Assembly: GCF_037975245.1 (NCBI RefSeq)
Contig: NC_092568.1
Location: forward strand, 27,896,501 to 27,960,500
Source: Apostichopus japonicus
Taxonomy: Eukaryota; Echinodermata; Holothuroidea; Aspidochirotida; Stichopodidae
Reading direction: 5' to 3'
Length of the DNA stretch: 64,000 bases
The notes under the pieces were generated by a model. That model was not told the origin of the DNA, did not search any database, and saw only the letters and a list, made by a program, of their open reading frames with translations. The stretch's first letter is position 1. Every line of letters starts with the position of its first letter. Below, in pieces: positions 1 to 64,000 of this stretch. The translations under genes and the position numbers were made by a program.

Positions 1-2
1 AC

Positions 3-2604
3 GATCTCTCTGTATTTAATGACTCAATTGAGTCTCTTTTCATAGAGATCACACCCCAAAATGGCAGTAAGCATTACGTTATTGGTATTATTTATAGACC
101 ACCGACGGGTTCTTATGACGACTTTTATTTTCATGTGCAAAACATTTATGGCAAATTAACAGAATCACGTAGTAATTCTTATATCATGGGTGATTTCAAC
201 ATTAACTTACTTGACGACCACTTATCTACAGATTTCCTCAACTTAGCTTTCTCGAATAATTTTTATCCAGCAATAACAAATCCTACCCGTGTTGCAAGTA
301 CATCGTCTACTTTAATTGATAACATATTTACTAATGATAATTCTGCAATTAACTCAGGCATATTTGTAACCGATATTACCGACCACTTTCCCATCTTCCT
401 TGACAATAATTCAAGACTTAGAATCTATAATAGAGATAGTAAACGTATTCGTAATTACAATATAAATAATATCAGTAATTTTATTTCCCAATTAGAATGT
501 AAGCAATGGGATGATGTTCTTAATGAAAAGGATGCTAATGTATCCTATAATGTATTTTTTAATCATTTTAGTGATATGTACAATGACTGTTTTCCAGTGC
601 AGGTTATTAATGTAAGGAAGAAACGTAAAAAGAGACATCCATGGATTACTAGTGGTATATTAAAATCAATAAAAAAGAAAAATCAATTGTATAGACGCCA
701 ATTAAAGGATCCAACATCGAATAACAAGAAGGTATACCTTATTTATCGAAATAAATTAACAAATATTATCAGAACATCAAAGAAACTATACTTTCACAGT
801 AAATTTATCGAGAGCAATAATAACATTAATGGTACCTGGAAAACAGTCAATGAACACTTACATAAAAATGCCAGTCAATCGTCATATCCTGCGGCCTTTC
901 ACCATAACCAAAACGTTGTCACAGACAACCAGGAAATTGCTAATGGTTTTAACAATTACTTTGTAAATGTAGGCCCTTCACTGGCCAGCAAGATTAAACC
1001 CCTTGAAAAAGCTGAGATTTTTTTGCATAAAAGCAGAAATCCCAACCCAAACTCTGTGTTCATATTCCCCGTGACAGAAGAAGAATTACTGAAAACGATC
1101 AACACTGCAATTAAACCCAAAAAGGCTGCAGGATATGACGATTTCAGTCCTGATATTATCAAACAGGCCGCTAAGTATATTGTCACACCACTTGCCCATA
1201 TTTGTAACCTATCATTTAATACAGGTGTCTTTCCAGACAAGTTAAAAATTGCTAAAGTCTTACCAATTTACAAAAATGGCCAGAACAATGCATATGAAAA
1301 TTACCGGCCAATATCGTTACTCTCTTGTTTTGCGAAACTTATAGAAAGACTATTGTTTAATCGTATTTGTAGATTCTTGGACAAACACAACATTCTTAAT
1401 AAACAACAGTACGGATTTCGATACAATCACTCCACTGAGCTCGCCCTGGCAGATGCAATTGATAATCTCTACAGTAAACTTGATCAACGTAAGACTTGCA
1501 TTGGTGTATTCCTAGACTTAAGTAAAGCGTTTGATACCATTAATCATTCTATTTTACTGAATAAGATGCACTTTAATGGTATAAGAGGTACTACTCTGAA
1601 TTGGTTCGACAGCTACCTATCTCACCGTTACCAATTTACTGCGTATAAGTCACATAACTCTGATCTTGCCCAAGTCCCTTGTGGTACGTGTACCACAGGG
1701 ATCTATCCTGGGACCTCTGTTATTCATTATTTATGTAAACGACATATGTCAAGTGTCCAACATTGCAAAAGTTACTTTGTTTGCTGATGACACCACTATT
1801 TTTTTTGACTCTGACAACATTAGCATCCTACCTATTACTGTATCTAATGAACTAGAAAAGTTTAGTAACTGGTTTCGGTCAAACAAGCTTTCTATCAATG
1901 TCAACAAGACACACTACATTGTTTTTAATTCATCCAACAACCCTCCTCAAGTTCACAACATTAATATGAATGGTACACCAATTAACAATGTTGACTACAT
2001 AAAATTTTTAGGTGTATATATTGATTCAAAACTAAGTTGGCAACAACATATTTCAGCAATCTGTTCTAAGGTCGCAAGGAACATTGGTATACTCGCTATA
2101 ATAAAACATTTCCTACCGACACACATTCTAAGAATGATTTATAATACGCTCATTCTACCTCATCTGTCCTACTGTTCTATTATTTGGTCTGGTGCTAACA
2201 TAACTTGTCTTGACCGTCTCAATAAACTACAAAAAGGCGCAATACGTAACATAACACATGCTGCATTTCGTCAGCATACTAGTCCATTGTTTAAAGGTCA
2301 AAACCTGCTGAAATTAAATGATATTATAAGGCTACAACTTGCTGTATTTACGTATAAAGCATGGCATGGGCTACTTCCGGGTTCCTTTCATAATTTCTAT
2401 ACAATTAATGTAGAATTATACAATTATAATACCCGAAATAGACAAAATGCTCATTGCAACTTCTATCATACGAAATTAGGTACACGCAGCTTTCGCAACC
2501 GTGCAACTAAGTTATGGAACTCATTAAGCAATACCGTTAAATCTAAGGCTACAAAGAATTCATTTAAGAAATGTTTAAAAAAAGAATTGATATCATCATA
2601 TTAA
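3..2604 (+). pseudogene. LINE-A copy 1 ORF2: APE endonuclease-reverse transcriptase, frameshifted
   Basis: The open frame is entered at base 3 and begins with endonuclease residues DLSVFNDSIES. The APE domain shows IYRPP (near 93), MGDFNI (near 186) and a DHFPIF motif (near 383). RT motifs follow: NYRPISLLSCF, YGFRYNHSTELAL, FLDLSKAFDTI. At about 1,684-1,692 the frame changes. Compared with copy 2, where CGVPQGSILGP is continuous, this copy carries four extra bases (ACGT) after the codons for PCG. The coding frame then resumes from about 1,690 (PQGSILGPLLF, then FADD near 1,780) and reaches a stop at 2,602-2,604. The split lies between RT blocks, so no full RT can be made. The two frames otherwise look well preserved, suggesting fairly recent decay. 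Confidence 0.88.
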
Positions 2605-2693
2605 ATTATGTAAATGAGTTATTTACTTCAGCAGTTTCTGTACATTATGTAACAAACATTCAATTTGTATTTATTAATTAATTTTTTTCTTTA

Positions 2694-2741
2694 GGGAGTC
2701 TTCCACTTTGTTAAGCTTTTAAGCTTTATGGAAGACTTCCC
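2694..2741 (+). other. Conserved 3' UTR hairpin of LINE-A copy 1
   Basis: The left arm GGGAGTCTTCCA (2,694-2,705) pairs with TGGAAGACTTCCC (2,729-2,741) with one bulged base. An inner stem AAGCT/AGCTT lies in the loop. The same structure sits at the same place in copies 2 and 3. In LINEs such 3' structures are often what the reverse transcriptase recognises; that role is inferred here. Confidence 0.75.
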
Positions 2742-2763
2742 TCCGCTTTGTACTTCTGTGGAA

Positions 2764-2804
2764 AAACAAATAAATAAATAAATAAATAAATGAATGAATG
2801 AACA
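2764..2804 (+). repeat. LINE-A copy 1 3' tail: (AAAT)n then (AATG)n microsatellite
   Basis: Follows the conserved 3' end GGAAAAACAAATAAAT. Simple-repeat tails rather than poly(A) are typical of CR1/L2-type LINEs. Copies 2 and 3 end in related AAATG and AAATC tails. Confidence 0.8.
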
Positions 2805-2810
2805 CACAAC

Positions 2811-3004
2811 TTAATCGATAACAAGTGATCGGGTTGTGTATTAGTGACGTCTAGAGGTCGTCCACTGACTTACATGGAGGGTGACCACTCCCGATTTTGC
2901 TATTTCCAAGAACAGGGTCCAAAACTTCCCAAGAAATCCCAAGGACACTGTACTTTATGGATATATAGCAATATCTAGCGATATCTAGGTATGGATTTTT
3001 GAAG
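2811..3004. other. Spacer between LINE-A copy 1 and the 157-bp satellite
   Basis: No coding or structural feature recognised. It holds an AT-rich patch with repeated ATATCTAG-like words (about 2,960-2,990), just before the satellite starts with a good B-box sequence. Confidence 0.5.
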
Positions 3005-3926
3005 CCTGGGTTCGAGACCCGGCCTCCGCAGTTTGCTTTTGCCGCGATCTTATACGGTCTCTGGAACTTTAAGTATTAGAAACGAACATAGATTTATATC
3101 AACTGCTGTCGTGGCGCGGTTGGCTGTGCTCTGTACCTCGAGAGCGTGACGTATTTTGGATCGCGGGGCTCGAGACCAGGCCAGCGCAGTTTGCTTTTGC
3201 CGCGATCTTATACGGTCTCTAAAACTTTAAGTATTAGAAACGAACATAGATTTATATCAACTGCTGTCGTGGCGCAGTTGGCTGTGCTCTGTACCTCGAG
3301 AGCGTGACGTATTTTGGATCGCGGGCTCGAGACCAGTCCAGCGCAGTTTGCTTTTGCCGCGATCTTATACGGTCTCTGGAACTTTAAGTATTAGAAACGA
3401 ACATAGATTTATATCAACTGCTGTCGTGGCGCGGTTGGTTGTGCGGCTGGCTGTGCTCTGTACCTCGAGAGCGTGGCGTATTTTGGATCACGGGCTCGAG
3501 ACCAGGCCAGCGCAGTTTGCTTTTGCCGCGATCTTACACGGTCTCTGGAACTTTAAGTATTAGAAACGAACATAGATTTATATCAACTGCTGTCGTGGCG
3601 CGGTTGGCTGTGCTCTGTACCTCGAGAGCGTGACGTATTTTGGATCGCGGGCTCGAGACCAGGCCAGCCCAGTTTGCTTTTGCCGCGATCTTATCAGTCT
3701 CTGGAACTTTAAGTATTAGAAACGAACATAGATTTATATCAACTGCTGTCGTTGCGCGGTTGGCTGTGCTCTGTACCTCGAGAGCGTGACGTATTTTGGA
3801 TCGCGGGCTCGAGACCAGGCCAGCGCAGTTTGCTTTTGCCGCGATCTCATACGGTCTCTGGAACTTTTAGTATTAGAAACGAACATAGATTTATATCAAC
3901 TGCTGTCGTGGCGCGGTTGGTTGTAG
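3005..3926 (+). repeat. 157-bp tRNA-like satellite, about 6 units
   Basis: Head-to-tail units with the landmark GCAGTTTGCTTTTGCCGCG at 3,028, 3,186, 3,343, 3,512, 3,669 and 3,825, giving periods of 158, 157, 169, 157 and 156. The long unit carries a small duplication, GTGCGGCTGGCT, near 3,440. Each unit has an A-box-like TGGCGCGGTTGG and a B-box-like GGCTCGAGACC. The first partial unit has the better form GGTTCGAGACC at 3,009-3,019. A TTTT run follows about 25 bases later. This is the layout of a tRNA-derived SINE head. Short open frames inside the units are by-products of the repeat. It is distantly related to the 164-bp array, sharing CTTTTGCCG, ATCTT and TAAGTATTAG in the same order. Confidence 0.9.
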
Positions 3927-3977
3927 TTAATCCACCTAATATCTCAGTCCATACAGTGGCGCGATGGCTTGGCGGTG
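3927..3977 (+). repeat. Isolated fragment of the 164-bp satellite fused to the 157-bp satellite
   Basis: After the A-box region of the last 157-bp unit the sequence switches to TAGTTAATCCACCTAATATC and on to GTGGCGCGATGGCTTGGCG. This is nearly identical to the unit junction of the large array that begins 13 kb downstream. The GGCTTGGCG form matches the variant found at the left edge of that array. It ends where LINE-B sequence appears to begin. Confidence 0.85.
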
Positions 3978-4188
3978 CTCTCGACTTGTACTTTATACCG
4001 GTTCAGACGTACTTTCAGTAGACCAGTTTGGTCCCCTGAATTCTACCTTTCTACTTGTTGGTTTACTATTCTTTCCTTCTTTATTTTCTGTGAAAGGACG
4101 ATTGTATTTTCATTAAACCGACTGATTTGTTTATATCTGTGTATCAGGTGGGATTTTTCGACAATTTCTCTTCCATTCTTAGGTTGCC

Positions 4189-5303
4189 ACGGCGTCTCGC
4201 GACGCACGGGCAAGCCTTAGTATCGGTACGGATTCCGCGAAAACTCGTGGTTCCATATTGAAGACGTACAGTGTTAGAGTTGTCGATAATGCTTATAATC
4301 CTATTGATGTGATTAGTGCTGTCACAATGGATATTGGGAAGGAAAACGTGAGAGGATGTGTAAAGACCAATGGGCAGTGGATTATTACATTGAAATCGAC
4401 AGAAGATGCGGATCTTTTACAAGAAACGGGATTGAGAATTGGAAACGATTCGTGTACTGTGACAGGTGTTACAAAGAGTATAGTAACTGTTAGCTGTTTT
4501 GGTGTACCATGCTATATCGAAGATGACGAGCTGACCGGTAAACTCAAAGATCTAGGTTGCATGATCAAGTCTAAATGGACAAGGAAATACTATTCAGAAT
4601 TCCCGGAAGTAGAAAATGGAATCCGCTTCGTTCGAATTGAACTTCCTCCAAAGGCTAAAAGTTTGCCGTACGCAATTAACATTGGAGGCGAGCACATCAG
4701 ACTAAAACATAACGGACAAACCAAAGTGTGCAACAAATGCTTAAGTGATGACCATATCATGAGAGACTGCCCACAATATACCTGCCGGGAATGTGGCACA
4801 CAGGGACACACAGATAGCCGCTGCCCAGGCATCAAGTGTTACAAATGCAACCATTTTGGACATAAGAGTTTTTTATGTGAGGCAGAAAGCACAGCCTCTC
4901 ATTCTGAATCTGAACCTATGGAAGGTAAACCAGAAGCGACACCAGCACCAGCACCGTCAGCAACACCGACACCGTCAGAAATACCGACACCAAAAAACAG
5001 AAAATTGTCAGTACCGGCCGATTCTAATGCAATGGACACGGCCACAACTACTAAGGCAACAAAGAGCCCAGCCGAAACCAAACCAATGGAGACTATAATG
5101 ACAAGTCAAGTGTCAAAAATAAAGCAAAAACAGATCAGAAGCCAGGAAAAACAGGGACAAAGCGAACTGCGTCTAGTGATGAAGAAGCTTTCCTTGAAAC
5201 AATGGTAAAACAAAAAATACAGACCATATCACGCAGAATGAATATATCGCCAAATCTCCGGTTAGCAAGGATGTACAAACCCAAGGAAAAGACGATACCA
5301 TGA
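4189..5303 (+). pseudogene. LINE-B ORF1: nucleic-acid-binding protein with three CCHC knuckles
   Basis: RNA-binding ORF1 protein of a Tx1/L1-like LINE. There is no ATG until 4,328, well inside the conserved frame. The codon at 4,189-4,191 is ACG in a strong start context (GCCACGGCG) just after an in-frame stop at 4,180-4,182, so the original ATG has probably mutated. Three perfect C-x2-C-x4-H-x4-C knuckles lie at 4,729-4,770, 4,783-4,824 and 4,837-4,878. A Pro/Thr/Ala-rich linker (about 4,930-5,090) follows. The first frame would stop at 5,206-5,208. A shift of frame somewhere in 5,090-5,150 instead gives a coherent charged tail (KRTASSDEEAFLETM) that ends at the TGA 5,301-5,303, overlapping the ORF2 ATG by ATGA. 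I therefore read it as a one-base loss in an originally longer ORF1. Confidence 0.78.
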
Positions 5304-5921
5304 CTCCTTTTCTCGTAACAATGTTCCTCTTGATCACACTGAACTGCAATGGATTACGGAATGCTGAAAAAAGGAGAGAACTCTTCAGCCTTGTAAAATC
5401 TAAAAGGTATGACATAACAGTTCTAGTTGAAACCTTCTGGGACGAAGAAATCCAAAAAGCTGCTCTAGTTGAATGGGGTGGCAAAATGTACTCTTCCTTT
5501 TGTGCCCACCAGAAAAGAAAAGGAGTAACCGTTCTGTTCAGGAAAAATAGTGATATTGATATTACAAACTGCATAACAAACGATAATGGTCGTTTTATTC
5601 GAATAGACTTTATCATTGATGAGCGTCCACTATCTGTAATTGGAATATATGCTCCGAACAACCAGATGGAAAGAAGAGTTTTCTATCAAAATCTACAGTA
5701 TGAGCTTACTAAAATCGACAATGAAATTATAATAGCTGGAGACTTCAACAATGTTTTGAACACCAATTTAGACAAGTTCCCTATCAGAGCTCACCCAGAT
5801 TCCTCTCGTAAACCTCTTAATGACATCATGGTAAAATATCACCTCGTTGACATATGGAGGACGAGAAACCCTCGCAAAGTTAACTTCACATGTATCCGGA
5901 ATACTATGAATGACCTGTCAT
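5300..5921 (+). pseudogene. LINE-B ORF2, 5' part: APE endonuclease
   Basis: Starts with ATG at 5,300, overlapping the reconstructed ORF1 stop. APE-type endonuclease motifs are in order: NCNGLR at residues 15-20, VETFW with the catalytic Glu at residue 44, IYAPN at 116-120, GDFN at 147-150. The last LINE residues before the interruption are MNDLSS. Reading then runs into the hAT-like insertion and soon stops. The frame continues at 7,305 once the insertion and one copy of the 8-bp duplication are ignored. Confidence 0.85.
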
Positions 5922-7304
5922 CATGGGCGGGATTACGGGGGGGGGGGGGGCAAGAGGGGGCATTTGCCCCCACTTTTTCCCAGACCTTAGTTCACTTTTT
6001 TGTCGCTTTTGCAGACAAATATGCACAACCCTAATCGAAATTATTCCCCACAACAGCTATCCAATAGGCCTATTTGTTTCGAATCTAAGTCGAATTTGTG
6101 TTTAACATCGTAACATGAAGCATGCAGAATAACTGGAGCTGGAGCTAGCACATGGTTCACAGCACAGTTTACGAATCCTGTAGCTAACAAACTAGCGATT
6201 CAATTCTACATGTGATGAATCCGCGGCACGTCCTACAGTGCTAGCTTCAGGAATTGATTTTCAACGTTGCTGCTCTACTGAATGCGTTGAATAACTAAAT
6301 CCAGAGAAACGATTTACAAAAGCCAGATTTGCATATTGGGTATATCAATAATTAAATTCAATACACTGACACATGACACCCCCCCCCCCCCGTGTCAACA
6401 ATATGCAATGGCAATGACGATGTAATTTCTTTACTGCTCGAAATCCTGGAATGATGCATGCAAATCGAATAATGTAAATTACAAATTGGCACTAACACAG
6501 TAACACATTAAATCCATTGTTACAGTATACAGCACTCGGCAGTTTCGGTAGGAGGGGGGGGGGGTGTAAAGGTATGTTCAGCCCCCGATATTTGCCAAGT
6601 GCTCCAAGAAGTGGGGACCGTGGGGAGAATTTCGAAGTGGGTGCTGAACATATTCTTGATCGGTCCAATGCACAAATACTAATAATTTTAGGGGGAAAGA
6701 ACTGTCTAGATGCGATTTATTGTTACCAGAGGTGTCATTTTTGCTGATCTAGGATTTCCTTTTTGCTTAAATTTCGACGCGCCGCGCCAACTGATGGTGG
6801 TGCACCGCCTAAATAGTGACGTATAAGCTTCAGTTGTACATCACCATATAAGTTCTTCTATCCGTCCTCCCTAAGTTTACACACGTTCATTAATTGTTTA
6901 GATGCAATTTAAAGCCTATATGGGTGTTAACTTTACCGATATAAGGGTACCTTTCATCGAAAATTTCGGCGCTCCTTGCCAACCGATGATGGCGCTCCGC
7001 TTAGATAGTGACGTAGGCTATAACAAAAGTTGTACATCACCATCTGACCATATGTTCTACTATCAATCCTCTTCAAATTTTAAACGATAATTAACTATCT
7101 AGATACAATTGCAGACATGAGATCCATATTTCAAGGATGGGTACATGCTGTTTAGAGCACTCGGGAAGTGCCGTTTCCGGCCATCTGGAGGGTCTGTAAA
7201 GCCAAAAAATTCCTTGTACGCTACGCGCCAACCAATGGTGGAGCTCCGCTTAGATAGTCTTGCTGGCAGGTTTGCCCATTTTCACAACTCAAATCCCGCC
7301 CCTG
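5922..7304. mobile_element. Non-autonomous hAT-like DNA transposon inserted in LINE-B
   Basis: The 1,383-bp insertion is flanked by the 8-bp direct repeat CCTGTCAT (5,914-5,921 and 7,305-7,312). Its ends are inverted: CATGGGCGGGATT on the left and, read inward from the right, CAGGGGCGGGATT. An 8-bp target duplication and CAGGGGCGG-type termini are typical of the hAT superfamily. No transposase is present, so it would be moved in trans. Other content: G runs at 5,937-5,950 and 6,550-6,562, a C run near 6,380, and a diverged internal repeat (separate entry). Confidence 0.82.
6770..7262 (+). repeat. Internal diverged direct repeats of the hAT-like element
   Basis: The word group GCCAAC-GATGGTGG-GC-CCGC-TAGATAGT recurs near 6,785, 6,975 and 7,220. 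The first two copies share further sequence (TAGTGACGTA, AGTTGTACATCACCAT, a TAGAT-CAATT end), giving a unit of about 190 bp. The third copy is cut off. These may be accumulated subterminal motifs of the transposon. Confidence 0.65.
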
Positions 7305-10300
7305 CCTGTCATCATCAAGTATAGACAGAATACCTCTGAAAACCATTGTAAATTGTGTTTCTAACAGCAATATAGCCAAATACCCACGGTCAGACCACGA
7401 TTTCGTTGTAATTAGTCTAGAACTCTCTAGTCAACCACGTGGACAAAGTTGTTGGATTTTTAACAATTCCCTGCTTTATGATGATGACTACCTTACATCA
7501 ATTCGTGAATTACTTGGAGAAGCAAAACTCCACGAGGATTTCGAAAATAATATCTTATTATGGTACGTCGGCCTCAAAAAAAGAATTAAAGATGCAACGA
7601 TAAAATTTAGCAAAGGAAAACAGAAATCACTACGTCGGGCCAAGAAGAAGCTGACAAAACAAATTGACTACGAGAAATACAAAGCTCAAAAATTCTCCGA
7701 TTACGACTGTACCCATCTTAAAAACCTAGAAGATGAGTCGAACCAACTTTCATTAAGAGAATTACAAGGAACTTTCCCAAGGTCTAAAATTCAGTGGCAC
7801 GAGGAGGGTGAAAAATCACAAAGTTTTTCTTTAATCTTGAAAAATCAAGGCAAAAAAAGAAGGTAATGAAACAATTACTAACTGACCAGAGCTTAATCAT
7901 CACCGATCAACACGAAATTATGAAAGAACAAGTACAGTTTTATACAAACCTCTACCAAGCCGGAGAAACCGACAACGAATCGCGGGATCTGATACTTTGT
8001 GAACTCAGAAGATTTCTCTCGCCAATGGACGTAGAAGCCTGTGAAGCTAATATTGCATTAGATGAGTTGAAAGCCGCTCTGTTAGCAATGAAACCGAACA
8101 AAATTCCAGGACTAGATGGAATAACTGCTGAAGTTTACAAAGTGTTTTGGCGGGATTTTATCGATATTTTTACTAGACACATTGAGACATCATTCCATGA
8201 CAACGAACTCTGTGAATCCATAAAAATAAGTATACTTACCCTTATACCCAAGAAAGGAGATCTTCGTAGTTTAAATAATTGGAGGCCAATAAGCCTCTTA
8301 ATTGTCGATTACAAAGTGATTGCCAAAGCTCTCGCCAAACGTATCACAAGTATCAGTAAGAATATTATTTCAGAAGATCAAACGTGTTGTATTCAATCAA
8401 GAGATATTTCTGAAAACGTGCTTACTATGCAAAATGTAATTGAGTATGTAAATTCTTATAATAAACCAGTTTTTATTCTTAAAATAGACCAATATAAAGC
8501 CTTTGACAGAGTTGACCATAACTACCTCTTCGAAGTTGCTGAAAAATTGGGTTTTGGTCCTAAGCTCCTAAAATGGATCAAACTGTTTTATACCAATATC
8601 GAGGGCCGAATCAAACACAATGGTAATATTTCCGATCCCTTCCCTGTCAAAAGGGGAGTTCGGCAGGGCTGCCCACTCTCAGCCATGCTCTATGTTCTCT
8701 GTGCCGAACCGTTTCTTGAAGCTATAATTAATTGTCCATATATTCATGGTATTAAATTTTGTGAAGTCGAAGCCAAAATTTTTCAGCATGCGGACGACAC
8801 TACCTTTTTCGTGTCTAGTATCACAAGTATTTATTCTATTTTTAACATCATTAAATTGTATGAACGTGCTTCTGGCTCTAGTTGTAATATTGATAAAACT
8901 GAATTACTTAGCATTGGGTGCAGCCATGTTAATCCCAGCAATTTCGACTTCCCTGTGAGGAAAGATTTCATTACAGTATTAGGTGTTGCTATTGGTAACG
9001 ATAAAAAATCAATCGAAAAAGAAAATTGGGAGAAAAAAGTTACCTCCTGCCGCAAATTATTAAATACCTGGAAAGGTAGAAAATTATCTTTTAAGGGTAA
9101 ATCTCTCATTATAAATTCGCTCATCGTAACTCGCTTAGTATATTTGACCACTGTTTTACCAGTCCCTGATTGGGTTATCACCACATTACGTCTGAGTGTA
9201 GTCGATTTTATCTGGAGAGGTAAAAAACCTTCTATTAAGTATCTTAACTTGCTTTTACCAATCGACAGAGGGGGATTCAGTTTGAGCGACATTGAATTAA
9301 CAAGAGATGCTCTTAGAATTAAATTTTGTAGTAAGATATTAAGCAATAACATTAATATTAAATTACAAAAATTAATGTTGTATTTTTTGAATATGTATGA
9401 AGATATGAGCCTTGGGCGTGGTATCTTTCAAATTACTCCTAACCGCAAGTCTGTTCATACGCTAAGCCCGTATTACTGTGAACTCATGTTAGCATGGGAT
9501 CGGCTAATTCAAGGCCGTTTCTGGCTACCAGAGACCAGAGAAGACATCCTCCTATCTTTAGTAATACCCTGATTGTTGACAATGATAGTCAAACACTTTT
9601 TAATCGTCACTTCATTAAAGGTGGTATCGTTTCTGTAAGTGTTCTGATGTATGAGATTATAACAACTTCTCTGCCAGCCAAGGCCGTGCATGAGTGCATT
9701 GAGCTTGCTAATCCTGATAATCCCCTTACAGTAACCGATGTTCAGAATTATATCGATGTCATTCTCCACGCCTTCCCCTCTGACTGGTTAGGTGATATAT
9801 TTTCTTCTGATGCAATTGTATCTACGCAAATTGACTATATTCCTACTGCAAAATTTCAAAATGGCAAAAACATTATAGATGCCTCCTCAGTTTCGTGCAG
9901 AACAGCTTCACGCCTTTTGCGTGACAATCTTAACACATCGCCCAAGGGCGAAGAATACTGGAAGCAGCATTTTCCCAGTCTTGATTTTTCTAATAGATGG
10001 AGTAACATATATTGTTCTCCAAAGTGTTTCTTTGACGCCGATATCGACTTCAAAGTATTACATAATATTCTTTACACTAACGTCAAATTGTACAAGTTTG
10101 GATTAACCGATTATCCTTACTGCACCTTTTGCAAAACCACGCACGAAAGTACTATTCATCTTTTTATTGAGTGTTCTGAAGTCGAAAATTTATGGCACTT
10201 TTTGGTTAATAAGTTGAATACTTTACATCCGGTAGTTAATTTTGATGAATGGAAGGGGTTGTCCCTTCTTGGTCTTGGCCGTTATAAAACTGTATTGTAG

Positions 10301-10477
10301 GAATTTTGTGTGACTTCATCTTCAATATATAAGTGTACAATTTGGAATTGCAGAATATCTCGCCTCAATAATAACTATCTTTGTGTCACGAACGACTTTA
10401 TTCATTGTACGTGTATTCAGTATATGCTGGTCAGGGTGATAAGTAGGTCACTCGTCGTGACTGATAACCGTGTGTAA
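7305..10477 (+). pseudogene. LINE-B ORF2, 3' part: reverse transcriptase and C-terminal domain
   Basis: Continues the endonuclease (SIDRI, then SDHDF, the SDH motif near 7,395). A one-base loss near 7,815-7,822 shifts the frame; the following frame from about 7,825 restores the EEGEKS..KFFFNLEKS linker typical of L1/Tx1. RT runs through 7,866-9,540 with KIDQYKAFD near 8,484-8,510, RQGCPLS near 8,661-8,681 and the catalytic HADD near 8,787-8,798. A second shift lies at about 9,540-9,560. The C-terminal region then runs to 10,300 and contains the CCHC-like pattern YCTFCK-...H-...C (10,120-10,175). An in-frame TAG at 10,298 interrupts what looks like continuing C-terminal sequence (SIYKCTIWNCRISR) up to 10,475-10,477. 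Confidence 0.83.
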
Positions 10478-11535
10478 TCTTTCTAGAAGCGACCAGAATG
10501 ATGGCGCTATTCAGTATTAGCGAGTACAAATTTCCAGAACATACGGGAAGTAATTTTTAGCAGGTGACCGGATATCGTCGACCAATGAACGGTGCACTAT
10601 CAGTCGTATCTTCGAGACATGGAGGATTCTCGATGTTATTCCGTCAGGATTCCTGGAAAAGAACTTTCGGGAGATTAAACCCGGCTATCTATAAGAAGAG
10701 ATATTTTCGGTGATGAGGAGTTTAGTTTTCTATTGTGAAAGAAATTCATCTGAGATAAAAGATTAATAATCGAGGGGACGGACGGAGGAACCGGTGGACT
10801 GTTTGTTTATAAGATTGGTGCGTCGTTTAACCGGGACAGGCGTTACTTCGGCAGAGTTTTTCGGAGTTCACCCAGGAGGAAGCCATCCTTGGGATACAAA
10901 CGTTGAGTCGAATTGGACCAGCGAGGAACGGTTTTGCTCCTGACCAAGTCACGGGATACCAGCCTACGAGGGAGAATCCCGACATCGTTGTTGGTGACGC
11001 AAGGAGGTCAGAACAGCTACGAAAGGAACCGAGAGCCGGCACGCGCCGCGTAAGATAAGTTAAGTAATCTTTTAAAAAATTAACGGCCGTATAATATTGT
11101 TAAATCTGTCTGTAATATTCCAAATTTCTAGTACCAATAATCCTTGTACAAATCAGTAGAGATCGTATCATTGTAAATATATCGTTTTTGTTAACTTTCA
11201 GAAACATCTCAGTAGTCTTTTGGTCCTTTGAGTTTACTTCCCTGAATATATCTATAATTTTATTTTTATCGGCTTTGAAGGCCAAAGGAAAAACCCGGGG
11301 TCGCAACAGAGGGGCGCTAGAAGGTGCCATTTTGTTTTATCCCACGGAAGTTGTGACACTTTGTAATATTGAAAAAGTTTTTCACAATGTACTCAAGAAG
11401 AAAATTCGCTAACTTTTTGATGGGTACCATCACAAAAACAATATCGCACGGTTTTTTAATATATTTTAATATATTTATGATGAGATAACGGCAAAAGGAT
11501 CTGATGGTGACACCAATGCCGACGTAACAGAATCT
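10441..11535. other. Unclassified ~1.1-kb region, possibly a solo LTR or retroelement leader
   Basis: No convincing coding frame. The first ~600 bases are G/A-rich with moderate GC (for example GAGGGGACGGACGGAGGAACC split over 10,772-10,792). A TATA-like CTATCTATAAGAAG lies near 10,688. The part from 11,060 is AT-rich. It could be a solo LTR or the leader of the retroelement whose ORF starts at 11,536, but I found neither matching ends nor a target duplication. Confidence 0.3.
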
Positions 11536-12228
11536 ATGTCATCAGCCTCAAGTTATTGGGCCACCCCCCAAGCTGAACCCCTCGACACCAATGTTAATAT
11601 GGACGATGATGATGGTATGACCCAGGACCCACAAAACACAGAAGAGAGTCTACCCATCACAGAAAGTCAGACGAATCTGTTCGAGAACGCAGAGGTAATA
11701 GAATCTATGTCATCAGCCTCAAGTAATTGGACCACCCCCCAAGCTGAACCCCTCGAAGAATCCAACAGTGGAAGAATGGAATGTCAACCACCACCGAGAA
11801 TATCGTCACAAGAGGACAGTGTTGAAGCTAACTCTTCCCGTCCCAGCTCAAGAACAAAGAGAAAAAGTGCTTCTCAACCTGAGTCAGTCAAGAGATTGGA
11901 GAGATCAAGGTCAAGCCTTCGCTTCCCCGCCGAGGACCCATGCGACAGTGTAAAGATGACTCAAATTTTCTTAGAGGATGAGCCATGGCACTCGTGTTAT
12001 GCGAAGGGGTGCCAGGAAAAATTTTCCAGGTATGATTTATTGATAGAACACGCGTCCAAAACCCACCCTAAGCTGAAACCTGCAAAGTATCCCTGTGCCT
12101 TAAAGTCATGTAAGTTCACGTGTGAGACCCCCCGGGATTGGATCACGCACATGGCTGACGAGCACCCACAATTTGTGAGTCAAAAGGAGACAGAATTTTT
12201 CGACGGGTATTTTTTAAAGAATGCCTGA
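11536..12228 (+). CDS. Hypothetical 230-residue protein with two C2H2-like fingers (likely retroelement ORF1)
   Basis: Intact frame from ATG 11,536 to a stop at 12,228. The frame is open back to 11,470, so the N-terminus may be longer or truncated. The N-terminal half is acidic and Ser/Pro-rich and contains a duplicated 20-residue module (SMSSASS-W-TPQAEPL at 11,533-11,586 and 11,704-11,757), evident also at DNA level. A basic patch (SRTKRKSASQPESVKRLERS) could be a nuclear signal. The C-terminal third has two zinc-finger-like motifs: C-x4-C-x12-H-x4-H (CYAKGCQEKF...H..KTH) and C-x4-C-x12-H-x4-H (CALKSCKFTC...H..DEH). I do not recognise the family. Position upstream of LINE coding sequence suggests a retroelement ORF1, but a domesticated or host exon is not excluded. 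Confidence 0.5.
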   Translation: MSSASSYWATPQAEPLDTNVNMDDDDGMTQDPQNTEESLPITESQTNLFENAEVIESMSSASSNWTTPQAEPLEESNSGRMECQPPPRISSQEDSVEANSSRPSSRTKRKSASQPESVKRLERSRSSLRFPAEDPCDSVKMTQIFLEDEPWHSCYAKGCQEKFSRYDLLIEHASKTHPKLKPAKYPCALKSCKFTCETPRDWITHMADEHPQFVSQKETEFFDGYFLKNA

Positions 12229-12439
12229 ACAAATCAAAGATTTGCACTCATCTTGTTCAGTTTTAGCGTACCTCATTAACAACGACTACTTTTGCTTCAC
12301 TCAACGTAAATAGACTACGGGACAACCAGAAATGTTCACAGATTCCACAACGGACCAAGATTTTTAAATTTAATATCATACTGTACATGTCGTGTATATT
12401 TTATGTAGTGCTGTATAATCCATTTAGTACTCAACCTGG

Positions 12440-12660
12440 TGTTTTTAAACATCAAGGCTGTGCTTTCTATAACAGCGCTTTATGGGTCTTCAACATCACT
12501 TATAATCTTACTGATTGTTGTAGGGCTGTATATGTGCTGTATATGTCATGTAGGGCTGATCCTAAGTTTTTCAGGCGCCATTGTTGTTCTTCCCATAACA
12601 GTACTTTACGGGTATTTAACGCCAATTATAATCTTATTGATTGTTGTAGGGATGTTCATC
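12440..12660 (+). repeat. Imperfect 126-bp tandem duplication
   Basis: The block ATAACAG..CTTTA.GGGT.TT.AAC....TTATAATCTTA.TGATTGTTGTAGGG occurs at 12,469 and 12,595, exactly 126 bases (42 codons) apart. The second copy runs into the endonuclease-like fragment. It also generates a hydrophobic frame that I do not consider a real protein. Confidence 0.7.
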
Positions 12661-12990
12661 CCACCACCCCTGGTCACAATTGGCTTCGTGTCAGCAAAGG
12701 CCAACGTCCTAGAATTGATCGGATCTATTCCCCGAAAGAATGTGTTGTTAACAAAGCGACTACGTCGCCGATCCCTTATTCTGACCATAGACCTGTCCAG
12801 GACAATATGGAAGAATTACGGGCTTACTTTAAGCTATGGTCTACTCCGAATACTGATTTTAATGCATTAGGTGATTGGTGGGAGAGTGTTAAAACCAGAA
12901 CTAAAATGCTTGCTTGCCGTTCGACAGGGTACTCGCATAGCTCGTCAGTAAAGAAAACAGCTCACAGAGCTCCAAACTCTTTGTTTAACT
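12606..12990 (+). pseudogene. Fragment of a second Tx1-like LINE ORF2 (endonuclease C-terminus and linker)
   Basis: The frame contains NLIDC-RDVHPTTPGHNW, then RIDRIYSPK, then a YSDHRPV motif. This is the order at the C-terminal end of APE endonucleases of L1/Tx1-like LINEs. It is followed by FKLWSTPNTDFNALGDWWESVK, a pattern like the WW-containing linker after the Tx1 endonuclease. No start, catalytic N-terminal half or RT accompanies it. It is not LINE-B: the corresponding LINE-B linker is different. It sits directly upstream of LINE-A copy 2 on the same strand. Confidence 0.6.
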
Positions 12991-13000
12991 TCAAATTGCC

Positions 13001-15964
13001 ATGGCATTACCCGCTGATAACATAAACATTGAACGGAGTAATCCAGATGTCAACCATCTGGTACATACTCCATGTAAATACTTTGATATTGATTCTTTTA
13101 ACAAGTTATGTCTAGCAAACAAAACCGGTTTCACGATATTCCATCATAATAGCCGTAGTCTTATCAAAAATTTCAACGACATAACAACTTTTATCTCTTT
13201 ATTAAGTAACGACTTTTCCATTATTGGTTTCACAGAAACGTGGTTCAATAATCGTAGTTCCCCCCTTACTCATTTAAATAACTATACTCTAGTAGAAAAT
13301 CACCGTGACGAGAGAAGGGGTGGCGGGGTCTGCTTGTTTGTTAATAATAATATATGTTTTAAGGAGCGGCTAGATCTCTCCATTTTTAATGAGAGTATTG
13401 AATCTATATTTATAGAAGTAACTGAAACGCATACTAAGAAGAAAATGATTATTGGTTGTATTTATAGACCACCCAGCGGTTCAATTGACGATTTCAATTT
13501 CAATGTACAACATATTTCTAATATAATAAGTCATCACAATTATGATTCATATATAATGGGAGATTTTAATATTGATTTATCTGATGTAAACAAATCAACA
13601 GGTTTTCTTAACATATTGTACTCTACCGGATTCAATCCCACAATTACTAAACCCACTCGTATCACTGCAACCTCAGCAACTATACTTGATAATATTGTAA
13701 CAAATGTCGAATCCACAACCATACCAGGAATTCTTGTAACCGATATAAGTGATCATTTTCCAATATTCCTTTTGATTCCTACCAAGAATAACAGACCAAT
13801 GAACTTCATGTACAGGCGAAATTATAAACCAGGTAACATCAGGCGTTTTAACTATGAAATTGAAAACAAAAACTGGAACGATGTTTTAAGCCAAACTGAT
13901 GTTAATGCTGCTTACAACACTTTCTTTGAATCCTTTAATTATACCTATAATAATTGTTTTCCAATTTGTTATGTAAGCAAAAGGAAACGACGTAAAAAGA
14001 AACATCCATGGATTACAACTGGAATGTTGAAATCTATCAAAATAAAGAACAAGCTCTTTAAAAGTTATTTAACAGCACCTACTGATGTTAACAAGGCTAC
14101 GTATAAGCATTATCGCAATAAGCTTAACCATATTATTAGATTTTCTAAAAGATTGTATTTCTATGATAAATTCAAAAATAATAGAAATAATATAAGTGTA
14201 ACTTGGAATACAATTAACGAAGTTCTAAACACCAACCGAAAAAAAGGTGGATATCCTGCTGCTTTTAAAACTGGTGATCAAGAAATCAGCAACGAGAATG
14301 ACATTGCCAGCTACTTTAACAAATATTTTGTAAACATTGGACCCTCACTTGCAAGAAATATTACAAATAAAGGTAGTACAGAATATCTTATTCATAATAA
14401 TAACAGAAACAGTCATGCTATGTTCATTAATCCTGTCAGTGAGGAAGAACTTTCAATAGTTGCTATTTCCAGCCTGAAACCAAAAAAAGCAGCGGGATAT
14501 GACGATTTTAAACCTGATATAATAAGAAATGTTATTCACTTTATCGCCAAACCATTGACTTATATTTGTAATTTATCTTTTACTTCTGGTACATTTCCAG
14601 ATAAACTAAAGATTGCTAAGGTTATACCAATTTTTAAAAAAGGTGACCAAGATGTATATGAAAATTACCGTCCTATTTCTTTATTATCATGTTTTTCAAA
14701 AATTATTGAAAGGCTTATGTACAATCGTATCTTTAAGTTTCTAACCAAGTTTAATATCCTGTGCAATGATCAATATGGCTTCCGCCCAAAGCATTCTACA
14801 GAACTTGCTTTGGCAAATGCTATTGAAAAAATATGTACAAGTCTTGATAATACCAAAATATGTATTGGAGTGTTCCTCGATCTCTCCAAGGCATTTGATA
14901 CTATTGACCATACCATTTTGCTAAGTAAATTATCTTTGTATGGTGTAAGGGGAACAACCCTTGACTGGTTGAGCAGCTATTTATCCAATAGACATCAGTA
15001 TACTTCATATAAAAACTCTAAATCCGAACACGCTGTAACCCGTTGTGGTGTTCCACAGGGCTCAATATTAGGACCACTGTTGTTCATAATTTATGTCAAT
15101 GACATTTGCCAGGTGTCAAAAATTGCCAAGACTATTTTGTTTGCTGATGATACCAATATTTTCTTCGAGTTCGAAAACGTACATAGAATTCATGATACTG
15201 TCTCTACTGAATTAACTAAATTTACTTACTGGTTTGCTGCTAATAAGTTATCACTTAATGCAGACAAAACTAACTATATAGTATTTAATGGAAGAAGAAC
15301 GCTTAACTGGAATAATGACATAATAATGGACGGTAAAGTAATTAAACAAGTATCAACTACTAAATTTCTAGGGGTTAATATTGATAGTAAACTTACATGG
15401 AGTGACCATATTACAAAAGTTTGCACCAGCGTTGCAAGAGGTGCAGGAATTTTAGCAAAGCTAAAACATTTCCTCCCCCAGAATATACTCAGAATGCTTT
15501 ATCAAACTTTAATAGCACCACATCTGTATTACTGCTTGATTATCTGGTCTGGTACAAGTGTTTCTCATTTAAGTCACCTTAAAATACTTCAAAAGAGTGC
15601 AATACGTCATATATCTCACGCAGCACCGCGTGAACATACAAGCCCCCTCTTTAAGAAACTCAATTTATTGAAATTAGATGACATTATAAAAGTTAATATT
15701 GCAACATTTACATACAAGGCTTGGAATGGATCATTGCCAATCAGTTTTCGAAATTTTATAAACAGCAACACAGATTTCCATAATTATAATACCAGAACGG
15801 CTAGCAACGCACATTATAAATCATATAAAACACGCACTGGTATGTTAAGCCTCAAAAACCGTGCAACCAAAATTTGGAATTCACTGTCAATAACTTTAAA
15901 AACTAAGAAAACAAGCTCCATATTTAGTAAATGTCTTACTAAAGAAATTATTATGTCTTATTAA
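13001..15964 (+). CDS. LINE-A ORF2 polyprotein: APE endonuclease + reverse transcriptase, intact
   Basis: 987 codons without a break. The APE endonuclease nicks target DNA and the RT copies element RNA there (target-primed reverse transcription). Endonuclease motifs: TETW with catalytic Glu 79, RGGGV 106-110, YRPP 155-158, GDFN 187-190, SDHFP 250-254. Basic linker 327-334. RT motifs: NYRPISLL 555-562, YGFRPKHST 592-600, DLSKAFD 627-633, VPQGSILGP 684-692, catalytic FADD 714-717. The C-terminal portion (HLYYCLIIWSG, HAAPREHTSPLF, NRATKIWNSL) is shared with copies 1 and 3. No RNase H or zinc-knuckle C-terminus is seen. ATG 13,001 sits in CCATGGC, a good context. Length suits CR1/L2-type ORF2. 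Confidence 0.92.
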   Translation: MALPADNINIERSNPDVNHLVHTPCKYFDIDSFNKLCLANKTGFTIFHHNSRSLIKNFNDITTFISLLSNDFSIIGFTETWFNNRSSPLTHLNNYTLVENHRDERRGGGVCLFVNNNICFKERLDLSIFNESIESIFIEVTETHTKKKMIIGCIYRPPSGSIDDFNFNVQHISNIISHHNYDSYIMGDFNIDLSDVNKSTGFLNILYSTGFNPTITKPTRITATSATILDNIVTNVESTTIPGILVTDISDHFPIFLLIPTKNNRPMNFMYRRNYKPGNIRRFNYEIENKNWNDVLSQTDVNAAYNTFFESFNYTYNNCFPICYVSKRKRRKKKHPWITTGMLKSIKIKNKLFKSYLTAPTDVNKATYKHYRNKLNHIIRFSKRLYFYDKFKNNRNNISVTWNTINEVLNTNRKKGGYPAAFKTGDQEISNENDIASYFNKYFVNIGPSLARNITNKGSTEYLIHNNNRNSHAMFINPVSEEELSIVAISSLKPKKAAGYDDFKPDIIRNVIHFIAKPLTYICNLSFTSGTFPDKLKIAKVIPIFKKGDQDVYENYRPISLLSCFSKIIERLMYNRIFKFLTKFNILCNDQYGFRPKHSTELALANAIEKICTSLDNTKICIGVFLDLSKAFDTIDHTILLSKLSLYGVRGTTLDWLSSYLSNRHQYTSYKNSKSEHAVTRCGVPQGSILGPLLFIIYVNDICQVSKIAKTILFADDTNIFFEFENVHRIHDTVSTELTKFTYWFAANKLSLNADKTNYIVFNGRRTLNWNNDIIMDGKVIKQVSTTKFLGVNIDSKLTWSDHITKVCTSVARGAGILAKLKHFLPQNILRMLYQTLIAPHLYYCLIIWSGTSVSHLSHLKILQKSAIRHISHAAPREHTSPLFKKLNLLKLDDIIKVNIATFTYKAWNGSLPISFRNFINSNTDFHNYNTRTASNAHYKSYKTRTGMLSLKNRATKIWNSLSITLKTKKTSSIFSKCLTKEIIMSY

Positions 15965-16065
15965 TTATGATTTAGCTGCATAGTCGCATAGCAGCATATT
16001 CACATATTGAAGCGTTTACGTATTGTTATTAACATTATTTTCACTATTTTCTATCTTTTCTTCAT

Positions 16066-16115
16066 GGGAGTCTTCTGTTTTGTTAAGCCAGCATAGGCTT
16101 TTCAGAAGACTTCCA
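16066..16115 (+). other. Conserved 3' UTR hairpin of LINE-A copy 2
   Basis: GGGAGTCTTCTG (16,066-16,077) pairs with CAGAAGACTTCC (16,103-16,114), allowing one G-U pair. The inner stem is AAGCC/GGCTT. Both outer-apex and inner-stem bases differ from copy 1 in a pairing-preserving way. Confidence 0.78.
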
Positions 16116-16163
16116 TTCACATTGTAATATTTATGTGAAAAAACAAATAAATGAAATGAATGA

Positions 16164-16424
16164 ATTTACACAGAACGATATTGTGCTCTCAAAGAAAGAA
16201 TCGAACAGCTATACTTACCATCTGGATAGGGGTTAACTTGTATACAGTACGTGTTGACGTAATCAGGGTCTGGTCTTTTGACTTTGCTTTAGACATTGTT
16301 GTCTTTGTATATATTTTCTTGTGTCTGTGGTGTTTAGTAATTTAGTTTTCTCTTAACTTAAACATGAGTAAATGTTAAGGTAATTATTATTTAATGTTCT
16401 AGTTAAAACAAATCATACTTAAGT
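16164..16424. other. Spacer between LINE-A copies 2 and 3
   Basis: AT-rich. No supported gene. On the minus strand there is a donor-like GTAAGTATAG near 16,214 following a short open stretch, too little to call an exon. Confidence 0.45.
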
Positions 16425-16427
16425 ACG

Positions 16428-16935
16428 AAATTGAAACACTACCTGCACAACACATATTAAAGACCCTTTATCAAACTTTAGTGGTCCCACATTTTTCTTA
16501 TTGCTCGATAATTTGGTCTGGTACACGTGATACTAATGTTAAGCCACTTATTATATTACAAAAGAAAGCTGTCCGCCACATATCACATGCTGCACCACGT
16601 GATCACACCAACCTTCTATTCAAGGATCTGAATGTATTGAAAATTAATGACATAATACGTGTAAATCTTGCCACCTTCACTTATAAGGCTTGGAATGGAC
16701 TCCTACCTAATGCATTTCATAATTATTTAATCAGTAATTCGGATATACATCACCACAACACAAGACATGCAAATCATGCGCATTATATCACAACACGAAT
16801 ACCTCAACAGGAATGTTAAGCCTCAGAAATCGAGCAATAAAAACCTGGAATTCTATTACTGACATTATTAACAATAAATTATCGTGTAGGACATTTAGAA
16901 AATGTTATATTAAAGAAATAATTGCATCATATTAA
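16428..16935 (+). pseudogene. LINE-A copy 3, ORF2 C-terminal remnant, frameshifted
   Basis: Reads LPAQHILKTLYQTL, then HFSYCSIIWSGT and HAAPRDHTNLLF as in copy 2. A shift lies near 16,440 and another near 16,795-16,805, after which GMLSLRNRAIKTWNS continues to the stop TAA at 16,933-16,935. It aligns to the end of the intact ORF2. Confidence 0.85.
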
Positions 16936-17012
16936 TTAAACTATCATATAATTGATTTATTGTCGAAACGTTTAATTTGATCTTTAATTTTTTCTTCTCT
17001 TTTCTTTCTTCA

Positions 17013-17058
17013 GGGAGTCTTCTACATTGTTAAGCTATTGTATGCTTTATAGAAGACT
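17013..17058 (+). other. Conserved 3' UTR hairpin of LINE-A copy 3
   Basis: GTCTTCTA (17,017-17,024) pairs with TAGAAGAC (17,050-17,057), with a loop stem AAGC/GCTT. The apex pair is again changed on both sides relative to copies 1 and 2. The basal GGGA/TCCC part is lost on the right arm. Confidence 0.72.
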
Positions 17059-17115
17059 ATCTTTCACCTTGTATATTTGCACGTGAAAAAACAAAATAAA
17101 TCAAATCAAATCAAA

Positions 17116-17198
17116 GTTTTAATTATGTAAATAATACCATTGTAAATAATGTTGTCCGTGGGTGAGCCAGTGGGCTCATCTCCCAATAAAAGAAAAAA
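17116..17198 (+). mobile_element. Short retroelement 3' end with hairpin and poly(A), directly abutting the satellite
   Basis: About 80 bases: GTGAGCC-AGT-GGGCTCAC-like hairpin (TGAGCC/GGCTCA, 17,162-17,178), an AATAAA signal near 17,184 and an A-rich end (GAAAAAAAAA). The satellite starts immediately after the A run, in mid-unit (ATGGCTTGGCGCACTG). The source family is unknown. Confidence 0.5.
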
Positions 17199-20100
17199 AA
17201 ATGGCTTGGCGCACTGTACGAGCTGATGATCGAGACTCTCTTTTGGATCCGTGGTTCGGACCCCGGTGACGTCTTTTGCCGATCTTTTACAGCTCGTGCC
17301 TGCACGGGGAGCTGTAAGTATAAGTTAATCAACCTAATATCTCAGTCCATACGGTGGCGCGATGGCTCCGCGCACTGTACGAGCTAATGATCAAGACTCT
17401 CTTTTGCATCCGTGGTTCGAACCCCGGTGATGACGTCTTTTGCCGATCTTTTACAGCAAGTGCCTACACGGGGAGCTGTAAGTATTAGTTAATCAACCTA
17501 ATATCTAAGTCCATACGGTGGTGCGATGGCTTGGCGCACTGTACGAGCTGATGATCGAGACTCTCTTTTGCATCCGTGGTTCGAATCCCGTTGATGACGT
17601 CTTTTGCCGATCTTTTAAAGCAAGTGCCTACACGGGGAGCTGTAAGTATTAGTTAATCAACCTAATATATCAGTCCATACGGTGGCGCGATGGCTCCGCG
17701 CACTGTGCGAGCTGATGATCGAGACTCTCTTTTGCATCCGTGGTTAGAACCCCGGTGATGACGTCTTTTGCCGATCTTTTAAAGCAAGTGCCTACACGGG
17801 GAGCTGTAAGTATTAGTTAATCCGCCTAATATCGCAGTCCATACGGTGGCGCGATGGCTTGGCGCATTGTGCGAGCTGATGATCGAGACTCTCTTTTGCA
17901 TTCGTGGTTCGAACCCCGGTGATGACGTCTTTTGCCGAACTTTTACAGCTCGTGCCTACACGGGGAGCTGTAAGTATTAGTTAATCCGCCTAATATCTAA
18001 GTCCATACGGTGACGCGATGGCTCCGCGCACTGTACGAGCTGATGATCGAGACTCTCTTTTGCATCCGTGGTTCGAACCCCGGTGATGACGTCTTTTGCC
18101 GAACTTTTACAGCTCGTGCCTACACGGGGAGCTGTAAGTATTAGTTAATCCGCCTAATATCTAAGTCCATATGGTGGCGCGATGGCTTGGCGCACTGTAC
18201 GAGCTGATGATCGAGACTCTCTTTTGCATCCGTGGTTCGAACCCCGATGATGACGTCTTTTGCCGAACTTTTACAGCTCGTGCCTACACGGGGAGCTGTA
18301 AGTATTAGTTAATCCGCCTAATATCTCAGTCCATACGGTGACGCGATGGCTCCGCGCACTGTACGAGCTGATGATCGAGACTCTCTTTTGCATACGTGGT
18401 TCGAACCCCGGTGATGACGTCTTTTGCCGAACTTTTACAGCTCGTGCCTACACGGGGAGCTGTAAGTATTAGTTAATCCGCCTAATATCTCAGTCCATAC
18501 GGTGGCGCGATGGCTCCGCGTACTGTACGAGCTGATGATCGAGACTCTCTTTTGCATCCGTGGTTCGAACCCCGGTGATGACGTCTTTTGCCGAACTTTT
18601 ATAGCTCGTGCCTACACGGGGAGCTGTAAGTATTAGTTAATCCACCTAATATCTCAGTCCATACGGTGGCGCGATGGCTCCGCGCACTGTACGAGCTGAT
18701 GATCGAGACTCTCTTTTGCATCCGTGGTTCGAACCCCGGTGATGACGTCTTTTGCCGAACTTTTACAGCTCGTGCCTACACGGGGAGCTGTAAGTATTAG
18801 ATAATCCGCTAATATCTCAGTCCATACGGTGGCGCGATGGCTCCGCGCACTGTACGAGCTGATGATCGAGACTCTCTTTTGCATCCGTGGTTCGAACCCC
18901 GGTTATGACGTCTTTTGCCGAACTTTTACAGCTCGTGCCTACACGGGGAGCTGTAAGTATTAGATAATCCGCCTAATATCTCAGTCCATACGGTGGCGCG
19001 ATGGCTCCGCGCACTGTACGAGCTGATGATCGAGACTCTCTTTTGCATCCGTGGTTCGAACCCCGGTGATGACGTCTTTTGCCGAACTTTTACAGCTCGT
19101 GCCTACACGGGGAGCTGTAAGTATTAGATAATCCGCCTAATATCTCAGTCCATACGGTGGCGCGATGGCTCCGCGCACTGTACGAGCTGATGATCGAGAC
19201 TCTCTTTTGCATCCGTGGTTCGAACCCCGGTGATGACGTCTTTTGCCGAACTTTTACAGCTCGTGCCTACACGGGGAGCTGTAAGTATTAGTTAATCCGC
19301 CTAATATCTCAGTCCATACGGTGACGCGATGGCTCCGCGCACTGTACGAGCTGATGATCGAGACTCTCTTTTGCATCCGTGGTTCGAACCCCGGTGATGA
19401 CGTCTTTTGCCGAACTTTTACAGCTCGTGCCTACACGGGGAGCTGTAAGTATTAGATAATCCGCCTAATATCTCAGTCCATACGGTGGCGCGATGGCTCC
19501 GCGCACTGTACGAGCTGATGATCGAGACTCTCTTTTGCATCCGTGGTTCGAACCCCGGTGATGACGTCTTTTGCCGAACTTTTACAGCTCGTGCCTACAC
19601 GGGGAGCTGTAAGTATTAGTTAATCCGCCTAATATCTCAGTCCATACGGTGGCGCGATGGCTCCGCGCACTGTACGAGCTGATGATCGAGACTCTCTTTT
19701 GCATCCGTGGTTCGAACCCCGGTGATGACGTCTTTTGCCGAACTTTTACAGCTCGTGCCTACACGGGGAGCTGTAAGTATTAGATAATCCGCCTAATATC
19801 TCAGTCCATACGGTGGCGCGATGGCTCCGCGCACTGTACGAGCTGATGATCGAGACTCTCTTTTGCATCCGTGGTTCGAACCCCGGTGATGACGTCTTTT
19901 GCCTATCTTTTACAGCTCGTGCCTACACGGGGAGCTGTAAGTATTAGTTAATCCGCCTAATATCTCAGTCCATACGGTGGCGCGATGGCTCCGCGCACTG
20001 TACGAGCTGATGATCGAGACTCTCTTTTGCATCCGTGGTTCGAACCCCGGTGATGACGTCTTTTGCCGAACTTTTACAGCTCGTGCCTACACGGGGAGCT

Positions 20101-22205
20101 GTAAGTATTAGTTAATCCGCCTAATATCTCAGTCCATACGGTGGCGCGATGGCTCCGCGCACTGTACGAGCTGATGATCGAGACTCTCTTTTGCATCCGT
20201 GGTTCGAACCCCGGTGATGACGTCTTTTGCCGAACTTTTACAGCTCGTGCCTACACGGGGAGCTGTAAGTATTAGATAATCCGCCTAATATCTCTGTCCA
20301 TACGGTGGCGCGATGGCTCCGCGCACTGTACGAGCTGATGATCGAGACTCTCTTTTGCATCCGTGGTTCGAACCCCGGTGATGACGTCTTTTGCCGATCT
20401 TTTACAGCTCGTGCCTACACGGGGAGCTGTAAGTATTAGTTAATCCACCTAATATCTCAGTCCATACGGTGGCGCGATGGCTCCGCGCACTGTACGAGCT
20501 GATGATCGAGACTCTCTTTTGCATCCGTGGTTCGAACCCCGGGTGATGACGTCTTTTGCCGATCTTTTACAGTTCGTGACTGCACGGGGAGCTGTAAGTA
20601 TTAGTTAATCCACCTAATATCTCAGTCCATACGGTGGCGCGATGGCTCCGCGCACTGTACGAGCTGATGATCGAGACTCTCTTTTGCATCCGTGGTTCGA
20701 ACCCCGGTGATGACGTCTTTTGCCGATCTTTTACAGCTCGTGCCTACACGGGGAGCTGTAAGTATTAGTTAATCCACCTAATATCTCTGTCCATACGGTG
20801 GCGCGATGGCTCCGCGCACTGTACGAGCTGATGATCGAGACTCTCTTTTGCATCCGTGGTTCGAACCCCGGTGATGACGTCTTTTGCCGATCTTTTACAG
20901 CTCGTGCCTACACGGGGAGCTGTAAGTATTAGTTAATCCACCTAATATCTCAGTCCATACGGTGGCGCGATGGTTCCGCGCACTGTACGAGCTGATGATC
21001 GAGACTCTCTTTTGCATACGTGGTTCGAACCCCGGTTATGACGTCTTTTGCCGATCTTTTACAGCAAGTGCCTACACGGGGAGCTGTAAGTATGAGTTAA
21101 TCCACCTAATATCTCAGTCCATACGGTGGCGCGATGGCTCCGCGCACTGTACGAGCTGATGATCGAGACTCTCTTTTGCATCCGTGGTTCGAACCCCGGT
21201 GATGACGTCTTTTGCCGATCTTTTACAGCTCGTGCCTGCACGGGGAGCTGTAAGTATTAGTTAATCCACCTAATATCTCAGTCCATACAGTGGCGCGATG
21301 GCTCCGCGCACTGTACGAGCTGATGATCGAGACTCTCTTTTGCATCGGTGGTTCGAACCCCGGTGATGACGTCTTTTGCCGAACTTTTACAGCTCGTGCC
21401 TACACGGGGAGCTGTAAGTATTAGTTAATCCACCTAATATCTCAGTCCATACGGTGGCGCGATGGCTCCGCGCACTGTACGAGCTGATGATCGAGACTCT
21501 CTTTTGCATCCGTGGTTCGAACCCCGGTGATGACGTCTTTTGCCGATCTTTTACAGCTCGTGCCTACACGGGGAGCTGTAAGTATTAGTTAATCCACCTA
21601 ATATCTCAGTCCATACGGTGGCGCGATGGCTCCGCGCACTGTACGAGCTGATGATCGAGACTCTCTTTTGCATCCCTGGTTCGAACCCCGGTGATGACGT
21701 CTTTTGCCGAACTTTTACAGTTCGTGACTGCACGGGGAGCTGTAAGTATTAGTTAATCAACCTAATATCTCAGTCCATACGGTGGCGCGATGGCTCCGCG
21801 CACTGTACGAGCTGATGATCGAGACTCTCTTTTGCATCCGTGGTTCGAACCCCGGTGATGACGTCTTTTGCCGATCTTTTACAGCTCGTGCCTACACGGG
21901 AAGCTGTAAGTATTAGATAATCCGCCTAATATCTCAGTCCATACGGTGCGCGATGGCTCCGCGCACTGTACGAGCTGATGATCGAGACTCTCTTTTGCAT
22001 CCGTGGTTCGAACCCCGGTGATGACGTCTTTTGCCGATCTTTTACAGCTCGTGCCTACACGGGGAGCTGTAAGTATTAGTTAATCCGCCTAATATCTCAG
22101 TCCATACGGTGGCGCGATGGCTCCGCGCACTTTACGAGCTGATGATCGAGACTCTCTTTTGCATCCGTGGTTCGAACCCCGGTGATGACGTCTTTTGCCG
22201 ATCTT

Positions 22206-24272
22206 TTACAGCTCGTGCCTACACGGGGAGCTGTAAGTATTAGTTAATCCACCTAATATCTCAGTCCATACGGTGGCGCGATGGCTCCGCGCACTGTACG
22301 AGCTGATGATCGAGACTCTCTTTTGCATCCGTGGTTCGAACCCCGTTGATGACGTCTTTTGCCGATCTTTTACAGCTCGTGCCTGCACGGGGAGCTGTAA
22401 GTATTAGTTAATCCACCTAACATCTCAGTCCATACGGTGCGCGATGGCTCCGCGCACTGTACGAGCTGATGATCGAGACTCTCTTTTGCATCCGTGGTTC
22501 GAACCCCGGTGATGACGTCTTTTGCCGACCTTTTACAGCAAGTGCCTACACGGGGAGCTGTAAGTATGAGTTAATCCACCTAATATCTCAGTCCATACGG
22601 TGGCGCGATGGCTCCGCGCACTGTACGAGCTGATGATCGAGACTCTCTTTTGCATCCGTGGTTCGAACCCCGGTTATGACGTCTTTTGCCGATCTTTTAC
22701 AGCAAGTGCCTACACGGGGAGCTGTAAGTATGAGTTAATCCACCTAATATCTCAGTCCATACGGTGGCGCGATGGCTCCGCGCACTGTACGAGCTGATGA
22801 TCGAGACTCTCTTTTGCATCCGTGGTTCGAACCCCGGTGATGACGTCTTTTGCCGATCTTTTACAGCTCGTGCCTACACGGGGAGCTGTAAGTATTAGTT
22901 AATCCACCTAATATCTCAGTCCATACGGTGGCGCGATGGCTCCGCGCACTGTACGAGCTGATGATCGAGACTCTCTTTTGCATCGGTGGTTCGAACCCCG
23001 GTGATGACGTCTTTTGCCGAACTTTTACAGCTCGTGCCTACACGGGGAGCTGTAAGTATGAGTTAATCAACCTAATATCTCAGTCCATACGGTGGCGCGA
23101 TGGCTCCGCGCACTGTACGAGCTGATGATCGAGACTCTCTTTTGCATCCGTGGTTCGAACCCCGGTGATGACGTCTTTTGCCGATCTTTTACAGCTCGTG
23201 CCTGCACGGGGAGCTGTAAGTATTAGTTAATCCACCTAATATCTCAGTCCATACGGTGGCGCGATGGCTCCGCGCACTGTACGAGCTGATGATCGAGACT
23301 CTCTTTTGCATCCGTGGTTCGAACCCCGGTGATGACGTCTTTTGCCGATCTTTTACAGCTCGTGCCTGCACGGGGAGCTGTAAGTATTAGTTAATCCACC
23401 TAATATCTCAGTCCATACGGTGGCGCGATGGCTCCGCGCACTGTACGAGCTGATGATCGAGACTCTCTTTTGCATCCGTGGTTCGAACCCCGTTGATGAC
23501 GTCTTTTGCCGATCTTTTACAGCTCGTGCCTGCACGGGGAGCTGTAAGTATTAGTTAATCCACCTAACATCTCAGTCCATACGGTGCGCGATGGCTCCGC
23601 GCACTGTACGAGCTGATGATCGAGACTCTCTTTTGCATCCGTGGTTCGAACCCCGGTGATGACGTCTTTTGCCGACCTTTTACAGCAAGTGCCTACACGG
23701 GGAGCTGTAAGTATGAGTTAATCCACCTAATATCTCAGTCCATACGGTGGCGCGATGGCTCCGCGCACTGTACGAGCTGATGATCGAGACTCTCTTTTGC
23801 ATCCGTGGTTCGAACCCCGGTTATGACGTCTTTTGCCGATCTTTTACAGCAAGTGCCTACACGGGGAGCTGTAAGTATGAGTTAATCCACCTAATATCTC
23901 AGTCCATACGGTGGCGCGATGGCTCCGCGCACTGTACGAGCTGATGATCGAGACTCTCTTTTGCATCCGTGGTTCGAACCCCGGTGATGACGTCTTTTGC
24001 CGATCTTTTACAGCTCGTGCCTACACGGGGAGCTGTAAGTATTAGTTAATCCACCTAATATCTCAGTCCATACGGTGGCGCGATGGCTCCGCGCACTGTA
24101 CGAGCTGATGATCGAGACTCTCTTTTGCATCGGTGGTTCGAACCCCGGTGATGACGTCTTTTGCCGAACTTTTACAGCTCGTGCCTACACGGGGAGCTGT
24201 AAGTATGAGTTAATCAACCTAATATCTCAGTCCATACGGTGGCGCGATGGCTCCGCGCACTGTACGAGCTGA
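22206..24272 (+). repeat. Higher-order duplication, 7-unit block (offset 1,147)
   Basis: Variant units at 22,206, 22,600 and 22,928 reappear in the same order at 23,353, 23,747 and 24,075, all 1,147 bases on. They include a CCCCGTTGAT unit, a GGTGCGCGATGG unit with one base missing, and a CATCGGTGG unit. Confidence 0.85.
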
Positions 24273-27200
24273 TGATCGAGACTCTCTTTTGCATCCGTGG
24301 TTCGAACCCCGGTGATGACGTCTTTTGCCGATCTTTTACAGCTCGTGCCTGCACGGGGAGCTGTAAGTATTAGTTAATCCACCTAATATCTCAGTCCATA
24401 CGGTGGCGCGATGGCTCCGCGCACTGTACGAGCTGATGATCGAGACTCTCTTTTGCATCCGTGGTTCGAACCCCGGTGATGACGTCTTTTGCCGATCTTT
24501 TACAGCAAGTGCCTACACGGGGAGCTGTAAGTATTAGTTAATCCACCTAATATCTCAGTCCATACGGTGGCGCGATGGCTCCGCGCACTGTACGAGCTGA
24601 TGATCGAGACTCTCTTTTGCATCCGTGGTTCGAACCCCGGTGATGACGTCTTTTGCCGATCTTTTACAGCTCGTGCCTACACGGGAAGCTGTAAGTATTA
24701 GATAATCCGCCTAATATCTCAGTCCATACGGTGGCGCGATGGCTCCGCGCACTGTACGAGCTGATGATCGAGACTCTCTTTTGCATCCGTGGTTCGAACC
24801 CCGGTGATGACGTCTTTTGCCGATCTTTCACAGCTCGTGCCTACACGGGGAGCTGTAAGTATTAGTTAATCCACCTAATATCTCAGTCCATACGGTGGCG
24901 CGATGGCTCCGCGCACTGTACGAGCTGATGATCGAGACTCTCTTTGCATCCGTGGTTCGAACCCCGGTGATGACGTCTTTTGCCGATCTTTTACAGCTCG
25001 TGCCTACACGGGAAGCTGTAAGTATTAGATAATCCGCCTAATATCTCAGTCCATACGGTGCGCGATGGCTCCGCGCACTGTACGAGCTGATGATCGAGAC
25101 TCTCTTTTGCATCCGTGGTTCGAACCCCGGTGATGACGTCTTTTGCCGATCTTTTACAGCTCGTGCCTACACGGGGAGCTGTAAGTATTAGTTAATCCAC
25201 CTAATATCTCAGTCCATACGGTGGCGCGATGGCTCCGCGCACTGTACGAGCTGATGATCGAGACTCTCTTTTGCATCCGTGGTTCGAACCCCGGTGATGA
25301 CGTCTTTTGCCGATCTTTTACAGCTCGTGCCTACACGGGGAGCTGTAAGTATTAGTTAATCCACCTAATATCTCAGTCCATACGGTGGCGCGATGGCTCC
25401 GCGCACTGTACGAGCTGATGATCGAGACTCTCTTTTGCATCCGTGGTTCGAACCCCGGTGATGACGTCTTTTGCCGATCTTTTACAGCTCGTGCCTACAC
25501 GGGGAGCTGTAAGTATTAGTTAATCCACCTAATATCTCAGTCCATACGGTGGCGCGATGGCTCCGCGCACTGTACGAGCTGATGATCGAGACTCTCTTTT
25601 GCATCCGTGGTTCGAACCCCGGTTATGACGTCTTTTGCCGATCTTTTACAGCAAGTGCCTACACGGGGAGCTGTAAGTATGAGTTAATCCACCTAATATC
25701 TCAGTCCATACGGTGGCGCGATGGCTCCGCGCACTGTACGAGCTGATGATCGAGACTCTCTTTTGCATCCGTGGTTCGAACCCCGGTGATGACGTCTTTT
25801 GCCGATCTTTTACAGCTCGTGCCTACACGGGAAGCTGTAAGTATTAGATAATCCGCCTAATATCTCAGTCCATACGGTGGCGCGATGGCTCCGCGCACTG
25901 TACGAGCTGATGATCGAGACTCTCTTTTGCATCCGTGGTTCGAACCCCGGTGATGACATCTTTTGCCGATCTTTTACAGCAAGTGCCTACACGGGGAGCT
26001 GTAAGTATTAGTTAATCCACCTAATATCTCAGTCCATACGGTGGCGCGATGGCTCCGCGCACTGTACGAGCTGATGATCGAGACTCTCTTTTGCATCCGT
26101 GGTTCGAACCCCGGTGATGACGTCTTTTGCCGATCTTTTACAGCAAGTGCCTACGCGGGGAGCTGTAAGTATAAGTTAATCAACCTAATATCTCAGTCCA
26201 TACGGTGGCGCGATGGCTCCGCGCACTGTACGAGCTGATGATCGAGACTCTCTTTTGCATCGGTGGTTCGAACCCCGGTGATGACGTCTTTTGCCGATCT
26301 TTTACAGCTCGTGCCTGCACGGGGAGCTGTAAGTCATAGTTAATCCACCTAATATCTCAGTCCATACGGTGGCGCGATGGCTCCGCGCACTGTACGAGCT
26401 GATGATCGAGACTCTCTTTTGCATCGGTGGTTCGAACCCCGGTGATGACGTCTTTTGCCGAACTTTTACAGCTCGTGCCTACACGGGGAGCTGTAAGTAT
26501 TAGTTAATCCACATAATATCTCAGTCCATACGGTGGCGCGATGGCTCCGCGCACTGTACGAGCTGATGATCGAGACTCTCTTTTGCATCCGTGGTTCGAA
26601 CCCCGGTGATGACATCTTTTGCCGATCTTTTACAGCAAGTGCCTACACGGGGAGCTGTAAGTATTAGTTAATCCACCTAATATCTCAGTCCATACGGTGG
26701 CGCGATGGCTCCGCGCACTGTACGAGCTGATGATCGAGACTCTCTTTTGCATCCGTGGTTCGAACCCCGGTGATGACGTCTTTTGCCGATCTTTTACAGC
26801 AAGTGCCTACACGGGGAGCTGTAAGTATTAGTTAATCCACCTAATATCTCAGTCCATACGGTGGCGCGATGGCTCCGCGCACTGTACGAGCTGATGATCG
26901 AGACTCTCTTTTGCATCCGTGGTTCGAACCCCGGTGATGACGTCTTTTGCCGATCTTTTACAGCTCGTGCCTACACGGGGAGCTGTAAGTATTAGTTAAT
27001 CCACCTAATATCTCAGTCCATACGGTGGCGCGATGGCTCCGCGCACTGTACGAGCTGATGATCGAGACTCTCTTTTGCATCCGTGGTTCGAACCCCGGTG
27101 ATGACATCTTTTGCCGATCTTTTACAGCAAGTGCCTACACGGGGAGCTGTAAGTATTAGTTAATCCACCTAATATCTCAGTCCATACGGTGGCGCGATGG

Positions 27201-30200
27201 CTCCGCGCACTGTACGAGCTGATGATCGAGACTCTCTTTTGCATCCGTGGTTCGAACCCCGGTGATGACGTCTTTTGCCGATCTTTTAAAGCAAGTGCCT
27301 ACACGGGGAGCTGTAAGTATTAGTTAATCCACCTAATATCTCAGTCCATACGGTGGCGCGATGGCTCCGCGCACTGTACGAGCTGATGATCGAGACTCTC
27401 TTTTGCATCGGTGGTTCGAACCCCGGTGATGACATCTTTTGCCGATCTTTTACAGCAAGTGCCTACACGGGGAGCTGTAAGTATTAGTTAATCCACCTAA
27501 TATCTCAGTCCATACGGTGGCGCGATGGCTCCGCGCACTGTACGAGCTGATGATCGAGACTCTCTTTTGCATCCGTGGTTCGAACCCCGGTGATGACATC
27601 TTTTGCCGATCTTTTACAGCAAGTGCCTACACGGGGAGCTGTAAGTATTAGTTAATCCACCTAATATCTCAGTCCATACGGTGGCGCGATGGCTCCGCGC
27701 ACTGTACGAGCTGATGATCGAGACTCTCTTTTGCATCCGTGGTTCGAACCCCGGTGATGACATCTTTTGCCGATCTTTTACAGCAAGTGCCTACACGGGG
27801 AGCTGTAAGTATTAGTTAATCCACCTAATATCTCAGTCCATACGGTGGCGCGATGGCTCCGCGCACTGTACGAGCTGATGATCGAGACTCTCTTTTGCAT
27901 CCGTGGTTCGAACCCCGGTGATGACATCTTTTGCCGATCTTTTACAGCAAGTGCCTACACGGGGAGCTGTAAGTATTAGTTAATCCACCTAATATCTCAG
28001 TCCATACGGTGGCGCGATGGCTCCGCGCTCTGTACGAGCTGATGATCGAGACTCTCTTTTGCATCCGTGGTTCGAACCCCGGTGATGACGTCTTTTGCCG
28101 ATCTTTTACAGCAAGTGCCTACACGGGGAGCTGTAAGTATTAGTTAATCCACCTAATATCTCAGTCCATACGGTGGCGCGATGGCTCCGCGCACTGTACG
28201 AGCTGATGATCGAGACTCTCTTTTGCATCCGTGGTTCGAACCCCGGTGATGACGTCTTTTGCCGATCTTTTACAGCTCGTGCCTACACGGGGAGCTGTAA
28301 GTATTAGTTAATCCACCTAATATCTCAGTCCATACGGTGGCGCGATGGCTCCGCGCACTGTACGAGCTGATGATCGAGACTATCTTTTGCATCCGTTGTT
28401 CGAACCCCGGTGTGGACGTCTTTTGCCGATCTTTTACAGTTCGTGACTGCACGGGGAGCTGTAAGTATTAGTTAATCCACCTAATATCTCAGTCCATACG
28501 GTGGCGCGATGGCTCCGCGCACTGTACGAGCTGATGATCGAGACTCTCTTTTGCATCCGTGGTTCGAACCCCGGTGATGACGTCTTTTGCCTATCTTTTA
28601 CAGCTCGTGCCTGCACGGGGAGCTTTAAGTATTAGTTTATCCACCTAATATCTCAGTCCATACGGTGGCGCGATGGCTCCGCGCACTGTACGAGCTGATG
28701 ATCGAGACTCTCTTTTGCATCCGTGGTTCGAACCCCGGTGATGACGTCTTTTGCCGAACTTTTACAGCTCGTGCCTACACGCGGAGCTGTAAGTATTAGT
28801 TAATCCACCTAATATCTCAGTCCATACGGTGGCGCGATGGCTCCGCGCACTGTACGAGCTGATTATCGAGACTCTCTTTTGCATCCGTGGTTCGAACCCC
28901 GGTGATGACGTCTTTTGCCGATCTTTTAAAGCAAGTGCCTACACGGGGAGCTGTAAGTATTAGTTAATCCGCCTAATATCTCAGTCCATACGGTGGCGCG
29001 ATGGCTCCGCGCACTGTACGAGCTGATGATCGAGACTCTCTTTTGCATCCGTGGTTCGAACCCCGGTGATGACGTCTTTTGCCGATCTTTTACAGCTCGT
29101 GCCTGCACGGGGAGCTGTAAGTATTAGTTAATCCGCCTAATATCTCAGTCCATACGGTGGCGCGATGGCTCCGCGCACTGTACGAGCTGATGATCGAGAC
29201 TCTCTTTTGCATCCGTGGTTCGAACCCCGGGTGATGACGTCTTTTGCCGATCTTTAACAGTTCGTGACTGCACGGGGAGCTGTAAGTATTAGTTAATCCA
29301 CCTAATATCTCAGTCCATACGGTGGCGCGATGGCTCCGCGCACTGTACGAGCTGATGATCGAGACTCTCTTTTGCATCCGTGGTTCGAACCCCGGGTGAT
29401 GACGTCTTTTGCCGATCTTTTACAGCTCGTGCCTACACGGGGAGCTGTAAGTATTAGTTAATCCACCTAATATCTCAGTCCATACGGTGGCGCGATGGCT
29501 CCGCGCACTGTACGAGCTGATGATCGAGACTCTCTTTTGCATCCGTGGTTGGAACCCCGGTGATGACATCTTTTGCCGATCTTTTACAGCAAGTGCCTAC
29601 ACGGGGAGCTGTAAGTATTAGTTAATCCACCTAATATCTCATTCCATACGGTGGCGCGATGGCTCCGCGCACTGTACGAGCTGATGATCGAGACTCTCTT
29701 TTGCATCCGTGGTTCGAACCCCGGTGATGACATCTTTTGCCGATCTTTTACAGCAAGTGCCTACACGGGGAGCTGTAAGTATTAGTTAATCCACCTAATA
29801 TCTCAGTCCATACGGTGGCGCGATGGCTCCGCGCACTGTACGAGCTGATGATCGAGACTCTCTTTTGCATCCGTGGTTCGAACCACGGTGATGACGTCTT
29901 TTGCCGATCTTTTACAGCAAGTGCCTACACGGGGAGCTGTAAGTATTAGTTAATCCACCTAATATCTCAGTCCATACGGTGGCGCGATGGCTCCGCGCAC
30001 TGTACGAGCTGATGATCGAGACTCTCTTTTGCATCCGTGGTTCGAACCCCGGTGATGACGTCTTTTGCCGATCTTTTACAGCAAGTGCCTACACGGGGAG
30101 CTGTAAGTATTAGTTAATCCACCTAATATCTCAGTCCATACGGTGGCGCGATGGCTCCGCGCACTGTACGAGCTGATGATCGAGACTATCTTTTGCATCC

Positions 30201-31457
30201 GTTGTTCGAACCCCGGTGTGGACGTCTTTTGCCGATCTTTTACAGTTCGTGACTGCACGGGGAGCTGTAAGTATTAGTTAATCCACCTAATATCTCAGTC
30301 CATACGGTGGCGCGATGGCTCCGCGCACTGTACGAGCTGATGATCGAGACTCTCTTTTGCATCCGTGGTTCGAACCCCGGTGATGACGTCTTTTGCCTAT
30401 CTTTTACAGCTCGTGCCTGCACGGGGAGCTGTAAGTATTAGTTTATCCACCTAATATTTCAGTCCATACGGTGGCGCGATGGCTCCGCGCACTGTACGAG
30501 CTGATGATCGAGACTCTCTTTTGCATCCGTGGTTCGAACCCCGGTGATGACGTCTTTTGCCGAACTTTTACAGCTCGTGCCTACACGCGGAGCTGTAAGT
30601 ATTAGTTAATCCACCTAATATCTCAGTCCATACGGTGGCGCGATGGCTCCGCGCACTGTACGAGCTGATTATCGAGACTCTCTTTTGCATCCGTGGTTCG
30701 AACCCCGGTGATGACGTCTTTTGCCGATCTTTTAAAGCAAGTGCCTACACGGGGAGCTGTAAGTATTAGTTAATCCGCCTAATATCTCAGTCCATACGGT
30801 GGCGCGATGGCTCCGCGCACTGTACGAGCTGATGATCGAGACTCTCTTTTGCATCCGTGGTTCGAACCCCGGTGATGACGTCTTTTGCCGATCTTTTACA
30901 GCTCGTGCCTGCACGGGGAGCTGTAAGTATTAGTTAATCCGCCTAATATCTCAGTCCATACGGTGGCGCGATGGCTCCGCGCACTGTACGAGCTGATGAT
31001 CGAGACTCTCTTTTGCATCCGTGGTTCGAACCCCGGGTGATGACGTCTTTTGCCGATCTTTAACAGTTCGTGACTGCACGGGGAGCTGTAAGTATTAGTT
31101 AATCCACCTAATATCTCAGTCCATACGGTGGCGCGATGGCTCCGCGCACTGTACGAGCTGATGATCGAGACTCTCTTTTGCATCCGTGGTTCGAACCCCG
31201 GGTGATGACGTCTTTTGCCGATCTTTTACAGCTCGTGCCTACACGGGGAGCTGTAAGTATTAGTTAATCCACCTAATATCTCAGTCCATACGGTGGCGCG
31301 ATGGCTCCGCGCACTGTACGAGCTGATGATCGAGACTCTCTTTTGCATCCGTGGTTCGAACCCCGGTGATGACGTCTTTTGCCGATCTTTTACAGCTCGT
31401 GCCTACACGGGGAGCTGTAAGTATTAGTTAATCCACCTAATATCTCAGTCCATACGG

Positions 31458-31527
31458 TGGCGCGATGGCTCCGCGCACTGTACGAGCTGATGATCGAGAC
31501 TCTCTTTTGCATCCGTGGTTCGAACCC
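31458..31527 (+). promoter_or_regulatory. Representative A-box/B-box pair of the 164-bp unit (Pol III type 2-like)
   Basis: A-box-like TGGCGCGATGG at 31,458-31,468 and B box GGTTCGAACCC at 31,517-31,527. The bases around the A box form a perfect D-stem-like GCGC/GCGC. The B box lies in a T-arm-like stem (CCG-GG/CCC-GG, one mismatch). Spacing of 59 is longer than a standard tRNA (about 44) and would need a long variable arm or insert. No acceptor or anticodon stem forms, so this is tRNA-derived, not a tRNA. The A box has G where the consensus has A at position 7. A TTTT lies between the boxes (31,504-31,507), which might cause early termination. Confidence 0.6.
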
Positions 31528-31540
31528 CGGTGATGACGTC

Positions 31541-31582
31541 TTTTGCCGATCTTTTACAGCTCGTGCCTGCACGGGGAGCTGT
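31541..31582 (+). other. Representative T4 runs and hairpin of the 164-bp unit
   Basis: After the B box come TTTT at 31,541-31,544 and again at 31,552-31,555, minimal Pol III terminators. ACAGCTC (31,556-31,562) then pairs with GAGCTGT (31,576-31,582), with an inner GTGC/GCAC. Unit variants alter the left arm (GCAAG, GTTCG), so the stem is not strictly conserved. Confidence 0.55.
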
Positions 31583-34500
31583 AAGTATTAGTTAATCCAC
31601 CTAATATCTCAGTCCATACGGTGGCGCGATGGCTCCGCGCACTGTACGAGCTGATGATCGAGACTCTCTTTTGCATCCGTGGTTCGAACCCCGGTGATGA
31701 CGTCTTTTGCCGATCTTTTACAGCTCGTGTCTACACGGGGAGCTGTAAGTATTAGTTAATCCACCTAATATCTCAGTCCATACGGTGGCGCGATGGCTCC
31801 GCGCACTGTACGAGCTGATGATCGAGACTCTCTTTTGCATCCGTGGTTCGAACCCCGGTGATGACGTCTTTTGCCGATCTTTTACAGCTCGTGCCTACAC
31901 GGGGAGCTGTAAGTATTAGTTAATCCACCTAATATCTCAGTCCATACGGTGGCGCGATGGCTCCGCGCACTGTACGAGCTGATGATCGAGACTCTCTTTT
32001 GCATCCGTGGTTCGAACCCCGGTGATGACGTCTTTTGCCGAACTTTTACAGCTCGTGCCTACACGCGGAGCTGTAAGTATTAGTTAATCCACCTAATATC
32101 TCAGTCCATACGGTGGCGCGATGGCTCCGCGCACTGTACGAGCTGATGATCGAGACTCTCTTTTGCATCCGTGGTTCGAACCCCGGTGATGACGTCTTTT
32201 GCCGATCTTTTAAAGCAAGTGCCTACACGGGGAGCTGTAAGTATTAGTTAATCCACCTAATATCTCAGTCCATACGGTGGCGCGATGGCTCCGCGCACTG
32301 TACGAGCTGATGATCGAGACTCTCTTTTGCATCCGTGGTTCGAACCCCGGTGATGACGTCTTTTGCCGATCTTTTACAGCTCGTGCCTGCACGGGGAGCT
32401 GTAAGTATTAGTTAATCCACCTAATATCTCAGTCCATACGGTGGCGCGATGGCTCCGCGCACTGTACGAGCTGATGATCGAGACTCTCTTTTGCATCCGT
32501 GGTTCGAACCCCGGTGATGACGTCTTTTGCCGATCTTTTACAGCTCGTGTCTACACGGGGAGCTGTAAGTATTAGTTAATCCACCTAATATCTCAGTCCA
32601 TACGGTGGCGCGATGGCTCCGCGCACTGTACGAGCTGATTATCGAGACTCTCTTTTGCATCCGTGGTTCGAACCCCGGTGATGACGTCTTTTGCCGATCT
32701 TTTAAAGCAAGTGCCTACACGGGGAGCTGTAAGTATTAGTTAATCCGCCTAATATCTCAGTCCATACGGTGGCGCGATGGCTCCGCGCACTGTACGAGCT
32801 GATGATCGAGACTCTCTTTTGCATCCGTGGTTCGAACCCCGGTGATGACGTCTTTTGCCGATCTTTTACAGCTCGTGCCTGCACGGGGAGCTGTAAGTAT
32901 TAGTTAATCCGCCTAATATCTCAGTCCATACGGTGGCGCGATGGCTCCGCGCACTGTACGAGCTGATGATCGAGACTCTCTTTTGCATCCGTGGTTCGAA
33001 CCCCGGGTGATGACGTCTTTTGCCGATCTTTAACAGTTCGTGACTGCACGGGGAGCTGTAAGTATTAGTTAATCCACCTAATATCTCAGTCCATACGGTG
33101 GCGCGATGGCTCCGCGCACTGTACGAGCTGATGATCGAGACTCTCTTTTGCATCCGTGGTTCGAACCCCGGGTGATGACGTCTTTTGCCGATCTTTTACA
33201 GCTCGTGCCTACACGGGGAGCTGTAAGTATTAGTTAATCCACCTAATATCTCAGTCCATACGGTGGCGCGATGGCTCCGCGCACTGTACGAGCTGATGAT
33301 CGAGACTCTCTTTTGCATCCGTGGTTCGAACCCCGGTGATGACATCTTTTGCCGATCTTTTACAGCAAGTGCCTACACGGGGAGCTGTAAGTATTAGTTA
33401 ATCCACCTAATATCTCATTCCATACGGTGGCGCGATGGCTCCGCGCACTGTACGAGCTGATGATCGAGACTCTCTTTTGCATCCGTGGTTCGAACCCCGG
33501 TGATGACATCTTTTGCCGATCTTTTACAGCAAGTGCCTACACGGGGAGCTGTAAGTATTAGTTAATCCACCTAATATCTCAGTCCATACGGTGGCGCGAT
33601 GGCTCCGCGCACTGTACGAGCTGATGATCGAGACTCTCTTTTGCATCCGTGGTTCGAACCACGGTGATGACGTCTTTTGCCGATCTTTAACAGCAAGTGC
33701 CTACACGGGGAGCTGTAAGTATTAGTTAATCCACCTAATATCTCAGTCCATACGGTGGCGCGATGGCTCCGCGCACTGTACGAGCTGATGATCGAGACTC
33801 TCTTTTGCATCCGTGGTTCGAACCCCGGTGATGACGTCTTTTGCCGATCTTTTACAGCAAGTGCCTACACGGGGAGCTGTAAGTATTAGTTAATCCACCT
33901 AATATCTCAGTCCATACGGTGGCGCGATGGCTCCGCGCACTGTACGAGCTGATGATCGAGACTATCTTTTGCATCCGTTGTTCGAACCCCGGTGTGGACG
34001 TCTTTTGCCGATCTTTTACAGTTCGTGACTGCACGGGGAGCTGTAAGTATTAGTTAATCCACCTAATATCTCAGTCCATACGGTGGCGCGATGGCTCCGC
34101 GCACTGTACGAGCTGATGATCGAGACTCTCTTTTGCATCCGTGGTTCGAACCCCGGTGATGACGTCTTTTGCCTATCTTTTACAGCTCGTGCCTGCACGG
34201 GGAGCTGTAAGTATTAGTTTATCCACCTAATATCTCAGTCCATACGGTGGCGCGATGGCTCCGCGCACTGTACGAGCTGATGATCGAGACTCTCTTTTGC
34301 ATCCGTGGTTCGAACCCCGGTGATGACGTCTTTTGCCGAACTTTTACAGCTCGTGCCTACACGCGGAGCTGTTAGTATTAGTTAATCCACCTAATATCTC
34401 AGTCCATACGGTGGCGCGATGGCTCCGCGCACTGTACGAGCTGATTATCGAGACTCTCTTTTGCATCCGTGGTTCGAACCCCGGTGATGACGTCTTTTGC

Positions 34501-37500
34501 CGATCTTTTAAAGCAAGTGCCTACACGGGGAGCTGTAAGTATTAGTTAATCCGCCTAATATCTCAGTCCATACGGTGGCGCGATGGCTCCGCGCACTGTA
34601 CGAGCTGATGATCGAGACTCTCTTTTGCATCCGTGGTTCGAACCCCGGTGATGACGTCTTTTGCCGATCTTTTACAGCTCGTGCCTGCACGGGGAGCTGT
34701 AAGTATTAGTTAATCCGCCTAATATCTCAGTCCATACGGTGGCGCGATGGCTCCGCGCACTGTACGAGCTGATGATCGAGACTCTCTTTTGCATCCGTGG
34801 TTCGAACCCCGGGTGATGACGTCTTTTGCCGATCTTTAACAGTTCGTGACTGCACGGGGAGCTGTAAGTATTAGTTAATCCACCTAATATCTCAGTCCAT
34901 ACGGTGGCGCGATGGCTCCGCGCACTGTACGAGCTGATGATCGAGACTCTCTTTTGCATCCGTGGTTCGAACCCCGGGTGATGACGTCTTTTGCCGATCT
35001 TTTACAGCTCGTGCCTACACGGGGAGCTGTAAGTATTAGTTAATCCACCTAATATCTCAGTCCATACGGTGGCGCGATGGCTCCGCGCACTGTACGAGCT
35101 GATGATCGAGACTCTCTTTTGCATCCGTGGTTCGAACCCCGGTGATGACGTCTTTTGCCGATCTTTTACAGCTCGTGCCTACACGGGGAGCTGTAAGTAT
35201 TAGTTAATCCACCTAATATCTCAGTCCATACGGTGGCGCGATGGCTCCGCGCACTGTACGAGCTGATGATCGAGACTCTCTTTTGCATCCGTGGTTCGAA
35301 CCCCGGTGATGACGTCTTTTGCCGATCTTTTACAGCTCGTGCCTGCACGGGGAGCTGTAAGTATTAGTTAATCCACCTAATATCTCAGTCCATACGGTGG
35401 CGCGATGGCTCCGCGCACTGTACGAGCTGATGATCGAGACTCTCTTTTGCATCCGTGGTTCGAACCCCGGTGATGACGTCTTTTGCCGATCTTTTACAGC
35501 TCGTGTCTACACGGGGAGCTGTAAGTATTAGTTAATCCACCTAATATCTCAGTCCATACGGTGGCGCGATGGCTCCGCGCACTGTACGAGCTGATGATCG
35601 AGACTCTCTTTTGCATCCGTGGTTCGAACCCCGGTGATGACGTCTTTTGCCGATCTTTTACAGCTCGTGCCTACACGGGGAGCTGTAAGTATTAGTTAAT
35701 CCACCTAATATCTCAGTCCATACGGTGGCGCGATGGCTCCGCGCACTGTACGAGCTGATGATCGAGACTCTCTTTTGCATCCGTGGTTCGAACCCCGGTG
35801 ATGACGTCTTTTGCCGAACTTTTACAGCTCGTGCCTACACGCGGAGCTGTAAGTATTAGTTAATCCACCTAATATCTCAGTCCATACGGTGGCGCGATGG
35901 CTCCGCGCACTGTACGAGCTGATGATCGAGACTCTCTTTTGCATCCGTGGTTCGAACCCCGGTGATGACGTCTTTTGCCGATCTTTTAAAGCAAGTGCCT
36001 ACACGGGGAGCTGTAAGTATTAGTTAATCCACCTAATATCTCAGTCCATACGGTGGCGCGATGGCTCCGCGCACTGTACGAGCTGATGATCGAGACTCTC
36101 TTTTGCATCCGTGGTTCGAACCCCGGTGATGACGTCTTTTGCCGATCTTTTACAGCTCGTGCCTGCACGGGGAGCTGTAAGTATTAGTTAATCCACCTAA
36201 TATCGCAGTCCATACGGTGGCGCGATGGCTCCGCGCACTGTACGAGCTGATGATCGAGACTCTCTTTTGCATCCGTGGTTCGAACCCCGGTGATGACGTC
36301 TTTTGCCGATCTTTTACAGCTCGTGTCTACACGGGGAGCTGTAAGTATTAGTTAATCCACCTAATATCTCAGTCCATACGGTGGCGCGATGGCTCCGCGC
36401 ACTGTACGAGCTGATGATCGAGACTCTCTTTTGCATCCGTGGTTCGAACCCCGGTGATGACGTCTTTTGCCGATCTTTTACAGCTCGTGCCTGCACGGGG
36501 AGCTGTAAGTATTAGTTAATCCACCTAATATCTCAGTCCATACGGTGGCGCGATGGCTCCGCGCACTGTACGAGCTGATGATCGAGACTCTCTTTTGCAT
36601 CCGTGGTTCGAACCCCGGGTGATGAAGTCTTTTGGCTATCTTTTACAACTCGTGCCTGCACGGGGAGCTGTAAGTATTAGTTTATCCACCTAATATCTCA
36701 GTCCATACGGTGGCGCGATGGCTCCGCGCACTGTACGAGCTGATGATCGAGACTCTCTTTTGCATCGGTGGTTCGAACCCCGGTGATGACGTCTTTTGCC
36801 GATCTTTTACAGCTCGTGCCTACACGGGGAGCTGTAAGTATTAGTTAATCCACCTAATATCTCAGTCCATACGGTGGCGCGATGGCTCCGCGCACTGTAC
36901 GAGCTGATGATCGAGACTCTCTTTTGCATCCGTGGTTCGAACCCCGGTGATGACGTCTTTTGCCGATCTTTTACAGCTCGTGCCTACACGGGGAGCTGTA
37001 AGTATTAGTTAATCCACCTAATATCTCATTCCATACGGTGGCGCGATGGCTCCGCGCACTGTACGAGCTGATGATCGAGACTCTCTTTTGCATCGGTGGT
37101 TCGAACCCCGGTGATGACGTCTTTTGCCGATCTTTTACAGCTCGTGCCTACACGGGGAGCTGTAAGTATTAGTTAATCCACCTAATATCTCAGTCCATAC
37201 GGTGGCGCGATGGCTCCGCGCACTGTACGAGCTGATGATCGAGACTCTCTTTTGCATCCGTGGTTCGAACCCCGGTGATGACGTCTTTTGCCGATCTTTT
37301 ACAGCAAGTGCCTACACGGGGAGCTGTAAGTATTAGTTAATCCACCTAATATCTCAGTCCATACGGTGGCGCGATGGCTCCGCGCACTGTACGAGCTGAT
37401 GATCGAGACTCTCTTTTGCATCCGTGGTTCGAACCCCGGTGATGACGTCTTTTGCCGATCTTTTACAGCAAGTGCCTACACGGGGAGCTGTAAGTATTAG

Positions 37501-40500
37501 TTAATCCACCTAATATCGCAGTCCTTACGGTGGCGGGATGGCTCCGCGCACTGTACGAGCTGATGATCGAGACTCTCTTTTGCATCCGTGGTTCGAACCC
37601 CGGTAATGACGTCTTTTGCCGATCTTTTACAGTTCGTGACTGCACGGGGAGCTGTAAGTATTAGTTAATCCACCTAATATCTCAGTCCATACGGTGCGCG
37701 ATGGCTCCGCGCACTGTACGAGCTGATGATCGAGACTCTCTTTTGCATCCGTGGTTCGAACCACGGGTGATGACGTCTTTTGCCGATCTTTTACAGCTCA
37801 TGCCTACACGGGGAGCTGTAAGTATTAGTTAATCCACCTAATATCTCAGTCCATACGGTGGCGCGATGGCACCGCGCACTGTACGAGCTGATGATCGAGA
37901 CTCTCTTTTGCATCCGTGGTTCGAACCCCGGTGATGACGTCTTTTGCCGATCTTTTACAGCTCGTGCCTACACGGGGAGCTGTAAGTATTAGTTAATCCA
38001 CCTAATATCTCAGTCCATACGGTGGCGCGATGGCTCCGCGCACTGTACGAGCTGATGATCGAGACTATCTTTTGCATCCGTTGTTCGAACCCCGGTGATG
38101 ACGTCTTTTGCCGATCTTTTACAGTTCGTGACTGCACTGGGAGCTGTAAGTATTAGTTAATCCACCTAATATCTCAGTCCATACGGTGGCGCGATGGCTC
38201 CGCGCACTGTACGAGCTGATGATCGAGACTCTCTTTTGCATCCGTGGTTCGAACCCCGGTGATGACGTCTTTTGCCTATCTTTTACAGCTCGTGCCTGCA
38301 CGGGGAGCTGTAAGTATTAGTTTATCCACCTAATATCTCAGTCCATACGGTGGCGCGATGGCTCCGCGCACTGTACGAGCTGATGATCGAGACTCTCTTT
38401 TGCATCCGTGGTTCGAACCCCGGTGATGACGTCTTTTGCCGAACTTTTACAGCTCGTGCCTACACGCGGAGCTGTAAGTATTAGTTAATCCACCTAATAT
38501 CTCAGTCCATACGGTGGCGCGATGGCTCCGCGCACTGTACGAGCTGATTATCGAGACTCTCTTTTGCATCCGTGGTTCGAACCCCGGTGATGACGTCTTT
38601 TGCCGATCTTTTAAAGCAAGTGCCTACACGGGGAGCTGTAAGTATTAGTTAATCCGCCTAATATCTCAGTCCATACGGTGGCGCGATGGCTCCGCGCACT
38701 GTACGAGCTGATGATCGAGACTCTCTTTTGCATCCGTGGTTCGAACCCCGGTGATGACGTCTTTTGCCGATCTTTTACAGCTCGTGCCTGCACGGGGAGC
38801 TGTAAGTATTAGTTAATCCGCCTAATATCTCAGTCCATACGGTGGCGCGATGGCTCCGCGCACTGTACGAGCTGATGATCGAGACTCTCTTTTGCATCCG
38901 TGGTTCGAACCACGGGTGATGACGTCTTTTGCCGATCTTTTACAGCTCATGCCTACACGGGGAGCTGTAAGTATTAGTTAATCCACCTAATATCTCAGTC
39001 CATACGGTGGCGCGATGGCACCGCGCACTGTACGAGCTGATGATCGAGACTCTCTTTTGCATCCGTGGTTCGAACCCCGGTGATGACGTCTTTTGCCGAT
39101 CTTTTACAGCTCGTGCCTACACGGGGAGCTGTAAGTATTAGTTAATCCACCTAATATCTCAGTCCATACGGTGGCGCGATGGCTCCGCGCACTGTACGAG
39201 CTGATGATCGAGACTATCTTTTGCATCCGTTGTTCGAACCCCGGTGATGACGTCTTTTGCCGATCTTTTACAGTTCGTGACTGCACTGGGAGCTGTAAGT
39301 ATTAGTTAATCCACCTAATATCTCAGTCCATACGGTGGCGCGATGGCTCCGCGCACTGTACGAGCTGATGATCGAGACTCTCTTTTGCATCCGTGGTTCG
39401 AACCCCGGTGATGACGTCTTTTGCCTATCTTTTACAGCTCGTGCCTGCACGGGGAGCTGTAAGTATTAGTTTATCCACCTAATATCTCAGTCCATACGGT
39501 GGCGCGATGGCTCCGCGCACTGTACGAGCTGATGATCGAGACTCTCTTTTGCATCCGTGGTTCGAACCCCGGTGATGACGTCTTTTGCCGAACTTTTACA
39601 GCTCGTGCCTACACGCGGAGCTGTAAGTATTAGTTAATCCACCTAATATCTCAGTCCATACGGTGGCGCGATGGCTCCGCGCACTGTACGAGCTGATTAT
39701 CGAGACTCTCTTTTGCATCCGTGGTTCGAACCCCGGTGATGACGTCTTTTGCCGATCTTTTAAAGCAAGTGCCTACACGGGGAGCTGTAAGTATTAGTTA
39801 ATCCGCCTAATATCTCAGTCCATACGGTGGCGCGATGGCTCCGCGCACTGTACGAGCTGATGATCGAGACTCTCTTTTGCATCCGTGGTTCGAACCCCGG
39901 TGATGACGTCTTTTGCCGATCTTTTACAGCTCGTGCCTGCACGGGGAGCTGTAAGTATTAGTTAATCCGCCTAATATCTCAGTCCATACGGTGGCGCGAT
40001 GGCTCCGCGCACTGTACGAGCTGATGATCGAGACTCTCTTTTGCATCCGTGGTTCGAACCCCGGGTGATGACGTCTTTTGCCGATCTTTAACAGTTCGTG
40101 ACTGCACGGGGAGCTGTAAGTATTAGTTAATCCACCTAATATCTCAGTCCATACGGTGGCGCGATGGCTCCGCGCACTGTACGAGCTGATGATCGAGACT
40201 CTCTTTTGCATCCGTGGTTCGAACCCCGGGTGATGACGTCTTTTGCCGATCTTTTACAGCTCGTGCCTACACGGGGAGCTGTAAGTATTAGTTAATCCAC
40301 CTAATATCTCAGTCCATACGGTGGCGCGATGGCTCCGCGCACTGTACGAGCTGATGATCGAGACTCTCTTTTGCATCCGTGGTTCGAACCCCGGTGATGA
40401 CGTCTTTTGCCGATCTTTTACAGCTCGTGCCTACACGGGGAGCTGTAAGTATTAGTTAATCCACCTAATATCTCAGTCCATACGGTGGCGCGATGGCTCC

Positions 40501-43500
40501 GCGCACTGTACGAGCTGATGATCGAGACTCTCTTTTGCATCCGTGGTTCGAACCCCGGTGATGACGTCTTTTGCCGATCTTTTACAGCTCGTGCCTGCAC
40601 GGGGAGCTGTAAGTATTAGTTAATCCACCTAATATCTCAGTCCATACGGTGGCGCGATGGCTCCGCGCACTGTACGAGCTGATGATCGAGACTCTCTTTT
40701 GCATCCGTGGTTCGAACCCCGGTGATGACGTCTTTTGCCGATCTTTTACAGCTCGTGTCTACACGGGGAGCTGTAAGTATTAGTTAATCCACCTAATATC
40801 TCAGTCCATACGGTGGCGCGATGGCTCCGCGCACTGTACGAGCTGATGATCGAGACTCTCTTTTGCATCCGTGGTTCGAACCCCGGTGATGACGTCTTTT
40901 GCCGATCTTTTACAGCTCGTGCCTACACGGGGAGCTGTAAGTATTAGTTAATCCACCTAATATCTCAGTCCATACGGTGGCGCGATGGCTCCGCGCACTG
41001 TACGAGCTGATGATCGAGACTCTCTTTTGCATCCGTGGTTCGAACCCCGGTGATGACGTCTTTTGCCGAACTTTTACAGCTCGTGCCTACACGCGGAGCT
41101 GTAAGTATTAGTTAATCCACCTAATATCTCAGTCCATACGGTGGCGCGATGGCTCCGCGCACTGTACGAGCTGATGATCGAGACTCTCTTTTGCATCCGT
41201 GGTTCGAACCCCGGTGATGACGTCTTTTGCCGATCTTTTAAAGCAAGTGCCTACACGGGGAGCTGTAAGTATTAGTTAATCCACCTAATATCTCAGTCCA
41301 TACGGTGGCGCGATGGCTCCGCGCACTGTACGAGCTGATGATCGAGACTATCTTTTGCATCCGTGGTTCGAACCCCGGTGATGACGTCTTTTGCCGATCT
41401 TTTACAGCTCGTGCCTGCACGGGGAGCTGTAAGTATTAGTTAATCCACCTAATATCTCAGTCCATACGGTGGCGCGATGGCTCCGCGCACTGTACGAGCT
41501 GATGATCGAGACTCTCTTTTGCATCCGTGGTTCGAACCCTGGTGATGACGTCTTTTGCCGATCTTTTACAGCTCGTGTCTACACGGGGAGCTGTAAGTAT
41601 TAGTTAATCCACCTAATATCTCAGTCCATACGGTGGCGCGATGGCTCCGCGCACTGTACGAGCTGATGATCGAGACTCTATTTTGCATCCGTGGTTCGAA
41701 CCCCGGTGATGACGTCTTTTACAGCTCGTGCCTACACGGGGAGCTGTAAGTATTAGTTAATCCACCTAATATCTCAGTCCATACGGTGGCGCGATGGCTC
41801 CGCGCACTGTACGAGCTGATGATCGAGACTCTCTTTTGCATCCGTGGTTCGAACCCCGGTGATGACGTCTTTTGCCGATCTTTTACAGCTCGTGCCTGCA
41901 CGGGGAGCTGTAAGTATTAGTTAATCCACCTAATATCTCAGTCCATACGGTGGCGCGATGGCTCCGCGCACTGTACGAGCTGATGATCGAGACTCTCTTT
42001 TGCATCCGTGGTTCGAACCCCGGGTGATGAAGTCTTTTGGCTATCTTTTACAACTCGTGCCTGCACGGGGAGCTGTAAGTATTAGTTTATCCACCTAATA
42101 TCTCAGTCCATACGGTGGCGCGATGGCTCCGCGCACTGTACGAGCTGATGATCGAGACTCTCTTTTGCATCGGTGGTTCGAACCCCGGTGATGACGTCTT
42201 TTGCCGATCTTTTACAGCTCGTGCCTACACGGGGAGCTGTAAGTATTAGTTAATCCACCTAATATCTCAGTCCATACGGTGGCGCGATGGCTCCGCGCAC
42301 TGTACGAGCTGATGATCGAGACTCTCTTTTGCATCCGTGGTTCGAACCCCGGTGATGACGTCTTTTGCCGATCTTTTACAACTCGTGCCTGCACGGGGAG
42401 CTGTAAGTATTAGTTTATCCACCTAATATCTCAGTCCATACGGTGGCGCGATGGCTCCGCGCACTGTACGAGCTGATGATCGAGACTCTCTTTTGCATCG
42501 GTGGTTCGAACCCCGGTGATGACGTCTTTTGCCGATCTTTTACAGCTCGTGCCTACACGGGGAGCTGTAAGTATTAGTTAATCCACCTAATATCTCAGTC
42601 CATACGGTGGCGCGATGGCTCCGCGCACTGTACGAGCTGATGATCGAGACTCTCTTTTGCATCCGTGGTTCGAACCCCGGTGATGACGTCTTTTGCCGAT
42701 CTTTTACAGCTCGTGCCTACACGGGGAGCTGTAAGTATTAGTTAATCCACCTAATATCTCAGTCCATACGGTGGCGCGATGGCTCCGCGCACTGTACGAG
42801 CTGATGATCGAGACTCTCTTTTGCATCGGTGGTTCGAACCCCGGTGATGACGTCTTTTGCCGATCTTTTACAGCTCGTGCCTACACGGGGAGCTGTAAGT
42901 ATTAGTTAATCCACCTAATATCTCAGTCCATACGGTGGCGCGATGGCTCCGCGCACTGTACGAGCTGATGATCGAGACTCTCTTTTGCATCCGTGGTTCG
43001 AACCCCGGTGATGACGTCTTTTGCCGATCTTTTACAGCAAGTGCCTACACGGGGAGCTGTAAGTATTAGTTAATCCACCTAATATCTCAGTCCTTACGGT
43101 GGCGCGATGGCTCCGCGCACTGTACGAGCTGATGATCGAGACTCTCTTTTGCATCCGTGGTTCGAACCCCGGTAATGACGTCTTTTGCCGATCTTTTACA
43201 GTTCGTGACTGCACGGGGAGCTGTAAGTATTAGTTAATCCACCTAATATCTCAGTCCATACGGTGCGCGATGGCTCCGCGCACTGTACGAGCTGATGATC
43301 GAGACTCTCTTTTGCATCCGTGGTTCGAACCACGGGTGATGACGTCTTTTGCCGATCTTTTACAGCTCATGCCTACACGGGGAGCTGTAAGTATTAGTTA
43401 ATCCACCTAATATCTCAGTCCATACGGTGGCGCGATGGCACCGCGCACTGTACGAGCTGATGATCGAGACTCTCTTTTGCATCCGTGGTTCGAACCCCGG

Positions 43501-44178
43501 TGATGATGTCTTTTGCCGATCTTTTACAGCTCGTGCCTACACGGGGAGCTGTAAGTATTAGTTAATCCACCTAATATCTCAGTCCATACGGTGGCGCGAT
43601 GGCTCCGCGCACTGTACGAGCTGATGATCGAGACTCTCTTTTGCATCCGTGGTTCGAACCCCGGTGATGACGTCTTTTGCCTATCTTTTACAGCTCGTGC
43701 CTACAAGGGGAGCTGTAAGTAATAGTTAATCCACCTAATATCTCAGTCCATACGGTGGCGCGATGGCTCCGCGCACTGTACGAGCTGATGATCGAGACTC
43801 TCTTTTGCATCCGTGGTTCGAACCCCGGTGATGACGTCTTTTGCCTATCTTTTACAGGAATTGCTTACACGCGGAGCTGTAAGTATTAGTTAATCCACCT
43901 AATATCTCAGTCCATACGGTGGCGCGATGGCTCCGCGCACTGTACGAGCTGATGATCGAGACTCTCTTTTGCATCCGTGGTTCGAACCCCGGTGATGACG
44001 TCTTTTGCCGATCTTTTACAGCAAGTGCCTACACGGGGAGCTGTAAGTATTAGTTAATCCACCTAATATCTCAGTCCATACGGTGGCACGATGGCTCCGC
44101 GCACTGTACGAGCTGATGATCGAGACTCTCTTTTGCATCCGTGGTTCGAACCCCGGTGATGACGTCTTTGCCGATCTT

Positions 44179-46166
44179 TTACAGCAAGTGCCTACACGGG
44201 GAGCTGTAAGTATTAGTTAATCCACCTAATATCTCAGTCCATACGGTGGCGCGATGGCTCCGCGCACTGTACGAGCTGATGATCGAGACTCTCTTTTGCA
44301 TCCGTGGTTCGAACCCCGGTGATGACGTCTTTTGCCGAACTTTTACGGTTCGTGACTGCACGGGGAGCTGTAAGTATTAGTTAATCCACCTAATATCTCA
44401 GTCCATACGGTGGCGCGATGGCTCCGCGCACTGTACGAGCTGATGATCGAGACTCTCTTTTGCATCCGTGGTTCGAACCCCGGTTGATGACATCTTTTGC
44501 CGAACTTTTACAGCTCGTGCCTACACGGGGAGCTGTAAGTATTAGTTAATCCACCTAATATCTCAGTCCATACGGTGGCGCGATGGCTCCGCGCACTGTA
44601 CGAGCTGATGATCGAGACTCTCTTTTGCATCCGTGGTTCGAACCCCGGTGATGACGTCTTTTGCCGATCTTTTACAGCAAGTGCCTACACGGGGAGCTGT
44701 AAGTATTAGTTAATCCACCTAATATCTCAGTCCATACGGTGGCGCGATGGCTCCGCGCACTGTACGAGCTGATGATCGAGACTCTCTTTTGCATCCGTGG
44801 TTCGAACCCCGGTGATGACGTCTTTTGCCGATCTTTTACAGTTCGTGACTGCACGGGGAGCTGTAAGTATTAGTTAATCAACCTAATATCTCAGTCCATA
44901 CGGTGGCGCGATGGCTCCGCGCACTGTACGAGCTGATGATCGAGACTCTCTTTTGCATCCGTGGTTCGAACCCCGGTGATGACGTCTTTTGCCGATCTTT
45001 TACAGCAAGTGCCTACACGGGGAGCTGTAAGTATTAGTTAATCCACCTAATATCTCAGTCCATACGGTGGCGCGATGGCTCCGCGCACTGTACGAGCTGA
45101 TGATCGAGACTCTCTTTTGCATCCGTGGTTCGAACCCCGGTGATGACGTCTTTTGCCTATCTTTTACAGCAATTGCCTACACGGGGAGCTGTAAGTATTA
45201 GTTAATCCACCTAATATCTCAGTCCATACGGTGGCGCGATGGCTCCGCGCACTGTACGAGCTGATGATCGAGACTCTCTTTTGCATCCGTGGTTCGAATC
45301 CCGGTGATGACGTCTTTTGCCGATCTTTTACAGCAAGTGCCTACACGGGGAGCTGTAAGTATTAGTTAATCCACCTAATATCTCAGTCCATACGGTGGCG
45401 CGATGGCTCCGCGCACTGTACGAGCTGATGATCGAGACTCTCTTTTGCATCCGTGGTTCGAACCCCGGTGATGACGTCTTTGCCGATCTTTTACAGCAAG
45501 TGCCTACACGGGGAGCTGTAAGTATTAGTTAATCCACCTAATATCTCAGTCCATACGGTGGCGCGATGGCTCCGCGCACTGTACGAGCTGATGATCGAGA
45601 CTCTCTTTTGCATCCCTGGTTCGAACCCCGGTGATGACGTCTTTTGCCGAACTTTTACGGTTCGTGACTGCACGGGGAGCTGTAAGTATTAGTTAATCAA
45701 CCTAATATCTCAGTCCATACGGTGGCGCGATGGCTCCGCGCACTGTACGAGCTGATGATCGAGACTCTCTTTTGCATCCGTGGTTCGAACCCCGGTTGAT
45801 GACGTCTTTTGCCGAACTTTTACAGCTCGTGCCTACACGGGGAGCTGTAAGTATTAGTTAATCCACCTAATATCTCAGTCCATACGGTGGCGCGATGGCT
45901 CCGCGCACTGTACGAGCTGATGATCGAGACTCTCTTTTGCATCCGTGGTTCGAACCCCGGTGATGACGTCTTTTGCCGATCTTTTACAGCAAGTGCCTAC
46001 ACGGGGAGCTGTAAGTATTAGTTAATCCACCTAATATCTCAGTCCATACGGTGGCGCGATGGCTCCGCGCACTGTACGAGCTGATGATCGAGACTCTCTT
46101 TTGCATCCGTGGTTCGAACCCCGGTGATGACGTCTTTTGCCGATCTTTTACAGCAAGTGACTGCAC
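44179..46166 (+). repeat. Higher-order duplication, 8-unit block (offset 1,312)
   Basis: Units starting 44,179 and 44,672 recur at 45,491 and 45,984. The block includes units with the shortened GTCTTTGCCG and the TTTTACGGTTCGTGAC variant. Confidence 0.85.
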
Positions 46167-46323
46167 GGGGAGCTGTAAGTATTAGTTAATCCACCTAATA
46201 TCTCAGTCCATACGGTGGCGCGATGGCTCCGCGCACTGTACGAGCTGATGATCGAGACTCTCTTTTGCATCCGTGGTTCGAACCCCGGTAATGACGTCTT
46301 TTGCCGATCTTTTACAGTTCGTG

Positions 46324-47640
46324 ACTGCACGGGGAGCTGTAAGTATTAGTTAATCCACCTAATATCTCAGTCCATACGGTGGCGCGATGGCTCCGCGCAC
46401 TGTACGATCTGATGATCGAGACTCTCTTTTGCATCCGTGGTTCGAACCCCGGGTGATGACGTCTTTTGCCGATCTTTTACAGCTCGTGCCTACACGGGGA
46501 GCTGTAAGTATTAGTTAATCCACCTAATATCTCAGTCCATACGGTGGCGCGATGGCTCCGCGCACTGTACGAGCTGATGATCGTGACTCTCTTTTGCATC
46601 CGTGGTTCGAACCCCGGTGATGACGTCTTTTGCCGATCTTTTACAGCTCGTGCCTACACGGGGAGCTGTAAGTATTAGTTAATCCACCTAATCTCTCAGT
46701 CCATACGGTGGCGCGATGGCTCCGCGCACTGTACGAGCTGATGATCGAGACTCTCTTTTGCATCCGTGGTTCGAACCCCGGGTGATGACGTCTTTTGCCG
46801 ATCTTTTACAGCTCGTGCCTACACGCGGAGCTGTAAGTATTAGTTAATCCACCTAATATCTCAGTCCATACGGTGGCGCGATGGCTCCGCGCATTGTACG
46901 AGCTGATGATCGAGACTCTCTTTTGCATCCGTGGTTCGAACCCCGGTAATGACGTCTTTTGCCGATCTTTTACAGTTCGTGACTGCACGGGGAGCTGTAA
47001 GTATTAGTTAATCCACCTAATATCTCAGTCCATACGGTGGCGCGATGGCTCCGCGCACTGTACGATCTGATGATCGAGACTCTCTTTTGCATCCGTGGTT
47101 CGAACCCCGGGTGATGACGTCTTTTGCCGATCTTTTACAGCTCGTGCCTACACGGGGAGCTGTAAGTATTAGTTAATCCACCTAATATCTCAGTCCATAC
47201 GGTGGCGCGATGGCTCCGCGCACTGTACGAGCTGATGATCGTGACTCTCTTTTGCATCCGTGGTTCGAACCCCGGTGATGACGTCTTTTGCCGATCTTTT
47301 ACAGCCCGTGCCTACACGGGGAGCTGTAAGTATTAGTTAATCCACCTAATCTCTCAGTCCATACGGTGGCGCGATGGCTCCGCGCACTGTACGAGCTGAT
47401 GATCGAGACTCTCTTTTGCATCCGTGGTTCGAACCCCGGGTGATGACGTCTTTTGCCGATCTTTTACAGCTCGTGCCTACACGCGGAGCTGTAAGTATTA
47501 GTTAATCCACCTAATATCTCAGTCCATACGGTGGCGCGATGGCTCCGCGCACTGTACGAGCTGATTATCGAGACTCTCTTTTGCATCCGTGGTTCGAACC
47601 CCGGTGATGACGTCTTTTGCCGATCTTTTAAAGCAAGTGC
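46324..47640 (+). repeat. Higher-order duplication, 4-unit block (offset 658) next to the right edge
   Basis: The private variants TACGATCTGATG (46,403 and 47,061), GATCGTGACTC and CTAATCTCTCAG repeat in order at a distance of 658 bases. Confidence 0.85.
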
Positions 47641-47810
47641 CTACACGGGGAGCTGTAAGTATTAGTTAATCCGCCTAATATCTCAGTCCATACGGTGGCG
47701 CGATGGCTCCGCGCACTGTACGAGCTGATGATCGAGACTCTCTTTTGCATCGGTGGTTCGAACCCCGGTGATGACGTCTTTTGCCGATCTTTTACAGCTC
47801 GTGCCTGCAC

Positions 47811-47879
47811 CTTCTCCTGGTTAGTTCCTCTCACATCGATGTAGGAACAGTCTGAGGAAGCATAGTGGCATGAGATTGC
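47811..47879 (-). CDS. PHYH: PHYH exon 7, cut by the satellite array
   Basis: Acceptor TTTCTTTATAG. Codes 23 residues, [20 protein letters not shown] then QEK, aligning with the PHYH C-terminal region. At 47,810 satellite begins with no intervening base. The frame stays open through the satellite for 60 more codons of non-PHYH sequence, stopping at 47,628. The junction reads AAG|GTGCAG, so a weak splice donor made from the satellite cannot be excluded. Confidence 0.88.
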
Positions 47880-50800
47880 CTATAAAGAAAAATTCAAAAT
47901 TTAGCGATTTTCGTAAATATTATCAACACGACATCACTTCCATATGCAAGAAAGCCATTACATCTCAATTCTCTGGTACTCACCTTTTGTTGTTTTGTAA
48001 ATCACTATAATTACGGACAATTCGTAACAATACCTCTTCTTTTCTGCATGCTGGGCTTATAAATCAACCCGCCTTTGTGACAAGCACAAACACATACTGC
48101 TCTTGTTTAGCATAACTTTCGTCAGAACCACTTTAAAGCAGAACAGTGCAGAGCCTCATTAGACATGGCAGTATAATCACAAACTGCAGACACTAGATCA
48201 GATGTTTTAATTCATTATTATATCCTCAGGCCAACACCAACCAATGGAAATTTACAGTAAAGACATAAGAAATGACAACAAATTAACTGCTTTTTTTAAC
48301 ATTTTAGATTCTATTAACATGTTTGCTAAATATGTATGGGTTTAGCAATAACTACAGCTGAATTTTCCATTTGTGTTGTAACTTTGCCACACTCTGACCA
48401 TGTCATATTATATTTGCAGACACTGATCAATTTAACTAATTAAGAAAGGGGAATGCATGGCTACTGCCAAATGGCTGTTGCTAGGTAGCTAGTTATTACA
48501 GTAATTGTTTAGTCCAACATAGACAAATTTGTGTTCCACAAAATTTACTGCAATCTGAAATGGTAAAACCAAAAACAACTTCTTTTGAAAAAGAACCATT
48601 TTGAGGTATGAAGCATCTGTTGTGATAATTATCCTTGATTATCTTATATTATATTTTAAGCTAATGACTTTGAATTGCATGTATTACCCTTGTCAGTATA
48701 TCTTAAACTTAACCTAGAGTTGATACAGCTTACTGTTAAGGAACAACTGATGTTTATGTTCCAGTTGTAGTTTTAACTCACCTTTCTGAATCCACTTGTC
48801 TTGTTGGATCCTGAACCATGGATCAAGAGCGGGTGAAAGAATACAGTGTCACCTTTCTCCATTTCCAAATGAACTCTTGGCATGCTGGGATCAAAACTCT
48901 GAGTGCCGTGGTAAAGCTTATTCACTCCCATCTGATTGAAGATCAATGACAAAACGTATAGTGAAATAGTTGAACAAGTTAATACTGATAAATTAATACT
49001 GATAATACTTTTAAACTCACTGATTCTTTTAAGCGAATTTTGACTAACTTTTCTTCAGGAAGGACTTCAGGAAGGACATGACTAACTTTTCTTCTGTCCC
49101 CCTCCTTCTCCCCTTGTTTCCCCCCCCCCCATCACTCCTCTTCTCATAGCTCTCTTCCACCCTTTTTTCTCCACACCTTTCTGTCTTTGTCCCTCCACTG
49201 TTTATCTCCTACTTCTCCTCTTCCCCTGTTGGTTTCTTTCTTTCTTTTCTCCATCCCTTGTCTACTAATCCCCTTACATCTATCTCTTTGTAATCACCAT
49301 GCTCATTAACCTGTCTGTATTCTGTGTGTGTTTTTGTCCCTCCTGTTACTGTTACTTGTCATTTAGCCTTTGCAGAAGATCCTGCTAGGATCAAAACGTC
49401 AGGCCAACTAACTTTTACACAAGCGAATTATATGTTAGATACTAAGATAATTAGGTCATTTGGGAATTTTTTCGTATACCAACTTAGGTATAATTTTGGG
49501 GAATGTTTAGTTATCACATTTGTGTATAATGTTCTTCAGTTTATCTGCTTTAATACAAACAGCCTGAACTACATTAGTGACCCTGCTAAAAAGGAAAAAA
49601 ATGCAGTAGCTGCAATTGTGCCTATCAAACAGGGCAACAGTGCCTATTGGCAACAATGTCCATCAAACAGGTCAACAGTGCCTTCTGGCAACAGTACCTA
49701 TCAAACAGCTGCAACACCCCTTCAGCAAGGCTAAATCAATATCAAAGGCAACAGTGCCTATTGTATGAAACTGCACACCACAATAAAATGATATCCTTCT
49801 CAGCCTGGCTGCATGATGTTGCAGCCCATCCCCCCTCGCCTACCCCAGCATCCTACTTTTGACATGGTGCTTTACAGAAATCCATTTTGCATTCACACTG
49901 GTAAGAATAAACACAATTCAGTAATAGGTTATTTGCAGGGAATAATTTATCCATTATAGCATCACAACGTACTATGCAAGCAAAACTAACAAATTGCGAT
50001 ACAAGTGCTAAGTCGTATGTGAGTTTTGACACACAGGAACTATAGCATTTTATATGAGAGAGTCTAACTGCCTTCAAAATTGCTACGCAAAACCTGAAGA
50101 TATCAACTTGGACTTTGACACAACAGTCCAGGTAAATTTCTACTTGAAATAGTGACTGTTAGTTGGAACAGTCAACAAACTACTGTAATTAGTTTTACTG
50201 TGAACCAACCCACGTTTGTTTAGCAGATCGACATGTAAAGAAATTGACAAATCTAACAAATGAGGATTTCAATGTGATAATATTTCAATGATTGAACACT
50301 TGCTACCAAAGAATAATACATCTTTCTTCTGAAAGACTCAACCATTCAATATATTTATTTTTCAAAACTACAGAAGGTCATCAAATACCACTCCTGCAGC
50401 CCTGCTAATGGCTCCAGAGAAAGAATCAATGTATCACTCTGGAATGTCTTGCAGCACTCTAAATTTGCTGAAACAAGACTTGGGCACCAATCTATCCACA
50501 TCATACACAATGCAATCGGTTCCAATCATGAATTTTCTGCACTCATGTAACCTTTTCCACGAAACATTTCTGCATGTTGTGACCCAAAAAAACCCCCCAA
50601 ACAAATGGTTCCTTTACAACTTATTAAACTTGAAATCTGACTCAAGAGCCAGTACATGTAATATCCTTGGTTAAGTCAACATTTAAACCTCATCACAAAC
50701 TTGTTCAGACACTTTTCAAACACAAATACTAAAATAATAGATATTTTCACCAAACAAATAAAAATTAGAAAATTGCATTTCACATAAATGACGGGAGAAA

Positions 50801-53800
50801 AAATTTACCAAAAAAAAACCTTTTCAGATTTCTATGTAAAAGTCAGGAATTTTCTAATCCAATTTTCCTTCCCACTTTACGTTTCTTATCTAGCCAAGTC
50901 CATAAATAACATCTTCCTTGTTTCCCAGAGAAGGACATAACAAGGGATGCTGAATATATATGTACACACCTCCCAGTCTGGATACCCATGGTCCAAGAGA
51001 TCCCCTTTGTGACTGCCAGGGACCACCACAAGGCACCCATTGGCACGATTGACTTTCTCCATGGCTGTCCATGATGCAACAATATTTTCTGCTGGCCTGA
51101 AGGGAAAGTAGTACAGGTCTTGGTGCAATGGATGACGAGAGGTCAAGGTACCTGTCAATAAATCAAACGCATTATGTGTAAGATGTTAACCCTTTATTTT
51201 CTTCTGACAGAGATATAGGGACATTGAAAAAGTCTCACAAGGATAAATAAAATTACAATGGTGTACAATTATATATATAAAAATATTTTCACCTTTGTTT
51301 TCTTCACTGACAATTGGGTTTTTTACAATGCAATTAACACCAATTGCAAACAAACTTTCTAATATAAATATCAGGGCCAAAAAATTTAGTGTTTGCTGAT
51401 TTATACCCAATATAGAGTGACCATATGTTTTCTTTTCCTTTATTTAATCAAGTTCTACAAGTCCAGCCTCTGACCATGCAAACCAGCGTTCGCATTAAGA
51501 CGCGCTATTGTGGGATTCCCGCCATTTATCTAGAGGGTCCTGCAAAAATATTTTTTCCGGGGGAAATTTCCCGCAACAATTCCTGGTAGTTCCCGCAACT
51601 TCCATTACTGTAGTTACAAAACCTGCCAATAAAATGCTGGATACTATAAAGTTTTGTTAACTCCTGTAAGGAGTAATCTGATTGGTCATATCTTTCCAAA
51701 AAGAAAACACTGGCATTGTTAGTGCGGCACTGCACAGTGTGTATGGCCGCAATGGTCGACCATGTGTACCGCACTGAATGCACTATATGTGCGCTAAATC
51801 TTGGTATGGGCATATGTACGTATACATCTACTGTAACTTACTAACATCATGACATCCCCCCCCCCCAAAAAAAAAATGAAAAAAATGCAAATCCCAGCAA
51901 AGTTTGATAATCCAGCCTAAAAAAAATTGACTGAGGGGATTTCCCCACTTTTTCAAATTCCTAGCGCAAACATTGATGCAAACTGAATGATCTTCAAATG
52001 TACTATTAGTCTGGGGCATTAATGTTAAACCTAGATGTTTAAAACATTGAAAATCATGATAACTCATGTTAAATTATGTTACTTTCCAACAAACACTCCA
52101 TTCTAAATAGGGTAAAAAAAATATCGTTTGCTTATTACATGACATGCAATGACTTTAAGTAAACTACACTTTTACTATAGCCAAGTACTTTAACTATGTT
52201 CAATGATTTTGCAAAGTCAAGTCTCTGACTGTGCAAAATGGATGACCTTCAAATATACTGTTAGTCTTTTATGTTAGTGTTTACCATAGATGTTGATAAT
52301 GTTGACAAAGTATGTTGCAATAATTTTCCAAACAAAGACACCCTTCCCAAGGTACCGTAGCGACTTAAGGCTAATTAAGTTACTAATAAGCTACTGTAGT
52401 GAGTTGAAAATAGGTCCTTAGTACAATCATGTTATTGTTCTTCTGCAATTGACTGGCTCATGAATTATTCATAGCTTGGTCCACATGGGCAGCATGTGGT
52501 CAACAGCATCTCTTTGTCTATAACCTCACTTTCCCTGATTTTGTTAATGTAGATACATCTTTAAGCTAAAGTAGTGCTGCTTAAATTTCATCCTGTAAGT
52601 CTGTTTTATTATTGATTCTTACTTTTCTTATGTATACATGTTTAAAATACTTATAATTTGGTGCTATAGTCAATTCTCTGAAGTAATATGGGGTTTGGAT
52701 GTAATTATTAAGAATATCCATGCGCTTGTTAGCCTGAGTTTATGCTAATGCACCCTCCTGGCTTGGCGTGGGTAGAGTTGCATGTGGGAATTTCAAGGAG
52801 CATGATCTTTATTAGAAAAAGAGAAGAAAAGTTGTCCGTTTCCAGTATAAAACGATGATAAAGAGTTAATTTTGGTTCAGTTTGGTGAGTAAATTCTAAT
52901 ATTGTCACACCTGTTTCTTTAGTTGTTGTTTTGGTTAAAAATGAGGCTATAAGATATTGATTGAAATTATGTATAATCACGATATTGTTTAAGTGCAAAT
53001 TGGTCACTTAAATAGTGTGGGGGATCAGTTCCACGAAATTTAACGTTACAAAGTTAAGAGTTTCTATTTGTATGAAATTTCGATGTGATTTATTCAGCTT
53101 CATATTACAGCATGTGAGCACTCAATTTATATCTTATGTAAGCTTAATTTTATATTTTATTTATCCATATTCCATGTTACAAATTCAGTGTGTGTAATTG
53201 ATAATTTCATCAATTCTTGGAGGGCCTAGGTTACACTTTTTGGCAAGAATCAGAGGGATAAGCCTAGACTGTTCACATTGTGGTTATATAGGCATGGTAG
53301 GGAGTAATTGTACTGATCATTCAGCAGTGTTTCTTTCTGTGTTATTAATATTTTACTGTTAATATGTTGAACCTCAGTAAAAGAATAATGTAAGATTAAG
53401 ATGATTGTCACAATATGTATTTAAGGATCAGTGCATATTACAATTCTGTATAGCGACGTAACACTGGTTATAAGGATATTGCAGTGGCTTATATCTTTAT
53501 AGTTATAAATGTTCTCTTGTTCATTGTTTGTTGTTTATATGATTTAAGTGATAAGGTTTACAATGGTCAGTAACTCATTGTTCACCATTTTTTAATTGTG
53601 TTTTATGAACCGTATATCATTAGCTGTATGTTGGTTTTATTAATTCAGGCTACTCGGTTGTGCGATGGTGAAGGTCTATCTACGAGGGCACAACTTGTAA
53701 TTGACATATTTGGCTTGGTGAGTAGGTACAGAGAGTCAAGCAGTTTGTACAGTTAAAGGAGTTGTTGTTATTCTGTTCCATTTTAATGTTGATATTTTGT

Positions 53801-56800
53801 TTTCTGATTTGATCTGGTTGTCTTATTTCACCTAGAGCTGGTTTAACAAGAGAGATTATCATTCCATAATTCACCTTCTGTATTAAAGAGTATCTGTTGG
53901 GAATGTATTTCAGCTTTTAATAGTAGCTTGTTATCCTTTATTAGTTTGTGTTGTTGAGATATTAGATTTCTGAGATTATGCAAGGTTGGTAAAATGTCAT
54001 TTAGACTACGAGTTTCAGTTCACTACGAATGTGTTCCTGTTTTGTATTTATCTCTGTAACACTAAGATGGTTGTTGTGTTGTCATAGTTTGTGATATAGT
54101 TGATTACATTGATTACTTTTCTTTATGATTTTATAAGCAAACATCACCGTAGGGTTGTGTGAATTGTGCTAGGTTTTCTGAGGATATGTATGTGTTATTT
54201 AATCAAGTTATATCTCATACCATGGTATTATAGTGTTTTCAACTTATGGTAACTGCCAGTCCCATCGTTTATCTAGGAGTAAGACAATTCTATTAAACAC
54301 ACCAATATCTGGTTAACTTTAACTCAGATAGTACTATACTTTGTTCAAACACAAATTATTGTATCAAGATTGTTTATATCAGCTACTTGGATGATTTCCA
54401 ACATTTAGGTATTATAAAAAAAAGACTTGGAAATTAATCTAATTTTGATCAAATGCTTTTACAATTTAAGTGAACTAAAAAATTGTATAATTTCTGCTTT
54501 CCTGATTGATTATCCATAAAAGAACAAGGAAGTATGAACACAACAAACAAAATATTCAACAATGGCTACCAAATCAGTAAGCTGGCTGTAATGCTTTGAG
54601 AAGAAAATGATAATCAAACTCAGGACAAAAAACAAGGCTGTAATAGGCTCACCCATCAGTATCAAAGAAGATGATTTAAGAAAAAGACAATGGATTTTGT
54701 TTACACTTCTTAGGGGTGGGGGGGGGGGGAGGGAGGGAATTGATAAGGTATCAAACTTGAAAGCAGCCCGTGTTTTTCGTAGTCACATTCCACTTCTCAT
54801 TAGGTAGAAAGGGCACTTGAAGTTTGAACAATGCTGATATAGACCAGCAGAAGTCAATAACTGTTTGTTCAGATCATGAAACCCACAGTAAGTCATGACC
54901 GGCCTAGTGACGATGTTAAAGGTCTTTCCCTCCTTATCCTATGTAAGTCAGGTTAAGCTTTGTAATTCTACTATGAATAGATCTATCATACATTTGTTTG
55001 TTTTGTGTTTGTTCATTATCTATTGTTTTTTGTCAAGGGGGGACTGCTAGAATAAGCTATGCTTCCTCAGTCTTCCTCCACCACCTTGTAAACATGTTGC
55101 AATTTATTGTATATTTGCACTGTGGAAATAAACTCAAACTCAATCTTATCATCATATTAGCTAACGATCAATGACTTTGTGTCCCCTTTAAAGTTTTTCA
55201 CCTTCTGTTTTCCAGGATGTCAGTATTAGTGATCACTCACCTGGATCTGGTGGTTTGTTGATCAGCATTGAATGCATGGCTTTGATGTTTGGTCCAGTGA
55301 AACAAGTAACATAGTGAAGAATCTGGAAAAGATGCAGAATAAATACATGTAATAATTCTACACATATACATTCTAAAAATGCTCCATAAATGCGAGAACT
55401 GAAAGGAAAACAAGGTGTGGTAAAGTGTTATTCACAAGTATTTTTTGTATTTGGAATTATTGAATTTGGCAGACGATGATCTTACCACAGAATCCAAAAT
55501 TGCAATAACAACAAAAAAGTCGAAAGAGTCCAGTGTTTTCCATTGCAGTTGGATGACTTGTACAGATAAAGTTTGGCAAAACAACACAGCTTAGTTCAAT
55601 GTTTTACACCATATTTGTGATTTACCTCTGGCAGGCAACAGTATTCAAAGAGGATGGGGTCATTGTATAACTCCTGTATCTTGTTGATGGCCTTCTCTCC
55701 TGTCACATACTCCGATGAAATGATGCTAACATCCTTCATGACAATAAGACCAGGGACCTTAACATCTCCTCGACAAATTTCCTCAAATCTCTTCCTGTTG
55801 AAAAATTGATTTTTGGGGTCAACAGTGCAAAGATATCACAACTCAAATCTTTTAACAATTTTAACATGTACACTACATTACACTATATACGGTTAACAAT
55901 TAGGTCCTTTTGCCCCTATCCTATTGACACACAATTATGAAACTTATATTGAAGAGTAAGTATTCCACATGCACTAGCTGAAACCCCATATCAATATTTT
56001 GCCCCTAACTTATGATATGGCTGATTGAATGTAAGCTATTTTGATTGGCTCAACCTTCAACTACTACAGGAAGTTGGATGACAGAAGTGGGTTCTGTGGT
56101 TTCATCAAAATGACCTTCAAAAGCTTTACTTAGGCTATTATAATAATCTTCTTATTGATCTATCCTTGAAACCTGATAGTTGGAATGTATGTTTAGCTGT
56201 AAAAAGTCTCTGGACTTAGCATTTTCATCAAAATGCATCTTTTTTGTAGAAATATTCTTTTCCTCTGTGGATAAATGATTGACAAATTGTAATAGAGACA
56301 TTTTCAGCTGAATTTCCCCTGATGAAATCATCCATTCTGTTGTTACTGGATACACTTAAAACTGATTAGAAAATTTTAAAACTTCATATCTTTGTGATAC
56401 AAGATGCTAATAAATAAGACAATTCTTAGCAATTTTGTTAAGCATTCAACAGCCACCAGAAAATCCTTCTACAGGAAGCTAAAACTTGTTATTTAACCCT
56501 GATGCAGCAGCTGTCAAAAACACTTGAAGTGCAAAGGACAATTTTTATGAATAAACAGCAATTGACAGAAATTCATGGAGGATTTATCTGAGCTGCACTG
56601 TTAGGCTAAAGTAAACAAACAAACACAGATTTACAATCAATTGCTTTATTTATTTCCTTAATACACACATTCATAACTGGAATATAATTTGTTTTAATCA
56701 GCTGACTGAGAACAGTCCACATAGATGGTGGCCTCTGGCAATCAGAGAGATGAGGCAACTGAACTTGAAGGCCTTATTATGAATTCCATTGTAAACATGG

Positions 56801-59800
56801 CCACAGTGATAACCATCTTGACATTCTTCCTTTTGCAATAATATTTTAACACACAATATAATAATCACACAATCATGACGATACACTTTTCATCAAAGGT
56901 TCGGCCCATTTGTTAGAGATCAGGTGAATGAATAAATCCAAAAGTAAACATTGCCTTTGTCTAATAACACATTAACGGTTTTTGGTTACAACATTAATCG
57001 GACGATACATTTGCTAGCACATGTATTGTCTTGACATACAAAAATAATGTAGACTGGACAATTGACAATTATTACTGCCCAGGCTTAGTGCAGTCAACCT
57101 CTGGCAAAGCACTTAAAGGCTCAAGGGTATTTTGTTGAAGTTGTCTGTTAAATGACTCGCTCTTCTATGGAAATGTTATTTTGAGAGAGAGGGAGAGACC
57201 TGAAGCAATGAACTCCATGACAGACTTTACGTACAATACAGTTGGTTCTAGGCATTGTGATTGCGTTAAAAATACACAGCCCAGCAATAGCCCATTTTAC
57301 AGTGTTTGTTAAAGGGTGTGAAGACTCGCGCAAAAAGAAACGTCTAATGCTGGTAATTTGACCTAGTTTCGAATGAGATGTAACAGAAGTGTTAAACACT
57401 ACCATCGATCCCAGAAAATACACACACAGCTTGCTACCGTTGGTAATTAGACACTAGTGCACAGTCAGTACATACAGCTACGGTCAATACCCACAGCACA
57501 AACGATACAGTGATGGACATCTCAGGTCCAGCTAAAGATAACAATTAAGGTATATCACGTTTCATTACTGTCTGCATTTTGTAGCGACACGAACAAAACG
57601 TCACTTGCAAGTAACAGAAAGTTAACTTTTTCAGATGGAACCACACGGCTTGGGGCGAGTCTTCAATGCCTTTAAGCTGATACAGTACAGTACATTGCAC
57701 AATCCTTCACAATTTTAAATTAACATTGAACAATGCATTTTGACTTACTTGTATCGGTGCAGCTTGTCATCAGTGACAAGATTCTTGATCACCAAGAAAC
57801 CATTTTTGTTGTAAAATTCAATCTGTTCTTCCGATAGATGCGAGTTCTTCTTAACATATTCTATTGGTCTTTGACTATGAGAATACAGCGAGTTCACATC
57901 ATTTAGTGTCTTTGTTGGTATATTAAGGATAAACTTGGTACAATACATACATTTGACTTGGATACATTTGACCTAGAAAGTGTACACATAGCCAGAGACT
58001 CTAAAACTGGACTTGTGGGTGCAATTTTTTACACCAGCTGGTAGCACTTTGGTTAAACTACAGATGCAAAATCCCACCTGATTTTGCAATGTGTATGGTT
58101 TTATGTGCATAATTAACTAATTAGTATCTATATAGGTCAAATATGACAATTATAGCAACTTTCTATACTGTGTCTTAAACATTTGTAAACACAAAATCAT
58201 CTCCAAATATTGTCCTAGGTGCATTCAAGTGTTGCTGTTTTGAAACCTAGTAAAGTGACATGTCTTCTTGACTATTCAATCCTTAGTGTGAAACCAATGG
58301 ACACCGACACTTTTTATGTAAGGTTCATGTACATATATTGGATAGGGTGGACACTAACATGATTTCATCAAGGAAGAGAAGGAATCTAAGAGATAACATG
58401 AACAGCTGCTAGTCATGAACCATGTTTCACAGCTTGTGTCTAAATATGAACCCAAGAAATTTAGAATTTCAAAAATCCTGTTAATAAGATCATATTAACT
58501 GTATTAAAATTGCATTTGTTCTGCACAGACTGAAATACATATTCATGCATTCATGGAGGCCAATAAAGTACATCTGCAACTTAAAGAGTGTGTAGGATTC
58601 CATAAATATTGACAGTCGATCATTTTCTTCAAATCCTTTTATTAAAATGTTGGATATACTTGTGTCTTATGACTGCACATAATTGTCTGGCCACGTCCAG
58701 CCACCCACGTGTGGGGAACATTGAACTAAATGGTCTGCAAAGTGCAGTAATTGATATATATTTTACGTTTCCCATATAAGTGTATACACCATCGAAAAAG
58801 AAATGGTGGGGCTTATTCGCAGGGCAGCCCTGCGAATAGCCAGACACATACACCTTATTCACAGGGCAGCCCTGCGAATAGCCGGACAAAAGCATCTTAT
58901 TCACAGGGCAGCCCTGCGAATAGCCAGACACATACACCTTATTCGCAGGGCAGCCCTGTGAATAGCCAGACACAAGCATCTTATTTGCAGGGCTGCCCTG
59001 CGAATAGCCAGACACATACACCTTATTCACAGGGCAGCCTTAGACTGGGTTAACGGGCTCAGTAATTTTTGGGGGCTATTCGAGTTTGCTTTTGGGGCTA
59101 TTCGAGTTTGCTTTTGGGCACCAGCTATCTTTTTGAGAGTCTTAATTGGGAGCCTCTATATTTTGAGGAATTTATTGGCCTTTGGGATTCCTATCTTAAT
59201 GCTGTTAGGATTGGTTTTGGTAGCCTAGGGCCTTAAGATTGAACCAGTCTAGCATTAGTACCGCCAACATAAAAATGTCATCCCACGATCATTTTCACCT
59301 TTGTTTTTGCAGAGTGACTGCTCGTTTGCATGTAAAGGTGTGGGAGGTGGGGGGGGGGGTGTCACACCTTTGACCATATTGGCTTTCAGGCAATATCGGC
59401 TTTTGGGGAATCCCAAGATAAGCTCCCTTAAAATAAGCTTTTAAACTTGAACTGCTGGGGCTCCAAAAATTAGCTAATGAAGTGGCTAAGACTATTTGGG
59501 CCCAAAAGGTTGGCTTTTTAAGGCCCCTAAACTGACTGGTATCAATAGCAAAACCTAATAATAAACCTATTTTCAAAATCGTCGCAGCCCTGCGAATAAG
59601 AAGTCTGTGTACTTTATTCGCCGGGCTGCCCTGCGAATAATCACTTCGAAAAGAAATCGCGACTTCGCTGAACTACTCTTAAAATACCTTCTGTGTAATC
59701 ATAGCCTAGGGTGACTTACTGACTGATGTACTTTCAATGTACTATGCTATTCATAGACCTAAGGCTAAGTTATGTCCTATTTTCCGTCCTAAATTATGCC

Positions 59801-59892
59801 TAACTGGGAATTTTTAAAAAGGATACGATCTGCACATCATCAGTTGATGATTTTAGGTGCCTCTCGAGAGTCTTTAACCGTGAGGATGCCAT
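47811..59892 (-). CDS. PHYH: Phytanoyl-CoA 2-hydroxylase (PHYH), multi-exon gene, 3' end lost at satellite
   Basis: Peroxisomal Fe(II)/2-oxoglutarate dioxygenase that 2-hydroxylates phytanoyl-CoA, the first step of alpha-oxidation of branched fatty acids. Seven coding segments on the minus strand read as one protein: [88 protein letters not shown]. The iron-binding H-x-D (LHQD, exon 5) and distal His (LLIHGSG, exon 6) and the 2OG-binding Arg (GFRK) are present. Exon lengths 169, 82, 182 and 150 and their phases match human PHYH as I recall it. The first exon encodes a PTS2-like signal. The reading frame meets the satellite after ...GTNQEK; about 40 C-terminal residues expected for the family are missing from the window. 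Function of this copy is therefore in doubt. Confidence 0.9.
47880..48781 (-). other. PHYH intron 6
   Basis: AT-rich intron with GTGAGT donor and TTTATAG acceptor. No repeat or nested gene recognised. Confidence 0.8.
48782..48931 (-). CDS. PHYH: PHYH exon 6 (third Fe ligand and 2OG Arg)
   Basis: 150 bases, acceptor CAATCAG, donor GTGAGT. Encodes [11 protein letters not shown], then [17 protein letters not shown], where His of LLIH is the distal iron ligand. SNKTSGFRK follows, with the Arg that binds 2-oxoglutarate in the family. Confidence 0.95.
49086..49265. repeat. Pyrimidine-rich tract
   Basis: About 180 bases almost wholly C and T on the plus strand, with a run of 11 C near 49,120. Low complexity, in PHYH intron 5. 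Confidence 0.85.
49620..49712. repeat. Imperfect ~38-bp minisatellite, about 2.5 units
   Basis: Alternating words CCTATCAAACAGG-CAACAGTG and CCTATTGGCAACA recur at a period near 38 bases. A further stray word lies near 49,750. Confidence 0.7.
50970..51151 (-). CDS. PHYH: PHYH exon 5 (Fe-binding H-x-D)
   Basis: 182 bases, acceptor TTGACAG, donor GTGTGT. Encodes [16 protein letters not shown], where His and Asp of LHQD are the first two iron ligands. It continues with [20 protein letters not shown] and ends in YPDWE. Confidence 0.95.
51152..55240 (-). other. PHYH intron 4
   Basis: About 4.1 kb. Low-complexity spots at 51,856-51,886 (C then A runs) and 54,716-54,733 (G run). It includes a probable retroelement 3' end (separate entry). 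No nested gene supported. Confidence 0.75.
54900..55145 (+). mobile_element. Probable 3' end of a truncated LINE or SINE in PHYH intron 4
   Basis: A T-rich non-coding stretch, then GGGGGGACTGCTAGAATAAGC, then GCACTGTGGAAATAAA and a tail of repeated AAACTC words (55,130-55,145). A poly(A)-like signal plus simple-repeat tail suggests a LINE/SINE end in plus orientation. The family is not recognised. Confidence 0.4.
55241..55322 (-). CDS. PHYH: PHYH exon 4
   Basis: 82 bases, acceptor TTTTCCAG, donor GTGAGT. Encodes [20 protein letters not shown], then INKPPDP, leaving one base of a split Gly codon. Confidence 0.94.
55323..55625 (-). other. PHYH intron 3
   Basis: 303-base intron, GTAAAT donor and TTTTCCAG acceptor. 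Nothing else seen. Confidence 0.85.
55626..55794 (-). CDS. PHYH: PHYH exon 3
   Basis: 169 bases, acceptor CAACAG, donor GTAAAT. Encodes [16 protein letters not shown], then MKDVSI, ending [10 protein letters not shown] in phase 0. Confidence 0.93.
55795..57748 (-). other. PHYH intron 2
   Basis: About 2 kb with GTAAGT donor and CAACAG acceptor. Open frames inside (for example 91 codons at 57,148-57,423, minus) resemble nothing known and lack support. Confidence 0.75.
57749..57874 (-). CDS. PHYH: PHYH exon 2
   Basis: Acceptor CTGTATTCTCATAG, donor GTAAGT. Encodes [10 protein letters not shown], then [20 protein letters not shown]. This start is in phase 2, like human intron 1, but does not fit the phase 0 donors of exon 1. 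An alternative acceptor (CTTTCTAG) would start the exon at 57,972 in phase 0, adding 33 residues, or a small exon lies unseen between. Confidence 0.85.
58812..59039. repeat. 42-bp minisatellite with palindromic core, alternating two unit types
   Basis: About 5.4 units. Each contains TTCGCAGGGC-A-GCCCTGCGAA, an almost perfect inverted repeat with a one-base centre. The 3' parts alternate between AGACACATACAC and a GACA(A/C)AAGCAT type in the order A-B-A-B-A, so the true period is an 84-base dimer. Open frames on both strands here are repeat artefacts. Confidence 0.9.
59040..59583. mobile_element. 544-bp insertion interrupting the 42-bp minisatellite
   Basis: GCAGCC occurs at 59,034-59,039 and 59,584-59,589 on either side. 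Removing 59,040-59,583 with one copy restores a minisatellite core exactly (ACAGG-GCAGCC-CTGCGAATA). Starts TTAGACTGGG, ends AAAATCGTC. No terminal inverted repeats or poly(A). It contains a 22-base direct repeat, GGGGCTATTCGAGTTTGC plus TTTT, at about 59,073 and 59,094, and a G run near 59,350. Class unknown. Confidence 0.6.
59584..59640. repeat. Continuation of the palindromic minisatellite after the insertion
   Basis: A half core GCAGCCCTGCGAATAAG, then a 14-base spacer unlike the main array, then a complete palindromic core (TTATTCGCCGGGCTGCC and on, 59,614-59,640). Confidence 0.75.
59827..59892 (-). CDS. PHYH: PHYH exon 1 (start codon, PTS2-like signal)
   Basis: ATG at 59,892-59,890 in context ACCATGG. 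The first residues are [13 protein letters not shown], which contains R-L-x5-H-L, the peroxisomal targeting signal 2 pattern, at residues 5-13. Vertebrate PHYH also uses an N-terminal PTS2. The donor is not certain: GT occurs after codon 19 (59,836) or codon 22 (59,827), both phase 0 and both weak. The frame closes at a TAG about nine codons later. Confidence 0.6.
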
Positions 59893-61009
59893 GGTTTCTT
59901 CGTTTGTACAGTACACCTGTCAGTCCCGGAAGGTTGATGCAACGGCGACTGTGACGAAGCAATGCCAAGTGACGTTTAGCGGGGCGGTGGGTTGTAAATT
60001 TGTTACCCATGATTTAGAAATACTGTTGGAGGATGGTCGGTGTTTACATCATGAGTACTACGAAAGCCTGTTGGTGCCATGCAGCGAAAATTCCGTGTAT
60101 ACGTGACTATACTATTTCGAGAAACTAACAGCATATGTTCTGGGTATAAAGTGTAAATTTTGGTTTATCTCGAACAAAAATTGAATTTTGATGATATTTT
60201 CCCATTATCCAGCACTTGAAACATTAAATTGAAATGTCCAGCATTGGGCAATATATGGAAGAGGGGGGTGGGGGAGGGGGGGGGGGCTGACTGAGACCAA
60301 GATTTCTCTAACTTTGTCACCTGTGATACAGTGTAAAACCAGGGAATTGTTATGGAATAACAACTCCCTGGTAAAACTTAGCCAACTAGAGCACCAGCGG
60401 CAGTTGGGTAGATGAAGCTATAAAAAAAAAAGTGGAATGGGAAATAGAAGAAAAAACGTTGGCCATGGAGTTCTATAGTTCCTTCGCATAACAAATTTCA
60501 CATCTGTTGATATCAACATCGATGACACGATGGAAATGTCAATATTTTATCTAAAAAATGCGACTCTTGTATCTCAAAATTTCGCATTTCTTTTCTCAGA
60601 CGTTTTACTTTTTTTCTGGAAAATTTTACCTTCTTTCTTGTAACCTGTAATACAGATATTTCTGCTTTTATCGCACCATTTCTATACAAAACAAATTTCT
60701 TTTTGTTCCAAACGTGAGTCTGTATTTTCCAACTTTCTACCTTTTTTTCTGGAATTTTCGACTATCATATCTCTTTTTATTATGTTGAGCTTACGGCCTT
60801 GCATCTCACTATATTTCACTTTTATCTCAAATACTCGAGAACCTACAGTGTTATGATATGAATATCGCAACCTATTCCTTAAATTGCAGGCTTAAAATAC
60901 TTTTTAATCTCAAAATACCACTTTTCCTTAATATGTTATTTGGACGCGGCCGAAAGAAAATGTGGGGATAACGTACGTGTGAACGTGTAAAGTTTACACA
61001 ACTTGAAAA
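59893..61009. other. Region upstream of PHYH
   Basis: Presumed PHYH promoter area. The first ~200 bases are relatively CpG-rich and contain a chance open frame on the plus strand. Further out are a G-rich run (60,261-60,288) and a T/A-rich stretch (60,420-60,900). No TATA box assigned. Confidence 0.4.
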
Positions 61010-61326
61010 GAGGGTCAAAGGTAATTTTGGGACAAGGTGGGTCCAAACAGGAAATCCTTTAAAATTCTTCTCCTCCCTAGGGTTTTAATCTGATCTGGAT
61101 GAATATTTGTGACAGTGGTCGGTTGCATGGTGAAGGGGCACACAGCTAGCACAAGGATAAGAGGTCAAAGGTCGTTTCAGGAGGTTATAAACTGAAAACG
61201 TGAAATATTTCTAAAACTGAACTGGCTTTGGTTTGAATCTACTTTTGTGAATCTAATTTGATCAAAGTTTGTTACAATAATTAGCTGATAGTGGGTTAAA
61301 AGAATGGGTACAGGTCAAAGGTCATA
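61010..61326 (+). repeat. Diverged 150-bp-spaced repeat carrying three DR1-like motifs
   Basis: GGGTCAAAGGTAA at 61,012-61,024, AGGTCAAAGGTCG at 61,162-61,174 and AGGTCAAAGGTCA at 61,312-61,324, each exactly 150 bases apart. Weak similarity between the spacers (for example GGGTTTTAATCT and TGGTTTGAATCT) suggests an old tandem repeat. The last motif is an ideal direct repeat of AGGTCA with one-base spacing. Confidence 0.6.
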
Positions 61327-62535
61327 TGAAGCTTCTATAGAAGCCGAAGGAAGAATGCTTAAACCTGAGCTCAGATTTTCACGAATAGTTCAGACTCCAA
61401 AGCTCATTTTGAGCATGTTACAGAAGAAAACATGGAATTGGTTGGAGTAAATAGTTATTTCTCTCGGTAGTCTGCGTGCCCTCTCTGCCGTGATATGTGC
61501 TTGTTTCTTTGAGGTTAAACAGGGTCAATATTTATCACAGTGTAGCCAAACATTGCCGTGGATAAGTTCAACCCAGGGGTTATACTAAGTGCAATGTTTA
61601 TACCGTAACTTAAATGGAAATTTTTTGCTGTGAGAATGGGCTTGAGTCATTCTGTTCTTGTATGGATCTACATTAGGAGTCTATTGAAATGCTGTCGCCC
61701 TGTGGATGGATTCTGTTATGATAAAAACAATTTATACTTGTTTTTTTCCTTGCTGGATATTAGACAATTTTTGTCATGTGCTTGAAGGTTTTCAAAGTGG
61801 GAAATGAAGCCGAGGCCATATCTTTTTAAAGTTTCTGAAAGTTTTTTTCTTCCAATGTATCGAAGTATTTACTATGGAAGTTACTGACAAGCGTCCATAA
61901 TCTGTAAGAAGACAGTGTTGTGACAAGAAGCAGTATATCAAGTCTTTTCTCTTTCTTTATTTTCATTGTGTATTTGAAACATGATAGTTTATACTGGTTT
62001 GCGAAAGTCAATCGAGCTACATCGTTGATGTTCTAATTCTTGGTTGTCTTTTCTTGAACTACGCCATCTATTATAGACCAGCCTGCGACTTGGAAATCAC
62101 CGTTGTTATTATAGAAATCCCAGCCAGGTTATGCGTCATAAACACTTGCTTTACGTTGTATGCATTTCTTGTTGTATGCGCGTTCTTGTACTTATACTGC
62201 ACATTGTAGCATAATAATTAATATAATGTGTTATGGGCTAGGCGCGGTATAAGTTGTCATTGTTGGCAGGAATCCCGTACTCAGTTAAAACGAGACAGTT
62301 AGATGCATGTAACTTATTTCAGAGACAACATTCTAGTCGTAGGCATAACTTCTCGATCAAGTCAAGGTTAGACACTGGTTTACCGGTATCAAACGGATGA
62401 CTCTGGTAACGGCTACAGCCAGCAGGCTACATATCCGTATCGACTGGGCCTGACGTTAGTCTACTGTAAGCTAGCAGTAGTACGTACCAGTAGCCTAAGC
62501 TAGTCCTAACCTCTTCCCAGAAAGGGTCAAGCAAA
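61327..62535. other. Intergenic region before the plus-strand first exon
   Basis: No supported gene. A cluster of AT-rich sequence to about 62,250, then more mixed composition to the ATG at 62,536, the likely promoter/5' UTR of that transcript if it is real. Confidence 0.4.
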
Positions 62536-62602
62536 ATGGGGAATAAAACAAGCCAGCCATCGTCTCCTTCCACTCCTAGCGATGACGTTGTCAGTTCAAA
62601 CG
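62536..62602 (+). CDS. Possible first coding exon with N-myristoylation-type start (MGNKTSQ)
   Basis: ATG 62,536 in CAAAATGG. Reads MGNKTSQPSSPSTPSDDVVS and then SN, followed by a phase-1 donor ACG|GTAATT. A Gly at position 2 with Ser at position 6 fits an N-myristoyltransferase substrate, suggesting a membrane-anchored product. The following Ser/Pro-rich, acidic sequence is low complexity. No further exon was found before the window ends. I do not recognise the gene. It would be transcribed divergently from PHYH, 2.6 kb away. Confidence 0.35.
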
Positions 62603-64000
62603 GTAATTTAGATCAATTCGTTCATGTATTGCTTTAGAATGATAGACTAACACGAATAGGGTCTCAAATAAGCTATTGTAACTTTGTAAGTGTAACTGTA
62701 ACTTAGTGTAAGGCTTCATGATCCTTGGGTCTCCAAACTAGTAGTAGTATAGGAGTAAACGCTAGTCATACAGAGAAACGGTAGATCCAACCTAGGCCTA
62801 CAGGCCTGCATTAGGCAGCTTAAATATTTCATGGCGCTCTTGCTTATTTAACCCAATCATCGGTTCAATACAGTAAGTGTTGTATTCAGTGTTCGACTTA
62901 TGGCCAAAAAATTGCATAGCAACAAATTTCGACAATTGCTATACAATATTTTTGTTGCATAGCAGTTCCCCAATATTGAATAGCAGTTTTGAAATTACCA
63001 CAAAACGGACCAAATGTTGGCGATCAATGTATTAACTAGAAAATGTTTGTTTATTATTATTATTTATACTAGTGTTGCTACGATAATCGTTTTCAATATC
63101 GGTATCGGCCGATATTTGCAATATCGGCAGCATATCGGTATCGGTAAAATTTTGCCTAATTGCCGATAACAGCAAACCGATATTGAACTTTTCTTTTTAA
63201 CAGCAGAGCTACCTCTACTTATTTATACTTGCAATGATTTGTTAATCTGCCCAAGACGATCCATTTCTTTAGCGTCAGTTAAACTCAGATTCATTTTCGA
63301 TTAATATCCATGGAAACCTGACTCTCCGTAACATCTAAAAACACGTCTACGGCGCGCGAATATAACCAATGACCTTAGTGAACCTTGGCCTACAAACAGC
63401 ATTAGTGCAGCATATATACACTGTACTAACCATTCATTTCCTCAAAGGCCTCCGTGAAAACCTTGAACATGATGCATACAGTAACTGCACAGTTCAGCAG
63501 TGTTGGAAAACCTTGTTCAATTTCCCGCGAACACACTGCCGATTTCCCGCCGGTGTTCGCCTGCCTAGCACGCGTAACGTGCGAGCATAAAGGCGTGGTG
63601 TCCAGGGGCACGTCTTAGGGCTATGGTGGGGTCATGGGGTAGAACCCCTCGTGGGGATCCTGGGGGAGAAAGCCCCCGAAAATTGTTGTCATTTTTTGCG
63701 ATGTCTGGCGATGAAAACATTCGCAGTTGAGGATGCAAAATACTGACAACTTTTTTTATTTAAATTGTCACGAAACTGATGAAAAGTTTAAACTGACAAG
63801 TTAAAGTAGCTATATTATGTTATAAAATGAAAAGAGATTTAATCTGTCTTTCAATCTTTAAAAAGTGCAACTTACAAAACTTCCGATATTATGAAACAAA
63901 CAACGTTCAGCAAAGCCCGTTTCTAGACTGCCTAACAATGAATAGCGTGCACTATGCGTACATTTTTACAACTGCAGTGTTTAACCCTGTACCCAACTAC
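62603..64000. other. Downstream region with transposon debris, no exon found
   Basis: If the 62,536 exon is real this is its first intron. It contains a possible hAT-like end (CAGTGTTCGAC at about 62,888, with repeated TTGCATAGCA words), a (TTA)n patch near 63,050, the TATCGG-rich insert at 63,071 and a G-rich hairpin region at 63,595-63,690 (GGGGGAGAAAGCCCCC). Confidence 0.45.
63071..63218. mobile_element. 148-bp TATCGG-rich insert flanked by 11-bp direct repeats
   Basis: TTATTTATACT occurs at 63,060-63,070 and 63,219-63,229. The insert starts AGTGTTGCTACGATAATCG and contains repeated ATATCGGTATCGG words and the perfect palindrome TATCGGCCGATA. Such sequence is common near ends of hAT-type elements. 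The flanks are AT-rich, so the direct repeat could partly be chance. Confidence 0.4.

Follow-up and report, generated by a model that had tools for sequence, protein, structure and literature searches.

The PHYH gene that breaks off within the window (the 64,000-nucleotide stretch of Apostichopus japonicus DNA analysed here, C8:27,896,501-27,960,500) is, with a probability of roughly three in four, a partial duplicate whose cut edge was joined to an existing satellite array by microhomology. Two PHYH copies lie on the same scaffold and share a long stretch of homology, and in the window copy this homology ends at a junction with 164-bp satellite. The end of PHYH is present in this genome, in the other copy; what the window shows looks like a commonplace broken duplicate amid repeats and not like the loss of the gene. 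Searches were performed against 671,581,487 bases in 35 contigs. The A. japonicus assembly is reported to comprise 671.60 Mb in 34 scaffolds, with chromosomes of 18.21 to 46.02 Mb, and to have been built with HiFi/hifiasm and Hi-C (PMC10344927).

The satellite array occupies positions 17201 to 47810 of the window on the plus strand (186.7 copies with 97% matches by TRF), and its right edge is fused to a PHYH exon. The 185 units between the anchors had a mean identity of 98.2% to the consensus, with a minimum of 92.7%. As an earlier note on this DNA had claimed, the satellite abruptly replaces the exon at 47,810. The array ends within coding sequence. On the plus strand the satellite reads GCCTGCAC and then GGGG, the window reads GCCTGCAC and then CTTCTCC, and the exon of the other copy reads CCTGCTTCAC and then CTTCTCC at the same spot (CTTCAC|CTTCTCC). 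The three bases CAC at 47808-47810 are common to the satellite and to the exon of the other copy. Among 153 matched units the TGCAC form is found in 30 and the TACAC form in 123, so the last unit at the junction is ordinary satellite. The note had left it open whether the array begins inside the exon or at its edge. It begins inside the exon and not at a donor, because the exon of the other copy, 135 nt long, continues past the junction spot for 22 more codons to a normal donor, GAG|GTATGG; 72 nt of it, including the three shared bases, are left in the window. The frame stays open for 60 codons into the satellite on the minus strand (47628-47810), as had also been claimed, and reaches a stop at 47630-47628, which would give a hypothetical chimeric tail. 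The junction is base-exact, with coding DNA on one side and satellite on the other, and the breakpoint of the truncated copy lies at the array edge.

The PHYH exons of the window are all encoded on the minus strand. The retained 5′ part of the truncated exon (47811-47879, 69 nt) follows an AG acceptor and reads to GTNQEK. The exon at 48782-48931, with AG/GT edges, runs from MGVNKLYHG to TSGFRK and carries the histidine of LLIHGSG and the arginine of GFRK. Four further exons match human PHYH, namely 50970-51151, which ends in PDWE, 55241-55322, 55626-55794 and 57749-57874. The probable first exon (59827-59892) contains RLKTLERHL, which we take to be a PTS2-like motif, and the other copy has an equivalent ATG stretch at C8:28,229,900. 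The phase of this first exon is incompatible with that of the next one found, and the 5′ model of the gene may therefore lack an exon. A 42-bp minisatellite of 5.4 copies (TRF, 58812-59039) lies between these two exons. The joined window exons matched human PHYH (phytanoyl-CoA 2-hydroxylase, PDB 2A1X) with E = 5.1e-117, and the alignment places HQD, the H of LLIHGSG and the R of GFRKAIS at what are presumably the iron/2-oxoglutarate residues of the PHYH family (HxD, distal His and Arg). The PHYH part of the window copy stops at the residue matching position 270 of the 2A1X chain. The complete C-terminus, present in the other copy, is absent here; the window copy ends after GTNQEKV, 38 residues short of the end that the other copy has.

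The search for a second PHYH copy or a C-terminal exon that the earlier note had proposed found a copy with an intact end at C8:28.22 Mb. This copy (C8:28,218,831-28,229,900) is on the same strand of the same scaffold, 275 kb from the window copy. A search of the genome with Pfam PF05721 returned five hits, of which the window copy and the second C8 place account for two each and C22 for one, and the domain scored above the cut-off at two places in each of the C8 copies. All six internal and 3′ exon pieces of the window gene are also present in the second copy, which goes on to a last-exon acceptor, TTTGATCAG|GATGTC, at 28,218,884 and an end DVWRLRSRLVQGEDLSM followed by a stop, so that its last exon completes a C-terminus like the human one. 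When the window exons were translated together with the last exons of the second copy, the protein aligned with residues 14-305 of the 308 of 2A1X (E = 8.4e-125). The 1.5-kb stretch of the second copy that holds the half-exon and the last exon had one full match in the assembly, itself, and the other 45 matches were all intronic (query positions 810-1071).

The absence of the C-terminal ~40 residues from the window, including the far side of the array, was borne out by search. Comparison of the window left of 47,500 with 40 kb around the second copy did not find the PHYH end beyond the array; the only hits, two of about 100 bp (80-81%), fell in a repeat-like stretch. The proposal that satellite had truncated the gene is right for the window copy and wrong for the gene, since the copy at C8:28.22 Mb has its end intact. 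The enzyme most likely comes from that copy. With its last 38 residues missing and 60 satellite-coded ones expected in their place, the window copy is probably a young pseudogene, presumably without function. Automatic annotation could register two PHYH genes here.

The duplicated block begins at position 47805 of the window, extends to its end at 64000 and continues beyond it to C8:28,032,020. A collinear chain between C8:27,944,305-28,032,020 and 28,219,921-28,300,608 consists of 34 matches and 69,714 bases, with one match being 108 bp of satellite. Within a stretch of 88 kb about 70 kb is thus homologous, and another 3.5 kb lies beyond it. Substitutions were counted over 29 of the 34 matches and amounted to 2762 of 67,511 bases (4.1%), with single pieces ranging from 1.6% to 9.3%; because the five matches left out were the satellite match and four short ones, two of them only 76-78% identical, the value of 4.1% is if anything low. 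Past 28,032,020 comes a dispersed repeat about 0.8 kb long, and 0.9 kb beyond that coordinate homology resumes in a further piece (28,032,907-28,036,418 against 28,339,000-28,342,506) in which 28 of 3504 bases differ, so that divergence across all homologous pieces ranges from 0.8% to 9.3%. In the block of the window copy, 38 kb of the other locus is missing at the spot where the ~0.8-kb repeat lies. For the next 6 kb of the other locus beyond the further piece, nothing matched in the sequence that was read on the side of the window copy. The PHYH introns are retained and alignable in both copies, with 185 of 7342 aligned bases differing (2.5%), and about 1.9 kb of the PHYH stretch is found in the window only and was left unaligned. 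RING/NHL-like open frames, read by eye, are clustered within the block (C8:28,240,000-28,297,000 and the matching window-side part), and on that reading may represent TRIM-like genes.

In the explanation that we prefer, a copy of neighbouring gene-bearing DNA would have been placed, with its orientation unchanged, in a domain made up of 164-bp satellite arrays and retrotransposons. The copied stretch would begin inside the PHYH exon and span PHYH and the DNA upstream of it over about 88 kb, putative TRIM-like genes included. The exon edge of the copy would then have been joined to a pre-existing array via the 3 bp of microhomology, in the style of end-joining or template switching, a mechanism that we infer from the junction alone. 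The array would not have invaded PHYH, and the copied gene would simply end there, either through a cut made during duplication or through later loss from a larger copy of the stretch between array and exon. We infer duplication rather than allelism because both ends of the homologous part are bounded by satellite or transposon, because there are no gaps where the sequence was read, and because mean divergence is greater than the heterozygosity reported for A. japonicus. Against the duplication count the complexity of the copied stretch, with its missing 38 kb and uneven divergence, and the identity of the two copies over the first 201 bases from the junction.

In terms of coding sequence, the two PHYH copies differ at 6 of 777 bases over 259 codons, with four silent and two amino-acid changes (a count with rough exon edges gave 7 of 789), and the first 201 bases from the junction are identical. 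The resulting pN/pS of 0.16 gave no sign that constraint on the broken copy is relaxed. Without any constraint on the window copy throughout the divergence, 7.8 to 9.7 amino-acid changes should have accumulated, compared to the two observed (P for two or fewer, 0.016 to 0.004, with the background ratio assumed to be 0.05 to 0.3), an estimate that rests on one gene with few changes. So few changes mean that the truncation is young relative to the divergence, that the copies diverged as alleles, or that the copy is still used. For a partial duplicate, two amino-acid changes in 259 codons suggest that the truncation is recent relative to the divergence of the copies.

The main rival to duplication is that the two PHYH copies are unmerged alleles of one locus, or a misassembly, in a satellite domain that the assembler could not resolve; one haplotype would then have satellite where the other has the PHYH end. 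We consider this unlikely, though it is an alternative of some weight. The heterozygosity of A. japonicus has been given as 1.59% by k-mers, with a best simulated fit of 2%, and as 0.73% by read mapping (PMC5638244). The 2.5% divergence of the PHYH introns is not far above these values, but the mean over the counted block is 4.1%. The conservation of the exons in both copies would also agree with alleles, and the shortfall of amino-acid changes is explained equally well by an unmerged functional allele, by continued use and by a late truncation. The arrangement of the flanks argues the other way. The homologous part has satellite or transposon on both sides within 185 kb free of gaps, and an allele would thus need large changes at both ends. 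No N was found in 27,886,501-28,071,999 (185,499 bases) or in 28,193,500-28,313,499 (120,000 bases), with the interior of the second array lying outside these stretches. The earlier suggestion that two contigs had been wrongly joined through the repeat accordingly finds no support from gaps in the first of these stretches, and survives as a graph error or an unmerged allele. Long satellite arrays do lie between the copies, and a gap could be hidden in the second array, where the 121.5 kb between the stretches read was sampled by four 2-kb probes and 113.5 kb was left unread. Searches for an allelic partner of the stretch before the second array returned transposon copies and no match in the other locus; one 0.7-kb repeat of that stretch occurs there (28,319,179), among many copies.

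Expression of the truncated copy as a peroxisomal variant of PHYH, tailed by 60 satellite-coded residues and maintained by selection, is improbable. The basis for such a variant would be that the start, the presumed PTS2-like signal and the catalytic motifs are kept, that there is little coding change, and that the frame is open to a stop.

The surroundings of the truncated copy are rich in satellite and transposons. It is flanked by the array of the window (array 1, 30.6 kb) and by a second array (array 2) with edges at 28,071,035 and 28,199,318. Nine 2-kb probes along the segment were all satellite in four cases, half satellite in one and satellite-free in four. The right edges of array 2 and of a small array (28,058,363-28,061,303) are both followed by one shared repeat (28,199,579-28,200,144 and 28,061,347-28,061,910; 97%), and array 1 is the only one of the three arrays examined at their right edge that adjoins an exon there. 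The 164-bp satellite was found on at least C2, C4, C5, C9, C11, C12, C16, C19 and C20; the genome repeat searches miss matches (one omitted its own query place), and such scaffold lists are lower bounds. A 157-bp tandem array (window 3008-3924, TRF) is partly like the 164-bp unit and passes into about 50 bp of it, and a repeat similar to this array (85-89%) follows array 2 at C8:28,200,142-28,201,043. A motif of the satellite unit, GGTTCGAACCCC, has 171 exact copies in the array and none on the plus strand of the remaining window. We take it to resemble the B box of tRNA genes, but this is only a lead, as ARAGORN found no tRNA in the window and Rfam gave no match for 46500-49500 at E up to 1. 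A literature search found no paper on sea cucumber satellite tandem repeats at centromeres, and none of the titles returned for A. japonicus satellite DNA was on the topic.

A LINE at window 3975-17200 is embedded in satellite, with the 11-base repeat ATGGCTTGGCG at both ends, and the left edge of array 1 is the 3′ end of this element. It has endonuclease, reverse transcriptase and zf-RVT domains, and a zinc-knuckle-like ORF below the Pfam cut-off. Its A-rich 3′ end meets satellite at TTGGCGCAC, or at most 6 bases away, at all seven loci read, six of which were chosen by a query that also contained satellite. A query taken from the stretch before array 2 gave eight other long copies of the LINE interior among the 40 of 493 candidates scored, and seven of the eight adjoin satellite-flanked places from the earlier genome repeat search. 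The LINE looks satellite-specific from these sites, and is possibly of the Tx1 kind. A second LINE (13001-17115; endonuclease, RVT_1), which we assume to be CR1-like, is seemingly nested in it and splits off its last ~85 bp. For further work, the abutment of a LINE on one fixed position of the satellite unit may be more rewarding than the PHYH edge.

These surroundings bear on whether the satellite expanded or was inserted into a complete PHYH at this place, with the expansion deleting the lost part, which we think has little likelihood. The satellite family does spread, as its arrays on many scaffolds indicate. However, the search beyond the array did not turn up the missing half-exon, and the left edge of the array is formed by the 3′ end of the LINE described above, embedded in satellite with the 11-base repeat at both ends, which suggests that satellite was present before the LINE. 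A tandem duplication with homologous left flanks of both arrays was also considered and is unsupported, the longest left-flank match being the 0.7-kb LINE end; the left flank of array 1 was compared with the stretch right of the array. Least probable of all, and contradicted as the earlier note's proposal, is an intronic array, with splicing from AAG|GTGCAG to a last exon far away: GTGCAG does directly follow AAG, but the other copy has no splice site there and reads AAGGTGAAG instead, in frame through to GAG|GTATGG and matching human PHYH (up to residue 305 of 308), and the search located the second half of the exon and the last exon at a single place, in the other copy at a distance of 275 kb.

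Compared with known systems, the window copy is similar to human PHYH (2A1X) in having the HxD and the later His and Arg motifs in its exons, and differs from it in stopping at chain residue 270, without the C-terminal end. The locus resembles an unmerged haplotype, or false duplication, in that two near copies lie on one scaffold of an animal probably of high heterozygosity. It differs in that there is no gap at either copy end where read, both flanks are different, and the mean divergence is above the heterozygosity reported for A. japonicus. Unprocessed duplicated pseudogenes in segmental duplications at satellite DNA are a known kind. In contrast to these, the window copy has little coding decay, and its domain is only possibly pericentromeric; like them, it has kept its introns, has a second copy with an intact end, and is bounded by satellite and transposons.
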